Shown: positions 1 to 64,000 of the stretch, in pieces
Numbering within the stretch: the first letter of the stretch is position 1
Layout of the letters: every line of letters starts with the position of its first letter
DNA from: Phycisphaerales bacterium
Lineage (GTDB): Bacteria; Planctomycetota; Phycisphaerae; Phycisphaerales; SM1A02
Length of the DNA stretch: 64,000 nucleotides
NCBI GenBank assembly: GCA_029268515.1
Contig: JAQWNP010000006.1
Location: 496,001-560,000 of the forward strand
Reading direction: 5' to 3'
Notes under the pieces: generated by a model
Told to the model about the DNA's origin: nothing
The model's input: only the letters and a program-made list of their open reading frames with translations
Database searches by the model: none
Made by a program: the position numbers and the translations under genes

Positions 1-1117
1 TCGCCAACGGGCGAATAATTCGGTTGTCGGCGTGTTGCTCCATGATATGAGCACACCACCCTGTAACTCGACTGGCCACGAAGATTGGGGTGTACTGTGG
101 CACAGGAATACCCATTGCGTAATAGGTCTTTCCGCATGGATAATCAACATTGGGATATATTTTCTTTTCGCGAAGCATAATTGCTTGTACTTCATCGCCC
201 AAGTTAAACCACTTTATTGCTTCTGGGTTCACTTCATTACAGAATCGAATACCCCAGTCACGAAGTATCCCTGCTCGATGATCACCATTCTGGTAGACGC
301 GGTGTCCGAATCCCATCAGTTTGCGCTTGGATTGGAATGCCGCTTGCATCCATTCTTCAACACTGCATTTTCCAGATTCGACATCTGACATAATTTCGTA
401 AAGCATTTCCATAGCAGCTTCGTTAGCGCCGCCATGTAGATTACCTTTGAGTGCTCCAACAGCACCACAAACAGCTGAGTGCATGTCCGAGTTTGTTGAT
501 GCAATAATTCGGCTCGTGAATGTAGAGGCGTTGAAGTCATGCTCTGCATAGAGAATCAGTGAAACATTCATGACATCTGCAGCAATATCTGTTGGCTTCT
601 CTCCGGTGATTAACCACAGCAGGTTACCCGCATGGGTCAAGCTTGGATCTGGATCAACGCGCGCTCTACCATCTCTGGCTGCCTGCCCAGCTCCAATGAT
701 TGTTGGAATCTTCGCAAGCAAACGTTTTGATTTTCGTATTTCTGCCTCATGGCTATTGTCTTCACTATCCGGATCAATATGAGATAGCAAAGAGATTCCA
801 GTAAGGAGAATGCTCATGGGGTGTACTGTGGAAGAATTTGCTGCAATCTGAGCAATCACATCCAAAACCTCATCAGGAACAGCTCGCTCTGCAATCAAAT
901 CATGCTCAAACTCGCTTAGTTGCTGCTTGTTTGGTTTGTGGCCATGAATAAGTAAAAATGCGACTTCCTCAAAGCTTGCATTTGCTGCCAAATCTGCAAT
1001 CTCAAAGCCGCGATATATCAACTGAGTCTGGTTGACCGCACAGACATAGGTATCACCAGCAACCATGCCAGCCAGACCACGTGTGTCTTTGGGTTTATCC
1101 TTTGAAGAGACAGTCAT
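1..1117 (-). CDS. prpC: 2-methylcitrate synthase / citrate synthase, C-terminus cut by window edge
   Basis: Condenses an acyl-CoA (propionyl-CoA or acetyl-CoA) with oxaloacetate. 372 codons are visible from an ATG at 1117, and only about ten residues should be missing past position 1. All three citrate synthase catalytic positions are present: His228 in NLHGGANEAA, His272 in GFGHRVY and Asp325 in NVDYPCG. The N-terminal GLAGMVAGDT and YRGFEI stretches are typical of the short type II synthases that include 2-methylcitrate synthase. The methylisocitrate lyase gene lies upstream on the same strand, which favours a role in the methylcitrate cycle. A 213-bp gap separates the two, so they may or may not share a transcript. 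A plain citrate synthase remains possible because the two enzymes differ little in sequence. Confidence 0.85.
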   Translation of the reverse strand, partial: MTVSSKDKPKDTRGLAGMVAGDTYVCAVNQTQLIYRGFEIADLAANASFEEVAFLLIHGHKPNKQQLSEFEHDLIAERAVPDEVLDVIAQIAANSSTVHPMSILLTGISLLSHIDPDSEDNSHEAEIRKSKRLLAKIPTIIGAGQAARDGRARVDPDPSLTHAGNLLWLITGEKPTDIAADVMNVSLILYAEHDFNASTFTSRIIASTNSDMHSAVCGAVGALKGNLHGGANEAAMEMLYEIMSDVESGKCSVEEWMQAAFQSKRKLMGFGHRVYQNGDHRAGILRDWGIRFCNEVNPEAIKWFNLGDEVQAIMLREKKIYPNVDYPCGKTYYAMGIPVPQYTPIFVASRVTGWCAHIMEQHADNRIIRPLA

Positions 1118-1330
1118 GAATTCAATCCAAGATCAAAAGGGGGTAGATTCGATCCACGTCTTTGATGCCAAGGTCTGGGATAGAACTTGCGTCATAAGAC
1201 GCTCACCATGATCCAAAAGGGACATTCCCGTAATGCGTATGGCGACCACACATAGTAGTCGATCACCAGAAAGTCCGCCGGATGCTGGGAAACTCGACCA
1301 TCTAAAACGGCTACAAAAACCCGAATAAGC

Positions 1331-2197
1331 CTACTGTGGGCGGTCAAACATCCATGGTTTCTGTGGGTCGTATCCCAACAGGTCGTACAAATCGGACCTT
1401 GTGAGCATTTCATCTACCAAGCCACTTACAGTCCCTTCTTTGTGAAGCTTTTCAAGACCGCGCATGACATGTGCCATTGCCAGCCGAAGCATGCTGACAG
1501 GATAGATCACTAAGTCATAGCCCATTTCTTCAAAGGAATGAGCTTTAATCTCTGGCGTCTTTCCAAATTCCGTCATATTGGCCAACAACAAACCTGGGCA
1601 TTGACTGGAAAACAACTGGAACTCCTCTTTTGACTGAAGCCCCTCGGGGAAGATCATATCTGCACCAGCTTCTCGATAAGCGTTTCCGCGTTCAATTGCA
1701 GCTTTAATGCCATCAACACCACGCGCGTCTGTACGAGCAATGACAATAAGATCGGAGCTTGGTCGATGCTTGCAGGCTGCTCGAACCTTGTCCGCCATCT
1801 CCTGAGTTGGAACGAGTTGTTTTCCATCCAGATGACCACATCGCTTCGGAAACACTTGGTCCTCAAGATGTAGTCCGGCAGCGCCGGCGCGATCATAGGC
1901 AACGACGGTACGAACGACACTTTCTATTTCACCGAATCCTGTGTCTGCATCCACAATGACAGGCAAGCCACAGGCATCAACGGTCTCACGAATGGTGCGG
2001 CATATCTCCGTTAATGTAAGAATTCCCACATCTGGATATCCAGACATGTTTGAAGTCGCCCCACCAGAAATATAACAGGCGTCAAAACCCACTTGAGCTG
2101 CAGCGCGCGCCACCAAGGGACTAAATGCTCCTGGGCAAATAACAGTGCCTTGAGCGAGTTTTGACCGAAGTATGGAGCCGGGGTGCTTGGTGCTCAT
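1331..2197 (-). CDS. prpB: Methylisocitrate lyase
   Basis: Cleaves 2-methylisocitrate to pyruvate and succinate, the last step of propionate breakdown by the methylcitrate cycle. The 288-residue protein belongs to the PEP mutase/isocitrate lyase superfamily and has the usual PrpB length. Visible family features are the YISGGATSNMSGYPD segment, the metal-binding VDADTGFG (Asp83, Asp85), HLEDQ with Glu112, and the catalytic loop PKRCGH with Cys120. The C-terminal region includes YPVSMLRLAM, as in PrpB. The start is an ATG at 2197. The gene lies upstream of the prpC-like gene on the same strand. No prpD (methylcitrate dehydratase) is visible, so aconitase or a gene outside the window would have to complete the cycle. 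Isocitrate lyase proper is longer and less likely. Confidence 0.88.
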   Translation of the reverse strand: MSTKHPGSILRSKLAQGTVICPGAFSPLVARAAAQVGFDACYISGGATSNMSGYPDVGILTLTEICRTIRETVDACGLPVIVDADTGFGEIESVVRTVVAYDRAGAAGLHLEDQVFPKRCGHLDGKQLVPTQEMADKVRAACKHRPSSDLIVIARTDARGVDGIKAAIERGNAYREAGADMIFPEGLQSKEEFQLFSSQCPGLLLANMTEFGKTPEIKAHSFEEMGYDLVIYPVSMLRLAMAHVMRGLEKLHKEGTVSGLVDEMLTRSDLYDLLGYDPQKPWMFDRPQ

Positions 2198-2354
2198 AGC
2201 GTCTCACCTGTCTCAAAAGTTCTTTTTCGGGGACTTGTCATAGCCCTATTGTGACGAAATCCGCCTTGGCGGGCTAGCTCGCTCATTTCAATCAGCATTT
2301 AACGCCTTGTGATCAACTCATGCTGCCGGGGGCCCGATACCTCTTTTGAGGCCC

Positions 2355-2891
2355 ATGATGCAAGACGCCAAACAGAGCAAGAGAACCCCCCAACAGACCA
2401 TTATCCGCTACGTCCTTCCTCTGGGCCTGGCTGGACTGCTCATTGGCATGCTAGGCATGTGGCTGAAGCATGATCCGCAAATAGATACTGTTTCGGGTGT
2501 GACTCGCCAGATCTATGATATTGCACTTGCCCGCAGTAACGATTCTGGAAAACCATTTGGTGGTGCTGTTGGACCCTGGTGGATTAGTGCCGAAGGAACC
2601 GACTCCCTATCGGGTGATCTAACGGGCTTCTCTCTCACCAGTGGCGATCTTCATTTGGGTGCACAGCGCGCCACTGTTTGGGTTGATCCAACTAATAACA
2701 CTTTTTCACTACAGCTGCATGAAGTTGTCTTTCTCTCTGCGCCAAACAAAGACGAGGTTAATCCAAGTTTCCTACAGAATATAGATGAGTATGTTCTTGG
2801 TCCGGCCACCTGGCAGCGCGATATTGTTTCGGATGATCAACTGGCAAATCCATCGATGACCGTCACTGGTGTCGAACTCGCTGATTTTTAA
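2355..2891 (+). CDS. Hypothetical single-pass membrane protein
   Basis: I do not recognise the family. The product is about 179 residues, with a short basic N-terminus (KQSKRTPQQ) followed by one strong hydrophobic segment at roughly residues 18-40, rich in Leu and Gly. This reads as a membrane anchor or uncleaved signal. The rest is acidic, polar and beta-like, with no cysteines or recognisable catalytic motif, and probably lies outside the membrane. The open frame begins at a TTG at 2346. ATG 2355 or ATG 2358 is preferred because GAGG at 2348-2351 precedes them; the spacing suits 2358 best. It stands alone, divergent from prpB and convergent with the kinase gene, which ends six bases past its stop codon. 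Confidence 0.6.
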   Translation: MMQDAKQSKRTPQQTIIRYVLPLGLAGLLIGMLGMWLKHDPQIDTVSGVTRQIYDIALARSNDSGKPFGGAVGPWWISAEGTDSLSGDLTGFSLTSGDLHLGAQRATVWVDPTNNTFSLQLHEVVFLSAPNKDEVNPSFLQNIDEYVLGPATWQRDIVSDDQLANPSMTVTGVELADF

Positions 2892-2897
2892 AAATCT

Positions 2898-5024
2898 CTA
2901 CGGCGTATTTGTTGTCGGCATGTTAACCGAATCACTCATCTGAGCGCTTACTTCGCCACTGATTGCAGACGCACCCGTCGGAATAATGACGACTAGCTGC
3001 CATCCTCTATGGGGATCATTTGGATCTACTTCGACTAAGACGACACCACTTAGTCCATGTTTCTGACACAACTCATTAAACACACTATTTGTGGGTTCAT
3101 ATTGATTCAGTTGTCCACTCGGCGCTGATCTTCGCAGAGCCACCTCAGCATCATCGTTGCGCCGAGCGAGGTTCAGGCGATAATCCTTTTGTGCATTAAG
3201 CGCATTAAAAACTTCATACTCAACTTCAGGATCACCCTTACGGGGATGATCGTTAATGAGTAAGAGGGGTTTTACTGTGTTATAGGCCCCCTCAGGCAAG
3301 GGATGGAATCCCAACCCTGGTAGTGGCGTGGTATCAATCGCTGATTTTCTTATTCCATCATCTGTTTCCAAGACATATTGCCGCGTTACAAAAGCAGCGC
3401 CCACAACCACAAGTATTGCTGCTAAAACAAAACCATTGCGAACTTTTTGGCGATCACGTAGTCGAGAAGTACGAGCTTTAACCCTATCTGATAATGCATG
3501 GCTGCTATGACGCGCTTTATGAATGGTTTTTAAAGCGGCTGTTTTCATTTTAGACCGGAGACGTCGCGTCACGGTTCTATGATTATTTACGCCATCGGAT
3601 CCTTGTTGTTGATGCCCGCCTCTAAACTCATGCTTACCCTTAAGCCAGCTTAAGACGGTGGCAAAAGTTGAAGCCTGTGAATGTGTTCTAGACGGCGACA
3701 CCGTGTGAGCCTGTGAAACTACTGACTCATGAGCGTGTTCATCAATAAGCTGATTATCACTCATCGATGGAAGATCAGCGGCTCGAACATCCCACATTGA
3801 ATCACCCTTAAGAACCGCCAGAAGATCTTCCCGCATGATTGCAACAGAATCATATCGCTGGTTGTATTCGGCCATGGCACGGCGAACAATCCACTTAAGT
3901 GCCTCTGGGCTCTTTTTAGAAAACCGACTTAAGCCCCCATGTGCGGGAAATGTGTTCTCCAATGAAAAATACAGCACGGCGCCAGCTGCATAAATATCGA
4001 ACTTCGTACCATCGACATCATTAACCTTGACGCCGCGTAGCGCTTGTCGAACTAACTCGGGGTCTCGAAAGTATTCTGTGCCGTGGGTTGTTAGGGTCAT
4101 TGCAGAGCGAAGTGGAGTCACAAGACCTAAATCTACAAGATGAGCCCGGCCATCTTGCACAACAAGGTTTTCCGGTTTGACATCTTTGTGCCAGAGCCCA
4201 TTTGTGTGATAGTTACTTAGGGTATCTAGCAGATCGCCCATATATTTAATAACTTGATCGAGGTGCTGTTCATTCAATCCTGCTGAAGTGTTGCTTTGCC
4301 CGTGTAGATTGGGAATGACGGCGCCTAAGTGCTCCCCCGCGTGATAAGGCATCACATAGTAAAAACGCTCTTGATCCATCTGGTGCTCAATAACCAGGCC
4401 GATGCGGCGAGCTGCTTCTAGTGCACGAGATTCACGAACAATTTGTGGCAGGCCTGATCCCTCTGCGAGGGTAAAGCACTTAATAACAACGCGATGATCA
4501 TGTCCATGGCCCGTCCAAACTGGCTTGTTGTTCGGATTTGCTACATAAAGAGTCGCGCCTGAGCCGCCGCCTGCGAGTGTCCCAACAATGGTGTAGCCCT
4601 GAAATTGCTGCTCTCTTGATACTTGGACTGTGTTTTTCTTGGGAGACGCCAAGGCTTTTGGCACTCGTTTCTCAAGTCCCTCTAAGAGTCCATCAAGCAT
4701 AAAAAGGCGAAGTGGGCGGCGAATGCAACCTCGCCACAAACACTGCCCTAAGAATACGCTCTCTCTGGACAATGCATGTCCGAGCCGACTTACTCGCTGC
4801 CAATGACCCATCATGACATTCAAAAGTGCAATTGGAATGAGCACCGCCATTGCGATGACAGCGCCGAGTCCCTGAATAATATCCCCAATTAAACCGAAAA
4901 CAAACTCCCCCACTTGTCGAAAGACAAACCTGACCACCGGAAATATGACAAGTAATCCAATCACAACACACAATGTGATCAGCAATATGACCGGTAGAAC
5001 AGTTAAGAAGAAGCCAAAAATCAA
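2898..5024 (-). CDS. Membrane-bound Hanks-type Ser/Thr protein kinase
   Basis: A eukaryotic-like protein kinase of 708 residues. Two hydrophobic segments (about 3-30 and 50-72) form an N-terminal hairpin. The kinase domain spans about 143-405, with glycine loop AGGGSGA (151-157), VVIK with Lys182, catalytic HKDVKPEN (279-286; Asp281, Lys283, Asn286) and VDLG with metal-binding Asp298. HKD and DLG replace the commoner HRD and DFG, but the key acidic and basic residues are intact. A basic linker leads to a third TM (531-549) and a C-terminal domain probably outside the cytoplasmic membrane. The start is a TTG at 5024, supported by TGAGG six bases upstream; the first internal ATG would remove the TM hairpin. 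It lies 26 bp downstream of an ECF sigma factor gene and is probably cotranscribed with it, suggesting a kinase-controlled sigma circuit. Confidence 0.85.
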   Translation of the reverse strand: MIFGFFLTVLPVILLITLCVVIGLLVIFPVVRFVFRQVGEFVFGLIGDIIQGLGAVIAMAVLIPIALLNVMMGHWQRVSRLGHALSRESVFLGQCLWRGCIRRPLRLFMLDGLLEGLEKRVPKALASPKKNTVQVSREQQFQGYTIVGTLAGGGSGATLYVANPNNKPVWTGHGHDHRVVIKCFTLAEGSGLPQIVRESRALEAARRIGLVIEHQMDQERFYYVMPYHAGEHLGAVIPNLHGQSNTSAGLNEQHLDQVIKYMGDLLDTLSNYHTNGLWHKDVKPENLVVQDGRAHLVDLGLVTPLRSAMTLTTHGTEYFRDPELVRQALRGVKVNDVDGTKFDIYAAGAVLYFSLENTFPAHGGLSRFSKKSPEALKWIVRRAMAEYNQRYDSVAIMREDLLAVLKGDSMWDVRAADLPSMSDNQLIDEHAHESVVSQAHTVSPSRTHSQASTFATVLSWLKGKHEFRGGHQQQGSDGVNNHRTVTRRLRSKMKTAALKTIHKARHSSHALSDRVKARTSRLRDRQKVRNGFVLAAILVVVGAAFVTRQYVLETDDGIRKSAIDTTPLPGLGFHPLPEGAYNTVKPLLLINDHPRKGDPEVEYEVFNALNAQKDYRLNLARRNDDAEVALRRSAPSGQLNQYEPTNSVFNELCQKHGLSGVVLVEVDPNDPHRGWQLVVIIPTGASAISGEVSAQMSDSVNMPTTNTP

Positions 5025-5050
5025 TTGAATCCTCAGGCCCTATAAAGGGT

Positions 5051-5788
5051 CTAACTCCCAGTTAAAAATTGTTCATCAGCAACAAGAAGTTGGCTTTGCT
5101 GATGGTAAATATCTGCAATCGCTTCATCAAAGAGCTTGTCGTCAGAGACGAGGCCCGCACGGTCTGCTTCCGTCGCTTCGTCATCCGTAAAACTGAATCG
5201 TTCCATCGTTTCTTTTAATCGCGCACGGAGTGCAATACGTACTTTGTTTGCATACCGACTCACGGTAGGCTCACTAAACTCCAGCTGCTTCGCAATATTT
5301 TTACCTGACATGCCATCGAGTACGCCCATTCGATACACCTGAAACTGCACGAAGTTTGAGTCCGCTTCTGTCGCACGAATAGCTGCGTACACCTTTGCAC
5401 AAAAAATGCTTTGCTCATATGCCTTGTCTGGGTCGAGCGCTACCAGTGCCACCATATATCGATCATCAAGCGACGTGGGCCGACGGCCTCCACCACGTTT
5501 TTGGGCCATCCGACGATCAACCTCATCACCAAGTGCGTGTTTTGCAATCGCGAGTAACCATGTACTGAAACGGGCGCCGCGCTCCGGGTCAAAGCGGTCG
5601 ATTGACTTTGATAATTGAGCGAGCGTCTCTTGGCTCAGATCACGGACTGTCTCAAACCCAATACTGCCAGCACCCCACTTTGTTAATTGTTGACGTAGGA
5701 CTGGCCCAAAAACTTCCCAGAGCTCAAACCAAGCCGCCTCGTCACGCTGGCGCAGACGACGAACAAACGTCGTTGTGAGTGTATTCAT
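5051..5788 (-). CDS. ECF-family RNA polymerase sigma factor, kinase-associated
   Basis: A sigma-70 family factor of about 245 residues. Region 2 is visible near residues 50-95, with VRDLSQETLAQLSKSIDRFD followed by FSTWLLAIAKHAL. Region 4 carries the helix-turn-helix GMSGKNIAKQLEFSEPTVSRY. About 60 residues follow region 4, an unusual C-terminal extension for an ECF factor. The frame also contains GTG 5800 and ATG 5794; ATG 5788 is preferred because GGTGG sits eight bases upstream. No anti-sigma factor gene follows; instead the next gene is a membrane Ser/Thr kinase. ECF groups genetically linked to Ser/Thr kinases are known in Planctomycetes and are thought to be controlled by phosphorylation. 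That mode of control is inferred here from gene order. Confidence 0.82.
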   Translation of the reverse strand: MNTLTTTFVRRLRQRDEAAWFELWEVFGPVLRQQLTKWGAGSIGFETVRDLSQETLAQLSKSIDRFDPERGARFSTWLLAIAKHALGDEVDRRMAQKRGGGRRPTSLDDRYMVALVALDPDKAYEQSIFCAKVYAAIRATEADSNFVQFQVYRMGVLDGMSGKNIAKQLEFSEPTVSRYANKVRIALRARLKETMERFSFTDDEATEADRAGLVSDDKLFDEAIADIYHQQSQLLVADEQFLTGS

Positions 5789-5946
5789 GGGCATATCCAC
5801 CTTATTGGGAACCAGCGAGCTTTGATTTCAGGCCCACTTTAAAGGTCCTGTAGAGCTTGTGGTTACCCCCCCTTAGTGTAGGCCCTTGGTCACTATGTCG
5901 CGATATGGTGAAATTCTCAACCACAAATCCCTAAAGACATATTAAC

Positions 5947-5967
5947 ACAGCCTCTCTGGCTGTTTTT
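5947..5967 (+). terminator. Terminator-like hairpin upstream of the coiled-coil gene
   Basis: ACAGCC (5947-5952) and GGCTGT (5958-5963) form a 6-bp stem with a five-base loop, followed directly by a T run. This is the shape of a weak rho-independent terminator on the plus strand. No plus-strand gene ends just before it, so it could attenuate a leader transcript of the gene at 6031 or mark a small untranslated RNA. Confidence 0.3.
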
Positions 5968-6030
5968 GACTTGTACTTACGGGCCGAGTGATTTCGGCCG
6001 CCAATGACCACTCTAAAGGAAGGTAGACCT

Positions 6031-6975
6031 ATGGTTTCAATGACACGCTTCATTTTTCGTTGGGGACTCATCACCGGTGTTGTTACTGGTGCCACAGTTC
6101 TGATTGTCGGCCCTGAACGGGTTTGGGGAGGACTTGCCCAGATCAAAGCTAAAGCCCAGAGTGTCGTTGATTATTACATAGACGATCCGATCGCGCTAAG
6201 GCATCAGCTTCAAAATCTCGCAAGTGAATACCCCGATCGTATTGCTGATGTTCAAGGTGAACTCGCAACCGTTGAACATCAGCTTCTTGAAATTCAGCGT
6301 GATATTGATATCGCAGATCAGGTGGTGGGACTTACAACCACTGATCTATCTGATCTGCGCGATCTTGTTGCTCGAGCAGAGGCGGAGCAAACAAGGGCTG
6401 TCACACCTGTTGCCATTCGATATGAAGGGTCTCGATTTAACCTTTCTCAAGCCTATACAGAAGCGCGGCGAATTCAAAGTGTCAAGAACACTTATGATGA
6501 TCGTCGGGCTCAGGATAGACAGCAGTTGAAGTTTCTAGAGCAACAGCAGCAACAGCTCATCAACATTATGGCTCAACTCGAAACTGAATATGCCACGTTT
6601 CAAACCAAGCTGTGGCAGATTGATCGTCAAATCAACACGATTGAACGCAATGATCGACTTATTGAATTGACTGAACAACAGCAGGCCACCCTTGCAAGCT
6701 ATGACCGCCTTGGAAATGTGAATAATCTTAAGCAGATCGAGGGCCGCTTAGCCGAGCTTCGTGCGGTACAAGAGGCAACACTACGGACGCTTGCGAAAAA
6801 GGATGTGAATAAAGATTATGAGGCGAGAGCCGCTATGGGCTTGACCGTCAATATAGATAAAGGCAGCCCATTCGAGAGCCTCGATTCTCCCCATCAAGAC
6901 TTTGAATCGACGCCCGCTGTTTGGGCGAGTGAGCCTAGCCCACTGACTTGGGCTGACGAGATTGTGATTGATTAG
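6031..6975 (+). CDS. Membrane-anchored coiled-coil protein (cluster A)
   Basis: I do not recognise a named family. The product is about 314 residues. A short basic start leads into one TM or signal-anchor segment at about residues 5-27. Residues 60-260 are almost entirely predicted alpha helix and coiled coil, rich in Gln, Glu and Leu, for example LKFLEQQQQQLINIMAQLE. The tail is loop-like and contains Trp and Pro. The frame opens upstream at ATG 6004, but ATG 6031 has GGAAGG seven bases before it and is the better start. It begins a plus-strand group of three membrane proteins ending at 12377, suggesting a shared complex. The coiled coil resembles phage-shock or periplasmic adaptor proteins in shape only. 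Confidence 0.6.
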   Translation: MVSMTRFIFRWGLITGVVTGATVLIVGPERVWGGLAQIKAKAQSVVDYYIDDPIALRHQLQNLASEYPDRIADVQGELATVEHQLLEIQRDIDIADQVVGLTTTDLSDLRDLVARAEAEQTRAVTPVAIRYEGSRFNLSQAYTEARRIQSVKNTYDDRRAQDRQQLKFLEQQQQQLINIMAQLETEYATFQTKLWQIDRQINTIERNDRLIELTEQQQATLASYDRLGNVNNLKQIEGRLAELRAVQEATLRTLAKKDVNKDYEARAAMGLTVNIDKGSPFESLDSPHQDFESTPAVWASEPSPLTWADEIVID

Positions 6976-7013
6976 GGCTGTTTCTTCGTTTATAGCCCCA
7001 ACCAAAGACCGTT

Positions 7014-7049
7014 ACACGGACCCGCCACTAGCCCTGAGCGGGTCCGTGT
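7014..7049. promoter_or_regulatory. Perfect 12-bp inverted repeat between cluster A genes
   Basis: ACACGGACCCGC at 7014-7025 is matched exactly by its reverse complement at 7038-7049 with a 12-base loop between them. It lies after the stop codon of the coiled-coil gene (6975) and before the likely start of the next gene (ATG 7100). There is no T run, so it is not a classic terminator. It could be an mRNA-stabilising or processing hairpin that sets different expression of the two genes, or an operator. Confidence 0.6.
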
Positions 7050-7099
7050 CTATGATCTGGAGCAGGTATTGTCGCCGGTTGATCCGCATTGGCCTCCAG

Positions 7100-9361
7100 A
7101 TGAACATGAATAGCAACACGCCACAAATCCAAAGCGCCCTTCGCCGTATCTCCGCTCGCGAAATTAGATCGCGTGCTTTGGCTTGGTTTGTCATGGGATT
7201 ACTTGGTGGTGAGCTTCTTGCCATTGTTGTCTTGCTCATCACTCGATTTTTATCAATTGCATCGCCATGGTGGATCTACCTCATTATCTCACTCATCCCC
7301 GCCCTCGTGCTCACGGTTTATCAATTGCGAAGAAGAGACTCTCTTGAGCAAACTGCCACCAAAACCGACCGGCGTCTTAACCTGAAAGATCATCTGGGCA
7401 CCGCAACCCGCATCGATCAATTACCCTCTTGTGATGCTGGTTTCGCTTCCCAGCTCAAGGAGCAAGCGCTGCTTCTTGCTAAACAGATTGATCCCAAGCA
7501 AGCTGTCAAAATCCAATGGAAACAAACACTACCCGCGCTCGTTGGAGCACTGGTACTGGTTGTATTAATTATCTTTGCGCCATTGGCTGTGAAGAAAACA
7601 ACAACAAATGTGGCCAAAGACTCCTCTGCTGGACTAGAAACAGCATCACTTATCCGCAGTGTCTTGCCTCCAGCAGACGCTGTTGACCCAACTAGCTCAG
7701 ATGAAGATCGTGATATTCTCGATGAGCTTGCTGCTGAACTTGAAGATCCCGAACTCTCTCAAGAGGATGCCTCGCGGCTTGAGCAAAAATCTGCTGCACA
7801 CATGCAGCGCATGGCTAGTGCGCTCAACAAACAAGCAAAACAGAGTGCTGCTCAAGCGGATGCGATAGCAGAACAATTTCGACGCGCCAGTGACGCCGCC
7901 CCAGCCCGAACAAATCAACAAAAAACAGAGGCACTGGCAAGCGCATTATCGCGCGGTGACTTTGAGCAAGCCGCAGATCTTCTGGACGATGCGAATCGCG
8001 CTATGAGTGATCCCGGTCAACAAGAAGATCGTGCACTTCTTGCTGACTACCTCGATCGACTCGCTGATGCAATGGAGAACCAACCCCAACAGAACTCACA
8101 AAAGTCGATTGTGCGAGAACAACTTGAGCAACTCACACAAGACCCTGACTTAGCCCAGAAGCTCACCTCTCCCGACACCAATGATCTGACTCAAGATGAA
8201 GCCATTGAGGCACTTGAAGAAGCTGGCTTGGATGCGGAAGTGGCTCGAGAGCTTGCTGCAGATCTTGAACAGTTCGCAGAGGATCAAAAACAACAAGATG
8301 ATCTTGAGCAACAAAAAAGAGATATGAGTGAAGCGTTGGAGCGCACTGCAGAATCTTTTCGGCAACCGCCTCCATCGCAGCCTACGACACCAGATCAAGA
8401 AAACGATAACCCGGAGCCACGGGAGACCAACACAGAACCCGCGCCGGAAGTAAACGAACGCCCTTCTCAGCGTGAGACAAGTAAACAATCTTCGCCGCAG
8501 CAACAGAACGAGCCCGCTGATCAAGAGACACCTGAAGAAGGTGATCAGGGTGATCCACAGCAACAGAATGAGCCCACCGATCAAGAGACACCTGGACAAG
8601 GTGACCAAGGTGATCCACAGCAACAGAATGAACCCACCGATCAAGAGACACCTGAACAAGGTGATCAGGGTGATCCACAACAACAGAATGAGCCCACTGA
8701 TCAAGAGACACCTGGACAAGGTGATCAGGGTGATGCGCCACAATCGCCTACAAATCCGCAAGAACAATCCACAAAACGACAAGATGATGGCCGTGATACA
8801 CAGCAGCCTCCTTCTGGAAACGAGCTGAACCCTGCACAAAACAAAGAAGAGGGCCAAAATACGGGTGAACAACCTACCGGCGATCAAGGTCTAGGTCGTG
8901 AACAAACACCAGATCAAAAAAGACAAACTCAACCCACACCTGCCTCCGATGCGCTGCGACAGTTGGCTCAAAAACGACGGGACGCTGCGCGTCAACAAAA
9001 CCAAGCAGAACAGCTCGACCGGGCACTCAGACAGATTGTCTCTCAAGATTCTTCTTCTGCTAATGGTCGTACTGAACTTACAAAATCGAGTGACCCCACC
9101 GATACCGCAAGTGATGACCTCAACAATCAACTTCTTGATGTACGCAATGGAGCCGATCCAGATAAAACAACAACGCGTTGGCTCACACCCGATGGTGAGA
9201 TTTCTCCAAATTTAACCAGCCAGTTGTATCCAACACCAAATGCAGTACCCGCCGCCGAAGCACAGCAGATTGCAGAACGGGCGACCACCACGACTGTTGT
9301 TCCACGAAGATATCACGATCTGATACGTCGATACTTCGAGCAACTTGGGACACAGCCGTAA
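7100..9361 (+). CDS. Three-TM, Q-rich coiled-coil membrane protein with tandem repeats (cluster A)
   Basis: About 753 residues from ATG 7100. The frame is open back to 6968, but that would place the 12-bp hairpin inside the gene. Two TM segments lie at about residues 23-48 and 53-72 and a third at about 145-165. Between TM2 and TM3 is a soluble helix (TKTDRRLNLKDHLGTA), resembling the same place in the 1170-residue protein at 42917. After TM3 the protein is acidic and Gln-rich with long coiled coils. A 20-residue unit (DPQQQNEPTDQETP plus QGDQG) is repeated four times at about residues 467-546. The C-terminus is ordered and ends near RYHDLIRRYFEQL, a pattern also close to the end of the cluster B Q-rich protein (YEKMTRSYYRLL). 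Its stop is one base before the VWA gene start. Role unknown; a scaffold for the VWA partner is inferred. Confidence 0.65.
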   Translation: MNMNSNTPQIQSALRRISAREIRSRALAWFVMGLLGGELLAIVVLLITRFLSIASPWWIYLIISLIPALVLTVYQLRRRDSLEQTATKTDRRLNLKDHLGTATRIDQLPSCDAGFASQLKEQALLLAKQIDPKQAVKIQWKQTLPALVGALVLVVLIIFAPLAVKKTTTNVAKDSSAGLETASLIRSVLPPADAVDPTSSDEDRDILDELAAELEDPELSQEDASRLEQKSAAHMQRMASALNKQAKQSAAQADAIAEQFRRASDAAPARTNQQKTEALASALSRGDFEQAADLLDDANRAMSDPGQQEDRALLADYLDRLADAMENQPQQNSQKSIVREQLEQLTQDPDLAQKLTSPDTNDLTQDEAIEALEEAGLDAEVARELAADLEQFAEDQKQQDDLEQQKRDMSEALERTAESFRQPPPSQPTTPDQENDNPEPRETNTEPAPEVNERPSQRETSKQSSPQQQNEPADQETPEEGDQGDPQQQNEPTDQETPGQGDQGDPQQQNEPTDQETPEQGDQGDPQQQNEPTDQETPGQGDQGDAPQSPTNPQEQSTKRQDDGRDTQQPPSGNELNPAQNKEEGQNTGEQPTGDQGLGREQTPDQKRQTQPTPASDALRQLAQKRRDAARQQNQAEQLDRALRQIVSQDSSSANGRTELTKSSDPTDTASDDLNNQLLDVRNGADPDKTTTRWLTPDGEISPNLTSQLYPTPNAVPAAEAQQIAERATTTTVVPRRYHDLIRRYFEQLGTQP
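8498..8737 (+). repeat. Four tandem 60-bp in-frame repeat units
   Basis: Units start at about 8498, 8558, 8618 and 8678, each exactly 60 bp and encoding DPQQQNEPTDQETP then EEGDQG, GQGDQG, EQGDQG and GQGDQG. The copies are nearly identical at DNA level, including synonymous sites, pointing to recent duplication by slippage or unequal crossover. The period is a multiple of three, so the frame survives changes in copy number. Confidence 0.92.
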
Positions 9362-9362
9362 G

Positions 9363-12300
9363 ATGCCAATTGTTTTCGATCATCCAACAGCATTGCTCTT
9401 ATTGTTTCTTATTGTTCCATTCATGCTCATTGGCATGAAAGCGGTCCAGGGCATGGGTTCTTTTAGGCGCAGGCTTATCTTGGGCTTTCGTGCGATATTG
9501 ATTGTCTGCTTGGCTGTGGCGCTTGCTGATCCGAAAGTCGTGCTCCCAACGGATAAGCTCACCACACTTTATGTCGTGGATGTGAGTGCATCGGTTCGTC
9601 AGTTTGCCCAACCATCGACAGAGAACATCAGCCAACTGGCTGAAATGAGAACATGGATAGACAACACGAGTGAAGATAGGCCCCCGCTTGATCGCGTGGG
9701 TGTGGTTGCTTTTCAAGACAAACCCAAGCTCGTCCACATGCACACTGTGGGCCCACTGAACGATTTGGTATTGGAAGGTACTGGTGCCTCAGGAACCAAT
9801 ATCTCAGATGCCCTTCAATTGGCTTCGGGCCTATTGCCACCAGATACGCTTGGGCGTCTTGTCTTACTCAGTGATGGTAACGAGACGGCTGGTGATGCTT
9901 TGTCAGTGGCTCATAGCATTGTTGCGAACAGCGATCTACGAATCGATGTTGTTCCGCTTCGCTACGCCATTAAGGGTGAGACATATGTCGCAAGCCTAGA
10001 GGCGCCCGCTATAGCGCGGCCAGGCCAAACCATTGCGCTTCGCGTTGTTATTGAGTCGGCCGATCCAATGACGGGCCAACTCGTTCTTTCTAATGGTGGA
10101 CAGCGTGTTGATCTTAATGAGGATCCACAGCAGTTTGGCTTGCCGATCGAAGTGCCCGCGGGTCGGAGTGTGCACGTCATTAGTGCCGCTATTGCCCCCA
10201 CTCCTATTAATAGATTCGAAATTAGCTTCTTGCCTGATGGGCCCGATCTTGTCACTGCTAATAACACGGCATCGACAGTCGTTGCGACACCTACACGCGG
10301 CCGCATGTTAATCGTGGCTCAAGATGTTGTTCTACAGAACACACTTGATTTCGCTGATCTACCTGTCATGACAATCCCTCCTGACCGACTTACAACCGAT
10401 TTGTTATTGCTCCAGACTTACGATTTGATTGTGTTGGACAACATCCCGGCTTCCGCGATTAGTTTGCTACAACAAGAACGCCTTCGAACCTATGTAGAGG
10501 AGTTTGGTGGCGGCCTACTTATGATTGGTGGACGGTTGAGTTTTGGCCCGGGCGGCTGGAATAACACACCATTGGAGGCACTTTTACCTGTTGAACTAGA
10601 CCCGCCTGCCGAACTTCGCCGTTCAACTGGGGCCCTTGTTCTGGTTTTGGATAAATCAGGATCAATGAAGCGGCCTGTTGGTGGGGCGCTTGCGTCACAA
10701 CAGCAAGTCGCGAATGAATCAGCCGCACTTGCAATTGAATCGCTTCTCTCGGGAAGCTGGGTGGGCGCCGTGGCTTTTGATGAACAGGCGTATGAAGTAC
10801 TTCCAATGACACGTAAGGATGACGAGGCTAATCTCGGTGGACCTATCCGCGGAATCCAAACTGGTGGTGGCACCAGATTGGCTCCTGCCTTGAGGTTGGC
10901 CCAGAAGATGCTTTTACCTATTGATGTGCCTGAGAAGCACATTGTTCTTTTGACCGATGGCCGAACCGATGAAGCAAACCTTCAACTTATTGCCCAGGAT
11001 ATAGCTGAGCAGGGCATTTCACTCACAACGATTGCTGTTGGCGATGAAGCAGATCATCGCGCCTTACAAGGGTTAGCAAAAATTGGTGGTGGTGTGTTTC
11101 ATGATGTACGCAATCCAAGACTATTGCCTCGAGTCCTTATTGATTCGGTTCAGGTCATTAACACCCCACTTATTAAGGAAACTGAACTCTCTGTTGTGCC
11201 CCGCCCAACCGGATCTCCCCTCGCCGCTTCAATGTCATCGGCGCCAACAATTTCTGGCAGCATTATCACTTCTCCCGCAGATGATCCGGCGGTACAAATA
11301 GATCTTGTTGACTCTGATGGCGATCCCTTGCTCGCCCATCGTCAATTTGGCATGGGCCGTGTTGGAGTATTCATGTCAGATAGTGGTCAGGAGTGGACAA
11401 ATGCATGGCCCACATGGCAAGGGGGACCTTTGTTCTGGGCACAACTTACGCGATACTTAGCCCGCGCCCCTGCGATTGAGGATCTCGAACTTGTCACGCG
11501 TGTTGACGGCGAAACGTTATATGTTGACTTGCAGGCAATGGATGAAAATGGTGATTGGCTTGATTACCTCACTTCTACTGCAACGGTACGTGGACCAGGT
11601 GGATCAAAGCGACGGATGAACCTCACCCAAACCGCACCGGGACGTTATCAGGGAAATATACAACTGAATAAAAGTGGCGACTACGTGCTTGTTATTGCGG
11701 CTCGTCATGGCACGCGCTCTTTGGCTCCAGTTATTACTGGTGTTAATATTCCAGCAGCAGCTGAGTATCGATTTCAAAGATCTAATGATGATCTATTGAC
11801 TAAAATTGCTGCTGCCGGAAAAGGTCGCATTCTCGAATTGAATGCCCCAACAGCCGCCAATGTCTTTTCAAAGGCTGATCTTCCGGAACGAGCATCATTG
11901 AGCTCGCTTTGGCCTGTATTAGCATGGATCTGCCTGGCCCTACTGTTACTCGATGTTGCTGTGCGTCGACTTGTATTAATGCCTAATGCAACCACTCAAG
12001 CCACAAATGCCTCAACCTCGTCTCGTGCTTTAGGTGCGATGCGAATGCGACAAGTCAAACGAAGTAAAGGATCGCCAGCGACAGCAGTACGTCCGGAAGA
12101 TGAATCACTAACTCCCACTTTCGATCCTCTTCCTCTGAACCAACCTGGCTTACAGAAGGTCGAATCAATCAGTTCCAGCGCACCGGCAGTCGATAAACTG
12201 AGTGAGGAAGAGCTTCATGCCGCAATTGATAAATTACTTGGCAAAAAAAGTTCCGCCAACAAGCCCTCAGCATCAGAGCCCCCGCCCGAAACGCCGCCAG

Positions 12301-12377
12301 AGAACACCGACGGGTCCGAAAGTACATTGGATGCACTTCGCCGAGCCCGTATGAATCGCCAAAAAGATGTTGACTAA
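9363..12377 (+). CDS. Double VWA-domain membrane protein with GATase-like domain (cluster A)
   Basis: 1004 residues from ATG 9363, one base after the stop of the previous gene. Two N-terminal TM segments (about 8-26 and 38-56) precede a von Willebrand A domain with an intact MIDAS DVSAS (73-77). A class I glutamine amidotransferase-like fold follows, ending in GGGLLMIGGRLSFGPGGW. A second VWA domain then carries DKSGS (430-434) and later LLTDGRTDE. A C-terminal TM lies near residue 850, followed by a charged disordered tail. The VWA/GATase order is similar to the cluster B protein at 40504, but here the MIDAS domain is duplicated. VWA domains bind protein ligands through a metal ion, so this is probably the binding subunit of the cluster A complex. 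No enzyme activity is expected from the GATase-like part; no catalytic Cys is visible. Confidence 0.8.
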   Translation: MPIVFDHPTALLLLFLIVPFMLIGMKAVQGMGSFRRRLILGFRAILIVCLAVALADPKVVLPTDKLTTLYVVDVSASVRQFAQPSTENISQLAEMRTWIDNTSEDRPPLDRVGVVAFQDKPKLVHMHTVGPLNDLVLEGTGASGTNISDALQLASGLLPPDTLGRLVLLSDGNETAGDALSVAHSIVANSDLRIDVVPLRYAIKGETYVASLEAPAIARPGQTIALRVVIESADPMTGQLVLSNGGQRVDLNEDPQQFGLPIEVPAGRSVHVISAAIAPTPINRFEISFLPDGPDLVTANNTASTVVATPTRGRMLIVAQDVVLQNTLDFADLPVMTIPPDRLTTDLLLLQTYDLIVLDNIPASAISLLQQERLRTYVEEFGGGLLMIGGRLSFGPGGWNNTPLEALLPVELDPPAELRRSTGALVLVLDKSGSMKRPVGGALASQQQVANESAALAIESLLSGSWVGAVAFDEQAYEVLPMTRKDDEANLGGPIRGIQTGGGTRLAPALRLAQKMLLPIDVPEKHIVLLTDGRTDEANLQLIAQDIAEQGISLTTIAVGDEADHRALQGLAKIGGGVFHDVRNPRLLPRVLIDSVQVINTPLIKETELSVVPRPTGSPLAASMSSAPTISGSIITSPADDPAVQIDLVDSDGDPLLAHRQFGMGRVGVFMSDSGQEWTNAWPTWQGGPLFWAQLTRYLARAPAIEDLELVTRVDGETLYVDLQAMDENGDWLDYLTSTATVRGPGGSKRRMNLTQTAPGRYQGNIQLNKSGDYVLVIAARHGTRSLAPVITGVNIPAAAEYRFQRSNDDLLTKIAAAGKGRILELNAPTAANVFSKADLPERASLSSLWPVLAWICLALLLLDVAVRRLVLMPNATTQATNASTSSRALGAMRMRQVKRSKGSPATAVRPEDESLTPTFDPLPLNQPGLQKVESISSSAPAVDKLSEEELHAAIDKLLGKKSSANKPSASEPPPETPPENTDGSESTLDALRRARMNRQKDVD

Positions 12378-12382
12378 ACAAT

Positions 12383-13828
12383 TCAAGTTGATGGATTACT
12401 GATTGGCATCAACGGTTCATCGGGATCTGATTCGTTTGTTGCCGATTCAGATGCCTCATAGGCCTTCATAATTAAGACCCCTGGATAGTAAAACTCGACA
12501 ATAGCATGGGCTTCCTGCCCTGCACGAGCCATCGCCTGCGCCCCGTACTGGCATAGGCCCACCCCATGACCAAAGCCCCACCCCTCAATGCCTATGAGAT
12601 CGCCATCGACCTTAATACGAATATTCTCCGATAGCAATTGAAGCGATGCCTGTCCCCCTTCTGAATCACCCCGCATGAGTGCTCGACGTAATTGTGCGGC
12701 ACTGATTTCGATCGCTCGACCTTGCTGATCTGAAATCACCATCGATCGTGCTCGCCCAAAGGGATTGACACTCTTAACCTCAATTGCCTTCAATTGGCCA
12801 AGACGCGCTAACTCTTCCTTGTCGTGACTCTTCCCGAAGATCCTAAGCCGCTCTTCAACCAGCTGGCGTGTTGTTTTTCGTGTCCAATGGAAAACGCTGG
12901 CTTGATAGCACTGTGCTGGTGGGCCATGTCCATTAAGTGGTGCTATCTCATTAATCGGATTTGGGCCAATCGCTTCACTGGCAAGTGCCGGTTGACCGCC
13001 ACAACAACTAGCGTAATACCCGGGAACCAGTCGCCCCTGATAACTAAGTACTTCTCCATGTGTTTGTTGAACAGATACCAGCGCCTCTTTGTTTGTGGTG
13101 GTGCCTTGATATACCTGAGATCGGACTGATGATTCAACATCAAAGTGACTGCGTCCAATGCGTGACAAGATTTCATTTATTGCATAGCTTCGTGCCGCGA
13201 TTGCTTGGGCCTCATACGTTTGTTGGTGCCAGTCAGCATAGAGCTCGCCGGAAAGAACACCGGGTAAATATTGTTCTATAGGAACCTCATTAATAAGATC
13301 CCAAGCACCCGAACCCTCATTGCTAAGGGGCTCCAAACGAAATATTCCGGGGTATTGCCGAGGCGGTTGTGCTTTACCAGATTGAATCGATATTGAAGAT
13401 GACACGCTGCCTTGTCTGTTTGCATCACGCACGATGAGCGACTGAATCGGCAGGACAACACGGCCACGGCCGGATGTTTCTTGGAATCGCCAACCATCAC
13501 TCGCAAGATATATTTCTAGTGGACCAGAGAATGCGCCCAAAAGCACATTGTCCTGAGCATTTGTAATTCGTAACCGTTGACCAGATTTGCCCAAAATCAG
13601 ACGCTCGCCTCGATTTCGAATTCTCTTTAATCGGACTCTTACATCTAATTGTTGGGTTGGAACAGTGTGGCCAACTTGAGGTGAAACCTCTTGGGGCTGC
13701 TTAGCGACGACCTCACTCTGTTGATGCTCGGTGCTCTCTTCCTGGGGCGAACAACTCAATATTGAGCACATTACTGCGCATGTGATCGTCGCCGGGAATA
13801 CATATAGCAACCTGTTGAAAAACTTCAT
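12383..13828 (-). CDS. SpoIID/LytB-domain lipoprotein, putative peptidoglycan lytic transglycosylase
   Basis: 481 residues. An N-terminal hydrophobic segment ends in ILSC with Cys26, a plausible lipobox, so the protein is probably exported and lipidated. The SpoIID/LytB domain covers about 180-470. It has the core VPIEQYLPGVLSGE with catalytic-type Glu195, then EAQAIAARSYAINEI, YYASCCGGQ and the family signature WGFGHGVGLCQYGA near residue 430. In sporulating Firmicutes SpoIID cleaves glycan strands; planctomycete homologues are common but not well studied, so glycan cleavage is inferred. The N-terminal 60-160 region has SPOR/SLH-like beta character without a clear family. The gene converges on the cluster A VWA gene, with five bases between the stops. 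No sporulation genes are nearby. Confidence 0.83.
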   Translation of the reverse strand: MKFFNRLLYVFPATITCAVMCSILSCSPQEESTEHQQSEVVAKQPQEVSPQVGHTVPTQQLDVRVRLKRIRNRGERLILGKSGQRLRITNAQDNVLLGAFSGPLEIYLASDGWRFQETSGRGRVVLPIQSLIVRDANRQGSVSSSISIQSGKAQPPRQYPGIFRLEPLSNEGSGAWDLINEVPIEQYLPGVLSGELYADWHQQTYEAQAIAARSYAINEILSRIGRSHFDVESSVRSQVYQGTTTNKEALVSVQQTHGEVLSYQGRLVPGYYASCCGGQPALASEAIGPNPINEIAPLNGHGPPAQCYQASVFHWTRKTTRQLVEERLRIFGKSHDKEELARLGQLKAIEVKSVNPFGRARSMVISDQQGRAIEISAAQLRRALMRGDSEGGQASLQLLSENIRIKVDGDLIGIEGWGFGHGVGLCQYGAQAMARAGQEAHAIVEFYYPGVLIMKAYEASESATNESDPDEPLMPISNPST

Positions 13829-13911
13829 CAGGGTTTATTTTAGACACTACCTGAGTTTTCTCAGAGAGAACTGTCACGTTTGCTGCAAATTATGTCGCTA
13901 ACGAGCCCGAA

Positions 13912-14862
13912 TCAGTCAAGATTTCTCAGACCCAGCCCATAGGCGGTGAGAAGCTCACCGATCTCCTCGAGGCTGGTTGCTCCAAAGTTCTTGACGCCCA
14001 TCAGCTCAGCTTCTGTCCGTGTTGCCAGGTCACCAATGGTCTGGATACCTAATAACTGAAGCGCTTTTCTTGAACGAACCGAGAGGTCAAGACCAGACAA
14101 GGGTTTGTTAAGAACATGCTCAGGAGCTTGGCCCTTAAGTTCCTCATAGATCTCTTTGCGAACGCGGCTGTATTGACCTTCAAGGCCTTGGCCAAGGCGG
14201 AGGCCTTTACTGGCAAGCATCGCTCGAATCTCAACCAAGGATGTCTCACCAAAGTTCTTATAGCTAAGCAGCTCTGACTCGCCAACACGAAGAAGATCGC
14301 CAAGTGTTCGAATCTGCATTTTCTTAAGGCAATTTCGAGCGCGGACAGAAAGTTCGAAATCGGTTACTGGTGTATCAAGTAGCGCGTTACGTTTAGCGAG
14401 GTCACGTGCGTGTTCCTCGTCATAGTACATATCTCTAGAAGCAGATACATCCCTCATAAACAAACGTGCGCGAAGATGGTTTGGGTTTGTATCTAGTACT
14501 TGGCGAAGGCACTTTTCAGACTTCGCAATTTCACCACGATCTTCATAAAGAACCGCAAGGTTAACGAGCGCGTTGATGTGGGCTTGGCCCTCACAACAAA
14601 TACTCTCATAAAGATCTATGGCATAGTCTTCCTCGCCCATCAGATCTAACAGATACGCTAAGCGGAAAATATGCTCTGGGTGATCGCCCATGTCGACCGC
14701 TTTGTTATATTCATCAATCGCAGCCATGCGATTGCCTTCGGCCTCAAACTTCTTGCCAGCCTCATAGTGGTTTGCTGCAGCCTTGATGTCGTGCTCACCA
14801 ACACCATTTCCAATCATTGTGTCTAGCACGTGCTCGGCGGATCCAGGTTGGACTTCATTCAT
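13912..14862 (-). CDS. TPR protein with two RNA polymerase alpha-CTD-like domains
   Basis: About 316 residues from ATG 14862, which has GGAG seven bases upstream; the frame is open to a TTG at 14937. Residues 28-135 form TPR-like helical repeats, for example AAIDEYNKAVDMG and KCLRQVLDTNPNHLRARL. Two copies of the alpha-subunit C-terminal fold follow, at about 165-222 and 254-314. Each has the hallmark pattern ELSVRARNCL or DLSVRSRKAL, then IRTLGDL or IQTIGDL, then KNFGETSLVEI or KNFGATSLEEI. In RNA polymerase this helix-hairpin-helix domain binds UP-element DNA and activators. The rest of the alpha subunit is absent. A DNA-binding or transcription-modulating role is inferred. It precedes no polymerase or ribosomal genes here. 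Confidence 0.85.
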   Translation of the reverse strand: MNEVQPGSAEHVLDTMIGNGVGEHDIKAAANHYEAGKKFEAEGNRMAAIDEYNKAVDMGDHPEHIFRLAYLLDLMGEEDYAIDLYESICCEGQAHINALVNLAVLYEDRGEIAKSEKCLRQVLDTNPNHLRARLFMRDVSASRDMYYDEEHARDLAKRNALLDTPVTDFELSVRARNCLKKMQIRTLGDLLRVGESELLSYKNFGETSLVEIRAMLASKGLRLGQGLEGQYSRVRKEIYEELKGQAPEHVLNKPLSGLDLSVRSRKALQLLGIQTIGDLATRTEAELMGVKNFGATSLEEIGELLTAYGLGLRNLD

Positions 14863-14940
14863 TTGAGGGCTCCGGCGACTGGGTGGTCGCGATTTTGATG
14901 GACTACGCAGTCTATCGAGCACTTCTCCCTGGTACAAGAC

Positions 14941-16494
14941 TCACTGCTTTGACTTGACCTCAGCCTCTCCAATGGCGTCCGCCATGTCCCGAATAGATGC
15001 ATCTGCCTCGCTCGCTGGGGGTCCTGGACTGATTATTGAGGGTTTTGGGTGCCCAGCGGCTCCTGGCAACAGCTTAATCCGCCGCCATGCGCCTCCCTCA
15101 AAGCGAATTCCCATCGTAATACCAAAGGCAATGACATAGATTGCGGCGCCAATCCATGGTCCCAACGCTTGCAGCTGGGGCCAAAAAGTGGTGATTAACC
15201 AACCAAGTCCAATAATCAGGGTCCAACTGAAGACCACTGTGATCATGCTTGGCCACTTGGTATCACCAGCGCCCCTCAGTGCGCCGGTATACACAATACC
15301 GATGGCATCAACGGTCTGAAAGAAGGCTGCGCAGATCATGAGCTTGCCACCCATAACGATGATGACATCTATTTGCTCAAGAGTCGCATTGCCCCCAATA
15401 AAGATTTCTACGAGGGGGTTTCTAAAGACGATGAACAAGACCGTGCATAGCGTCATGTAAGACATCGCCACAACTAAACTCAAACGAGCTCGCTTCACCG
15501 CTACATCTGGCTTCCCAGCCCCAATGTATTTACCGACTAATGAATTTGTGGCCACAGAAAGACCCACTGCTGGCATAAAACTAAGATGCATATAGGTCAA
15601 GACAATCCAAGACGCCGTCATCTGCGCTTCACCGTAACTGCCGACCAAAACAGTCATGAAGATGGCCCAACAAATAATCTCGCTCACAAATTGAACGGCT
15701 GGTGGCCAGCCAATTGTCAAAAGGTCTTTGGCACTTTCCTTGTGAAATCGCCAAGCGCTGCGTGTATGAAGTGAGTTGTTGAGCTTTGGGCCAAGAAAAA
15801 TAGCGAATGGAATGATGAACTCAAATACCGTTCCAATGACGGTTCCGATTGCTGCGCCATACACACCCATTGCTGGCATACCTGGTATTCCAGGAATACC
15901 GATACTTGGACAACCTGCTTCCCCAAAGATCAAAATGTAGTTCATAACAGCATTAACGATATTGCCGACAATAGCCGAAAACGTCACCACTCTCGGACGC
16001 TGTAAACCAAAGAAAAAGTTGTTCATTGATCGCGATCCAAGCAGAACAATCGCACCAACTAATTCGATCTGTGCATATCCGGTTTCTTTTTGAACCAACT
16101 CAGGCGTTGCTTCAGGCATTACAGAAAAGATGTATGGAAGTATCGCCGCATACGGAATAAGGAAGAGCAGCCAGATCACCACACTGATCCATAATCCACA
16201 CCAGGCATAAGCTGGGCCACGTTCGGGTTTCTTGGCGCCAACATTTTGGCTTACAAATGTGTTTATGACGGTGAGAAATCCAAAAGCTGCCGCCAGCGGC
16301 ACAAATGCCCATATGCCCCCATTGCTTGCGGCAGCAAGATCAATTGGTCCAACTTGGCCAATCATGAGCTTGTCTACGAACTGCATCACCGTGTAACTGG
16401 TCATTGTTACAACGGTGGGCCACGCAATCGACAGCACCTCCTGCAAGGGTCGGTGCTCAAGATTTGGTGGGCTTGGCTTGATTGGGGCTGACAT
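14941..16494 (-). CDS. MATE family multidrug/organic cation efflux transporter
   Basis: 517 residues with about twelve hydrophobic helices arranged as two halves, the usual MATE layout. Helix 1 reads IAWPTVVTMTSYTVMQFVDKLMIG, whose family pattern FVDKLMIGQVGP is recognisable. The second half begins near WPPAVQFVSEIICWAIF. The loop QNVGAKKPERG, and its counterpart KYIGAGKPDVAVKRA in the second half, are the conserved inter-helix signatures of the family. MATE proteins export cationic drugs or metabolites using a Na+ or H+ gradient; the substrate here cannot be told. The C-terminal 40 residues are hydrophilic and acidic. The start is ATG 16494. The gene stop lies 78 bp upstream of the TPR/alpha-CTD gene start on the same strand, so cotranscription is possible. 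Confidence 0.9.
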   Translation of the reverse strand: MSAPIKPSPPNLEHRPLQEVLSIAWPTVVTMTSYTVMQFVDKLMIGQVGPIDLAAASNGGIWAFVPLAAAFGFLTVINTFVSQNVGAKKPERGPAYAWCGLWISVVIWLLFLIPYAAILPYIFSVMPEATPELVQKETGYAQIELVGAIVLLGSRSMNNFFFGLQRPRVVTFSAIVGNIVNAVMNYILIFGEAGCPSIGIPGIPGMPAMGVYGAAIGTVIGTVFEFIIPFAIFLGPKLNNSLHTRSAWRFHKESAKDLLTIGWPPAVQFVSEIICWAIFMTVLVGSYGEAQMTASWIVLTYMHLSFMPAVGLSVATNSLVGKYIGAGKPDVAVKRARLSLVVAMSYMTLCTVLFIVFRNPLVEIFIGGNATLEQIDVIIVMGGKLMICAAFFQTVDAIGIVYTGALRGAGDTKWPSMITVVFSWTLIIGLGWLITTFWPQLQALGPWIGAAIYVIAFGITMGIRFEGGAWRRIKLLPGAAGHPKPSIISPGPPASEADASIRDMADAIGEAEVKSKQ

Positions 16495-16545
16495 GTGCTC
16501 GCCATACTACACATCAAGTCCAAATGGACTCGAAGCACGAGCTAT

Positions 16546-18843
16546 TCAGTTGCCATATTGAATCAGAATGTATGAAAAATCATCCGTATCAACTGTTCCG
16601 TTGCCATCGATGTCACCGCGGCAGTAATCCACTGAAGCACAGTTGTTAAAATTGATCAGAAAGATGGTGAAGTCCTGAAGACCTACAACCCCATCACAAT
16701 CCAAGTCGGCCGATCCAATTCCCGGCAATGGTGAGGCTTGGCCCACCAATCTAATGTCATCAATATTCCAGCCGCTGTACCGCCAGCCGCCATCAGTTGT
16801 CCCCATGACCCAGCGTATTTGTAGTGCACGTTGACCGTCTGCATATGCAGATATATCAACCTGCTGGTCAACCCACTGGCTATCCGTGATCTCTCCAGCA
16901 TTAGACCACACCGTATCCCATGAAGAGCCATTGGAGCTCACTTGAATCGAGGCGTGGTCATAGGTGGGTTGTTCAACATTGAGCCAGCGGGCAAAGCGAA
17001 GCTGGGTACCTATTGATGAACTACAGTCAATCGGATCAGTGGTGAGGTAGGACTCGGCAAGGTTGTTCGCATAGTCGCCATTGAGGTTGTAGCCCAACAC
17101 ATTGTTTCCAGTCGCGCCACTTGTTGGATCGGCGTTGCCATATTGGCCTCCGCCACCGGTTGGTACGCCGTAATCCCATTGGCCTCCTTCAAGCCAATTA
17201 GGATCTTCATCAAGTGTCTCAATGAAGAATGGGGCACCAACTCTGACTGAGTACGCTTGAGTAGGCCCAGCTTGCGGTGATACCACTTCAACACCGTTTT
17301 CAGTCTGTGCTGTGATGTAATATTCAATTGGTAGCCGGCACAACGATGCGTCAATAGTACATGTGTATTTTTCATCGCCAATTGATGTTGTTGGCCGTGG
17401 CGTGAATTGGCTGCCAACCTCTCTCGCCATCACCTTGATTGTGCTGGGATCAACACCTGATCCTGCACCAGATCGGACACCAAAGAGCAGATCGATATCC
17501 TCGCCCTCATTAATGAGTAACTGTTGCCCCTCAGGAAAGAGAATTTGTGCTGGCTCATTCGCAAATTCCATCATTTCTAGGACCGCTTGAAAGTTCTCTT
17601 CACCAGTTGGGATGATCTGATCCGCTCCAAGTAAAAAACCTGGTTGCGATGACGAGGGGCGTAGTTCGATGGTGTAGCCAAATATTCCCTGTGAGTAATG
17701 CCAATCCTCACAAGTTCCACTCGCCAAATAAATGAACGTGGACCCTGATCCATGTGGGTAACTCTCGCCATGAACGTCATAAATCGCTTGATTCATTCGG
17801 GCGCCAAGATCATTGATCACTTCGTAATCGGCTGGTAAGTCATTTGTATGACCCCATGGCTGCAGAATCAGTTGAGAGTAATTATGAAAGTCGATGTGGG
17901 CAACAATGTTGTCTCGTGACAAGACAAGATCTCGCATTGATGATGTCTCTGGTTCTGAGAATGGCCCCTCGCCAATATAGACATCACTATTCGAGTTTGT
18001 GCTTGTACTTTCGGGGCCGCCCCAATCAATGTCCCAGTTGCGATTGAGATCGACACCAAATGTTCCGTTCCCATTATTGCGCCTATTCTTCCGCCACAAT
18101 CGTTCTGTTGTGTGTGAGTAAACATAACCATCGGGATTAACGATGGGCACAATCACAACTTCGGTTGAATCGAGCAATAATGTAATCTGAGGGTCTGTTC
18201 CATAGCCAACCAAAAGTTGCTCTGCTATGTACATTGGCACCATCACACTGATCCACTCTCTTGCGTGCTGGCAGCCGTTAAGCAAGATTGCTGGTTTTTC
18301 TGTGCTTGAATCAGTGTTGATCACCAGCCCAACAATATCGCGATTTTCATGTGTGGATCCAAGAACGATCTTTTCAGAGATACCATCGTGTGCCGCAACA
18401 AGTGCGTCAATCTTTGTCACTACCTCATCGTATGTTCGATAGTCACTAAACCAATCCCCTACCCTTCGTGAATCTTGGCGGCTCTTTTCCTCGGCCAAAA
18501 TAAGCTTATGAACATCTCTTACTGTGATCTGGCATCGTAAACCTAGAGCCTCTGCTTGACGAAGCTGCGCATTGGTCACCAGCCAGACACCTCTACCCAA
18601 GCCTGGTCGGCAACCCCATGGCCTGGCGCCCAGCTCACTTATCATTTCAAAATCAGGGAGTGTGGGCACATCGATGACAGCCAACATTTGTGTGCCCGCC
18701 ACCGCTTGTTTTTGTAAACCCATACCACGTGGCGAATGAAGAGCATGTGCCTGTTGATTGAACAAGCTCACTAAGAGTGCTAAGACACCAACAAGCCCAA
18801 GTATTTGACTGTTGATATTCACTAAAACTGGAACCTTTGACAT
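16546..18843 (-). CDS. Secreted M14 zinc carboxypeptidase with dockerin-like tail
   Basis: About 765 residues from ATG 18843; the frame opens six bases earlier at TTG. A signal peptide covers roughly the first 33 residues. The M14 peptidase domain (about 128-420) has the zinc ligands in QHAREW (His193, Glu196) and HIDFHNY (His320). The substrate-binding VDLNRNWD and the catalytic general base in YTIELRP (Glu393) are also present. Next come a bacterial Ig-like part and a lectin/jelly-roll-like beta domain near residues 545-690. The last 60 residues form two calcium-binding dockerin-type repeats, DLDCDGVVGLQDF and DIDGNGTVDTDDF. It probably digests peptides outside the cell or in the periplasm; full catalytic residues suggest activity. 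The dockerin-like end is a common trait of secreted Phycisphaerae proteins. Confidence 0.9.
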   Translation of the reverse strand: MSKVPVLVNINSQILGLVGVLALLVSLFNQQAHALHSPRGMGLQKQAVAGTQMLAVIDVPTLPDFEMISELGARPWGCRPGLGRGVWLVTNAQLRQAEALGLRCQITVRDVHKLILAEEKSRQDSRRVGDWFSDYRTYDEVVTKIDALVAAHDGISEKIVLGSTHENRDIVGLVINTDSSTEKPAILLNGCQHAREWISVMVPMYIAEQLLVGYGTDPQITLLLDSTEVVIVPIVNPDGYVYSHTTERLWRKNRRNNGNGTFGVDLNRNWDIDWGGPESTSTNSNSDVYIGEGPFSEPETSSMRDLVLSRDNIVAHIDFHNYSQLILQPWGHTNDLPADYEVINDLGARMNQAIYDVHGESYPHGSGSTFIYLASGTCEDWHYSQGIFGYTIELRPSSSQPGFLLGADQIIPTGEENFQAVLEMMEFANEPAQILFPEGQQLLINEGEDIDLLFGVRSGAGSGVDPSTIKVMAREVGSQFTPRPTTSIGDEKYTCTIDASLCRLPIEYYITAQTENGVEVVSPQAGPTQAYSVRVGAPFFIETLDEDPNWLEGGQWDYGVPTGGGGQYGNADPTSGATGNNVLGYNLNGDYANNLAESYLTTDPIDCSSSIGTQLRFARWLNVEQPTYDHASIQVSSNGSSWDTVWSNAGEITDSQWVDQQVDISAYADGQRALQIRWVMGTTDGGWRYSGWNIDDIRLVGQASPLPGIGSADLDCDGVVGLQDFTIFLINFNNCASVDYCRGDIDGNGTVDTDDFSYILIQYGN

Positions 18844-18984
18844 CTTCAAAAATCTCTCCCAAATGCTCTTTGATTGTGTTTTTAGAGCCCATTTATACTA
18901 CATCGCCTATGGATTTTTCCAAGGTTAACATGATGAGGTATGTGTTCATTTGACCTTAGGTGGCTTTAGAGTCATCCTGCTCCC

Positions 18985-19944
18985 ATGAATATTGGCCCAA
19001 AAAAACAGATTCTCATTTTTGTTTGTGCGACAACCTTGATGTGGCTGATGGTTGGTTGCCACTCTGGCCAACAGACCACAACCCCTCCTCGCCAAGTTGC
19101 CGTAAAAGATGCTCAGTCAATCATCCGCGTCTTTGAAGGAATCAATTCCAAACAAATTACGTGGCAAACGCTCCTTAGTGAACTGATCTTTGCTGACATC
19201 ATTATTGTTGGTGAGATGCATGATGATGCTGTTGGGCATGCTATTGAGCTTTTGCTTGTTACAGATGTAACCAAAAACTGGCCTGGAACTGTGTTGTGTC
19301 TTGAGATGTTAGAAAGAGATGAGCAACCACTTGTTGATGATTATCAAGATGGTTTTATAGACGCTGAGACTTTTCAAAGCGCAACCAAATCTACTGACTG
19401 GGCCGGCGATGGATCGTTTGATATGTGGTATCAACCATTGATTGATGTCACTAATCAAAATAAGGGATCTGTTATTGCGGCCAATGCGCCCCGCCGATAT
19501 GTGAAGGTGGCGAGACGTGATGGGTATGAGGTCCTTGAAGCACTTCCGAAACCACGCCGAGACTTTATTGCAGTGCCCTTAGGCCCGGTAGACAAGGCTT
19601 ACTTCGAACGTTTCACCGAAGTGATGGGCGGACATGGTGAAAATGCTCCAGATCCTCAAGTCATAGAAGATGTCTTTCGTGCACAACGAGTTTGGGATGA
19701 AACCATGGCCCACTCAATTGTGATGGCTTCAGAAAATGGCGCCCAAAAAGTGATTCACATTGTTGGGCAATTTCACAGTGACTTTGATGGTGGTCTTGTT
19801 GATGCCATCGAAACGATGGCCCCAGATGTTAGTGTGGTTGTGATTAGTCTCCAGCCAACAAATCATCTTGTGTTACATGAAGATGATGTTGGTCGAGCAG
19901 ACTTTGTTATTTACACAGCACCGGCCGACAATCCTTCGCCATAG
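18985..19944 (+). CDS. ChaN-family (Tiki superfamily) lipoprotein
   Basis: 319 residues. A lipoprotein signal peptide ends in LMVGC with Cys25. The domain matches the haem-binding uptake/ChaN family: GEMHDDAVGHAIELLL near residue 74, then LCLEMLERDEQP, IAANAPRRYV near 170, and late HIVGQFHSDFDGG. The His and Glu residues in the first and last of these motifs are those that ligand metal or haem in the Tiki/ChaN fold. In some bacteria ChaN takes part in iron-haem uptake, while other members are metal-dependent proteases; which applies here is unknown. No iron-uptake genes adjoin it. It stands alone, divergent from the M14 peptidase gene and convergent with the Sua5 gene six bases after its stop. 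Confidence 0.82.
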   Translation: MNIGPKKQILIFVCATTLMWLMVGCHSGQQTTTPPRQVAVKDAQSIIRVFEGINSKQITWQTLLSELIFADIIIVGEMHDDAVGHAIELLLVTDVTKNWPGTVLCLEMLERDEQPLVDDYQDGFIDAETFQSATKSTDWAGDGSFDMWYQPLIDVTNQNKGSVIAANAPRRYVKVARRDGYEVLEALPKPRRDFIAVPLGPVDKAYFERFTEVMGGHGENAPDPQVIEDVFRAQRVWDETMAHSIVMASENGAQKVIHIVGQFHSDFDGGLVDAIETMAPDVSVVVISLQPTNHLVLHEDDVGRADFVIYTAPADNPSP

Positions 19945-19950
19945 ATCTGT

Positions 19951-20928
19951 TTAGTCTGAAGCTCGTGACAGCCGATCATGGATTGCATCCCATTGTTCGC
20001 CTGTCGGTGGCGCCACGACCACAATTCCATCACTTGCTTCGCCAAGTCTTAGTTGCTCGTAAAGTACTTTTCCATATTCAGCCGGCAAGGTTGGCATCAC
20101 CACTTCTAGATGCGGCGAAGGAACACTGTTTTTACGAAACACCAAAACGCTCATACGATCATTCGTTTGACTGAGCGCCTCATCAAGATGGTCTGCATGC
20201 ACGATGCGAAGTGGAACGCAAGGTGCATAGTGTTTTGCACTTGTGCCAGGACTGGCATTTTGTGTAATGGCATGGCTTACACAAACACGACCCACCACCA
20301 TCTCTATATCTGATGCAAGAATAGACCCTTGCCGAAGAATATTAATTGGCTCCCCTATTGGGCCTGAAACATCAACCACAGTTGATTCGATACCAACATC
20401 GGTTGCCCCGCCATCCAGTATTAACAGTGATGCCTCTGAAAAATCATCGGCGACATGTTGAGCTGTTGTTGCCGAAATATGTCCAGATCGATTTGCCGAG
20501 GGCGCTGCCAGCGGCTCGCCCACTGCTGATAACAATGCTTGTGCTACCGGATGAGAGGGTGCTCGCAGAGCAACGGTGTCTCTACCTCCTGTTACAAGAG
20601 GCGGCACGCGCCGATCACGTTTTGTCACGATGGTGAGTGGACCTGGCCAGAATCGCGCCGCCAGTGCCTCGCACCGCGCATCCCAACCCGCTGCAATATT
20701 GGGCGCCTCTCGGCTTGATGCCACATGCACAATCATTGGGTTTGATGAGGGCCGCCCTTTGATAGCAAAAATGTTCGCTACCGCTGTCTCATTAAACGCG
20801 CACGCACCAAGCCCATAAACAGTCTCTGTCGGAAATGCGACAAGCCCACCCTCCTTGAGCTGATGGGCTGCTTTTGTGACTGCCTCGCTTGTTGGCTTAT
20901 TGACGATTGAGGCCAATGGTCTTGCCAC
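19951..20928 (-). CDS. sua5: Threonylcarbamoyl-AMP synthase, Sua5 type
   Basis: Makes threonylcarbamoyl-AMP from threonine, bicarbonate and ATP, the first step of the universal t6A37 tRNA modification. The YrdC domain covers the first two thirds, with GGLVAFPTETVYGLGA and the ATP/RNA-binding FAIKGRPSSNPMIVHV. The loop APSANRSGHISATTAQHV and GIESTVVDV are also typical. A further C-terminal Sua5 domain of about 110 residues begins after the linker NASPGTSAKHYAP, so this is the long Sua5 form rather than TsaC. The start is uncertain: the frame opens at TTG 20964, with GTG 20928 and TTG 20916 also possible; all lack a strong ribosome binding site. All three overlap the 3' end of the TolC-like gene, so the pair is probably translationally coupled. 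Confidence 0.88.
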   Translation of the reverse strand: MARPLASIVNKPTSEAVTKAAHQLKEGGLVAFPTETVYGLGACAFNETAVANIFAIKGRPSSNPMIVHVASSREAPNIAAGWDARCEALAARFWPGPLTIVTKRDRRVPPLVTGGRDTVALRAPSHPVAQALLSAVGEPLAAPSANRSGHISATTAQHVADDFSEASLLILDGGATDVGIESTVVDVSGPIGEPINILRQGSILASDIEMVVGRVCVSHAITQNASPGTSAKHYAPCVPLRIVHADHLDEALSQTNDRMSVLVFRKNSVPSPHLEVVMPTLPAEYGKVLYEQLRLGEASDGIVVVAPPTGEQWDAIHDRLSRASD

Positions 20929-22909
20929 CCGTGATAATCTCGGGGGATGCTTGCTCAATAGCAATACGGTTCATCGACAGTGTGATACCCATTGCCTGAT
21001 AGAGTTGAGCGAGTGATTGGTAAAAACCAGTTAGTGCTTGGTATTCCTGGGCCTGAGCACTAGCTAACGCACTTTGCTTTTGATACTTCAGATTTAGAAA
21101 TGTTGGAGTCAAAGATTCTAGTGTTTGCTGCAAGACATCCAATGCGCGGAGGCTTTCAGCAGCGGCGATACGAAGCTCTCTTGTGGCACCAATCAACTGG
21201 TATGAAGCCACTACATTTCTCAACTGCGTCTTAACCTCAAGGGCCGCTTGAAGAATGGTGTTTTTATAGGCGAGAATTGAACTAGCGCGGTTGAGTCGTG
21301 ATTGATAGTACTCGGCCTCGGCAGCTCGGTTACCTATTGGTTGCTGATACGCCAAACCAATAATGAAGTTAATACCGTTGCCACTAGAGACTGTCTCATA
21401 AGCATCACTGACATCTTTGCCAAGCCCATAAAAGACCATCTGGTAGTTGAGATCCAGTTCTGGCAGCACATTATTCTTGGCAACGAGCTCTTGGGCCGCT
21501 CGAGAGTCAATCGATAGGAGTGACTGGCGGATATCCGGGCGGTTTGCGACCGCTAAGAACAGTGCATCTTGAAGGCTGTACTCGATAGGTGATGGGTTGA
21601 GATCCTCTAATGGAAAAAGAAGCGTATCTGATTGGATTGGATACTCAGGATTATTGATAAGTACTTTTAGTGCATCTGACTTTTGCCGAAGTTCATTGCG
21701 GATGCTAATCATGCTGGTGCGACGATCTTGTAATGTTGCCACACCATCGGCGTAAGATGCATCATCGACATCAAAGCCTCTCCGTCGCTCTAGAATGTCT
21801 TTTACCTCAACGCCGACGTCAATCAACCATTGTTGAATTGAAAGGTTTTGCCAGGAATTCACAAGATCCCAATAAGCAAGCTCAGTCTGAACGATTGTTG
21901 ATTGCAGGCCACTACGCAGATCCTCTACAGATGATCTTTGTATATTCCGTGCGATCCGAATCTGGGCGGTATTGACCTTTTCTCCAAACCCTTGAAGCAA
22001 TGGTTGGTCCCACGCAAAGTTAATGGTGGAAAAATAGGCTGGGTTTGGACTTAACACTTCGTCTGCAGGCAAATTCCTGTTATCCGATTCCCATAAACTA
22101 TTGCTTACTTGAAGTGACCCACCTGTAATGAGTTGTTTACTGAGCCCAACTTGTGCCTCGTATTGACGAGTTCGGAGCATATTGTCGTCGTATTCAAAAT
22201 CTTGACTTGGGTTCCCGCCGCCACCTCCTGGATTAGGGAACAAAATAACCTGCTGGGGTTGATTGACGATGCTTGCTTGTCCGGACGCCAGAAAGACGAC
22301 GTCGAAAGCCGCTTCCGCAACAATGACATCTTGCTGATTGATGGCTGGTTGCAACTGGGCGATTTTGAGATCTAGGTTATGTCGCAACGCAGACTCAATT
22401 ACTGAGTCCAAATTAATAACAATTTGTTGCTGAGCTTCGCCCATCAGATTGGGGCCAACTGCGGTTTGTGTGATTGGGCCAGCTTTTCTGGGTCCCATCT
22501 CTGATAGCACGGCCATTCGATTCTTCAGTGCGTCGGCAATCTCAGTAGGTGGCTGTGTGGTGATCACAAGACCGTCTTGAGGATTAACGCTCAGCAACTC
22601 TTGGCTAATCGCGTCACTGACAGATCGCTGAAGGATCCCCGCTGCTCCATAATCCGCAAAAGGAGAATTACAGCCAGGGAGACTGACGTTCACAGCAACA
22701 CAAATCGTGGTGCCCAAGAATAGCCGCCAGGTCCGCTTCAAACGGGAATGTATAAATAGGTGCCTCACAACCTCCCAGACTATCAGCCCAGCCCATTGAG
22801 GCCAAACATGGGGGCCATAGTTGATGCTCAGCGCCTCGTTCGATAGGCTGCAGGTGGTCAGCACTGGACGCTGACTGAAATGGTTGGCATTCTTGTGCTG
22901 ATCAGACAC
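20897..22909 (-). CDS. TolC-family outer membrane efflux lipoprotein
   Basis: An outer membrane channel-tunnel protein of up to 670 residues. A hydrophobic signal segment ends in SLPGC (Cys80 counting from the GTG at 22909), a good lipobox. The mature protein contains two long OEP repeats rich in helix. The first begins around VIESALRHNLDLKIAQLQPAINQQDVIVAEA and the second around LQDALFLAVANRPDIRQSLLSI, both recognisable TolC family openings. GTG 22909 would give a long leader before the signal; GTG 22768 would give a normal 33-residue leader but its GGGAGG is only two bases away, so the start is unresolved. No inner-membrane pump or adaptor gene adjoins it, so its partner is elsewhere. It overlaps the downstream Sua5 gene. 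Confidence 0.85.
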   Translation of the reverse strand: MSDQHKNANHFSQRPVLTTCSLSNEALSINYGPHVWPQWAGLIVWEVVRHLFIHSRLKRTWRLFLGTTICVAVNVSLPGCNSPFADYGAAGILQRSVSDAISQELLSVNPQDGLVITTQPPTEIADALKNRMAVLSEMGPRKAGPITQTAVGPNLMGEAQQQIVINLDSVIESALRHNLDLKIAQLQPAINQQDVIVAEAAFDVVFLASGQASIVNQPQQVILFPNPGGGGGNPSQDFEYDDNMLRTRQYEAQVGLSKQLITGGSLQVSNSLWESDNRNLPADEVLSPNPAYFSTINFAWDQPLLQGFGEKVNTAQIRIARNIQRSSVEDLRSGLQSTIVQTELAYWDLVNSWQNLSIQQWLIDVGVEVKDILERRRGFDVDDASYADGVATLQDRRTSMISIRNELRQKSDALKVLINNPEYPIQSDTLLFPLEDLNPSPIEYSLQDALFLAVANRPDIRQSLLSIDSRAAQELVAKNNVLPELDLNYQMVFYGLGKDVSDAYETVSSGNGINFIIGLAYQQPIGNRAAEAEYYQSRLNRASSILAYKNTILQAALEVKTQLRNVVASYQLIGATRELRIAAAESLRALDVLQQTLESLTPTFLNLKYQKQSALASAQAQEYQALTGFYQSLAQLYQAMGITLSMNRIAIEQASPEIITGGKTIGLNRQ

Positions 22910-23083
22910 ACTAAGGACGCAGTAGCTGCTTGTGAGGCATGAGTTCTAAGAGAATCGACTGGTTTGGAAGACTGCTGGGCAACATTGCCGATACCTCTAG
23001 AGAGGTAGTCATCAGCAGCTTCTAGAGCCTGGCCTTGGATTTGAGCCAAACCCTGCAAAAGACACGACACGGAGGTCGTCACC

Positions 23084-24484
23084 ATGAAAAAACGCACCCA
23101 ACGAGTTCACCACACCTTTGTCGCAGCTCTCATGACGAGCCTTGCTTGTGGGCTGGCCATCAGTAGCCCTGCTGCGAGCCAAACTACTTCTGCTTCTGCG
23201 GACGGATCTCCCTATGTCGCCGTGATATCGACAGATGGGGCCTACTTGCGAAGCGGTGCCGCTAAGACCTACTACCCGATGGTTCAATTCCAGAGAGGCG
23301 ATCTTGTAGAGGTGGTTGGTGAGAAAAATCGATGGGGCCGCATCCGGGTTGATGGCCCAGCTCTTTCTCAAGCACAGGGATTTATTATTTATCCAACGAC
23401 CGAGTCTGGGCACCTTCGTGTTGCTAGCGATGGCAGCTCGGCTGTTACGCTTGGTCAACTTCCTGTTTATGCCCGTAATCTAAACACAAACGATCCATCA
23501 CTCTGTTGGAAACGAATCTGCAATATTGCTCCAAATCAGACTATTGAAATTATTGAAACAACCACAGTTGATGGTGGTGGTGGTGCACCGGACCAAGTAG
23601 CCCACCGCATTCGACTACCAAAACAAGCTGAAGCATGGGTCAGTATGGCTTTCATTAGTCCAGCGAATGAGGCTGAGGTTGCCATCTGGCGCGCAAGCCT
23701 CACTGCTCCATCCCCCCCAGCTAAAGCCAACATCAATCCAGAAAAGCAACGTGTAGCTGAGTCCACTAAATCGAAAGAGAAGCAGTACACCCCCACTCAT
23801 TCCGCACTATCAACTCAAGCATCGAATCCACGAGCCACTAAGCCTGAAACACCAGGTTCAGAGGTGATCGCCGCCCCAGCGGTTGCAAACTTGCCAACAC
23901 CAACACCAGTCGTTGAGATGGCACCTGTTGTCATACCTGCACCAAAGGCAACCCCTGCAGCCAAAGAGCTTGCTTCACTCGAAGACCGCTATAGAAAACT
24001 ACGCAACAATCCCACTGCTACAAAAGAGCTTGTGCCCCTGAGAAACCTATATGGTCAGTTTGTGACTGAGTATCCAGATTCTCCCGAAGCTCAGTATGCC
24101 GCCCTCAGAATCGAGCAATTGGGTATCTGGAGCGACCTCCAACAAAGACAATTAGCCATCACTGCGCTTCGAAGCTCGGCAAATACCGCCGCTGAGCATA
24201 ATTCGTCTATTCGTCTAGCCTTGGCTAATGGTGGAGATTACGTGGCTGTTGGACGGCTCGAGGTCTCAACGATCTTCGATGGCGATCAATTACCGCAGCT
24301 TTACCGCCTTCAAGACCCTGGAACTGGCCGAACACTGGCTTATATCGTCCCAAATGACGATGTGGGCCTGATCATGATGCTGGGCCAGCTCATCGGTATC
24401 AATGGCAGTAAAACGTATGATTCTGGCCTCAGGCTCGAGATCATAGAACCCATGCGAATCGATGTTTTGGCTCCACAACAGTAG
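23084..24484 (+). CDS. Exported protein with SH3b domain
   Basis: 466 residues, starting at ATG 23084 with GGAGG eight bases upstream. A cleavable signal peptide is likely (basic KKRTQRVHH, hydrophobic core, then ISSPAASQ). A bacterial SH3 domain lies near residues 43-90 (GAYLRSGAAKTYYPMVQFQRGDLVEVVG), and a second, weaker SH3-like part near 105-190 ends in AEAWVSMAFI. A Pro/Ala/Thr-rich linker follows to about 290. A helical region after it contains LRNLYGQFVTEYPDSPEAQYAALRIEQL-like TPR character, shown only in part here. SH3b domains often bind cell wall or envelope ligands; no enzyme motif is seen. Divergent from the TolC-like gene, with 174 bp between them likely holding both promoters. 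Confidence 0.72.
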   Translation: MKKRTQRVHHTFVAALMTSLACGLAISSPAASQTTSASADGSPYVAVISTDGAYLRSGAAKTYYPMVQFQRGDLVEVVGEKNRWGRIRVDGPALSQAQGFIIYPTTESGHLRVASDGSSAVTLGQLPVYARNLNTNDPSLCWKRICNIAPNQTIEIIETTTVDGGGGAPDQVAHRIRLPKQAEAWVSMAFISPANEAEVAIWRASLTAPSPPAKANINPEKQRVAESTKSKEKQYTPTHSALSTQASNPRATKPETPGSEVIAAPAVANLPTPTPVVEMAPVVIPAPKATPAAKELASLEDRYRKLRNNPTATKELVPLRNLYGQFVTEYPDSPEAQYAALRIEQLGIWSDLQQRQLAITALRSSANTAAEHNSSIRLALANGGDYVAVGRLEVSTIFDGDQLPQLYRLQDPGTGRTLAYIVPNDDVGLIMMLGQLIGINGSKTYDSGLRLEIIEPMRIDVLAPQQ

Positions 24485-24538
24485 TCGATACGATCCCACC
24501 ACAATGCACGATCCGCCCGCTATATTAGTGGACTGTCT

Positions 24539-24611
24539 GGGGCGTTAGCTCAATTGGGAGAGCGCCGCCTTTGCAAGGCGGAGGTTATCGGTTCGAGCCC
24601 GATACGCTCCA
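24539..24611 (+). tRNA. tRNA-Ala (anticodon UGC)
   Basis: The 73-nt cloverleaf folds fully: acceptor stem GGGGCGT/ACGCTCC, D stem GCTC/GAGC, anticodon stem CCGCC/GGCGG with loop TTTGCAA, five-base variable loop, and T stem ATCGG/CCGAT with TTCGAGC loop. The anticodon TGC reads Ala codons. The acceptor stem has the G3-U70 wobble pair, the identity element for alanyl-tRNA synthetase. The discriminator base is A, and CCA is not encoded. A TATATT at 24521-24526 could be its -10 box, but no clear -35 was found. Confidence 0.97.
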
Positions 24612-24673
24612 TTAACCCAGACAGCTGCGATTCAATGTGTAATCCCTGTCGTTGTCAGGAACACTTGTCAGCG

Positions 24674-25468
24674 ATGTTTGATCCCATACTCTTATTCACA
24701 TTGATTCTACTTCTGGGGCTCATTATCCCTTTGGGCCCGCCACCCATTGGCAAGGCGCTCCCTGTTTTAATGTATCACCAGGTGCGGCCAGAGCCCTCTA
24801 GTGATCTTGCTGTCTCACCTGCAACATTCGAACACCAATTAGAACAGCTGCGCCAAAAAGGTTATGAGGGAATCTCTTTCAATGATCTTGCTGAGCATAT
24901 TGATCGAAAGAAGCCACTACCGCGCCGCCCTGTCATCCTCACCTTTGATGATGGCTATGCAGATCTCGAGACACACGCACTACCCTTATTAAAGTCATAC
25001 AACATGCCAAGCACCGTCTTTTTGCCGGTTGCGATGATTGGCGCTCAAAATTCTTGGGATGGTGGCACTGACCAGTTGTTGGACTACGACGCCTTATTTA
25101 GGCTTGCGGAACATCGTGTTGAATATGGCCTACATACGCTTAGGCACACCAATCTGCGCCACGTGAGTGATCAAGAGTTGTTTGACGACCTCACTGGATG
25201 TGTTCAAGAGCTCAATGAAAACCAATTGCCCCATCTACCAATACTCGCATATCCATATGGCGCATTTCACCGTCACGATGCTGCGAAGCGTCGAGCAATG
25301 CGACGTGTGCTTGAAAACGCTGGAATTAAGTTCGCTGTTCGAATTGGGTCACGGATTAACCGCATCCCACTACTAAAACCTTTTGAGGTAACACGCATTA
25401 ATGTCAACAATACTGATGTTGACTGGCGTTTTGCCTTGAAACTTCGTCGCGGGCGACTTCGCTTGTGA
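24674..25468 (+). CDS. Polysaccharide deacetylase (NodB/CE4 family)
   Basis: About 264 residues from ATG 24674; the frame opens inside the tRNA gene, so upstream starts are rejected. One N-terminal TM or signal anchor (about 4-23) is followed by PVLMYHQV. The NodB domain has TFDDGYAD with Asp92 and Asp93, and metal-binding histidines in GLHTLRHTNL (His154, His158). ILAYPYGAF supplies the conserved arm near residue 205. GLHTLRH replaces the usual SHTxxH spacing with Leu at one position, but the metal ligands stay in place. The enzyme probably removes N-acetyl groups from a surface glycan in the periplasm. A glycosyltransferase gene follows 56 bp later on the same strand and likely acts on the same polysaccharide. 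Confidence 0.87.
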   Translation: MFDPILLFTLILLLGLIIPLGPPPIGKALPVLMYHQVRPEPSSDLAVSPATFEHQLEQLRQKGYEGISFNDLAEHIDRKKPLPRRPVILTFDDGYADLETHALPLLKSYNMPSTVFLPVAMIGAQNSWDGGTDQLLDYDALFRLAEHRVEYGLHTLRHTNLRHVSDQELFDDLTGCVQELNENQLPHLPILAYPYGAFHRHDAAKRRAMRRVLENAGIKFAVRIGSRINRIPLLKPFEVTRINVNNTDVDWRFALKLRRGRLRL

Positions 25469-25524
25469 TCACAAGGGGCCCTTGAGCATTTGGGCATTTG
25501 TTGCCGCAGCTTATCAGTTTCAAT

Positions 25525-26415
25525 ATGACCCACTCTTCGAGTTCATCCTCTTTAGTGCCCCGTTTTCATGCCATTGTCACTACGCACACAGATCAACATT
25601 TGGCGAACACGCTTCTGGCATTAATTAAGCAGTCACCAACACCAGCATCAATTACCGTCACTGTTGATGGAGAGCATGTCACTGTGCAAGATGTTGTTGC
25701 AGCTGTTGCAAAAAAAACTGGTTACCCTCTCAATTGTGTCACCCGCCGGCATATGGGAGAACCCCGTCGTGCTCAAACAAGAAACAATGGTGTGCGGGCA
25801 CTACTTGAACAGGGTGTTGACCAAAGTGATTGGCTACTCTTTATTGATGGAGATTGCCTCGCCGCGCCCAATCTAATTACAGCCCACACAAAAAGCACCA
25901 AAAACGCAAAATTCTCTATTGGTTATTTTATAAATCTCACAGAACAACAAACAGCTCAGCTCACTGAAGATTCTATTACAAGTGACCGCCTCACTGGGTT
26001 GTGCTTGCCCCATAATGATTCTTTAGAGGCGCGAAAAAAACGCTACCAAAAACAATTGTTTCTTCGTCGATTCGGTTTAACAAAGAAACACAAACCCAAA
26101 GCGGTCACCGGAAATATCGCGATTGAACTTACAGCATTCACTGCCATTAATGGTTTTGATGAGGCCTACACTGCTTGGGGGTTTGAAGATGATGATTTCT
26201 CAAGGCGGCTTTATAAGAAGCACTATCGACCAGCTATTGTGGTTGATAGTGCAATGGTGCTTCACCAGTGGCACAAAAGCTTGCGAGAATCAGATTGGCT
26301 CAAAAACCAATCTGCAAAGCGTTTTCGCAAAGGGCGACGGCGACCAGCCCATTGTCAGATGGGACTAATAACACCAGCGCCTCAGCCGGAGCCTATTTGC
26401 CGGTGTTTCTCTTAG
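25525..26415 (+). CDS. Family 2 glycosyltransferase with galactosyltransferase-like C-terminal region
   Basis: About 296 residues from ATG 25525; the frame opens at TTG 25498. The GT-A fold is visible: HAIVTTHTDQHLANTLLALIKQ at the start, then DWLLFIDGDCLAAPNLITAH, where IDGD is the DxD-type metal and nucleotide-sugar site. A later motif AVTGNIAIE followed by INGFDEAYTAWGFEDDDFSRR matches the W-G-x-E-D-x-D acceptor-side signature of the Glyco_transf_7C region. There is no TM segment, so it is probably cytoplasmic or membrane-peripheral. The C-terminus is Lys/Arg-rich, then Pro-rich with two cysteines. With the preceding deacetylase it may build a surface polysaccharide; donor and acceptor are unknown. 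No ribosome binding site is obvious. Confidence 0.85.
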   Translation: MTHSSSSSSLVPRFHAIVTTHTDQHLANTLLALIKQSPTPASITVTVDGEHVTVQDVVAAVAKKTGYPLNCVTRRHMGEPRRAQTRNNGVRALLEQGVDQSDWLLFIDGDCLAAPNLITAHTKSTKNAKFSIGYFINLTEQQTAQLTEDSITSDRLTGLCLPHNDSLEARKKRYQKQLFLRRFGLTKKHKPKAVTGNIAIELTAFTAINGFDEAYTAWGFEDDDFSRRLYKKHYRPAIVVDSAMVLHQWHKSLRESDWLKNQSAKRFRKGRRRPAHCQMGLITPAPQPEPICRCFS

Positions 26416-26423
26416 TGATCACA

Positions 26424-28445
26424 CTATTTGTTATTGAGAATATTCAGATAAGCGGCGCCCGTTTTATTGTTACGGAGATACCGATAAGCGCCAGTCATTA
26501 AGGCAGCATCACCATATGGGGTTTTTGTTGTCATCCCCAAGGATGAACCGAGCTGATCTTTCTTGTGACGGCCATAGATGTTCTTTAACAAAAAGCCGCT
26601 TCGCCCCAAGTAAACAGATACAAGGCCCTGTTTGTTATAGGTGTTACTGGCCCCTGGTGTTGAGCTTGTAATATCAGTAAATCCATCTGATTGAATATCA
26701 ACCCCACCAGCAACAGACCAACCCATTTGCCCTTTGGGTTCAAGCCCCTTGGCATAGAAGAGTTGCTTATCATTAAACACCGAGTACACATACGTCCCAC
26801 CACTCGAATCGTTCATGTTTGGTGCGCCAATGGCAATGTCATCAGAGCCATCGCCATTAAAATCACCAACGCCTGAAACAGAGAAGCCGAACAAGTCGTC
26901 GAGGTTGGCGCCTGAATACTTGTGGTCCTGAGTTCCAGCGACATCAAAGACATAGACTGCCCCAGCATTAGGTTTATTCCCGATCGTCTCAAAAGGAGCA
27001 CTGCTAATGACAAGGGAATCTACGCTACCAGAAACCGTCTCACATGCGCTAACTGAGTAACCCATCATGGCGCCTGGAGAGATGCCTGACTTTGTAGTCA
27101 ATTTAGTTGGAGTAACTGGTAATTCAGGCGCAGCAACTGTGAAATCTCCATCAAGAACATACACCACACCAGCATTCTTCCCGCTGAATGTGTCTTGGCT
27201 TGGGGCTCCAACAATTAAATCTGCTACACCATCATTGTTCACATCTTGACAATGAACACTCCAACCAAATCTTGACACATTGTCACCAGCAATATCACTG
27301 CCTTCAATACAAAAAAGGGCGTTGCCATCCTGGTCAAACCCAAAGACACCACCTCGCTTTGATGACCATCCAGGCGCTCCCAAGATAATTATGTCGCCAT
27401 CTGTACTTCCGTTTGGATTACCAAAATTCTTACCATTTGCGACCGACCAACCCAATTCCGCAGTGGTGATTTGGGCGGTTGGTGGTAATAAGAGGCATGG
27501 AATGTTGAAGACGGAAATATCAAATAACTTTTGGCCGTCATAATCGTAAAACCTACCGAGCCCCTTTCTTTTTATTGGGTTTTTATAACCATCACTAAAC
27601 TTTGGGCCACCCACAATCATTCGAGACCAAAATGGTGGATTCTTTGACGTTAAGAACGCAGAAGAGTTCCCCAACCAAACAACTTTTTCGGGGCCAGTCT
27701 TTTTAAATGCCGCTTCCTTTGTTGTCGTTTCGCCGCCAAGAGGCCTTGACGATTTCGACTTAATCTCAACGTTCTTGATTGATATGTTTTTCCAGGTGTT
27801 CTGCCCGACCTGTTGGCCTTCAAACCAGGTTGACACCCATTTGTTGCCATCAAGCTTATCGAGCCCGCGGTAAGTCCCAACAACATCCCCATCAACTTCC
27901 ACAGTCACCTTGTCTTTGCTGGAGTCATAGAGAATCTCAACTGATTCCTTCCCACTCGAAATAGATTCTGTGGAAATAGTTTTTGGTGCGTTGCCTTTAA
28001 TGTGCTCAATAACTCGCATGTAACGCTTTGAAGATTTTGGAGACCTTTGGAAAAAAGCGAGTTCAACACCGTCCTGTATTTTAAGGTCGCCTAGTTCTGC
28101 TTTCTTTGCGAAAAACACAGAGACACCAGCGATCGTCTCTGGCACAGCGGGATCTCGTGTGAGGTTGCTGGCTTTGAGTTCCAAATCAAATGTGATTTTT
28201 ATGTCGTCTGAGAGTGCATACTCTTTTTGATTGTCAGCAAAAGTGGATCTTCCAGTCGAACCATTCCCCTCAAAAGAGAGTTTGCTTCCGGAGGATGAAG
28301 TGGAAATACCACCTTCCTGAAATTGGGCAAAATGACTGTAATTCTTCCACCCACTAATTTCTCGGTCAGCAAATACGGGGTTGGTCCAACATACTGCTGC
28401 TGAGATGATGGCCAATTTAATGAGTGTGTTTGCCTGAAGTGACAT
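26424..28445 (-). CDS. Secreted FG-GAP/integrin-alpha-like repeat protein
   Basis: About 673 residues from ATG 28445, which has AGGAG nine bases upstream; the frame is open to 28526. A signal peptide covers roughly residues 1-25 (ending TNPVFAD). A jelly-roll or lectin-like beta domain spans about 25-210. At least five FG-GAP blade repeats follow, each with a calcium-binding loop such as QDVNNDGVADLIVGAPS and GDFNGDGSDDIAIGAPN. One late blade (VDIQSDGFTDITSSTPG) has a looser loop. Such repeats fold into a seven-bladed propeller binding proteins or glycans outside the cell; no catalytic residues are evident. The stop codon is eight bases from that of the convergent glycosyltransferase gene. 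Confidence 0.82.
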   Translation of the reverse strand: MSLQANTLIKLAIISAAVCWTNPVFADREISGWKNYSHFAQFQEGGISTSSSGSKLSFEGNGSTGRSTFADNQKEYALSDDIKITFDLELKASNLTRDPAVPETIAGVSVFFAKKAELGDLKIQDGVELAFFQRSPKSSKRYMRVIEHIKGNAPKTISTESISSGKESVEILYDSSKDKVTVEVDGDVVGTYRGLDKLDGNKWVSTWFEGQQVGQNTWKNISIKNVEIKSKSSRPLGGETTTKEAAFKKTGPEKVVWLGNSSAFLTSKNPPFWSRMIVGGPKFSDGYKNPIKRKGLGRFYDYDGQKLFDISVFNIPCLLLPPTAQITTAELGWSVANGKNFGNPNGSTDGDIIILGAPGWSSKRGGVFGFDQDGNALFCIEGSDIAGDNVSRFGWSVHCQDVNNDGVADLIVGAPSQDTFSGKNAGVVYVLDGDFTVAAPELPVTPTKLTTKSGISPGAMMGYSVSACETVSGSVDSLVISSAPFETIGNKPNAGAVYVFDVAGTQDHKYSGANLDDLFGFSVSGVGDFNGDGSDDIAIGAPNMNDSSGGTYVYSVFNDKQLFYAKGLEPKGQMGWSVAGGVDIQSDGFTDITSSTPGASNTYNKQGLVSVYLGRSGFLLKNIYGRHKKDQLGSSLGMTTKTPYGDAALMTGAYRYLRNNKTGAAYLNILNNK

Positions 28446-28636
28446 GACGGTGGTCTCCTGGATGCGCCGTCGGCTTCCCCTAAAATATGAGGGGGCCTGT
28501 GTTTGAGAATTATTCCAAGTAGGCATACTACTAGCTCAAACCGAACCAGGCCATCAGAACTAGTGAATCCGCCCTGCCACAAAGCACTTAATGAGCTTAG
28601 GCCCCTATTAGATCGTCATTGAAATGTCACTGGAGT

Positions 28637-29443
28637 CTAGGATCCGCATTTTGGCTCTGATGGGGGATAGATGTCATAGCTCACAAGTTTTGTTTTGAGC
28701 CGCGATGACACTGTTGTGCTGAGTGGCTCAGCAGATTGGGGTCGCTTAACGACGACCCGTTTTAGAGCAAAACGACGGGCTATGGCCAAGAGTTCTGGAA
28801 GGTCATCATCCTCACCAACGAGCCGTCGAGCTAATCGCATTGGTTTTTTTGCAAGCGCTGCCTTACTACGCTTCAGTGGAAACATGCCATCGATATAAAC
28901 CACATCAGGGCGATCGACCAATTTTGACAACCCCTCTTTCGCGTCAGCCATAACCAAATCTAATTGTGAAAGTGGTTCTGTTAACGCCTCAACAAGCTTG
29001 CCTCGTTGAAGGCCGTCAAAAAGTATCGCCGCTATGACTGGGTTTCGTTCGAAGGCTGTTACTTGAAATCCCATACAGGCCAATAAAACCGCGTCTTGCC
29101 CAAATCCCGCGGTTGCATCTACGACGTGTCGAGCGTGTGTGCCAATAGCTTTATGCAATGGTTGTTGGCGACCCAAATTTCCACTACCAGTGCGTGTGTC
29201 GATATGGCTAAAGTCTGCAAATGTGCCACGTCCATGTGGGGTTTCATGGTCCCACAACTCAACACGATGGTCGGTCACAACGACACGGACTTCGTTTTCC
29301 TGCACAACTGCATCAACAGAAGAAACAATCTCTACATCCGGTAGATGAGACTTTGCCCATGCTTGGCGCTGGGCACTTTGGGAGTCTATTGCGAGGGTGA
29401 CCCTGGTCTTTGTGGTCGGTTTTTTTGGTTGGGAACTCGACAT
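28637..29443 (-). CDS. rsmJ: 16S rRNA m2G1516 methyltransferase, RsmJ-like
   Basis: About 268 residues from ATG 29443; the frame continues to 29485. It is a class I SAM-dependent methyltransferase with the SAM-binding motif VVDATAGFGQDAVLLACMG. The RsmJ-type catalytic stretch VVYIDGMFPLKRSKAALAKKPMR is recognisable from YIDGMFP and AKKPMR. The family usually has YLDPMYP or similar; Gly here takes the place of Pro next to Asp. RVVVKRP near the end is also typical. RsmJ methylates G1516 of 16S rRNA near the decoding centre, acting on the assembled small subunit in the cytoplasm. No ribosomal genes adjoin it. The name rests on these motifs and the overall length. Confidence 0.78.
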   Translation of the reverse strand: MSSSQPKKPTTKTRVTLAIDSQSAQRQAWAKSHLPDVEIVSSVDAVVQENEVRVVVTDHRVELWDHETPHGRGTFADFSHIDTRTGSGNLGRQQPLHKAIGTHARHVVDATAGFGQDAVLLACMGFQVTAFERNPVIAAILFDGLQRGKLVEALTEPLSQLDLVMADAKEGLSKLVDRPDVVYIDGMFPLKRSKAALAKKPMRLARRLVGEDDDLPELLAIARRFALKRVVVKRPQSAEPLSTTVSSRLKTKLVSYDIYPPSEPKCGS

Positions 29444-29518
29444 TTCTGAGTATCCAAAACGAAACAACAACGATCCATCATCCAATACAATTATCGCCCG
29501 AGTGTTACTGCTAAAAGA

Positions 29519-29656
29519 GGTTATCAGGTGATACTCGATTGGTTCAATAAAGAAGGCCTCACCTTCGCCTTCCCAACATTAACCCTTGAGATTGATAGCC
29601 AAGAGCCGGTTCAGATTAGTAACTCATTGCCTGCCATAGATTCATGGGAAATATGA
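29519..29656 (+). pseudogene. Fragment resembling the C-terminus of an MscS mechanosensitive channel
   Basis: This 355-bp gap (29444-29798) has no complete gene. A short open stretch translates to ILDWFNKEGLTFAFPTLTLE and ends at TGA 29654. It resembles the conserved MscS end, where a pattern like FNxEGIxFAFPTQT closes the beta domain. The membrane helices, pore and most of the beta domain are missing, and the frame meets a stop at 29447. It is most likely the decayed tail of a deleted channel gene. The rest of the gap shows nothing beyond the likely promoter region for the methyltransferase gene at 29799. Confidence 0.5.
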
Positions 29657-29798
29657 CAAGGCTTACTCCTGACCATCTTTGCATACTGCGCGGGTACAGG
29701 TTTTATGATGATCCCATACACTGTCTAGATCTTAGTTTCGATTCACTCTAAAAAGAACGCTCAATAGTAGCCCCAAGATAATTAACGGCAGCGAAGAT

Positions 29799-30632
29799 AT
29801 GACCACTAAAAAGGCGCGGCGGAAAAAAAATAACGGTTGGCGTAATGCCAGTAACAGTGATCATCATGAGCTCTATGAGCTTTCTGTACAGGATGCAGAT
29901 TCTGAGTGTGCGATTATTGACCAGGTGTGGAATGAACGACGCCAACGAACAGCCACCTCTATTCGTGAAGACTTTTGTGGAACGGCCTTGACAGCTTCTG
30001 CTTGGGTTAAGTTGCGCAAAAACAACACTGCGACCTGTGTTGATAATGATGCTGGTGTGTTGAATTGGGCTGAGAATCGAGTCAAAGAACGTCTTGATGA
30101 GAGTGAGGCTGAACGAATATCGTTTGTTAAGGCTGATGTAATAACTGCTAACACTGAGCTTGTTGAGAGTGTGTTAGCGATGAATTTTAGTTATTACCTT
30201 TTTAAGAAACGATCACAATTAGTTGAGTATTTTCAATCTGTCCATAAAGCCCTCACGGATGATGGGTTATTCCTTTTGGATGCATATGGAGGAAGTGATT
30301 CTTTTTTAGAAATGGAAGAGGATCGTGACCTAGATGGCTTTACATATATCTGGGACCAACACTCCTATAGCCCTGTCACAGGGAATGTCACCAATCATAT
30401 TCATTTTGTGTTTCCTGATGGATCTCGTTTAGATAAAGCGTTTACTTACAATTGGCGATTATGGACACTTCCTGAAATCCAAGAATTGCTTTTAGAAGCT
30501 GGCTTTTCTAACGTTGTTGTGTATTGGGAGGGTTCCGATGATGATGAAGAAGAAGGTAATGGTGAATGGGCCATCACAACTGACGGGGAAGCTTGTGAGG
30601 GTTGGATTGCCTATCTTGTTGCTGAGAAATAG
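29799..30632 (+). CDS. Class I SAM-dependent methyltransferase, substrate unknown
   Basis: 277 residues. The N-terminus is very basic (TTKKARRKKNNGWR), then comes a family-like opening HELYELSVQDADSECAIID. SIREDFCGTALTA contains the glycine-rich SAM site in the variant form EDFCGTA; CVDNDAGVLNWA supplies the acidic residue that binds the ribose, and VKADV the next motif. VLAMNFSYYLFKKRSQLVEYF replaces the usual post-II signature, and ALTDDGLFLLDAYGG is motif III. The last 25 residues are strongly acidic. Homologues are often annotated only as methyltransferases; small molecule or protein targets are both possible. The polyprenyl synthase gene starts 39 bp later, so a link to quinone or isoprenoid metabolism is possible but unproven. 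Confidence 0.8.
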   Translation: MTTKKARRKKNNGWRNASNSDHHELYELSVQDADSECAIIDQVWNERRQRTATSIREDFCGTALTASAWVKLRKNNTATCVDNDAGVLNWAENRVKERLDESEAERISFVKADVITANTELVESVLAMNFSYYLFKKRSQLVEYFQSVHKALTDDGLFLLDAYGGSDSFLEMEEDRDLDGFTYIWDQHSYSPVTGNVTNHIHFVFPDGSRLDKAFTYNWRLWTLPEIQELLLEAGFSNVVVYWEGSDDDEEEGNGEWAITTDGEACEGWIAYLVAEK

Positions 30633-30671
30633 AACTTTTTTTGATTTGATTAACTTCGTAAAAACAAAAGT

Positions 30672-31670
30672 ATGTTTGAACTTCTAAACCAACGTCCACA
30701 ACTCGCTGCGACCCTGCGTCAAGAACTTGATGGTGTCATCGAAATTTTTGAGCAGCAGTTAGCTAGTGAAATACCTGCAGTGAGTGAGTTGTGTGTCCAT
30801 ATCAATCGATACAGAGGCAAAATGCTCCGGCCGACATTATTGTTGGTCTCTAGTCTGGGTTGCTATGGATCAACTGGAAATACTGCGAAAAAAATATCTA
30901 AAAAACATCGCATTGTTGCCGCAGTCACTGAAATGATTCATATGGCCACACTTGTCCATGATGATGTTTTAGACCTTGCTCAAATGCGCCGCAATGGACC
31001 AACAATTAATGATTTAAATGGCAATCAAACCGCTGTTATGTTTGGTGACTATCTCATTTCTAACGCGTTTCACCTGTGTTCGCACGCTGGCGATCCTGAT
31101 ATTAATCTGCGTTTAGGTGAGGTCACTAATACGTTGTGTGAGGGTGAGATCATACAACTAAGCCATCGTGATGATATGACACTGAGTGAAGAGACCTATT
31201 TTCAAATCATCTCAAAGAAGACGGCTTCATTGATAGGTGCGTGTTGTGAGTTAGGTGCGATTCTCGCAAATGCTGATGAAAATGTTGTGAAAGCAATGAG
31301 GGAATTTGGTTGCTCTTTAGGAATCGCGTTCCAAATAAAAGATGATTTGTTAGATTTTATGGGTGAACAAGAATTATTAGGGAAAAAGCCTGGCAAGGAT
31401 ATTGATGCTGGTGAATTCACACTCCCTTTGATTGACTATTTTAGTCACGCATCAGAATCCAAAAACAAACAAATGCTCGAGCACCTTAAGGTTGGTGATG
31501 CCACTGCTGTGCACTCTGAGTTATTAGTGAGTCGCTCTCTGGATCGATCAATAGAGAAGGCTGCTGCATATGTTCAACAAGCAAAAGATCAACTTGTTGT
31601 TTTAGAGGACAGTGATGCACGAGTCCTTTTGTCAGAAATTGCTGACCAAGTCATTGTGCGAACCTTTTAG
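30672..31670 (+). CDS. Trans-type polyprenyl diphosphate synthase
   Basis: Extends allylic diphosphates with isopentenyl diphosphate to make a long isoprenoid chain, usually the quinone side chain. The 332-residue protein has all family regions. KMLRPTLLLV has the substrate-binding Arg. The first aspartate-rich motif is DDVLD (Asp97, Asp98, Asp101) followed by AQMRRNGP. FGDYLISNAF follows, and the second aspartate-rich motif is DDLLD (224-228) within QIKDDLLDFMG and then GKKPGKDI. The residues four and five places before the first motif are small (Thr, Ala), which usually allows long products, so an octaprenyl- or heptaprenyl-class product is inferred. It has no TM segment and acts in the cytoplasm. 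It follows the methyltransferase gene closely. Confidence 0.9.
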   Translation: MFELLNQRPQLAATLRQELDGVIEIFEQQLASEIPAVSELCVHINRYRGKMLRPTLLLVSSLGCYGSTGNTAKKISKKHRIVAAVTEMIHMATLVHDDVLDLAQMRRNGPTINDLNGNQTAVMFGDYLISNAFHLCSHAGDPDINLRLGEVTNTLCEGEIIQLSHRDDMTLSEETYFQIISKKTASLIGACCELGAILANADENVVKAMREFGCSLGIAFQIKDDLLDFMGEQELLGKKPGKDIDAGEFTLPLIDYFSHASESKNKQMLEHLKVGDATAVHSELLVSRSLDRSIEKAAAYVQQAKDQLVVLEDSDARVLLSEIADQVIVRTF

Positions 31671-31688
31671 TTAAATTTCAGGCTTTGA

Positions 31689-32021
31689 TTATTCGCTTGT
31701 GAGTGCTTTTTTAGCTTGGGCAATAAGGTCTTCTACGCGCTCTGTCACACCAGAGAGTGCCCCCTCATCTGATGTAAGCTCCCCTTGGAGTTGGTCGAGC
31801 TCATCCAATAACTTCTGGCCCGCCTGTTCTATAACATCGGTTTCTTGAGCTGCTAATTTGGCGACGGATTCAAGAAGTGGGTCCAGCTCAGTCTCTGCCC
31901 AAGAACCCAACCTTTTGGACGATGACTGAAGAGAATCTAGTGCTTTGTCAATTTTTTCGGCGATGGCCTCATGCCGAGCTTGGGGTCCATTGGGAGATTG
32001 ATTGTGTGGTGATTGGTCCAT
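31689..32021 (-). CDS. Small acidic helical/coiled-coil protein, unknown
   Basis: About 110 residues from ATG 32021, chosen because GAGGAG lies nine bases upstream; the frame continues to 32054. The N-terminal 20 residues are polar and probably disordered. The rest is amphipathic helix with heptad-like spacing (AIAEKIDKALDSLQSSSKRLG, then KLLDELDQLQGELTS and RVEDLIAQAKKAL). No TM, cysteine or catalytic motif is present. The shape resembles apolipoprotein-like or phasin-like proteins, but I would not assign either. It lies convergent with the polyprenyl synthase gene, with 18 bp between stops. Confidence 0.55.
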   Translation of the reverse strand: MDQSPHNQSPNGPQARHEAIAEKIDKALDSLQSSSKRLGSWAETELDPLLESVAKLAAQETDVIEQAGQKLLDELDQLQGELTSDEGALSGVTERVEDLIAQAKKALTSE

Positions 32022-32117
32022 CAAATTCTGCTCCTCTAGCTCAATAAATGGCATGGATTGATATACCTAAGAGTATTCCGATCCTAACCCTACTTGTCTA
32101 CCAAGACTTTTGATGCT

Positions 32118-32233
32118 TTTTGGATCCTAGGGCGATCTTTGGATTCTTTGTTCTATTGACGATCCAAAACTGGATTCTAGGATAAACGATCTTGCACCCC
32201 ATCCACATGAGAGTGTGGATTCTGGAGGATTCC
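32118..32233 (+). promoter_or_regulatory. Promoter region with repeated GGATYCT boxes upstream of the tRNase Z-like gene
   Basis: Boxes of the form GGATYCT occur at 32122, 32141, 32172 and 32217, with a further GGATTC at 32227. TTGACG (32156-32161) and TAGGAT (32178-32183), 16 bases apart, look like a sigma-70-type promoter. One inverted pair (GATCC and GGATT around AAAACT) lies in the spacer. A 7-bp hairpin ATCCACA/TGTGGAT at 32201-32220 follows, just before GGAGG (32224-32228) and ATG 32238. The boxes look like repeated sites for a regulator; none is identified. Confidence 0.4.
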
Positions 32234-32237
32234 CATT

Positions 32238-33146
32238 ATGTTGCCTCGTACGCCACCACGTGTTGGCCAAAACGGTTTTCTTTACGTCCCCCCTTATCGC
32301 ATTCAAGGCATCAGTATTGCTGGTGAACAGACGGTCGTACAGATCCCGGAGTTGAGCCTGGCCTTTGATATTGGATTATGTCCTCGTATTGCATTGGCCT
32401 CAGATTTTGTCGCACTTTCTCATGGCCATATGGATCATGTTGCGGGCTTACCGTATTACTTCAGCCAGCGAATGTTCCAAAAAATGGTTGTTGGAACCTG
32501 TATTTGTCATGAAGACTTAGCGCCAGCTCTCCTAAATATGATGGACGCATGGGTTAATGTTGAGCAACAACATACAAAACACAAGGTTGTTGGGCTTGCT
32601 CCTGGCGATCAGTATGAAATCAAAAACAACATCATGTTGCGTGCGCTTCCAGCCGACCATACCGTCCCTGCCCTTTCGTACGCTGTTATTGAGTATCGAA
32701 GTAAGTTGCGTGAGGAATATTGTGATTTACCACAAGATCAATTACGCGACCTTAAAAAATCTGGGAAGCCAATTACCCAGGTTTTTGAAATTCCCTTGAT
32801 CGCCTACAGTGGTGATACTCAATTAGGGCCTTCTTTGTACAGCCCGGAATTCACTGAGGCCAAAATTGTGATTTCCGAATGCACCTTCTTTGACCAAGAT
32901 CACAGATCAAGGGCGACCAGCGGAAAACATCTTCATGCTGCCGATATTGTTGGTCTCCTCGACGTTTGGAAGGCTGAGGCTGTCATTTTGATTCATACCT
33001 CCCGCCGAATGGACCTTGAGCGATCGAGAGAAAAGTTATTGACGCTTATTGGTCCTGAACAGGCGAGTCGTGTCCATTTTTTGATGGATCATCGCCGTAA
33101 TCGTGCTCGTTATGAGTGCCAACAGGCCGCGTTGGATTCAAAATAG
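32238..33146 (+). CDS. MBL-fold hydrolase, TRZ1-like tRNase Z
   Basis: 302 residues of the metallo-beta-lactamase fold. The zinc-binding motif is SHGHMDH (His62, His64, Asp66, His67), with later ligands in ADHTVPAL and YSGDT, and HTSRR near the end in place of the usual closing histidine loop. The N-terminal stretch YRIQGISIAGEQTVVQIPE, followed by AFDIGLCP, resembles the short plant-type tRNase Z (TRZ1) more than classical bacterial RNase Z. Such enzymes cut the 3' trailer from tRNA precursors. With tRNA-Ala lacking an encoded CCA, a tRNase Z is expected in this organism. Start ATG 32238 has GGAGG nine bases before it. The gene has its own promoter-like upstream region and is followed 187 bp later by dnaA. 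Confidence 0.75.
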   Translation: MLPRTPPRVGQNGFLYVPPYRIQGISIAGEQTVVQIPELSLAFDIGLCPRIALASDFVALSHGHMDHVAGLPYYFSQRMFQKMVVGTCICHEDLAPALLNMMDAWVNVEQQHTKHKVVGLAPGDQYEIKNNIMLRALPADHTVPALSYAVIEYRSKLREEYCDLPQDQLRDLKKSGKPITQVFEIPLIAYSGDTQLGPSLYSPEFTEAKIVISECTFFDQDHRSRATSGKHLHAADIVGLLDVWKAEAVILIHTSRRMDLERSREKLLTLIGPEQASRVHFLMDHRRNRARYECQQAALDSK

Positions 33147-33333
33147 GCCCCTCACGGGGACCATGATTCAATTTGACGATTTTTGGTTCGCGTCTTACAT
33201 TCATGGATCGGTTGTTGTTGGCATTCAGTAGTTGTGTTGTAAATACAATATTGTTTGTTCTTGAGTTCACGGAAATCAGCAACACAACCGTGTCTCGACT
33301 CAGCTTTACTGCTGTTCCGGAGAGGGAATTTGG

Positions 33334-34722
33334 ATGGGCCAACAAACCTCACAAATCAAAGAAGAGTTATTCGCTTTTCTTCGAACACAACACCCCAATG
33401 TCTGTCGACATTGGTTTGATGAAATTGAACCATTAGAGGTTTCAAATGGAACTTTGAAACTTTTAGTACGGGAGACTGTTCAACTTAAATACCTACGAAG
33501 GTGTTGTGTTGATCAATTCACTGAAGCAGCACAAAGTGTTACAGGGCGATTGTTGGTTGTCAGTTTTGTTGGTGAAGATGATGTTGATAATAGTGTTAAT
33601 GAAACACTGTTTGAAAATTTACCACCAGTTGTACCCAACGAACCATTTTCACCACTAACTATCGACAATGAAATGTTGATTAGCCCAGACTACTCCTTTG
33701 ATAATTTTGTCATTGGACCCGGTAATCGTTTAGCCCATGCTGCTGCATACGCTGTCGCACAAAAACCAGGAAAGGCTTATAACCCCCTGTTTATTCATGG
33801 TGGTGTTGGTCTTGGAAAAACACATCTTCTCCAAGCTATTTGTCAGTTGGCGATGGCACACCGTCCTGACTTACAAATCTACTACATTTCATGTGATGGT
33901 TTTATGACACACTTTTTGGAGGCGGTCCAAGCTGGACAAATGATGGATTTCCGTCACCGTTTCCGGAATGTTGATTTGTTGGTTATTGACGATATCCATG
34001 ACCTTTCAAAGCGAAATAGGACACAAGAGGAATTCTTTCACACATTCAATAGCCTCTACCAAAGCGGTAGGCAGATTGTTTTGTCCTCAGACGCAGCCCC
34101 AGATGAGATTCCAGACCTAGAAGAACGACTTATTAGCCGTTTTAGTTGTGGTTTGGTGGCTCAAATTGAACGACCTTGTTACGAGACTCGTGTTGCTATT
34201 GTGAAACAAAAAGCTTTTGTGCAACAGATTGATCTTCCAGATGATGTATCGAGTTATATAGCAGCGAAAATAGATACAAATATTCGCGAGCTTGAGGGTG
34301 CGTTGATAAAGGTGCATGGATTAGCGCATGTTAATGCTGTTCCTATATCACTAGCTCTTGCTAAAGAAGCTATTGGTGATCGATCGAATCGATCTCGATC
34401 TCAACACCCAAGTATTCAAAGTATTATTGATGCTATTACTTCATATTATGATGTGAAGTTGACTGACCTTCTATCTAAGAGAAGGCAAAAGTCTATTGCT
34501 TTGCCACGTCAGATTGGTATGTGGTTAGCGCGCAAACATACCCGTTATAGCCTTGAAGAAATTGGGGGTTATTTTGGAGGCCGTGATCACACAACAGTGA
34601 TGCACGCTATTCGCGCTATCAATACAAAGCGAAAAGGTGACTCTTCTTTAGATCAAGATCTAAGTCACCTTGAAGAACAACTGAGTTCACAATCTACAAA
34701 CAGCTCAACAGAAACCACCTAA
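33334..34722 (+). CDS. dnaA: Chromosomal replication initiator protein DnaA
   Basis: Binds DnaA boxes at oriC, melts the origin and loads the replicative helicase. 462 residues with all four domains: domain I at about 5-80, a short linker, the AAA+ domain from about 115, and DNA-binding domain IV from about 355. Walker A is GGVGLGKT (156-163), Walker B LLVIDD (215-220), and sensor/arginine-finger region RLISRF near 265-270. Domain IV has ALPRQIGMWLARKHT and the signature GGRDHTTVMHA (416-425). Start ATG 33334 has AGAGGG seven bases upstream. Full domain content rules out the Hda/DiaA-type short paralogues. The usual neighbours dnaN, recF and gyrB are absent. The gap downstream looks like oriC. 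Confidence 0.96.
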   Translation: MGQQTSQIKEELFAFLRTQHPNVCRHWFDEIEPLEVSNGTLKLLVRETVQLKYLRRCCVDQFTEAAQSVTGRLLVVSFVGEDDVDNSVNETLFENLPPVVPNEPFSPLTIDNEMLISPDYSFDNFVIGPGNRLAHAAAYAVAQKPGKAYNPLFIHGGVGLGKTHLLQAICQLAMAHRPDLQIYYISCDGFMTHFLEAVQAGQMMDFRHRFRNVDLLVIDDIHDLSKRNRTQEEFFHTFNSLYQSGRQIVLSSDAAPDEIPDLEERLISRFSCGLVAQIERPCYETRVAIVKQKAFVQQIDLPDDVSSYIAAKIDTNIRELEGALIKVHGLAHVNAVPISLALAKEAIGDRSNRSRSQHPSIQSIIDAITSYYDVKLTDLLSKRRQKSIALPRQIGMWLARKHTRYSLEEIGGYFGGRDHTTVMHAIRAINTKRKGDSSLDQDLSHLEEQLSSQSTNSSTETT

Positions 34723-34752
34723 CCCCAACCAAACTAGTCCACTCACCGTAAA

Positions 34753-34775
34753 ATCCCATGCGATTGGGATCTTTT
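34753..34775 (+). terminator. Probable dnaA transcription terminator
   Basis: ATCCCA (34753-34758) and TGGGAT (34765-34770) make a 6-bp stem with a 6-base loop, followed by CTTTT. It starts 30 bases after the dnaA stop codon. The stem is modest and the T tract short, so termination may be partial. Confidence 0.45.
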
Positions 34776-35107
34776 GTGGTTGTTGGTTGTTGTGACAATG
34801 ACCCACATTTTGTCCACAGGGCACCCCGAATTTCACTGTCTGTGATTGTGTTTGTGGGTCGTGTGTAGCCTGTCTAAACCTGTATTTATTTTTTGTGTGT
34901 GGGTTGTGGCGCCCTTTTGGCCAACCTGTCTGCTTTTTCAAATCGGGTTATTGAGTCGACAAATCACTATTTGGATTGTCAGGGTAATTGACATTTTATT
35001 CACACCCAACAACATATATAAACTGTTTTATATAAACGGTTTATGGTTGTTTATTTTGGTTTTCCACATTTAGACAGGTATATTTAACGAGAGATGATGA
35101 GAAATAC
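34776..35107. other. Candidate replication origin (oriC) between dnaA and mutM
   Basis: This gene-free stretch is AT-rich near its end. It contains a perfect DnaA box TTATTCACA (34996-35004) and two one-mismatch boxes, TTGTCCACA (34810-34818) and TTTTCCACA (35060-35068). Two directly adjacent 14-mers, TATATAAACTGTTT (35015-35028) and TATATAAACGGTTT (35029-35042), start ten bases after the perfect box and would suit an unwinding element. CCTGTCTAAA (34869-34878) has an exact inverted copy at 35069-35078, and a shorter CCTGTCT lies at 34925-34931. Position next to dnaA and the box content support an origin; no experiment or skew data were available. Confidence 0.65.
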
Positions 35108-36001
35108 TTAAGGGGTTTTGTGGTTCAAAATGCCTTCTTTTGAGGCTCTTGAAACTTGTTGGCACTTCGAACAAAATACGGTTGTTCGTTGTGCAACAAG
35201 AATCTTCCGGAGTTTACGACCACATGATTCACACGGCTCCCCACCCCGACCGTAGACCAGATGGTGATGCTGAAATTGGCCTGCCTGGTCGAGAGGATCA
35301 CGGTAAGACGAAATGGTAGATCCACCAGACAAAAGGGCAGATTCCAGTGTGGAGCGAATACAGTCTGCTAAACGGGCTACGCGACCAAGACGGAGTTGGT
35401 TTGATGGAGTTAATGGGTGAATACGAGCAGCAAACAACGCTTCATCGGCATAAATGTTTCCAACACCCGCTAACACACGCTGATCCAAGATCGCTACTTT
35501 GATACTCCGGCGTGTTCGCTTGAGGGCGAGAGCCAAATCATCTTTGGTCAGCGTCAACGCATCTGGTCCTAATTGGTGGTTTATCCGCTGGTTCATTGCC
35601 TCTTTTGATCCAAGTGGACGAAGCCCCCCAAATCTTCTTGGATCACGAAAACATAAAAACACTTCACCCCGACGTCCTTTGAGTTTCCAGACACAGTGAA
35701 TGTGGGAGTCAACGGGGATGTCTTGAGATCGTCTAAACAACATAAATTGTCCAGTCATACCCAAATGCACACATAACACCTGGCCGGATCGTGCCTCAAA
35801 AAACAAGTTCTTTCCATGCCTACTCAAGGTATGGATGTGATCACCTTCTAAAAGCTTTTTTTTAAGTGCCTTTGTAGTGATCCGAGCTTGAGGCTGGATG
35901 ACCACATCCTTCCGCGAAATAGACACAGAAATCACCTGTGTCTTTGCAAGATCGGGTGCAAGTGTGCGTCGGACACATTCAACTTCAGGAAGCTCAGGCA
36001 T
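35108..36001 (-). CDS. mutM: Formamidopyrimidine-DNA glycosylase
   Basis: Excises 8-oxoguanine and other oxidised purines and nicks the DNA by beta/delta elimination. 297 residues. The N-terminal PELPEVE gives the catalytic Pro2 and Glu3 (after removal of Met1). Lys64 in RHGKNLFFE matches the conserved beta-elimination lysine. The helix-two-turn-helix contains LAGVGNIYADEALFAARIHPL, shown here in essentials as GVGNIYADE. The C-terminal zinc finger has four cysteines at 257, 260, 277 and 280 (CESC and CSKC). These features distinguish it from endonuclease VIII, which starts differently. It converges on the oriC candidate and diverges from moxR, with 114 bp between start codons for both promoters. 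Confidence 0.95.
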   Translation of the reverse strand: MPELPEVECVRRTLAPDLAKTQVISVSISRKDVVIQPQARITTKALKKKLLEGDHIHTLSRHGKNLFFEARSGQVLCVHLGMTGQFMLFRRSQDIPVDSHIHCVWKLKGRRGEVFLCFRDPRRFGGLRPLGSKEAMNQRINHQLGPDALTLTKDDLALALKRTRRSIKVAILDQRVLAGVGNIYADEALFAARIHPLTPSNQLRLGRVARLADCIRSTLESALLSGGSTISSYRDPLDQAGQFQHHHLVYGRGGEPCESCGRKLRKILVAQRTTVFCSKCQQVSRASKEGILNHKTP

Positions 36002-36115
36002 CTATTTATCGTCCCACCATTTAGGCATGAACATTACTTATAACCCCATCCCATCACGATACACGGGAGTATACTCATCAAGGAAATCGAACCCATGTGA
36101 AAGGGAGTTCACCTG

Positions 36116-37198
36116 ATGCTAGAAGCTGACCAAAATAAAGATCAAAACCTACAAGCCAGTGCTGAAAAGATGGCCCAGAAAGTCAAGGATGCACACCATC
36201 AAATCTCCTCTGAAATAGGCAAGGTCATTATTGGGCAACACCAAGTGATTGATGAGTTGCTGATATCACTATTTTGTGGTGGACACGCTCTTGTGGTTGG
36301 TGTTCCTGGTCTCGGAAAAACACTACTCGTATCCACTATTAGCCAAACCCTAACACTTGATTTTTCTCGTATTCAATTTACCCCAGACTTAATGCCATCA
36401 GACCTTACTGGCACTGAGGTAATCGAGGAAGATAAAACCACAGGTATGCGATCTCTTCGGTTTGTTAAAGGGCCGATTTTCTCAAACGTCATTTTGGCAG
36501 ATGAGATAAACCGAACACCACCCAAAACTCAAGCAGCGCTTTTAGAGGCAATGCAAGAGAGACAAGTCACGACAGGTGGAGTGCGGCATGCGCTACCAAA
36601 CCCATTTTTTGTATTAGCGACACAAAACCCGATTGAGCAAGAAGGAACCTACCCACTTCCCGAAGCCCAGTTAGATCGGTTTATGTTCAATATTAAAATT
36701 TCATATCCAAACGAGAATGAAGAGTTAGCAATTGTTCAACAAACAACAGCCCTTAAAGAAACAAGTTTAAATGCGGTGTTGGGTGCTAGTGATGTTGAGG
36801 AAGTGCAAAAACTTGTTCGACAAGTTCCAATCGCAGATCATGTTGCTCGTTATGCAGTCAGAATTGCTAGGTCTACAAGAGTTCGGGACGTCGATGACCC
36901 CCCAGCGGTCGTAAAAAACTACGTGAGCTGGGGCGCTGGTCCCCGGGCGAGCCAATTCTTGGTCCTCGCTGCAAAAACACGTGCGATTTTATCTGGTGAT
37001 GCTCATGTGACGCCAGATCACATCAAATCAATTGCACCATCAGTGATGCGACACCGCGTTATTACTAATTTTAACGCTGAAGCAGATGGAATTACATCAG
37101 ATGAAATCGTTGCCACTCTTTTAGATGAAATACCAGTGGAATCTTCAGTGGGTGATCTCAAGAAGAACTTGGATTCAGTTCTACCATCACACTCTTAA
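36116..37198 (+). CDS. moxR: MoxR-family AAA+ ATPase (cluster B, gene 1)
   Basis: 360 residues. Walker A is GVPGLGKT (62-69), Walker B VILADE (125-130) followed by INRTPPKTQAALLEAMQE. Sensor 1 is ATQNPIEQEGTYPLPEAQLDRF. This is the usual MoxR sequence pattern and length. MoxR proteins act as chaperone-like ATPases that work with VWA proteins to mature or activate complexes, for example methanol dehydrogenase or RavA partners. Start ATG 36116 has GGGAG eight bases upstream, the first clear ribosome binding site of the operon. The genes that follow (DUF58, BatA-like, VWA) are the standard partners of MoxR. The energy-using subunit of the cluster B complex is the likely role. Confidence 0.95.
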   Translation: MLEADQNKDQNLQASAEKMAQKVKDAHHQISSEIGKVIIGQHQVIDELLISLFCGGHALVVGVPGLGKTLLVSTISQTLTLDFSRIQFTPDLMPSDLTGTEVIEEDKTTGMRSLRFVKGPIFSNVILADEINRTPPKTQAALLEAMQERQVTTGGVRHALPNPFFVLATQNPIEQEGTYPLPEAQLDRFMFNIKISYPNENEELAIVQQTTALKETSLNAVLGASDVEEVQKLVRQVPIADHVARYAVRIARSTRVRDVDDPPAVVKNYVSWGAGPRASQFLVLAAKTRAILSGDAHVTPDHIKSIAPSVMRHRVITNFNAEADGITSDEIVATLLDEIPVESSVGDLKKNLDSVLPSHS

Positions 37199-37250
37199 AC
37201 AAGACGACTAAGAAATAGCTTTATGGTGCTGGTATTAGTGAACCACAATA

Positions 37251-38231
37251 ATGAGTAGTAACAACCAAAATTATGTTCGTGCAGAGCAGTATTTGGCACC
37301 CGAAACACTCGCCCAACTAGCGCCATTAGAGTTACGCGCAAAAATGATTGTTGAAGGAGTTATGAGTGGAATGCACCGCTCTCCGTATCAAGGTATGGCA
37401 GTTGAGTTTGCTCAACACCGTCAATATGTTCCTGGCGACGACCTTAAACATCTCGACTGGAAGGTATATGGACGATCAGACAAACTCACTATCAAGCAGT
37501 TTCAACAAGAAACAAATCTTGACATCTTATTGTTAGTTGATGCTTCCGCTTCAATGGGATTCGGATCTCTTGATATCAAACAAGGGTGGGGTGGCACGAA
37601 GGCAAGTGAAAAAACAAAAACATGGACAAAGTTTGATCACGCAACCGCCATTGCCACAGCGGTTTCTTTTTTATGTCTTCACCAACAAGATCGAGTGGGA
37701 TTAGTGACCTACAACAGTGAATTACAAAACATGGTCCAGCGTAGTAATAGCCAAGGCCAGTGGCATCGCATATTGAATTCATTAAGCACTGTGCCAGTAG
37801 GCGAAAAAACAAACTTGGTAAAACTAGCAGACCAGGCGCTAAGTAAAATTAGAAACAAAGCATTGTTTGTTATTGTTTCAGATTTCTTTGAGCCACCAGA
37901 AGCAATTCAACAAGCACTTGCTCGATTTAAACACCGACAAAAAGATGTCATGTTGCTCCAGGTGTTAGACAACCAAGAGATCCAGTTTCCTTTTATGCGG
38001 GACGCGGCATTTCAGGGTCTTGAATCAGAGGGTCGCGTTCGGGTTGATCCAAAGGCATTGCGAAATGCGTATCTTGAGGTGCTTGCCAATCATATTGAGA
38101 AAATTAGTTTGATGGCAGGCCAATTTGGTTTTAGCCACACCATTTTCGATAGCCACAAATCAGTCGGACCCGCTATTAGTAAAATTCTTGTCCGACGCAG
38201 CGCGCTCATTAAGCGGAGTAAATCAGCATGA
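37251..38231 (+). CDS. DUF58 domain protein with VWA-like fold (cluster B, gene 2)
   Basis: 326 residues. The DUF58 signature is VEFAQHRQYVPGDDLKHLDWKVYGRSDKL at about 51-79, of which QYVPGDDLKHLDWK is the recognisable core. A VWA-like domain follows with an intact MIDAS DASAS (97-101) and later FVIVSDFFEPPEA. There is no TM segment, so it is cytoplasmic. DUF58 proteins are consistently encoded directly after MoxR and are thought to link the ATPase to membrane VWA partners. The stop codon overlaps the next start by four bases (ATGA), giving translational coupling. Start ATG 37251 lies 52 bp after the moxR stop and lacks a strong ribosome binding site. Confidence 0.92.
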   Translation: MSSNNQNYVRAEQYLAPETLAQLAPLELRAKMIVEGVMSGMHRSPYQGMAVEFAQHRQYVPGDDLKHLDWKVYGRSDKLTIKQFQQETNLDILLLVDASASMGFGSLDIKQGWGGTKASEKTKTWTKFDHATAIATAVSFLCLHQQDRVGLVTYNSELQNMVQRSNSQGQWHRILNSLSTVPVGEKTNLVKLADQALSKIRNKALFVIVSDFFEPPEAIQQALARFKHRQKDVMLLQVLDNQEIQFPFMRDAAFQGLESEGRVRVDPKALRNAYLEVLANHIEKISLMAGQFGFSHTIFDSHKSVGPAISKILVRRSALIKRSKSA

Positions 38232-40507
38232 GTTTTATCACCATAGGCTTGGCCGTTGCGGGTCTTGCGGCAATGGTGATCCCCATTGTTATTCACTTAT
38301 TGAGTCGCGAGCGATACCAAGTGGTTCAGTGGGCAGCTATGCAATTTTTGATTGAGGCCTATCGACGCAACAAGCGACGCCTGCGTATAGAGCAAATAAT
38401 TCTAGTAGCAATTCGTTGTCTAATTTTATTGTTATTAGGTATTGCGTTAGCCCAACCACTCATTAATTCAAAAAACATCCTAGGTAACAGTGGTCCAAAA
38501 TCTGTTCATTTAGTCATGGATGATGGTTTGATTTCCGGGCTCACAGACAAGCAAGGTCAAACAGCTTTAGATAAACAACGAATAATCGCTCAAGAAATCA
38601 TAGGATCCTTAAATACAGATGACCTTATTAGTGTCACAACAACCGCGCAACCCGCACAAGCAGCAGTAGCGCCAGCAACAACAAATCACAGGGGTGTGAA
38701 TGATCTCTTGATAGCAATGGAGCCATCATCATCAATAAGTGATCTTCCTACAGCCCTCAGGTTGGTGGAAGAGCAGATTGAACAACTTCAAGATCAAAGC
38801 CAGCGGCACGTGGTTTATTTATTAAGTGAGTTTCGACAAGGGTCCACCTCTTTAGATGAACCAATCAATAAAATGTCACTGAGTGATAGGTATGGAGTTG
38901 AGCTTTTAGCAATGGCTCCAAGTAGCGAACCGATTTCAAATGTCCAAGTTGTTTCTATTACACCTATTCGCCATATGGTGATGCCAGAGCACGGTGATCG
39001 CAACACACAAGTGACTATCACGTTACGTAGAGAAGGTGGAAATTTCCCACCCGAGGATACAACACTCCAGGTTGTTACAGACCGAGGGCAAGAGGCGACA
39101 GAAGTAACCGTTAGTTGGAAGGCTGGACAACAAGAGATGTTAGTTGAAGTGATGTTAGATTTATCTAACATCGCAAGCGCGAATATCGAGCTTCAGGCTT
39201 CTATTGAGCATGATTCACTTGAAGTGGATAACCATCAATTCACATCACTACGAAGTGTCGAGACAATCCGCGTAGCAATTATTGATCGCCAACTACAAAC
39301 TGGTCGGCCCCGGGTTGATGAAATGCAGCCTGGCCACTGGATTAATTTAGCTCTACTTCCAGAAAACAAAAGTCCAATTGAAGTTTCATATATTGAACCC
39401 ACAAGTTTAGATGGTGGGCAACTATATGGCATTGATGTTGCGTTTGTGGTTCGCCCAGATCTACTTACACAAGAGGGAATAACAACCGTCAAAAACTATG
39501 TTCAAGGGGGTGGTTTTCTTATTATTTCTCCCCCACCAAACGTAGATTCACACGCTTGGGCAACCCCATTGTTGTCCGCTTTATCATTACCTTGGATAGT
39601 TGAATTAGAAACCAATAAACACGAGTCTTCGATTGCTTTATCAACAGAGCAACCCCCATCATCACTACTTGGTTTATTGGGACCAGAAATGGAATCATTA
39701 AGCCGCCCAGTGCTTTTCTCCAAGACAATTAATGTCCAGATACCAAGTGGCTCACAAGATGCTGCTCTTATCTTTGAAGACGGACAACCCGCACTTCTTA
39801 TTGGTCAAACAACAAGTGGTGATGATTTGGTGTTTGATAAATCAGTAAACCAAGAAGAGCAATCCCAGATAAACAATAGTCTGACTGCTCGGCGTGGCAT
39901 TGTTGTCATGATGTCAACAGCGTTAGATCTTGAGTGGACAAACCTGCCAAGTAAACCACTACTAGTACCTCTCCTTCATGAGACTATTCGCCAAGGGCTT
40001 GGTCTTATTCGTTCTCAACAAAACGCTCTTGTTGGACAAAGACCTATCTTGTGGCCAGGTGCTACAGAGATCGAGTTAGCCAATGGAAGTCGTGTCACAG
40101 CAGCACAAGATGGACGTGTTAATCAACCAATCAACACACCAGGCCTCTGGCGTGTCCAAGATAGCCAAGGAACTGCTCTTGGTGTACTTGCAATAAACAT
40201 CAATCCACTAGGTGGGCGCACAGAGGTAAATGCACCCGAGGCGGTTCAAAATTGGCTTGATCGTGGCACACCCGAAAAAACAAAATGGTCCTTTATTGAT
40301 GCCGGGGATCCAACAGCGGCTCTAAGTGACACCCCAAACAAAGCACCCATTGGTCGTACTATTTTGTTTATTGTGCTTGGTCTACTTGTTCTTGAAACAC
40401 TTCTCTCACGTCGTTTCAGTCATGCACACAGAACAAGTCAAAGTGAACAAAAAAATATTTCGCTAGATGAACATATAAGCCAGGTTATTGGCGGGGGTCG
40501 CGCATGA
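38228..40507 (+). CDS. BatA-like membrane protein with degenerate VWA domain (cluster B, gene 3)
   Basis: 759 residues. The BatA N-terminal region is clear: a TM helix at about 5-24, then IHLLSRERYQVVQWAAMQFL, then a second TM at about 56-76 ending in LAQPLI. A VWA-like fold follows, but where the MIDAS DxSxS is expected the sequence is VMDDGLISG (96-104), so metal binding is probably lost. A long beta-rich part and a GATase-like region (VKNYVQGGGFLIISPPP near 425) come next. A C-terminal TM lies near 715-735 with a short cytoplasmic tail. BatA/BatB proteins were linked to aerotolerance in Bacteroides; the role here is inferred only from family. Start and stop codons overlap both neighbours by four bases. 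Confidence 0.85.
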   Translation: MSFITIGLAVAGLAAMVIPIVIHLLSRERYQVVQWAAMQFLIEAYRRNKRRLRIEQIILVAIRCLILLLLGIALAQPLINSKNILGNSGPKSVHLVMDDGLISGLTDKQGQTALDKQRIIAQEIIGSLNTDDLISVTTTAQPAQAAVAPATTNHRGVNDLLIAMEPSSSISDLPTALRLVEEQIEQLQDQSQRHVVYLLSEFRQGSTSLDEPINKMSLSDRYGVELLAMAPSSEPISNVQVVSITPIRHMVMPEHGDRNTQVTITLRREGGNFPPEDTTLQVVTDRGQEATEVTVSWKAGQQEMLVEVMLDLSNIASANIELQASIEHDSLEVDNHQFTSLRSVETIRVAIIDRQLQTGRPRVDEMQPGHWINLALLPENKSPIEVSYIEPTSLDGGQLYGIDVAFVVRPDLLTQEGITTVKNYVQGGGFLIISPPPNVDSHAWATPLLSALSLPWIVELETNKHESSIALSTEQPPSSLLGLLGPEMESLSRPVLFSKTINVQIPSGSQDAALIFEDGQPALLIGQTTSGDDLVFDKSVNQEEQSQINNSLTARRGIVVMMSTALDLEWTNLPSKPLLVPLLHETIRQGLGLIRSQQNALVGQRPILWPGATEIELANGSRVTAAQDGRVNQPINTPGLWRVQDSQGTALGVLAININPLGGRTEVNAPEAVQNWLDRGTPEKTKWSFIDAGDPTAALSDTPNKAPIGRTILFIVLGLLVLETLLSRRFSHAHRTSQSEQKNISLDEHISQVIGGGRA

Positions 40508-42822
40508 ACTCCTCCTTCAGCCGCTGGCTCTTAAATATTGATGATCTTCCCATCAATAGCACATCAGCTGAAATTGCATGGGTTTACAATTGGCCAGCTT
40601 GGGTGTGGCTTTTAATTGTGCTATTGGTCGCTTTATTCTCATTTTGGACTTACGCCAAAATATCTGGATTGCGACTCGGTCGTGGTGTACTCGCTGTTGT
40701 TCGTGGAGCAGCGTTATTGTTGTTGATTATTCTTATTGCTGGCCCAATGATCCAAATCCCAAGAGAGTTTGTGCAAAAGGATTGGGTAATCCTTCTTGTT
40801 GATCGAAGCGCATCAATGCAAATTGGTGACATCAATTCTAATCAAGGCACACAAACACGTGATCAACAACTTCAAGATTTGATAAAAGAGAACGCACTTG
40901 TTTTTGAAGATCTAGGTAAAGAAAAAGATCTTGTGTGGTTGGGTTTTAATGAATCCACTTTTGTGGTTGGAGGACCAACCCGAGAGAAGGATGGGAGTAT
41001 CAAATTAGATTTACCTGCATCAGAGGGCGAGCAGACACAAATTGCCACAAGTATTCAGGATGCACTAGAGCGCGCTGCGGCTCGGCCAATCAGTGGTATT
41101 GTTCTTTTGAGTGATGGGCAAACAACTGATCCGCCAAACCAAAATCTTATTCGCCAACTTGTTTCAAACGCAGTCCCAATATTTCCAGTTCCCCTTGGTT
41201 CATCTGGACTTGTTGGTGATTTATCTATTTCAAACGTGGTTGCACCCACACAAGCTTTTATACGTGATCGAATACCAATTCAGGTTGATGTTGATTGGAG
41301 TGCAACTGGAGAGGTGCCCCCACAACGCACAATTCGCCTTATTGATGAACGAACAGGCAAAGAGTTAGACGTCGCAGAATTACCAATGGGTTCTAATGAG
41401 ACAAGCGTTACACTCATCGCTGATGCCACTTTGGCCGGCGAAGCTACTTGGACAGTTGTAGCAGAGACAAAAGAAGCCGATCTTGCTTCAGAAAACAACA
41501 CAGAGTCATTTTCTATAAACCTAATTGATCGCCCACTTCGCGTTCTTTATATCGAAGGTTATCCGCGTTGGGAGTATCGTTATTTAAAAAACCTTCTTGT
41601 TCGAGAAGAGTCAATTCGTAGCGCCATCATGCTCGTGAGCGCCGATCAAGATTTTGCACAAGAAGGCAACGAGCCAATTTCACGGTTGCCTAGAACGGCA
41701 GAGGAATTACGAAAATATGACGTTGTCATTCTAGGTGACATCCCCGCCGGCTTTCTCTCACCACATCAGATAGAACTACTCCGCGATCATGTGCTAGAAA
41801 ATGGAGCGGGTTTGTTGTGGATTGCAGGTGAGCGATCTGTGCCCTATTCATTCACCTCAACAACACTGTCAGATTTATTGCCAATGACAAGTGGACCTCG
41901 TGTAGGGCGTTTGACTGAGCCAGTCAATATGGTGCCCACCAAAGTTGCTAATGCAATGGGCGTACTTAATTTGACCACCAATGAAGATATTGGTTTTTGG
42001 CCTAACGAACTAATTTCAGCAGATCACCCATGGTCACAAATCCACTACGCACAAGCAATCGATCCTCATCGGCTTAAGGTTGGCGCAGAGGTACTTGCTG
42101 AATCAACCCAAGAAATAAACGGGTCACCCATGCCACTGGTTATTCAACTTCGGTATGGCGCTGGTAAATCTGTTTATATGGCCACAGATGAGATTTGGAG
42201 ATGGAGATTCGGGCGAGGCGGAGGATTGATTGAGCAGTTCTGGATTCAATTAATTAGAAATCTTGGTCAAACTAATACTGGTGATCCACTTCAACCAGCA
42301 ATGATTACCGTCGAACCAAGTCGACTTACGCCCGGGCAACCAATGCGAATTGAGCTATCTGTCCAGACCAAACTGATCGCAGATCAAATTGGTGATTCTC
42401 TAGTGGTTGAGTTGCTCCGAGGTGGTGATGCTGTGGGCACCCTCTCTTTAGAGCGCGAAGATGCCACAAACTACAGTGCGACTTACATCCCCAGTACGCC
42501 TGGGAAAATAGAAGTACAACCCCGTTCCCCAATTCTTGAGGGTCTCAATTTAAGCGCGACAGTTGAGGTTGAATCAAAGCAAAATGAATTGGCACAACCA
42601 CAAACAAATCACGATCTACTTCAGCAGATAGCTGTTCAAACTGGTGGGAGGGTCATTGAGCCAAATGAGCTCAATAAAATTGCCACCATGCTTCCAAATC
42701 GTTCTGTGCGGACCCTGAATCCACTCTTAGAGGCAATATGGGATTCTCCATTAGCGTTCATCTTGATAGTGCTACTTCTGACCGGTGAGTGGATCGGCAG
42801 GAGAATAATTGGTCTTGTCTGA
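40504..42822 (+). CDS. VWA and GATase-like membrane protein (cluster B, gene 4)
   Basis: 772 residues. Two N-terminal TM segments lie at about 32-50 and 62-82. The VWA domain has an intact MIDAS, DRSAS (100-104), and IVLLSDGQTTD later, so it probably binds a divalent metal and a protein partner. A CARDB-like or Ig-like beta part follows, then a GATase-like domain from RVLYIEGYPRWEYRYLK through GAGLLWIAGERS. No nucleophilic Cys-His-Glu triad is apparent, so glutaminase activity is unlikely. A C-terminal TM lies near 745-763. The cluster A protein at 9363 has the same order but with a second VWA domain. The gene starts within the stop of the BatA-like gene; a 94-bp gap follows. Confidence 0.85.
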   Translation: MNSSFSRWLLNIDDLPINSTSAEIAWVYNWPAWVWLLIVLLVALFSFWTYAKISGLRLGRGVLAVVRGAALLLLIILIAGPMIQIPREFVQKDWVILLVDRSASMQIGDINSNQGTQTRDQQLQDLIKENALVFEDLGKEKDLVWLGFNESTFVVGGPTREKDGSIKLDLPASEGEQTQIATSIQDALERAAARPISGIVLLSDGQTTDPPNQNLIRQLVSNAVPIFPVPLGSSGLVGDLSISNVVAPTQAFIRDRIPIQVDVDWSATGEVPPQRTIRLIDERTGKELDVAELPMGSNETSVTLIADATLAGEATWTVVAETKEADLASENNTESFSINLIDRPLRVLYIEGYPRWEYRYLKNLLVREESIRSAIMLVSADQDFAQEGNEPISRLPRTAEELRKYDVVILGDIPAGFLSPHQIELLRDHVLENGAGLLWIAGERSVPYSFTSTTLSDLLPMTSGPRVGRLTEPVNMVPTKVANAMGVLNLTTNEDIGFWPNELISADHPWSQIHYAQAIDPHRLKVGAEVLAESTQEINGSPMPLVIQLRYGAGKSVYMATDEIWRWRFGRGGGLIEQFWIQLIRNLGQTNTGDPLQPAMITVEPSRLTPGQPMRIELSVQTKLIADQIGDSLVVELLRGGDAVGTLSLEREDATNYSATYIPSTPGKIEVQPRSPILEGLNLSATVEVESKQNELAQPQTNHDLLQQIAVQTGGRVIEPNELNKIATMLPNRSVRTLNPLLEAIWDSPLAFILIVLLLTGEWIGRRIIGLV

Positions 42823-42916
42823 CCAACATTCCAGTGGATTTAGGGCCATAGAGGTCGATACTTAAGGAAATGCGTCCCAAATAGTCACCCAGTATTATTT
42901 TGGTCAATAATCAACT

Positions 42917-45900
42917 ATGGAAGCCATTAATAAACAATTACACAACACCCGCTCTCAAGGGAAATTATTGTTGCTTTCCCAAGCAACTTCAATTTTGTTG
43001 GCGTTAATTGTGTTTGCGATTATGAGCCTTGTATTTATTGACTGGGCGCTTCGGTTTCCCAGTGCACTTCGTTTGTTACTGCTTATTGCATTAGTGGTTT
43101 GGTGCCTTTGGGTCATTCGCCAATTTCTCTGGCCCGCAACACAATTTAATCCCACACTTACAGAGGTGGCACTCCGTGTGGAAAAGAAAAGACCAGAACT
43201 AGCGAATCATCTGGCATCCAGTATTGACTTTGTTCAGAGTGGTGAAGACAAGATAAATCCACTCGCGGCGCGGTGTGTCAAAGAGACTGAAAGGCGCCTA
43301 CAACGAACATCAATAAAAGGTGTCATTAACAAGCGTGGACCAATGGGTTGGGGTGGCGTTGCTCTGGCAGGCGTGATTGTCGCAGTCATTCTTGTTTCCA
43401 TTAATCCAACAAACGCATCTGTTGGTGTTCAACGTGTGTTACTTCCTTTTGGGAAAGCCGCTTGGCCCGCCCGAACAAGTGTTCAGTCATTGATGACAGA
43501 TGCTGTTGGTGAAAAGATGGTATATCCCCGAGGGCAGGCACTTCACCTAAAGGCTCAAAACACAACACCTCAAGGTGAAGATGAGCGCGTTGAGGCGACT
43601 TACCGTTACCTCATTAATGAACAATGGGCACCCTGGCAAACAATTGTTCTTACCCATCAGCGCAATGGTTTACATGAGCGACTTGTTGATACAAATGCAG
43701 GTGCGATTGAGGTTTTGTTTTCAACAAGTGATTCACAAACAGATATTGAGCGGGTTAATCTCATTCCACCCCCATCTATTGAATCCGCCCAACTCCAAGT
43801 GGTTCCACCAGATTATGCAGCAGAACTTATTGAGCCTCTCACCCAAGATCTTGGGCAGGGAGTAGATCGATTACTGACATCAAAAAAAACCGTGCTTGCT
43901 CGATCAAATCTCACGCTTCATATGAAACTAAACAAGGCAATTCCTATTCCCGAAGACCCATCTGATCAACAGGCGTGGCTGCGAAAGACGATGGGGTTTA
44001 CTGGCGATGTCTTGCCGTCCTTTGAACATAATCCTGAAGACCCCTCACAATGGAAGATGGAATGGACCGCTGATAAGTCGATGGTGATGTCTTTAGATTT
44101 GCAGGATGTGTACGGTCTTCGTAACCAGGATTTGATTTCATATCGCATTGATGTTGTAGAAGATCGTATCCCAGAAATCGCCATCCTCGAACCAAAGGTT
44201 GATGAAGCTGTTTTAGCGACGGCGTTAATTCCAATTGAGGTTGAAGCGCGTGATGATGTTGGGCTTTCTGAAGTTGGGTTGGAGTTAACACCTTTTACCG
44301 ACGACACATCCACTGTGCCACCAGCACTTTGGATGTTCCGGGAAAAAACAAATCAACGCTTACAAAGATTAATGAATCAGATTGATCTAGGCACACTACA
44401 ACTTGTAGAGGGTGATGAACTCGCTTTGTGGGGTCTTGCCTCAGATCGTTCGTTTGGTGAAGAGGGTGGCAATAATGAAGTTCGTTCACAGCCAAGACGA
44501 CTTCGTATTATCAACACAACGGAATTTCTAGAGCAAGTAAGGCAAAATTTAGGCGGTGTTCGGCAAAGTGCAATTCAAATCGAATCACTCCAACAAGAGT
44601 TAGAGGCAGTTATTCGTAGTGAAGGGCTGAGCCCGGGAATGGATCGACAACAAGGTCGCCTTGTTCAACGAATGGCGCAACAACAAGAGTTGATTGGTGA
44701 TCTTGCTGATTTGGTTGAGATGAATCAGCTTGATGATGAACTTCTTGCAGAGCTACTTGATGAGATTGAAAATCAAATGTCACTTGCTCGTAACGCAGGC
44801 GCCCGAGCTGTTGCTTCAATAGAAGAGGGTTTGAATGCTCAAGAAGCAACAAATGGTGATAAGCAAGAGCCAAGCCCCCCTGAAACACAAGCAACAGAGG
44901 CGGCCACTCAAAATCAGGAGACTGCTCGGGCATCTTTAGCATCCCTGATCGCACTCCTTGATCGGGATCAAGATGCGTGGGTGGTGACAAGGAAAATTGA
45001 GTCACTCATTGATGAACAAAACCAACTAATCCAAGAGACTAATGATCTAGCCCAACAAACTCTTGGGCGACCCTCTGAAGCATTAACACAGAAAGAACAA
45101 GACGAACTCAACCGCCTTGCCCAAGAGCAGGACCGCCTGGGCGAAGAAGCACAAGAGATGGTTGAGTCACTACAAGATAGAGCAGATGATCTTGAGACCT
45201 TAGATGAGCAAGCTGCGGAAGCATTGGCAAGAGCAGCCCAAACAGCTGAATCTCAGGAGCTGTCGCGTGATATGGAACGCGCCTCTGACCGTCTCGAGCA
45301 GAATCAGATGAATGTGGCACAAAACGCGCAGCGTGCCGCCGAACAAACACTCGAGAGAATGTTGGAAGAAGTAAAAGACACAAAGCGCGTACAAGTCGAA
45401 GAGCTTCTTCGCCAACTCGCTAGCTTGATGGAGTCAATCCAGAATCTAATTAGTGTTCAAGAACGAGAGCTTGAATTACTAGATATTGCGATTGAGCAAG
45501 ACAATTTTAAGAATCGCGATCGAGAAATGATGCGACTTCAACAAAACACCTTTGCGGTGGAAAATAATGCCCGTGCTACCGATGTGAGCGCTGCTTCAGT
45601 TGGCCAAATTTTGAGCCAAGCTGGGGCTGCCCAAGGAAAATCGATTGGCGTGTTACGCACAATGCCTATTGATGGGGCTTTGGCCAAAGAGCACGAGCTT
45701 CAATCACTTCTCAAGTTGCAAGAGGCGCTTAAGGAAACAGAGAAGCTTAATGACGACACTGAACGTCAAGAGATGGATGCGCGGCGAGAAGAATTGGTTC
45801 AGAAGTATCGAGATGAACTCCAGAAGCAAGTGGTTGTGATATCGGAGACGAAAGAGGTTAATGACAATAATCAGTCGGCAAGACGAAAACGATTTGAAGC

Positions 45901-46429
45901 TCGCCGTCTTGGTGGTGTACAAGAAGAAATACGTTCAACTATTACTGAACTCCGTGACACAACAACAGAACTCATGGAAACCCCCATCTTCAACCATGTT
46001 CATGCCTTAATTATTAATTGGTCCAAGAGTGCTGAAGAAGATCTTTTGTCTGGAGAAACGAACCGAGATGTGACAGATCAACAAGATTTGATTGCCAGAG
46101 GCATCTCAAGCATTATCGATGCACTTGAGGAAGCGAATCAGCCACCATCTGAATTTGAAGATGGGCAAGCCAATGAGGGCGGCGAAGGCCAGGGCCAACA
46201 AGGGCAAGGTGAACCAGCACTCATTCCACCAATAGCAGAGTTAAAATTACTACGGTCAACACAAGAGCAGATCTATAATCAAACTCAGATTATCGACGCC
46301 AGAGAAGATCTTCAAGAGGTGACGCGAGTCGAAAGATTAGATGACATTGCTCAACAACAAGTAGATCTACTGCAACTCGGGCAAGAGATGCTTAAGCGTC
46401 TTCAAGAATCACAAGGCGCAACAGAATGA
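42917..46429 (+). CDS. Large three-TM coiled-coil membrane protein (cluster B, gene 5)
   Basis: 1170 residues, no named family assigned; the layout resembles DUF4175-type proteins. Two TM helices at about 20-43 and 50-70 are followed by a helix with ALRVEKKRPELANHLASSID, then a third TM near 145-162. Residues about 165-530 are beta-rich, with Ig-like segments such as VPEIAILEPKVDEAVLA-type strands. From about 540 to 1130 the protein is almost entirely coiled coil, rich in Gln, Glu and Leu. It is the counterpart of the cluster A protein at 7100, with a much larger beta-rich part and no 60-bp repeats. The stop overlaps the next start (ATGA). The 94 bp before it may hold an internal promoter. 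A structural scaffold is inferred. Confidence 0.75.
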   Translation: MEAINKQLHNTRSQGKLLLLSQATSILLALIVFAIMSLVFIDWALRFPSALRLLLLIALVVWCLWVIRQFLWPATQFNPTLTEVALRVEKKRPELANHLASSIDFVQSGEDKINPLAARCVKETERRLQRTSIKGVINKRGPMGWGGVALAGVIVAVILVSINPTNASVGVQRVLLPFGKAAWPARTSVQSLMTDAVGEKMVYPRGQALHLKAQNTTPQGEDERVEATYRYLINEQWAPWQTIVLTHQRNGLHERLVDTNAGAIEVLFSTSDSQTDIERVNLIPPPSIESAQLQVVPPDYAAELIEPLTQDLGQGVDRLLTSKKTVLARSNLTLHMKLNKAIPIPEDPSDQQAWLRKTMGFTGDVLPSFEHNPEDPSQWKMEWTADKSMVMSLDLQDVYGLRNQDLISYRIDVVEDRIPEIAILEPKVDEAVLATALIPIEVEARDDVGLSEVGLELTPFTDDTSTVPPALWMFREKTNQRLQRLMNQIDLGTLQLVEGDELALWGLASDRSFGEEGGNNEVRSQPRRLRIINTTEFLEQVRQNLGGVRQSAIQIESLQQELEAVIRSEGLSPGMDRQQGRLVQRMAQQQELIGDLADLVEMNQLDDELLAELLDEIENQMSLARNAGARAVASIEEGLNAQEATNGDKQEPSPPETQATEAATQNQETARASLASLIALLDRDQDAWVVTRKIESLIDEQNQLIQETNDLAQQTLGRPSEALTQKEQDELNRLAQEQDRLGEEAQEMVESLQDRADDLETLDEQAAEALARAAQTAESQELSRDMERASDRLEQNQMNVAQNAQRAAEQTLERMLEEVKDTKRVQVEELLRQLASLMESIQNLISVQERELELLDIAIEQDNFKNRDREMMRLQQNTFAVENNARATDVSAASVGQILSQAGAAQGKSIGVLRTMPIDGALAKEHELQSLLKLQEALKETEKLNDDTERQEMDARREELVQKYRDELQKQVVVISETKEVNDNNQSARRKRFEARRLGGVQEEIRSTITELRDTTTELMETPIFNHVHALIINWSKSAEEDLLSGETNRDVTDQQDLIARGISSIIDALEEANQPPSEFEDGQANEGGEGQGQQGQGEPALIPPIAELKLLRSTQEQIYNQTQIIDAREDLQEVTRVERLDDIAQQQVDLLQLGQEMLKRLQESQGATE

Positions 46430-47226
46430 AATCCACAAATGGAATAAGCAAATCTCAGGATAAGGTTTGTTCGACTATGAAAATAAAACTAATGAATTCC
46501 GTCATTCTATTTACCATCACCACAATGTCAGTGGTTGCTTGGTCTGCGCCCAATGTTGTTCCTGAGACAGATCAACCCCAAGAAGACCAAGAGCTAAAAG
46601 CGCCAACAGAAGATACGCCACCAAAAGAAGAGACTCCTGCCACACTTGACGAGTTACTCGGCATCCAAAATGACAACAAAGAGGCACCAGAAGATGCTGC
46701 TCGACTAGATCAAGATGAGGATCTTGACCGTGAGCTCGAAGAAGCATCAATGCAAGACAATTTTTCGGTCGCCATTGAGAAAATGGAGATCAGTGCCAAC
46801 ATGCTTGGTTCCCGACACCAAAGTGGACTTGGAACACAGCGTATCCAAGAAGACATTTTAAAGCGTCTTGAGTACCTCATGGATCAGGCCAAAGAACAAC
46901 AATCGATGCAGTCCCAATCATCACAACAAAGCAGTAGCCAAAGCAAACCAAGCCAAGAAGACCTTAGTCAGCCCCAAGAGGGTCAACAACAACAACAAGC
47001 ACAAAACCAACAGGCGCCAGGTCAGGGTGAATCCAATGGGCAAACACCTCCAAAACAAGAAGGTGACATCAATAGTAATCTTGAAGAACAACAACGTGAA
47101 TGGGGCATGCTTCCAGACCGCATTCGTGAGCAGTTGCTTCAAGGCCGCAACGAGGCATTTTCTCGACTGTATGAGAAGATGACTCGGTCGTACTACAGAC
47201 TTCTGGCGGAAGAGGAATCGCCCTGA
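46426..47226 (+). CDS. Exported Gln-rich low-complexity protein (cluster B, gene 6)
   Basis: 266 residues from ATG 46426, which overlaps the previous stop; ATG 46477 (KIKLMNSVILFTITTMSVV) would start directly on the signal peptide and is also possible. A hydrophobic segment ends near WSAPN and may be cleaved. The mature part is acidic, then has a Gln/Ser-rich tract of about 60 residues (QSQSSQQSSSQSKPSQ and QEGQQQQQAQNQQ). The C-terminal 40 residues are ordered: REWGMLPDRIREQLLQGRNE, then a helix with YEKMTRSYYRLLAEE. That ending is like the C-terminus of the cluster A Q-rich protein (RYHDLIRRYFEQL), suggesting a shared docking helix. Function unknown. Confidence 0.7.
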   Translation: MKSTNGISKSQDKVCSTMKIKLMNSVILFTITTMSVVAWSAPNVVPETDQPQEDQELKAPTEDTPPKEETPATLDELLGIQNDNKEAPEDAARLDQDEDLDRELEEASMQDNFSVAIEKMEISANMLGSRHQSGLGTQRIQEDILKRLEYLMDQAKEQQSMQSQSSQQSSSQSKPSQEDLSQPQEGQQQQQAQNQQAPGQGESNGQTPPKQEGDINSNLEEQQREWGMLPDRIREQLLQGRNEAFSRLYEKMTRSYYRLLAEEESP

Positions 47227-48392
47227 TGGTGAAACGATTTCACATAAACAATCAACAATCGCTTTTAGTTGGTGTGTTTCGAAGAAGGTGGCCACACATT
47301 GCACGGTGCATGGTGGTTCTTTTTGGACTCTTGGTCTTTCCAAAATTAGGAGTGACACAAGAATCAACACCTCAACAAGTACCCCAAGAGGAAGCAGCCT
47401 CAGAGATCAACGAACAGGAAAGCCAAAAAGGCGCCGAAGATGTTCCTGCTGTTGATGAAATGACCCCAGAACTTAACAGTGCTGTTGAATTAGGTATTGC
47501 ATATCTAAAAAAAGAGCAACTCCCCGATGGCTCTTTTGGAGAAGGTAAATATCGTCAACATGTCGGCATTACAAGTTTAGCGGCGTTAGCGATTATGGCA
47601 GATGGCAACTTGCCGGGGCGCGGCCCACATGGTGAGGCAGTTCAAAAGGCATTAAATTTTATACTCTCGAATGTCACCGAGACAGGCTTGATTGCGGCGG
47701 ACAAAACTTCCCATGGGCCTATGTATGGACATGGTTTTGCAACACTGTTTCTTGGCGAAATTTATGGCATGAATCCAACCGACACGCGGGTTCGAGATGC
47801 ATTGGTGAAAGCAGTCAATCTTATTGTGGGTACACAGAATTCAGAAGGTGGATGGCGATATAACCCAGTACCTTTTGATGCAGATGTGTCGGTGACTATT
47901 TGTCAGGTGATGGCACTTCGTTCTGCGCGTAACGCTGGAATTAAAGTTCCTAAAAAGACAATTGACCAGGCGGTTGACTATGTGAAGAACTGCCAAAATC
48001 CAGATGGCGGCTTTAAGTACATGCTTAACTCAGGGAGCTCGGCTTGGCCACGTACTGCCGCTGGTGTTGCAACTTTGTTTTACGCAGGCTTGTATGAGGA
48101 TGCAGCTATTACAAAGGGTCTTGAGTACCTGAATAAAAAAGTACTTCCAAACATCAAGACTTCTGGACAACCTCACTACTACTATGGCCAATACTATGCT
48201 GTTCAAGCGATGTACTTAGCTGGCGGCGATCAATGGAAACGCTGGTGGCCAGAAGTTCGAGAGGCGTTGGTTCGTAACCAATCTTCGTCAGGCGGATGGC
48301 TCGATCATCACGCGGGGGGAAGTTATGCCACAGCGATGAGTTTGATTATTCTGCAAATGCCTAAGCGATATCTACCCATCTTTCAGAGATGA
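47226..48392 (+). CDS. Exported alpha/alpha-toroid protein of the terpene cyclase/prenyltransferase-repeat fold (cluster B, gene 7)
   Basis: 388 residues. A TM or signal helix lies near 23-42 (RCMVVLFGLLVFPKLGV), followed by a low-complexity Gln/Glu linker. From about 75 the protein has repeated squalene/prenyltransferase-type QW-like repeats: LKKEQLPDGSFGEG, GTQNSEGGWRYNP, VKNCQNPDGGFKYM and VRNQSSSGGWLDHHAG. These build a double-layered helical barrel. The acidic DxDD motif of hopene cyclases is not present; the nearest segment is DADVSV near 220, so cyclase activity is unlikely. Such toroids also occur in complement-like and pectate-binding proteins, and many planctomycete operons carry one of unknown role. 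Start overlaps the previous stop (TGATG). Confidence 0.82.
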   Translation: MVKRFHINNQQSLLVGVFRRRWPHIARCMVVLFGLLVFPKLGVTQESTPQQVPQEEAASEINEQESQKGAEDVPAVDEMTPELNSAVELGIAYLKKEQLPDGSFGEGKYRQHVGITSLAALAIMADGNLPGRGPHGEAVQKALNFILSNVTETGLIAADKTSHGPMYGHGFATLFLGEIYGMNPTDTRVRDALVKAVNLIVGTQNSEGGWRYNPVPFDADVSVTICQVMALRSARNAGIKVPKKTIDQAVDYVKNCQNPDGGFKYMLNSGSSAWPRTAAGVATLFYAGLYEDAAITKGLEYLNKKVLPNIKTSGQPHYYYGQYYAVQAMYLAGGDQWKRWWPEVREALVRNQSSSGGWLDHHAGGSYATAMSLIILQMPKRYLPIFQR

Positions 48393-48396
48393 TGTA

Positions 48397-49776
48397 ATGC
48401 AAACCCAAGACAATACAAACAACAAGCAATTCCACATAAGACATTATTGTGTCTTTGTTGTCGCTTTACTTGGTGTTTTAAGTACAAGTTCACTCGGGCA
48501 GGTGAATGAGAAAGATCTAGCCCAGCCCGTACAGGTGAGGCGAGCGGTCACAAGAAACACCCAAGCGGTGCCACCTAGTCAGCAACCAACAAGCCTAAAA
48601 GACGGTCAGTTATTCCCGGCTCCCCCATCAAGTGAGGCCAACCGTAAATCAAGATCGACTGACGGTGATGGTGAGTTGATTACATTACCGTTTGAGGTGC
48701 GGCCAACAGTGCTCGCTGAACTCACAAATTCCATAATTGCAACAGCAGATGGCCAGAATGGTTGGATTGAACAACCACTGAATACTGTTGTTGCTTGGGC
48801 TCGTGTTAATCCTAAATTTCATATAGCTGCATCCGGGAATGTGGTGCTCAATGATGGGCAGCACTTGCCTGGAGATTTTATTCAAAGTGAAGCTGTGACC
48901 TCAGGACATTTAGGGTGGAGGCACCCTTGGCTTGGGCCAATAAATATTCCACTAGAGAAGATCTCATCCGTTGCAATAGACCACATGGGGACCCAACTAT
49001 TATCAAAAGAGGCACCACGGCAAGATGGCGATATCGTTTTCTTGAACAATGGCGATCTAATTGAGGGCTTTCTTTTAGAGATCGCGCCCACCATTGTGAT
49101 CGAGGTGGGCTCTGATGTGGTGGAGATTCCACAAAGCCAAATTCGAGCCATTCGAATGATTCCAGAAGTCACAACGCCAACCGGGCGTCGTGTTACATTT
49201 CGTGATGGCACCATGATTGATGTTCAAGAATTGAGAATTGGCCTTGATGGATATACCAAGATTTCTACAACCACACTTCAGCTACTCGATGGCATGCCTT
49301 CCTCAACAACCCTTCCCCGGGCGATTGAGATTAACTCAATTAGTTTTGATCCAGCACAATTTGAATCACTCACAGTGCTTAAGCCATCAGAGATAACCAG
49401 TCCCCCAACACGGTTTTATCCGGTGCCACCCTTAGTAAAAAAAATAGGGCCCAGCTCTCTATTGGATCACATTGAGATTCAAGGGCCTGTGAGCGTGACG
49501 TATGATCTTCCATTGAATACAACACATTTTTCAGGTGTTATTAGTTTGACTGAGCAGTCGCCACCTTGTGCAAATGTACAGGTCTCGATATTTGTAGATG
49601 GCCAACCAAGCTGGAAGACAACACTAACGAAAGAAGACGTTACAGCGGTTATTGATATTCCAGTCACAGGGCGCCAATTGACGTTTGAGCTTTTGGAAGG
49701 CTTGGGAAGTTCTACTGGTGATCGTGTGGTGCTCAGTTACCCCACACTCCACATCAGCAATTCTTCGACCAAGTAA
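48397..49776 (+). CDS. Exported beta-rich protein with NPCBM-like C-terminal part (cluster B, gene 8)
   Basis: 459 residues. One hydrophobic segment at about 12-32 serves as signal or anchor. A disordered Pro/Gln-rich stretch follows, then LITLPFEVRPTVLAELTNS and a repeated pattern of paired beta strands: VVLNDGQHLPGDFI, IVFLNNGDLIEGFLLEI and VTFRDGTMIDVQELRI. These three read as copies of one small beta unit. The C-terminal region (FVDGQPSWKTTL, then IPVTGRQLTFELLEG) resembles the NPCBM carbohydrate-binding fold, but the match is weak. It probably works outside the cytoplasmic membrane with the toroid protein, whose stop is four bases upstream. Its last 23 bases overlap the convergent trpD gene. 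Confidence 0.65.
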   Translation: MQTQDNTNNKQFHIRHYCVFVVALLGVLSTSSLGQVNEKDLAQPVQVRRAVTRNTQAVPPSQQPTSLKDGQLFPAPPSSEANRKSRSTDGDGELITLPFEVRPTVLAELTNSIIATADGQNGWIEQPLNTVVAWARVNPKFHIAASGNVVLNDGQHLPGDFIQSEAVTSGHLGWRHPWLGPINIPLEKISSVAIDHMGTQLLSKEAPRQDGDIVFLNNGDLIEGFLLEIAPTIVIEVGSDVVEIPQSQIRAIRMIPEVTTPTGRRVTFRDGTMIDVQELRIGLDGYTKISTTTLQLLDGMPSSTTLPRAIEINSISFDPAQFESLTVLKPSEITSPPTRFYPVPPLVKKIGPSSLLDHIEIQGPVSVTYDLPLNTTHFSGVISLTEQSPPCANVQVSIFVDGQPSWKTTLTKEDVTAVIDIPVTGRQLTFELLEGLGSSTGDRVVLSYPTLHISNSSTK

Positions 49777-50854
49777 TAAGTGCATCAAGCTTTTCTCGGC
49801 ATTGGCCGTTATCAATAAGTGTGCTAGCAATTTGCACACCATCTGACATCGACGTGGCTTTACCAGCGACAACCAGCGCGAGTGCCGCATTAACCAGTGT
49901 CAGATCTCGGCGCGGGCCCTTTTCTTTGCCATCTAAGATTGCTGTAAAGATGTCCGCAGCGTCATCGAGATCATTCGCCATTAGGTCGGTCATCTTTCGG
50001 TATGAGATACCAATTTGTGTTGGGTCAAAGTACTCATGCCTGATCGCCTTGTCTTCTACATGCATAATGTCTGTTGCAGCACCAATTGATACTTCATCGT
50101 ATCCATCACAACTGTGCATCACAGCGGCGCGGATTGTTCCTAGTTCAAGAAGCGTTTCGGCAACAGGCTCTAGAAAACGTTTTTCATAAACACCTACCAC
50201 TTGCCTGCCAGCGCCGGCGGGATTGGTTAATGGGCCAAGTAAATTAAAGATGGTCGGAAACCCCAGAGCTTGCCTCACAGGCATGACATAGCGTGTTGCG
50301 GGGTGATGCCTTGGCGCAAAGCAAAAACAAATACCCGCTTCTTCGAGAGCCCGTCCCTGGGCGTCAGTTGGAGCATCAACATCAACACCTAACGCCTGTA
50401 GAACTTCAGCGGATCCACGACCAGTACGTGATTTATTGCCATGCTTTGCAACAGTCACACCACTGCCAGCTGCGACGATCGCAGCGAGTGTTGAAACATT
50501 AAATGTCTTTGGTGCTCCACCAGTGCCAGCTGTGTCGAGAAGTGATTCCATTGGCACAGAAGACACAACCCGGTCGACCTTATCTCGCATGACACGCGCG
50601 GCCCCATACAACTCTTGTGGTGTGGGGGTGCGGGTTGCCAAGAGTGCTAATAGAGCGCCCATTTCGCCCTGTGAGGCGTTACCAGTCATCATGGCCTCGA
50701 AAGCCTGTGTTGTTTGGCTGGCATCGAGCGAATCGCCCTGGAGCAGCCTGCGTAGGTGGGGCGTCAAATCAGCACGATCACCCCCAGCAAACTCCGATGG
50801 AGCGGCTGCCATGGCATGATCGTTAGAGGATGGGTTTGTCGTCTTCTTTTCCAT
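49754..50854 (-). CDS. trpD: Anthranilate phosphoribosyltransferase
   Basis: Transfers phosphoribose from PRPP to anthranilate in tryptophan synthesis. About 366 residues from ATG 50854, chosen because GGAGCGG lies just upstream; the frame opens at 50893. The PRPP-binding site DTAGTGGAPKTFNVST and the anthranilate-binding KHGNKSRTGRGSAEVLQALGV are the family signatures. GFPTIFNLLGPLTNPAGA and HSCDGYDEVSIG are also conserved. Anthranilate phosphoribosyltransferases usually have KHGNRSVSSKSGSADV; the Arg-Thr-Gly variant here is less common but keeps the Gly and Ser positions. The N-terminal 35 residues are extra and low in complexity. Other trp genes are absent nearby. The 3' end overlaps the convergent cluster B gene 8. 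Confidence 0.92.
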   Translation of the reverse strand: MEKKTTNPSSNDHAMAAAPSEFAGGDRADLTPHLRRLLQGDSLDASQTTQAFEAMMTGNASQGEMGALLALLATRTPTPQELYGAARVMRDKVDRVVSSVPMESLLDTAGTGGAPKTFNVSTLAAIVAAGSGVTVAKHGNKSRTGRGSAEVLQALGVDVDAPTDAQGRALEEAGICFCFAPRHHPATRYVMPVRQALGFPTIFNLLGPLTNPAGAGRQVVGVYEKRFLEPVAETLLELGTIRAAVMHSCDGYDEVSIGAATDIMHVEDKAIRHEYFDPTQIGISYRKMTDLMANDLDDAADIFTAILDGKEKGPRRDLTLVNAALALVVAGKATSMSDGVQIASTLIDNGQCREKLDALITWSKNC

Positions 50855-50900
50855 AGTTTGCCGCTCCTTGTAGATCCCGTGATACGCTACCACACAAGCG

Positions 50901-51884
50901 ATGTCATTCCTTCTTGCCGATGCCTATTTACACACCATGGACCCCTTTGCTATCGAGTTGTCGGATGGCTGGGGCTTGCGATGGTATGGGCTGTCCTATG
51001 CATTTGGGTTTGTGATTGGATGGCTCATTACGCGGTGGCTTGCTCGCAATCACCGAATTCTGATTCCATTACAAACAGTCGGCGATTACATGGTCTACCT
51101 CATCGTAGGTGTGGTTGTTGGTGGCCGGCTCGGCTATGTGCTCTTCTACCACCCTGAGTATTTATTCCAGTTCACAGCAGATATACCGTTTTGGGAGGTC
51201 TTAGCGTTCAACCGTGGGGGTATGGCAAGCCACGGCGGAATTATTGGCGTGCTCCTGGCCTCAGCTCTCTTCGGACTAAAGCGTCAAATTTCGCCATGGC
51301 ACGTGATTGATGTTTCAGCGTTCATTTGTCCTGCGGGACTTTTTCTAGGGCGCATCGCCAATTTTATTAATGGTGAGTTGTGGGGTAAGGCCCTGCCAGA
51401 TTCAGCAGGCAAACCATGGTGGAGTATTCAGTACCCACAAGAGATCTACCAAGGTCATATTGATCTAGAGCCTCTGCGTGAGGTCATTCCAGGTGAGCTT
51501 GGTTTCAATGATCGTGTTATTGAACTTGCAAACCAAGGCGATCCTCAAGTGACGGTGTATTTACAAGAGCAACTAACAGCTTTCTATCCATCGCAGATAA
51601 TTCAAGCGATTTCCGATGGACCCATCTTGATAGCGGTACTGGCAATCGTGTGGTTGGTACCACGTAAACCAGGCATCATTAGTGGTACCTTCCTTCTGAC
51701 CTATGGCATCTTGCGTATTTTTACAGAGCTCTTCCGCCAAGCAGATGATGGCATTGCAGTGATTGCTGGTTTGCAAAGAGGCCAACTACTGAGTGTTCTA
51801 ATGATCGTTTGTGGAGTGTTTATCCTCGCGTATTGCTCACTTCGACCAACAGAGCGCGTTGGCGGCCTCCTCAAAACCAAATAA
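50901..51884 (+). CDS. lgt: Prolipoprotein diacylglyceryl transferase
   Basis: Transfers a diacylglyceryl group from phosphatidylglycerol to the lipobox cysteine of prolipoproteins, the first step of lipoprotein maturation in the cytoplasmic membrane. 327 residues with about seven hydrophobic helices. The signature GRIANFINGELWG (150-162) and the catalytic-loop RGGMASHGGIIGV (106-117) with His111 are present; YPSQIIQAISDG corresponds to the conserved HPxQxYE region in a diverged form. This enzyme would process the several lipoproteins seen in this window (SpoIID-like, ChaN-like, TolC-like and the gene at 59381). It is divergent from trpD with 46 bp between starts, so the two promoters must overlap. 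An insert at about 185-215 lengthens the family's usual 270-290 residues. Confidence 0.94.
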   Translation: MSFLLADAYLHTMDPFAIELSDGWGLRWYGLSYAFGFVIGWLITRWLARNHRILIPLQTVGDYMVYLIVGVVVGGRLGYVLFYHPEYLFQFTADIPFWEVLAFNRGGMASHGGIIGVLLASALFGLKRQISPWHVIDVSAFICPAGLFLGRIANFINGELWGKALPDSAGKPWWSIQYPQEIYQGHIDLEPLREVIPGELGFNDRVIELANQGDPQVTVYLQEQLTAFYPSQIIQAISDGPILIAVLAIVWLVPRKPGIISGTFLLTYGILRIFTELFRQADDGIAVIAGLQRGQLLSVLMIVCGVFILAYCSLRPTERVGGLLKTK

Positions 51885-51903
51885 CAGTCATTCTGTGTCT
51901 GGG

Positions 51904-52971
51904 TTATGCCGAAGCACTGCGGCCAACTACTGACCACTGGGCAACCAGATTCTCAAAAGTGTGTTTCATATTGACTGAGGCACCAAGATTGACCTCGGCG
52001 TCGGCGATCGCAGCAATGATGGCCATACTACGCACAACAGACTGGCCGCTATGAGCTTGTTGGGCCATCTCCCTGCGGATGAAATCGGCAAGCATGCCTA
52101 AGATGAAGTCAGCACCTCTCTTATTGGCGGCATCCTTACTCGCATTTTCGTGGTCCTTCACCCAAGCTTTGGCAAATTCATCCACCAGTGCGTTCATGGT
52201 GGCACCAAGGCCCACCGGGAAACCACCTTGCGCGAGCGTCTCTAGCCCCTTCACTAACTCACCCGGCCACTCGGTCATCCCATATGCCAAGGCGACCTGG
52301 GCTCTTCCTGGGCTTCCATTGGCAAATTTGAGCACCTCTCCTTGCTGCTTCTGATCGAGGTCACTGTGATGGCACTTAAGCCACGTCTTCATCGCTTGAT
52401 CATCAAGTGGTCCAAACCGCACCATTTGGCAGCGACTGCGTATTGTTGGCAATAGCTTTTGTGGACGGCTCGTCACCAAAAAGGTGTAGGTTGCGGCAGG
52501 TGGCTCCTCAAGGGTCTTCAGGAGTGCGTTTTGAGCATTGAGGTCGAGTAACTCAGCCTCATCAATAATGAACACTTTGCCCCTACCCCTGCCGGCGGTC
52601 TTGAATGCTCTGGACTCATGTCGCTTTCCATCAGCTGTTTGGCCACCAATCATGAGCTCTCGAAGCAGGTCTAATGGCAAGTTGAGCAACTTGCGGGTGC
52701 GTAATTGAGTTGTCTGGGCATAGACGGCAAGCTCTTTATAGATCAGGTGAAAATCTGGATGTAGGCCCCGATCAATGTCATGACAGCAATCTGGATCAGG
52801 TGCGCCCATAAGGTCTTTTGGGCATAACAATTGCTTTGCGACTGCGATAGCGCATGTGCACTTACCAACACCGCTTGGACCAGCCAAGATCCATGCGTGG
52901 TGCATTCTTCCGGAATCCATCGCCCTCTGAAGGTTGGCGACGGCGGCATCTTGTCCAAGGAGTGTTTCCAT
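51904..52971 (-). CDS. holB: DNA polymerase III delta'-like clamp-loader subunit
   Basis: 355 residues, AAA+ ATPase of the clamp-loader type. Walker A is GPSGVGKCT (31-39), followed by a cysteine set (Cys50, Cys62, Cys63) that only partly resembles the zinc module of delta'. Walker B is VFIIDEAELLD. The stretch LLKTLEEPPAATYTFLVTS leads to IRSRCQMVRF, which carries the SRC motif with its arginine. The delta' subunit opens and loads the sliding clamp during replication. gamma/tau (dnaX) is usually longer with a larger C-terminal part, so delta' is preferred. The C-terminal third lacks a clear family match. The gene converges on lgt, with 19 bases between stops. Confidence 0.85.
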   Translation of the reverse strand: METLLGQDAAVANLQRAMDSGRMHHAWILAGPSGVGKCTCAIAVAKQLLCPKDLMGAPDPDCCHDIDRGLHPDFHLIYKELAVYAQTTQLRTRKLLNLPLDLLRELMIGGQTADGKRHESRAFKTAGRGRGKVFIIDEAELLDLNAQNALLKTLEEPPAATYTFLVTSRPQKLLPTIRSRCQMVRFGPLDDQAMKTWLKCHHSDLDQKQQGEVLKFANGSPGRAQVALAYGMTEWPGELVKGLETLAQGGFPVGLGATMNALVDEFAKAWVKDHENASKDAANKRGADFILGMLADFIRREMAQQAHSGQSVVRSMAIIAAIADAEVNLGASVNMKHTFENLVAQWSVVGRSASA

Positions 52972-53126
52972 GACGTGGCGACTAGTTTACGGGCACAGAC
53001 AGTTTTGTACCTGACAGGCATTTTCCAATGACAACGCAGCATCACAACGGGCAGCTAAAGTTGACCCTCAGTCGATTTATAGGGGTATTGGCCGCTGGCC
53101 CCTGATTCACCGGGACAATTTAGTGT

Positions 53127-55709
53127 GTGAGAAAGTCTTCAGATCAGCCCGCTTCATGTCGTCCCAAAGCCTGCACCAACACCTCATTTTTTTTGTTTGG
53201 CCAGGCCACTTGGGCAGCTGTTGGACTGGTTGCAGGCATTTGGTTTAGCACATGTGTGGGCGCTAGAGCAACATGGCATTCGACACCATTGATTTTGTTG
53301 ATAGCTCTTTTGATGTTCGTTATTGCCATGACATGCGTGGATCGAAATCGAGTTGTCCAGATCACAAATCCAGCATCACATCGAATAACCAAACTATGGG
53401 CTGGATTAACTTGCATCGCCGGCATCGTCGCAGGCGTGAGTCTAGGGGTTGCAGCACCGAATGCCAGGAACACCCTAATGCCACCCCACAGGCACGAACA
53501 CTTCCTTGTTGCTGTTGAAGGCGTGGTTTCTTCTCGGCCAATAGTGACATCATCAACCACAAGGATGTTCGACGACGACGAGCAAGTAACGCGATTGCTT
53601 CTTAAATCAGTCCAAATGCTCGATGGCTATCCACCAAAACTGAACCAAGTCAAGCAACCGCAGATTACATGCATGGTCTGGATACAAGGCAACCTAAAAC
53701 ACATCGAACGTGGAAGTCTTGTGCGTCTCATGGGTTGGGCTCGGCTTCCAACACAACCAAAATCACCCGGGGGTTTTGATCAGGTTGATTGGGCCAATCA
53801 ACATGGCATCAGCTTATTGATCTCGGTACCAAATATAAGTTTGGTAAAAGTACTTCAAAGTGAACACACTATGAATGTACTGACAGCACTCGGGCAATAC
53901 CGAGATGCACTTCATGATTGTGTTGGCGAAGCGGCAACCAATGGCCTCTCGCCCGCAGCTGGCGGGACAATCAAGGCGCTCTTACTTGGTCAACGGAGTG
54001 GTTCGGAACTGACACGTCTTATGGACTTGCTTCGTCGCCTTGGCGTGGCTCACCTGTTAGCAATATCAGGCCTTCACCTCGCAATCGCGGTTGGCCTTGT
54101 TATCACGATAGCGCGGCTTCTCCACGTTTCATTTCGGATGATTGGCATTCTTGTGATCACCATGGCGCTTCTCACCCTTTTTGTGGTGGAGGTTCGCCCT
54201 CCGTTACTGCGGGCAGCAATCATGACTATTTTCTTTGGCGGCAGCCTCATCTTGGGTCGAGGTTTAGCGTTGACCGGAACCCTGTCTATTGCAGCACTTG
54301 CATTACTGAGCGTTCGACCACAAGAGTTAGGTGCGCCAGGATTTCAATTGAGTTTTGGTGTGGTGATTGGACTGGTTGTACTCACCCCACGGGTTACAAA
54401 ACGGTGGCTTGGAACAGAACTCAATTCAATTCAACCTCAACTGGAATCCAAGGCGCGCCGCTGGATCGCCAATTTTATTGCTGGATCTTTGGTTGCATGG
54501 TTAATCGCTACTCCATTGGTGGCGTATCACTTTCAAATTTTCTCCCCACTCGCAGCTCCACTTGGAATTGTGTTGTTACCGCTCATCACAATACTCATGA
54601 TTGTCGGCGCTCTTCATATAAGCATAGGGGTAGTCTTAAGTGTTTCACTAGAACCCTTATGTTGGCTTATCAACACGCTTGTGACAGGTATTGATTGCAC
54701 ACTAGCTGTTGTTTCAAGTTGGCGCGCATCATGGTGGCCACTTCCACAAATACCAGTAGCGCTTTGTGTATTCGGGCTCATTTGGTCGATTGCTTGGTCT
54801 GTGGTGGAATCTACGCGATGGCGAAAGCCCATCGTAATGGGTGGTGTTTTACTTTTTGTCAGCCTCATTGTTTCAAGTTTATTGTTGTGCAGAAGTGGTC
54901 CACTGAGAATAGATATGCTTGCTGTGGGCGATGGCTCCTCATATTTATTACGTAGTGGCACTCACATCGCACTTTTTGATGCCGGTTCACAGAAAGGACC
55001 ATCAATTGGTCGAGGCACTATTACACCGGCACTACACGCATTAGGCGTGCGTCGATTGGACATTCTCTTTTTGAGTCACCCACATCGCGATCACATCTCT
55101 GGCGCTATTGAGGTTCTGCAGGAATTCAGACCAAAACGTTTAGTTATCAGTGGCCAATTCATTTCTTCAATAGACACAGAGCCACAGAATGCGAGCGATC
55201 GTTGGGCTCAGCGAGTGCTAGAGGTGGCTGAAGAAGTCGGCGTATTGGTCGAGGTTGCGACAATGGGCGATTCTTGGTCGTTTGGTGACACCAAATGTAT
55301 ATGCCTAGCGCCACAAAATAGCATGATCTATGCCAGCGAAAACGATGCATCTCTGGTTTTGCAGCTTGACGTTCTGGGCAGGCGGATACTTCTGTGTGGG
55401 GACATTCAGGAACAGGGTATTAAGTTGTTACTCACCACTCCAAACATTGGCCCAGTTGATGTCATCGAAGCGCCACACCACGGAGAAGAATCAGGGGCAT
55501 CAAAGCAGTTAATAAATCAGTTACAGCCTCTTATTGTGCTGCAATCATCGAAGCGATCTCGTGATGGTCAGTGGCTCAAGAAGAGTGAAAGAATTCACCT
55601 TCATACAGCGGAAGATGGCACATGCTCGATTTATGTTGCGAGGGATGGGGGGATTGAGGTGAAGCGGTGGGATGGTCTTTTAGAGCAAGAGCCACATCGC
55701 GACAGGTAG
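53127..55709 (+). CDS. comEC: ComEC/Rec2 DNA-uptake channel protein
   Basis: 860 residues from GTG 53127. TM segments near the N-terminus enclose an OB-fold-like region (VSSRPIVTSS through GWARLPTQP). The Competence core begins at LLLGQRSGSELTRLMDLLRRLGVAHLLAISGLHLAI, whose HLLAISGLH is the family signature, and contains seven or more TM helices. The C-terminal metallo-beta-lactamase domain has SHPHRDH (His651, His653, Asp655, His656), followed by LCGDIQEQG and EAPHHGEESGASK. ComEC forms the inner-membrane channel for single-stranded DNA in natural transformation, and the MBL part may degrade the other strand. No other com genes are nearby. Its last 30 bases overlap the convergent transporter gene. 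Confidence 0.93.
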   Translation: MRKSSDQPASCRPKACTNTSFFLFGQATWAAVGLVAGIWFSTCVGARATWHSTPLILLIALLMFVIAMTCVDRNRVVQITNPASHRITKLWAGLTCIAGIVAGVSLGVAAPNARNTLMPPHRHEHFLVAVEGVVSSRPIVTSSTTRMFDDDEQVTRLLLKSVQMLDGYPPKLNQVKQPQITCMVWIQGNLKHIERGSLVRLMGWARLPTQPKSPGGFDQVDWANQHGISLLISVPNISLVKVLQSEHTMNVLTALGQYRDALHDCVGEAATNGLSPAAGGTIKALLLGQRSGSELTRLMDLLRRLGVAHLLAISGLHLAIAVGLVITIARLLHVSFRMIGILVITMALLTLFVVEVRPPLLRAAIMTIFFGGSLILGRGLALTGTLSIAALALLSVRPQELGAPGFQLSFGVVIGLVVLTPRVTKRWLGTELNSIQPQLESKARRWIANFIAGSLVAWLIATPLVAYHFQIFSPLAAPLGIVLLPLITILMIVGALHISIGVVLSVSLEPLCWLINTLVTGIDCTLAVVSSWRASWWPLPQIPVALCVFGLIWSIAWSVVESTRWRKPIVMGGVLLFVSLIVSSLLLCRSGPLRIDMLAVGDGSSYLLRSGTHIALFDAGSQKGPSIGRGTITPALHALGVRRLDILFLSHPHRDHISGAIEVLQEFRPKRLVISGQFISSIDTEPQNASDRWAQRVLEVAEEVGVLVEVATMGDSWSFGDTKCICLAPQNSMIYASENDASLVLQLDVLGRRILLCGDIQEQGIKLLLTTPNIGPVDVIEAPHHGEESGASKQLINQLQPLIVLQSSKRSRDGQWLKKSERIHLHTAEDGTCSIYVARDGGIEVKRWDGLLEQEPHRDR

Positions 55710-56552
55710 GGTCGCAGCCATCCAGATATTGGTACAGAAGATATAGATGGTGACCTTGTCCATATCGCAGCCAGCATCTCTGGCCATAATGACATTAATC
55801 GTTGATGACGGTAGTACTGACAACAACAAGACAATTGTGCGGGTCTCACCAGTAAGCCCAAGGATCAAAGTTGTGAGATAGCTAGCGCCAACAACAATTG
55901 CTAAACGCAATCCCGAGTACAACATCGCCTTTCCAAAGCCATTTGGTTTGACTTCGGAGAGTGCGAACCCCAAAGACAACAACAATAGTGGAATTGCCAT
56001 ATGACCAAAGAACTCAAGTGATCTATCAACATAGCTCGGTAGCGTGAGCCCACTAAACATAATGATCAGTGCGACGACACTCGCCCAGAGTAGTCCTCGT
56101 TTAAGCAGTGGCTTGAATGTGATCTTTCCCTCAAAACACCATATCGCAGCACTGAATTGGGTGATCAATACAACCACCGCGTAACCAATACAAAGCGCCA
56201 AGCCAGAGTTTCCAAAACCAAGTAAACCAATGGCGATGCCAACAGACATATTGCTAAGCGCTGTTGGCGTGACGTAGGTACGGGCATCCATTTTGGCTAG
56301 GCGAATGACCAATGCACCGATTCCAAAAACGAGAATCAGAACAAGCGCAGCCGCTGCCATAATCCACAGCATTTGAACAGGATTCGCCCGGTCATTTGCT
56401 AGTTGGTGGATGATCAAACAAGGTAGTGCGACCTGCAGGATGAGGTAGCCAACTTCCTTTTTCGCCCATGGAAACTTATATCGCCCAAGGGCGTACCCAA
56501 TCAGAATGACCGAGAAGAGAGGGACCAAAATATCAAGGATGTGATTGAGCAT
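55680..56552 (-). CDS. AEC-family (auxin efflux carrier-like) transporter
   Basis: 290 residues with about ten hydrophobic helices in two five-helix halves. The N-terminal helix pattern LVPLFSVILIGYALGRYKF is typical of AEC transporters such as malonate carriers. Later PCLIIHQLAN, LSNMSVGIAIGLLGFGNSGLALC and LPSSTINVIMARDAG supply the conserved broken-helix segments (SNMS.. and PSSTINVIMA). The family moves carboxylates or amino acids across the cytoplasmic membrane; the substrate here is unknown. The start ATG 56552 lies in a 148-bp gap before the beta-helix gene, in which nothing else was seen. The 3' end overlaps comEC by 30 bases on the opposite strand. Confidence 0.87.
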   Translation of the reverse strand: MLNHILDILVPLFSVILIGYALGRYKFPWAKKEVGYLILQVALPCLIIHQLANDRANPVQMLWIMAAAALVLILVFGIGALVIRLAKMDARTYVTPTALSNMSVGIAIGLLGFGNSGLALCIGYAVVVLITQFSAAIWCFEGKITFKPLLKRGLLWASVVALIIMFSGLTLPSYVDRSLEFFGHMAIPLLLLSLGFALSEVKPNGFGKAMLYSGLRLAIVVGASYLTTLILGLTGETRTIVLLLSVLPSSTINVIMARDAGCDMDKVTIYIFCTNIWMAATLPVAMWLLL

Positions 56553-56700
56553 ATCACTGAATCCTAGCCGATCTAGCGAGGCGACTGTTTGTTGAGGGGG
56601 TTAAATGAGCGAGCCTAAAGACCTCACCCAAATCGCCAAAACACAGTTATAGGTAGATCTTAAGTCCAGTCCGTCATCAATCAATCTTATGCAAAAATGA

Positions 56701-58407
56701 TCATTGTGAGATGCGATGACTCTTTTGGTTCTTAGTTGTTGGCTTGAGATTCGAACTCACGCTCGATCGAAGTGGCGTCTCATCCCAACAGTCTTCTCCA
56801 TAATGAATCAAGAGCAAACTAAAGTCTGCAAGGCCGACATGACCATCACCATCATGATCTGAAGAAAGATCTCCACTGCTCCCATACTCAACAAGGAGCA
56901 TTGAAAAATCAGCGAGATCAACAACCCAATCTCCAGTTGCATCTCCAACACACTCTGGACATTCGTCTAAGAAAAACGTAAAGGCATCAGTAGACACGAT
57001 CGTACCTGCTGAAATGTGGTCGGTGCTGTTGCCACAAAATCGGGTGTGATCAACGACAACCACATCAGTTGAGTTACTTTCAATCGCACCACCGTCAGTT
57101 GAAGCGGCGTTGTCTCGGAAGAGGCATTTGCTTATATGTGGCGCCCACATTCCGGTGCTGATATACATACCCCCACCAGCCCCAACAGCAGCATTAGAAA
57201 GCACAGTGCAGTCTTCGAGTTGTGCGCGAGACTGATATTCATAAAACGCGCCACCAATATCCGCACTGTTATTTCCAACATCGCAATTAATAAAATGAGG
57301 ATCTGAATCGAGATCATACACAGCCCCACCACTATGGGCTTGGTTCTCTGTAATCGAACAGCTATTGAATTCGGGTAGCGATTTGTGGTTAAAGATGGCG
57401 CCCCCGCTTGTCGCTTGGTTCCCAAAGAATTCACAACTCGTCACCGTTGGTGAACTGGTGTAATTGCCGATGCCGCCACCAGAGAGCGCGTGGTTTGTTG
57501 TAAAAGAGCACTGTGTCACGGTGACCAGAAGACCAGCGTACACATAGAGACCGCCACCCACATTGGCTGTTGTATTGGATTTAAAGATGCAATTGTCAAA
57601 CGACGTCTCTTGAGAATTTGTATAGGCGCCCCCACCATGATCCCCACTCTCATTGCTCAAGAAGTCACAAGTGGAAAAGTCGACTGCGGTGTTGTTTCCT
57701 AAAAAGACCCCACCACCACTAAGGGCGGCTTCGTTAATGTTAAACCGGCATTGCGTCACTGCGCCAATCGTGACATCTCCAAAATAAATTCCCCCACCAG
57801 CGCCATTGAGGGCGCGGTTTTGACTGAAGTCACAGTCGATAAATGTCACTTCATTTGCTGATCTATTAAAGGCGCCTCCACCGTTAATGCTGGCTGTGTT
57901 GTTTTGAAAATCGCTGCTCTTGATAAGAGCACTGCTTGACCCTTCAATATGCAATCCCCCACCATTTTCTGCGTGGTTGCTTTGAAAAAGACAATTGCTG
58001 ATCGTTGGGCTAGCGGCGTTGATGTGTAAACCAGCACCATCGCCAGTCGTTGAAGATCGGCCATTCAAAAAAGTAAAACCCTCAATAATGCTCTCGAATC
58101 CACCAGAAGGATGTAAGGTCAAACAGGTTCGAACGTTTTGGCCATCAATAGTGGTTACTCGTGACCCATCAGTCGAGCTCAGAGTGATGCCCTTAGACGC
58201 AATGTCAACAACAGAGGTTCCGGTGCCGGTATATGTGCCGGGTTTTACAGAAACCAAATCACCAGAGCCCGCAGCACTGACGGCGTCTTGAATGGTGGCA
58301 AAGTCACAGCCTGAAGCGCAAACAGTCCATTCTGTGGCGCTCACCGAGCCCGTCATTAACACGAGCATGAATAAGGCAACCGTCGTTAATCGTGATCCAA
58401 GTCTCAT
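56701..58407 (-). CDS. Secreted parallel beta-helix protein with dockerin-like tail
   Basis: 568 residues. A signal peptide ends near SVSATEW. The body is a right-handed parallel beta-helix of the polymorphic outer-membrane-protein/CSLREA type, opening with CDFATIQDAVSAAGSGDLVSVKPG. At least eleven rungs of about 23 residues follow, of the form ISNCLFQSNHAENGGGLHI, each with a G-G-G/A turn. The tail (about 488-550) has two dockerin-like calcium loops, GDATGDWVVDLADFSMLL and DHDGDGHVGLADFSLLL, each followed by a YG turn. The same tail type ends the M14 peptidase. Surface binding or glycan degradation is possible; no catalytic residues are identified. Start ATG 58407 has GGGAGAGGG upstream. Confidence 0.85.
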   Translation of the reverse strand: MRLGSRLTTVALFMLVLMTGSVSATEWTVCASGCDFATIQDAVSAAGSGDLVSVKPGTYTGTGTSVVDIASKGITLSSTDGSRVTTIDGQNVRTCLTLHPSGGFESIIEGFTFLNGRSSTTGDGAGLHINAASPTISNCLFQSNHAENGGGLHIEGSSSALIKSSDFQNNTASINGGGAFNRSANEVTFIDCDFSQNRALNGAGGGIYFGDVTIGAVTQCRFNINEAALSGGGVFLGNNTAVDFSTCDFLSNESGDHGGGAYTNSQETSFDNCIFKSNTTANVGGGLYVYAGLLVTVTQCSFTTNHALSGGGIGNYTSSPTVTSCEFFGNQATSGGAIFNHKSLPEFNSCSITENQAHSGGAVYDLDSDPHFINCDVGNNSADIGGAFYEYQSRAQLEDCTVLSNAAVGAGGGMYISTGMWAPHISKCLFRDNAASTDGGAIESNSTDVVVVDHTRFCGNSTDHISAGTIVSTDAFTFFLDECPECVGDATGDWVVDLADFSMLLVEYGSSGDLSSDHDGDGHVGLADFSLLLIHYGEDCWDETPLRSSVSSNLKPTTKNQKSHRISQ

Positions 58408-58592
58408 GACCCTCTCCCTCTATTTGAGCGTTATTGTCGCAAAGTCAATGGTGAGGGTGCAACTAAAAACCACCATTCGTACCCAATATGCGCACAAACT
58501 CAGTTGAACAGCCAAGAAAGGTCCAAAATGTGGGGTTTGGTAATGGCCGTATTTCAAGGGATGTGGCTTAGCACCAAACCCCAGTGATTTAC

Positions 58593-59381
58593 TTACTGGT
58601 TATTTTCTGAGCCATCATCGTCAGGTAAGGATCCAATGTACCCATCAATTGGAAAAGGGCGAAGCTCGTAGTTCGGTTGTGGTGAAACAGCAGGAAGCTT
58701 AAGGAGCATTTGCTCATGTGGCACTTGGCTGATGGCCGGATAGCTCACAGCAAGCTTATTAAAGTCTTCGCTGTAGAGATCTTTTACATCAATATCGAAC
58801 GAGCCCTCATTAAATCCAGCAAGATCGGGCACACGAGGGAAACCGATGGCTGCGGGTGATTGTTCTTCGGATTCCCGTAAATGTAGTCGGGCATCGAGAT
58901 GTCCCAAGTAGTAGGCGCGGTTCCCCTCTTTGATTGTGAAGGTGCTACCAATGGGCATTTGAAAGAGTCCATCGGCCAGGAGGTAGTTTTCTGAGGAACC
59001 TCGCAACGCAACCAGCTCATAATTTCCTGGCGACAATCGCACACCAACCAAATTGCGAGGTGAACCTTGATCACCAATCATCAGATCAATCACTGGTCCA
59101 AAGACCATTCCCATGAGGTTCTCAGTGCCTTCAGTGACAGGCCAGTCGGGGTTCAACACAATGCTGGCACATCGATCTGTTCCATCACTGATCAGAATAG
59201 TTTGGGGGATGGGGTGTTGTTCGGGAACAATCAAGTTCTCCATCGAAACAGACATCACAACCAACGAATGATTTTCGTCAATTCCAAGTGAGTTATTGCT
59301 CTGGCAGCCAGCGCTCGTTAGGCCAATTGTGAGGCCGATTACTGTTGCCAATACATGTCGGAATCGTAATACATGATTCAT
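58593..59381 (-). CDS. Lipoprotein of unknown function
   Basis: 262 residues. The signal peptide ends in TSAGC with Cys26, a canonical lipobox. The mature part is beta-rich and resembles a small Ig/transthyretin-like domain: VVMSVSMENLIVPEQ, then VGVRLSPGNYELVALRG and YYLGHLDARLHL. The pattern of SPGNYELVAL followed by a tight-turn strand pair is seen in several unassigned bacterial lipoproteins. The C-terminal 40 residues are Pro-rich and acidic. No enzyme motif is present. Upstream (58408-58592) and downstream gaps hold no other recognisable gene. Likely periplasmic or outer-membrane; the role is unknown. Confidence 0.65.
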   Translation of the reverse strand: MNHVLRFRHVLATVIGLTIGLTSAGCQSNNSLGIDENHSLVVMSVSMENLIVPEQHPIPQTILISDGTDRCASIVLNPDWPVTEGTENLMGMVFGPVIDLMIGDQGSPRNLVGVRLSPGNYELVALRGSSENYLLADGLFQMPIGSTFTIKEGNRAYYLGHLDARLHLRESEEQSPAAIGFPRVPDLAGFNEGSFDIDVKDLYSEDFNKLAVSYPAISQVPHEQMLLKLPAVSPQPNYELRPFPIDGYIGSLPDDDGSENNQ

Positions 59382-59520
59382 AATCCATAACCCCTTATTG
59401 CATCGCGAAGAGGATACATCAAAACCGCATCTCTTGAATCAGGACCATTGTTCGTTACGGTGACAAAAGCGGCATTTAGTGTCATGAGGTATCATGATCA
59501 CCCCTTAAAGGAGATAGAAA

Positions 59521-60744
59521 ATGCGCTTCGCAACAGCGATGTTTACTTTGGTGGCGGCACAACTCGTTGCGGCAGAAGTCATTCAGACCACAGCAACTAC
59601 CTCGCCACCACCCCAATCAACCGCTTCCAGCGACGTGATACCGAAGATCGATTTGAACCCTTTGTGGGGCGGGATGACTTTTTCCCAACCCATCGATCTG
59701 ACAGCTGCTCCAGGCAACGAAACGACATTTTTCATTGCAGAACGCCCTGGGCGCATCTTTGCTGTTGATACAGAAAGTAGCGCCCCAGTTAAGCGTACCT
59801 TTTTGGACATTCGCAAAGATAAAGTATCAATGCAGAACTCCGAAGAGGGGTTGTTGGCGATGGCTTTTGATCCCGACTACCAATCTTCTGGGAAGGTGTA
59901 TGTTTATTACACGGCCAGTAAACCCCGACGGGGCGTCTTGGCTCGATTTACTGCAAAATCAGGCAGCAAGGAACCGATTGATCCAGCGACCGAAGAGGTG
60001 CTATTGACTGTTGAACAACCATGGGGAAACCACAATGGTGGAACAGTCCTCTTTGGGCCCGATGGATATCTGTACATCAGTCTTGGTGATGGAGGCGCCG
60101 CTGATGATCCACATGGCCATGGGCAAGATTTATCGACATTACTCGGCACGATTCTGCGGATAGACGTCAACAACAGCCAAGTTGATGGGAAAGCGTATGC
60201 GATACCACCAGGCAACCCGTTTGTTGGCCAAAGTGGCGCACACAACGAAATTTGGGCCTATGGATTACGAAATGTATGGCGCATGAGTTTTGATCAGAAA
60301 ACAGGTGCTCTTTGGGCTGGGGATGTCGGCCAAAACAAGTTTGAAGAAGTCGACATTATCGTCAAGGGCGGAAACTACGGTTGGAATGCACGTGAGGGTA
60401 AGCACGCGTTTCGTGGCGGCGAAGGACAAGGCCCATTTGTTGAGCCAGTCTTTGAATACAACCGACGGGGTGGCGGTTCAATAACTGGCGGATATGTGTA
60501 TCGCGGCAAAGCGTACCCGCAACTTGACGGCATCTATTTCGTAGCAGACTTCATGAGTGGCCGTATTTGGGGACTCCGTGCAAAGGATGGAGTGGTGACC
60601 TCAGACCGCGTGGTCTTTCACTCAAGAGTTCCAAAATCGATCACATCATTTGGCATAGGACCAGATGGGGAACTTTATGCCTGTGGGTTTGATACACCCT
60701 ATGGACAAAAAGGCAAGATCTATCAAGTGGTTCCAGCGCCCTAG
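59521..60744 (+). CDS. Secreted PQQ-dependent sugar dehydrogenase-like six-bladed propeller
   Basis: 407 residues, start ATG 59521 with AAGGAG seven bases upstream. A signal peptide covers about residues 1-19 (ending LVAAE). The GSDH/sorbosone dehydrogenase fold follows: EEGLLAMAFDPDYQSSGKVYVYYT, then GNHNGGTVLFGPDGYLYISLGDGG, HNEIWAYGLRNVWRMSFD, DVGQNKFEEVDIIVKGGNYGW and a last blade ending KIYQVV. The His in GNHNGG corresponds to the catalytic base of soluble glucose dehydrogenase; PQQ-binding Arg and Asp positions look conserved. It would oxidise an aldose in the periplasm, passing electrons to a cytochrome; none is encoded nearby. The exact sugar cannot be told. Confidence 0.9.
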   Translation: MRFATAMFTLVAAQLVAAEVIQTTATTSPPPQSTASSDVIPKIDLNPLWGGMTFSQPIDLTAAPGNETTFFIAERPGRIFAVDTESSAPVKRTFLDIRKDKVSMQNSEEGLLAMAFDPDYQSSGKVYVYYTASKPRRGVLARFTAKSGSKEPIDPATEEVLLTVEQPWGNHNGGTVLFGPDGYLYISLGDGGAADDPHGHGQDLSTLLGTILRIDVNNSQVDGKAYAIPPGNPFVGQSGAHNEIWAYGLRNVWRMSFDQKTGALWAGDVGQNKFEEVDIIVKGGNYGWNAREGKHAFRGGEGQGPFVEPVFEYNRRGGGSITGGYVYRGKAYPQLDGIYFVADFMSGRIWGLRAKDGVVTSDRVVFHSRVPKSITSFGIGPDGELYACGFDTPYGQKGKIYQVVPAP

Positions 60745-60753
60745 AGAATAGAT

Positions 60754-62577
60754 TTATGGACGGCGTGCAGCAGCGTCTTCGGTTGCACGGTCGTATACAG
60801 TTGACAATACGTCTTCACCCTTCATTTGCCAGCGAGGCAAATTCTTACCATTGATATACACCGTTGGAATGCCCCGGAATATTCTTGGCCCTTGGGTTTG
60901 GATCTCGGTGGTCAAAAGCGACCGGACATCTGGCGAATTCATGATTTGCTGAAGGTCATATGGGTCAGCGCCAATAAGATCTGCTGCATCATTGATGGTG
61001 GTTGGGCCATAGAAGTTTCCATCCGTCATAGTGCCTTGCAAAATCATTTGACCGACAGCGAACGCGGCGGCGTCGCCGCCATAAAAACGGGCAGCCTCAA
61101 CAAGTAGTGCCGCATCGCATCCAAGCGGGCGCTCTGTACTGCGCACAAGCGAGTTACATGATCGATCAAATGGGAATGGATGAAAACGGTAAATGACACT
61201 TTTATCGTCACCAATAAGCGCCAAAATTTCCTTGTTTGCTGCTGCACTTAGCCCATGTGTGTAATCACCAATAACATCGATGGTCACGGTACCTGGTGTT
61301 ATAAAGTTGGAGACCCGTTCGTTATTACTCCAGTCTTGGATGTACTTTTCAAAAGCTTTGTCAGGCGTGTCCTGATAGGCATAGCCAGGTGGTGGGTTGG
61401 TAGCCGCTATTGAATTAACTGCGTTTATCAAGGCGTTGGGCGCTCGATACCCACGAAGCTGGACGCCATTAATGAAAACCATCGGCGTAAAGTACAACCC
61501 GAGTTCACGTCCTTCATCGATGTCCGCAAGTATTCTCTTAGCTATTTCCGGGTCCGTTAATGCACGCTGAAATTCATCGCGGTCAATTCCTAACTCATTC
61601 AAGAAATCGATGACCTGATCATCTGTTACTGAACCCATGTTTTCAAAGAGCCAGAAGTGTGCACGCCAAAATGCTTCTGGTCCACCAACCATACCAAAAG
61701 CCTCAGCGTACGCTGCTGCACGACACGCTTGTGGGTGCACATCTGTTGCGAGAAGTGGGTTGCAGTCTTTGCCGAACGGGAAATGTTTGGTTGAAACAAG
61801 TAGGTCGCTGCGTTCCCCCAACAATGTAATGAGCTGAGATTCGATTAACTTGCAATCCTGGCACTGATAGTCAGAGAAGATCACAATTCGAATAGGTGCA
61901 TTTTCTGGTCCAGAGGGATAACGACCAATGAAGCCAGGATCATCGCCCATAGACAGGGTTGTATTGGCGCTACCTCCATCAATAATTTCTTGGGTTGACG
62001 CAGCCAGATCTTGAGTTTCTTGAGTGTTTACTCCGGCTTTTATAGAGCTATCAACAATAAACAGAATGAGAGTTGTGACACAGAACACAATAATAAGCGC
62101 GATTGCGGGTGCTTCGTTTCCACGCTTGATACGTGGCGAAAAGAAGTCCATGGTGGCCCAGAAGGCAAAATTACCAAGGTGCGTGAATAGGCAATAAAGG
62201 CAAATACTGCCTTTCTCAATCATCACAATCAGGAAGAGTAGTGATAAGAGTGCGGCAATACGCACAATCCAACGGAAACCAAGGCTGACTCCATTCGTTC
62301 CGTTACATAAAAACCAGCCGACTAACACTGCGATGAAATACGCGAATCCCACACAGCTCACAGGCCAATCAACACCTGGTACTCGCCCCCAGGCTCCATT
62401 TGTTATCAAAGCACATGGACTATTTTCGCCACAGCCAGGCAAAGAAACGCCAGCCATATACTGAGTCACCAGCATGCCTGAGAAGATGATTGCAACACAG
62501 ATAAAAAGAATGCCTAATACAAAGACACCTAGTTTCATTGACGCTACTTCGGGGTTGGGTTTATTTTGTTTTGCCAC
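60754..62577 (-). CDS. VKOR-DsbA-DsbA' fusion, disulfide-forming membrane protein
   Basis: 607 residues from GTG 62577, which has AAGAGG seven bases upstream. The N-terminal VKOR domain (about 14-175) has four TM helices. Its loop cysteines are Cys49 and Cys55 (CGENSPC), with Ser74 (PVSC) and redox CLYC (126-129). The first DsbA-like thioredoxin domain (about 215-395) has CQDC (239-242), Cys272, Cys285 and cis-Pro365. The second copy (about 425-600) aligns over its length, with HPFPFDRSC (Cys474) and Cys487 matching the first, but HGLS (441-444) replaces the CxxC. A VKOR-DsbA fusion forms disulfide bonds in exported proteins, using quinone as acceptor. The second thioredoxin domain probably binds clients rather than oxidising them. 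Confidence 0.9.
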   Translation of the reverse strand: MAKQNKPNPEVASMKLGVFVLGILFICVAIIFSGMLVTQYMAGVSLPGCGENSPCALITNGAWGRVPGVDWPVSCVGFAYFIAVLVGWFLCNGTNGVSLGFRWIVRIAALLSLLFLIVMIEKGSICLYCLFTHLGNFAFWATMDFFSPRIKRGNEAPAIALIIVFCVTTLILFIVDSSIKAGVNTQETQDLAASTQEIIDGGSANTTLSMGDDPGFIGRYPSGPENAPIRIVIFSDYQCQDCKLIESQLITLLGERSDLLVSTKHFPFGKDCNPLLATDVHPQACRAAAYAEAFGMVGGPEAFWRAHFWLFENMGSVTDDQVIDFLNELGIDRDEFQRALTDPEIAKRILADIDEGRELGLYFTPMVFINGVQLRGYRAPNALINAVNSIAATNPPPGYAYQDTPDKAFEKYIQDWSNNERVSNFITPGTVTIDVIGDYTHGLSAAANKEILALIGDDKSVIYRFHPFPFDRSCNSLVRSTERPLGCDAALLVEAARFYGGDAAAFAVGQMILQGTMTDGNFYGPTTINDAADLIGADPYDLQQIMNSPDVRSLLTTEIQTQGPRIFRGIPTVYINGKNLPRWQMKGEDVLSTVYDRATEDAAARRP

Positions 62578-62624
62578 GGAAGGGCCTCTTTTTAATCGCT
62601 CGGTATGACTCGGTATTAAGTGAG

Positions 62625-64000
62625 TTACATTCGTTCTGGCGCATGAATTCCTAGAAGATCAAGGCCATCAGCAAGGACACGTCGGACAAGGTCGCAGAGT
62701 CTGAGTCGAGAGCATTGTGTGGCCTCATCACTAGCTTTCAGGACGGGGCATTGTTGATAAAAACTGTTGTAGGTTTCAGCAAGTCGATAAAGATAATTAC
62801 ATAGTCGATGGGGCTCAAGGCTTTGGGCAACCTCAGCGACCATTGGGCCATAGGCAAGTAGCACCAGGCCAAGTGCCCGCTCTTCTGGAGCCGCTAGTAC
62901 CAGGGGCTGTTTTTCAAACGACACACCCTCAGCTCGGGAGAAGATTGAGCAGACTCGAGCATGTGCATATTGAAGATAAGGCCCCGTATTCCCTTCAAAT
63001 GAAATCATTCTGTCCATATCAAAGACGTAGTCACGCAGTAAGTCATTGCTTAAATCAGCATATTTAACGGCGCCAATGCCAATAGCAGCGCCAGTCGCAT
63101 CTAAAACAACTCTTTCTAGTCCGTGCGTCGGCGATTTTGGATCTTCGGCGCGCCGGTAGACCTCCTGCTGCCCCCTGGCCACAGCTTCGGTGAGCAGTGA
63201 ACTGAGGCTGATGTTTTCACCACTTCTTGTCTTTAGTGGTTTCTTGTCTTTACCCAAGACTGATCCAAATGCGACATGCGAAAACTGAACCTGATTTCCA
63301 TCCTTTGTTTGATCCCATCCAATGAGATGGGTCGCATCAAAGATGTCTCGGAAGTGATCCCGCTGGCGAGCATCGACGACATAGAGCACTCGGTCAGCAC
63401 CCAAATCGTGTACACGATGATCAATGGCCGCAAGATCTGTGGTGGCGTATAGGAAGCCGCCATCTGACTTGCGGATCAAGAGTGGCCTTTCACGATCTTC
63501 GAATGGCACCACCAAAGCGCCTTGATCGGTCTTGGCGACGCCAGCAGATTCAAAGGCCTCAACGGTCTTCGCCAACATATCACGATAAAAAGACTCGCCA
63601 CGATTGTGTTCGGGGCCAAGCGTAGATCCAAGAATATTAAGCATTTCATAGACAGCGCGCATCGTGCAATCAATGAGCTTATTCCATTGGGCGACAAGTT
63701 CAGCGTCATTATTTTGAAGGCCAATGAGCACTTGCTTTGCAGAAGCGAGTGCCTCATCTGCGCCAGTTTGCTGCGCTTCTAATTCTGCAACTCTATGACA
63801 GAGGCCTAGTCGACGAGCAGCTTCTAATCCGCGTGGATCAGATTTGATCGCCTGCTGAGCGATTCGGTAAGCGGTATCTAGATCATCAAGTACGAGTTGA
63901 TCGAGATCGACCTCATCAAGCCTCAGTCGGTCGAGTACCAAAGCAATAGGAAGGCCCCAATCACCAAGGTGGTTTTCCCGTAGTACCGTGCGCCCCAGTC
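62625..64000 (-). CDS. argS: Arginyl-tRNA synthetase, N-terminus cut by window edge
   Basis: Charges tRNA-Arg with arginine. 458 codons are visible, ending at TAA 62625; the N-terminus, including the HIGH motif, lies past position 64000. The first visible residues include RENHLGDWGLPIALVLDRL, of which NHLGDWG follows the HIGH motif in the family. Later sequence shows GFLYATTDLAAIDHR and VLYVVDARQRDHF. SHVAFGSVLGKDKKPLKTRSGENI carries the family's KMSKS-like loop. YVFDMDRMISFEGNTGPYLQYAHAR and the anticodon-binding all-helical domain ending LLGIHAPERM are also typical. Bacterial ArgS is about 560-600 residues, so about 110 are missing. The gene lies 47 bp upstream of the VKOR fusion's start. 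Confidence 0.95.
   Translation of the reverse strand, partial: LGRTVLRENHLGDWGLPIALVLDRLRLDEVDLDQLVLDDLDTAYRIAQQAIKSDPRGLEAARRLGLCHRVAELEAQQTGADEALASAKQVLIGLQNNDAELVAQWNKLIDCTMRAVYEMLNILGSTLGPEHNRGESFYRDMLAKTVEAFESAGVAKTDQGALVVPFEDRERPLLIRKSDGGFLYATTDLAAIDHRVHDLGADRVLYVVDARQRDHFRDIFDATHLIGWDQTKDGNQVQFSHVAFGSVLGKDKKPLKTRSGENISLSSLLTEAVARGQQEVYRRAEDPKSPTHGLERVVLDATGAAIGIGAVKYADLSNDLLRDYVFDMDRMISFEGNTGPYLQYAHARVCSIFSRAEGVSFEKQPLVLAAPEERALGLVLLAYGPMVAEVAQSLEPHRLCNYLYRLAETYNSFYQQCPVLKASDEATQCSRLRLCDLVRRVLADGLDLLGIHAPERM

Follow-up and report, generated by a model that had tools for sequence, protein, structure and literature searches.

Cluster A, a group of membrane protein genes in the window (the whole 64,000-nucleotide stretch of Phycisphaerales DNA that was analysed), poses the question of which ATPase, if any, its products work with: neither a MoxR nor a DUF58 gene is found at the locus, as had been noticed at the outset. 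To our knowledge, it has yet to be settled by what route a MoxR ATPase in the cytosol reaches partners of Bat type that have their VWA domains on the other side of the membrane. The reading that we favour, with a probability of roughly 0.57, is that cluster A, comprising a coiled-coil (CC) protein and a VWA/GATase protein, constitutes one half, the membrane part, of a Bat-type MoxR–VWA operon that has been split, with MoxR and BatA coded at another locus, D. The features of the window that bear on the question, including those of a second cluster, B, are the following.

2898-5024, minus strand: Ser/Thr protein kinase of a neighbouring module (PF00069, E 7e-17)
5051-5800, minus strand: ECF-type sigma factor of the same neighbouring module (PF04542/PF07638)
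6031-6975, plus strand: coiled-coil anchor with one transmembrane segment (TM), going with the sigma factor/kinase module; homologues in 37/61 genomes
7100-9361, plus strand: CC protein with three TMs and a long acidic/Gln-rich tail; profile matches to its counterparts in clusters B and C
7187-7591, plus strand: TM1-TM2-helix-TM3 region, common to the CC proteins of clusters A, B and C (profiles, hydropathy)
9363-12377, plus strand: VWA/GATase membrane protein (A-type VWA)
9558-9956, plus strand: first VWA domain of the 9363 protein, DxSxS/T/D metal site intact
10635-11120, plus strand: second VWA domain of the 9363 protein (PF13519, E 4e-23), metal site intact
12321-12374, plus strand: C-terminal helix of the 9363 protein with the motif variant LDALRRAR; model confidence only moderate
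36116-37198, plus strand: cluster B MoxR
37251-38231, plus strand: cluster B DUF58 (PF01882)
38228-40507, plus strand: cluster B BatA-like protein (PF07584, TIGR02226)
40504-42822, plus strand: cluster B VWA/GATase protein
42917-46429, plus strand: cluster B CC protein

The ORFs at 6031-6975, 7100-9361 and 9363-12377, as well as the cluster B genes, are present as first described; their products are named here by first position. The 9363 protein matches VWA_2 and GATase1_like above the Pfam cut-offs, and its second VWA domain proved to be real, occupying residues 425-586 with GATase-like stretches on either side. Both MIDAS sites are intact in all of the 28 A-type VWA rows. Like the Bat proteins, which occur with MoxR and DUF58, the 9363 protein has two N-terminal TMs, VWA and a C-terminal TM; unlike them, it carries two VWA domains, the second of which lies within the GATase-like domain. 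In a PDB search, BatB of B. thetaiotaomicron (3ibs) came at rank 6 with a TM-score by target of 0.73, the chains ranked above it being those of mussel PTMP1 (TM-score 0.38-0.41). The function of the Bat proteins themselves is described as not settled (PMC3557215).

The common origin proposed for the 7100/42917 and 9363/40504 protein pairs is supported by profile comparison, and it is remote. The 7100, 42917 and 6031 proteins match no family above cut-off in Pfam or NCBIfam, and Pfam holds no family common to the first two. Their TM layouts are indeed alike in a hydropathy scan (30-48/58-76/146-164 in the 7100 protein, 23-41/49-67/144-162 in the 42917 protein); since BLASTP between them gave no significant match (E 0.94), the link is visible by profiles only. 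N-terminal profiles matched at 95.8% (E 6.7e-9), spanning the three TMs and the TM2-TM3 helix, and full-length profiles at 96.7% (E 4.7e-10, 159 columns), with controls reaching at most 1.6% for the N-terminal profiles and 25-41% for full-length reversed coiled-coil profiles; the CC profile comprised 18 of the 29 upstream ORFs, P0002 and G001. For the 9363 and 40504 proteins, BLASTP gave E 2e-8 and profiles 99.4% (E 1.4e-21, 396 columns), the cluster B profile having only three rows and BatA proteins matching the A-type VWA profile nearly as strongly (99.1%, E 5e-19). VWA_2 and GATase1_like are both matched by the 40504 protein only below the Pfam cut-offs.

A full-length sister of the 9363 protein (32% identity, E 1e-117) is coded on contig C10 of the same genome, in a cluster, C, that has its own CC, MoxR, DUF58 and BatA. 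Profiles of A versus C gave E 2e-181 for the VWA and 5e-52 for the CC proteins, compared with 1e-21 and 5e-10 for A versus B. The cluster C type of system, which occurs also in a Verrucomicrobia genome (L364), consists of a CC protein, a solute-binding protein, a permease-like protein with NHL repeats, VWA/GATase, MoxR, DUF58 and BatA. It is a sister of cluster A in its CC and VWA proteins and has the same kind of C-terminal motif; cluster A, unlike it, has no transporter genes and no adjoining MoxR, and keeps the second metal site, which is lost in 14 of 18 C-type proteins.

A-type VWA genes were found in 35 of 61 related genomes. No MoxR match was present in any of the 27 A-type regions read in families f1-f4, some of them on short contigs, nor in 64 of the 67 A/f6-type loci of a named set (80 loci, 15 of which repeat contigs of the genome set). 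In family f6 the cluster A orthologues stand in one run, CC–VWA–MoxR–DUF58–BatA (G049, G053, G057; partly rearranged in G045), as they do at locus L351, so that an intact run with an A-type VWA and a D-type MoxR does exist in relatives. The genome of the window has five strong and two weak MoxR matches, four BatA and three DUF58; among its loci, D (contig C1, 350602-353649) codes for MoxR and BatA and lacks CC, VWA/GATase and DUF58 genes. The Bat-type layout with MoxR and DUF58 in the same operon is not found at cluster A: the MoxR and BatA genes lie at another locus, and neither A nor D has a DUF58.

In the VWA tree rooted on cluster X, from which L086, L087 and L199, all on long branches, were omitted together with seven near-copies, the A and f6 proteins form one clade (98/95) spanning five of the six sampled families, and the C proteins a separate one (100/99); a 41-row tree without outgroup, including the three long-branch rows, placed f6 between A and C. 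In the MoxR tree rooted on B/E/F/X, D and f6 form one clade (96/85) with all 18 C-linked MoxRs outside it, and the C-linked MoxRs of f2 neighbour this clade (81/53), support for the decisive branch being moderate. The MoxR of G049 is 66% identical to that of D, 56% to that of C and 48% to that of B. Since the f6 VWA groups with A and the f6 MoxR with D, clusters A and D look like the halves of one ancestral operon.

Of the D half, BatA occurs together with A-type VWA and MoxR does not. In family f1, D-type BatA is present in 15 of the 17 A-type VWA carriers and in none of the 20 other genomes (Fisher p 1.5e-8). On an RpoB tree (35 rows, 3 partial; RpoB was not matched in G012, G015 or G025, and the BatA trait leaves out G011) all five supported independent pairs agree for A-type VWA and D-type BatA, with p 0.0625, above 0.05; the pair test on the D-MoxR tree gave two supported pairs, which both agree. 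D-type MoxR, defined as 60% or more and not C-linked, does not track A-type VWA: it occurs in all 20 f1 non-carriers and is missed in three of the 17 carriers (G011, G012 and G025, 74-82% complete). Its occurrence in every f1 genome devoid of A-type VWA indicates that it has another job, additionally or instead; no BatA, VWA or CC match lies near any of the 13 non-carrier D-MoxR loci read.

These results support the descent and the architecture, the intact state of the metal sites, and the joint occurrence of A-type VWA and D-type BatA; cluster A would work with locus D in trans. The ancestor would have had a single CC–VWA–MoxR–DUF58–BatA operon, still whole in the sister family f6, which may have been broken up on the line leading to this genome, with loss or displacement of DUF58. 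The VWA/GATase part would face the periplasm and the MoxR of locus D would bind from the cytoplasm, candidate contacts being the helix between TM2 and TM3 in the CC protein and, in the VWA protein, the motif at its C-terminus; ATP hydrolysis may then alter the hold or release of a periplasmic or membrane target by the two metal-site VWA domains, in a way resembling the action proposed for NorQ through NorD.

The motif in question, LDALRRAR at the cytoplasmic end of the 9363 protein, follows a disordered linker and is a variant of LLxAKRRA. Motifs of this type are common to A proteins and MoxR-linked relatives, being imperfect in six of 26 A rows and likewise in the genome's own cluster C protein, and were found in neither of two proteins of the MoxR-linked cluster X. 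In the form TSxLLxAKRRAx it ranges from Verrucomicrobia to Phycisphaerae, and a full-text literature search gave no paper on it as a docking motif. We tentatively consider it a possible docking site, a cytosolic hook on a disordered tether by which a distant MoxR might drive the periplasmic double-VWA protein.

The alternative that survives best, possible but clearly behind the split operon, is that cluster A needs no MoxR and forms a periplasmic VWA scaffold or sensor under the control of the kinase, sigma factor and anchor coded next to it. The anchor had been counted as an extra component of cluster A. Its gene is real, and the idea that it belongs to the CC–VWA complex was dropped: homologues occur in 37 of the 61 genomes, and at 19 of the 20 of these loci that were read the gene adjoins a homologue of the 5051 sigma factor. 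Besides the lack of MoxR matches reported above, this alternative is favoured by the anchor being commoner in f1 A carriers (15/17 versus 9/20 others, p 0.014, kinship ignored), present in 13/13 f2-f4 genomes and in 0/5 f6 genomes; among the 37 named A-type loci whose upstream flank is complete, the flanks hold the sigma factor in 13, the kinase in 13 and the anchor in 11. That the module tracks the A carriers and is missing in f6 fits a MoxR-free cluster A. However, D-type BatA tracks A-type VWA more closely than the anchor does, the relatives still in operon have MoxR, and the C-terminal motif is largely kept.

Use by cluster A of a MoxR from B or C appears unlikely. The three MoxR proteins coded at B, C and D are 49-55% identical to one another, C is the nearest sister system, and loci L342 and L352 have MoxR–DUF58–BatA, C-type by BatA and DUF58, about 6 kb from an A-type VWA; on the other hand, a search at E 1e-20 gave no match to the cluster B CC protein in two genomes that carry the A-type VWA, G012 (82% complete) and G041, and, because the f6 orthologues of cluster A adjoin a MoxR that groups with D, the originally suggested sharing of the cluster B MoxR is not the best-supported option. 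It is more doubtful still that the f6 operon is a secondary fusion of loci separate from the start: the A + D run is seen only in f6 and L351, but a VWA with MoxR–DUF58–BatA nearby occurs also in cluster C, cluster X and several Verrucomicrobia loci, which makes contiguity the simpler ancestral state. As for the original prediction, which makes cluster A an incomplete duplicate of cluster B, with MoxR and DUF58 left behind, both gene pairs do show remote profile homology, but the profile scores already contradict it and it is rejected as highly improbable, since the full-length sister on C10 makes cluster C the closest relative in the genome, far nearer than B, and the A + f6 VWA clade reaches across five of the six families.

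The split operon has a parallel in NorQ/NorD, described in excerpts of PMC13036017 and PMC9976466 as a MoxR with a VWA partner that has an intact MIDAS and a flexible linker, the C-terminus of NorD contacting its MoxR, NorQ. These traits recall cluster A, no membership by sequence being claimed; NorD has its VWA at its own C-terminal end, directly touching NorQ, whereas in the 9363 protein the VWAs most likely lie in the periplasm, and it would reach a MoxR with its tail alone. MoxR-vWA ternary conflict systems (PF20030 bpMoxR), in an excerpt of PMC7159879, likewise combine MoxR with VWA and further partners, and cluster C has a beta-propeller (NHL) protein; that excerpt names no membrane VWA/GATase, CC or BatA protein as a component. 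Against bpMoxR (cut-off 27), the MoxR proteins coded at B, C and D score 41, 49 and 53 bits, and far higher, 209-210 bits (about 160 bits more), against the general AAA_3 model.

Should the operon be split as proposed and the C-terminal tail act as a hook, this would provide a testable pair, a short cytosolic peptide and one MoxR of five; cluster A also advises caution, as an ATPase missing from a VWA cluster need not be missing from the system.

The three genes of cluster A and the C-terminal motif of its last product are as follows:

6031-6975 (+), anchor gene
7100-9361 (+), gene for the three-TM coiled-coil (CC) protein
9363-12377 (+), gene for the VWA/GATase membrane (VWA) protein
12321-12374, variant of the C-terminal motif TSxLLxAKRRAx in the 9363 protein, after a disordered linker

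The 7100 protein has three TMs, spaced nearly as in the CC proteins of clusters B and C, and then a long tail. The 9363 protein comprises two N-terminal TMs, a first VWA domain, a GATase-like domain split by a second VWA, a C-terminal TM and a 137-residue tail; from the positive-inside rule, its VWA part is predicted to be periplasmic. The AlphaFold2 model, built from 37 sequences, has a mean pLDDT of 83, with residues 874-947 and 960-986 below 50 and residues 987-1003 forming a helix of moderate confidence. In the PDB structure search with this model, mussel PTMP1 occupied ranks 1-5 (TM-score by target 0.38-0.41), and BatB of Bacteroides thetaiotaomicron, at rank 6, scored 0.73.

The cluster B genes are present as originally described, and both protein pairs thought to link the two clusters are indeed of common origin, albeit remotely. 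BLASTP between 7100 and 42917 gave no match, but their family profiles can be aligned across the TM region (E 4.7e-10, 96.7%; 95.8% for the N-terminal part alone); control values were <=1.6% (N-terminal profile) and 25-41% (full-length profiles, reversed). The 9363/40504 profile alignment reached E 1.4e-21, with a thin B profile of 3 rows; BatA proteins align to the A profile almost as well as the cluster B protein does, therefore these sequences point to kinship at the superfamily level. The original prediction that A is a partial copy of B is not supported, as the sister of A is cluster C, located on another contig of the same genome:

L068 (G000:C10:276000-295999), 1858-14379, cluster C: CC, SBP_bac_6 solute-binding protein, permease-like protein with NHL repeats, VWA/GATase, MoxR, DUF58, BatA

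The permease part was assigned by eye and from a relative in L364, which matches BPD_transp_1; the same gene set is found in L364 (Verrucomicrobia) and L357 (unclassified bacterium). In the own-genome search with the 9363 protein, the next match was the cluster C protein, over the full length (32%, E 1e-117), whereas the cluster B protein matched over 77 residues only (E 5e-6). Profiles of A and C align at E 2e-181 for VWA and E 5e-52 for CC. A 43-row VWA tree, rooted on X, a MoxR-linked outgroup cluster, puts A with family f6 in one clade (98/95) and C in a separate one (100/99).

The genome contains five strong and two weak MoxR matches, three DUF58 and four BatA. Loci B, C and E each have all three genes, and F is a MoxR on its own; locus D, on contig C1, has MoxR and BatA, and searches there for DUF58, VWA/GATase and CC gave no match. 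An A-type VWA, called by identity and rank and for 33 of 35 genomes also by tree, occurs in 35 of the 61 related genomes (f1 17/37, f2 6/6, f3 1/1, f4 6/6, f5 0/6, f6 5/5). No MoxR match was present in the 27 A-type regions read from f1-f4, some of them short contigs. In f6, three of the five genomes (G049, G053, G057) have a single CC–VWA–MoxR–DUF58–BatA run; G045 keeps CC–VWA–MoxR together, its BatA being divergent and no DUF58 found, and in G041 VWA, MoxR and BatA are spread over three contigs. The MoxR of G049 shares 66% identity with D, against 56% with C and 48% with B. A 67-row MoxR tree joins D and f6 in a single clade (96/85) that excludes all 18 C-linked MoxRs; the f2 members of these 18 adjoin the clade (81/53).

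Within f1, D-type BatA is found in 15 of 17 carriers of the A-type VWA vs none of the 20 others if a fragment in G033 is set aside (Fisher p 1.5e-8, kinship ignored); the two exceptional carriers are G011 (74% complete) and G025 (80% complete). Each of the 15 positives was read, with scoring against C-type BatA; among the negatives, 11 were read, 8 were judged by match position beside C-type genes, and G015 (72% complete) gave no match. On the RpoB tree, the supported independent pairs all agree (5 of 5, p 0.0625). The G033 fragment (L237, G033:C1:855000-870000, 7223-7705), possibly a relic, is the C-terminal part of a D-type BatA; the genome carries no A-type VWA. D-type MoxR counts against co-occurrence with A, since it is present in 34 of 37 f1 genomes (G023 counted at 60% identity rather than placed by tree), including all 20 non-carriers; the 13 non-carrier loci that were read showed no BatA, VWA or CC match near this MoxR.

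The first VWA domain has DxSxS in all 51 rows covering it, and the second in 28/28 A, 5/5 f6, 2/2 X and 4/18 C rows; the C-type proteins of f1, f3, f4 and G058 have lost this second metal site (14/18 rows), while the first is kept. For NorD, PMC9976466 and PMC13036017 indicate that the MIDAS residues serve the target, not MoxR binding, and that the C-terminus of the VWA partner contacts MoxR. The motif TSxLLxAKRRAx, following a disordered linker, ends VWA/GATase tails in several phyla. With three cut or shifted rows set aside, it is canonical in 16/17 C, 18/26 A and 5/5 f6 rows, a variant in two further A rows (window protein included), unmatched with imperfect forms in six A rows and the own cluster C protein, and absent from both X rows; shuffled tails gave 5/2500. 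On visual inspection, the proteins of 12 of 15 further distant loci, mostly Verrucomicrobia, end in it too; the cluster B protein lacks a tail of this kind. Together, these points make the tail the best candidate for binding a cytosolic partner, which would most simply be MoxR; no paper turned up in a literature search for the motif in four spellings. A further motif, VPRRYHxxIxRYF, was seen by eye near the C-terminus of CC proteins in clusters A and C; its loose pattern occurs in the last 60 residues of 11/20 A and 2/14 C rows.

The "extra anchor" of the original prediction is commoner in A carriers, yet belongs to a separate module. Homologues of 6031 occur in 37 of 61 genomes: in f1 in 15/17 A carriers vs 9/20 others (p 0.014, kinship ignored), in all 13 f2-f4 genomes and in none of f6 (0/5) or f5 (0/6). 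In 19 of the 20 loci read, it has a neighbour homologous to the 5051 sigma factor; the remaining locus lies near a contig end. The kinase/sigma/anchor module spans 2898-6975, with the anchor in 28/30 f1-f4 A carriers; f6 orthologues of A, mostly with MoxR still alongside, lack it. The anchor is therefore a module of its own, accompanying A where A is separated from MoxR, and possibly regulating it. On the other side of cluster A, 13912-14937 (-) encodes a highly conserved protein (91% within the genus vs 67% for the VWA protein) that matches TPR and, twice, the RNA polymerase alpha C-terminal domain; in several relatives its gene lies near cluster A, next to SpoIID-like and MATE genes.

Among the open PMC matches listed, judged from listings, abstracts and passages, no split MoxR/VWA operon is described in Phycisphaerae. 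Eighty loci from named assemblies, a partly independent set (15 are contigs already among the related genomes), comprise 67 scoring best as A or f6 type. A MoxR match lies in the fetched flank of three of these: L351 (Phycisphaeraceae isolate OFTM12) has the entire CC–VWA–MoxR–DUF58–BatA run, and in L342 and L352 an A-type VWA lies about 6 kb from a MoxR–DUF58–BatA set, on opposite strands and C-type by BatA and DUF58, an arrangement that may preserve an old neighbourhood. The flanks of 6 of 13 C-type named loci also match MoxR, and L364 and L357, read gene by gene, have the order CC–MoxR–DUF58–BatA–SBP–permease–VWA. Further C-like VWA/GATase genes in L235 (G016:C10) and L236 (G027:C32) have no MoxR match in the 16 kb read, and VWA may have parted from MoxR more than once. 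As MoxR sets are joined to VWA in some named loci, the joined arrangement is most simply ancestral, and the separation of A and D a later split.
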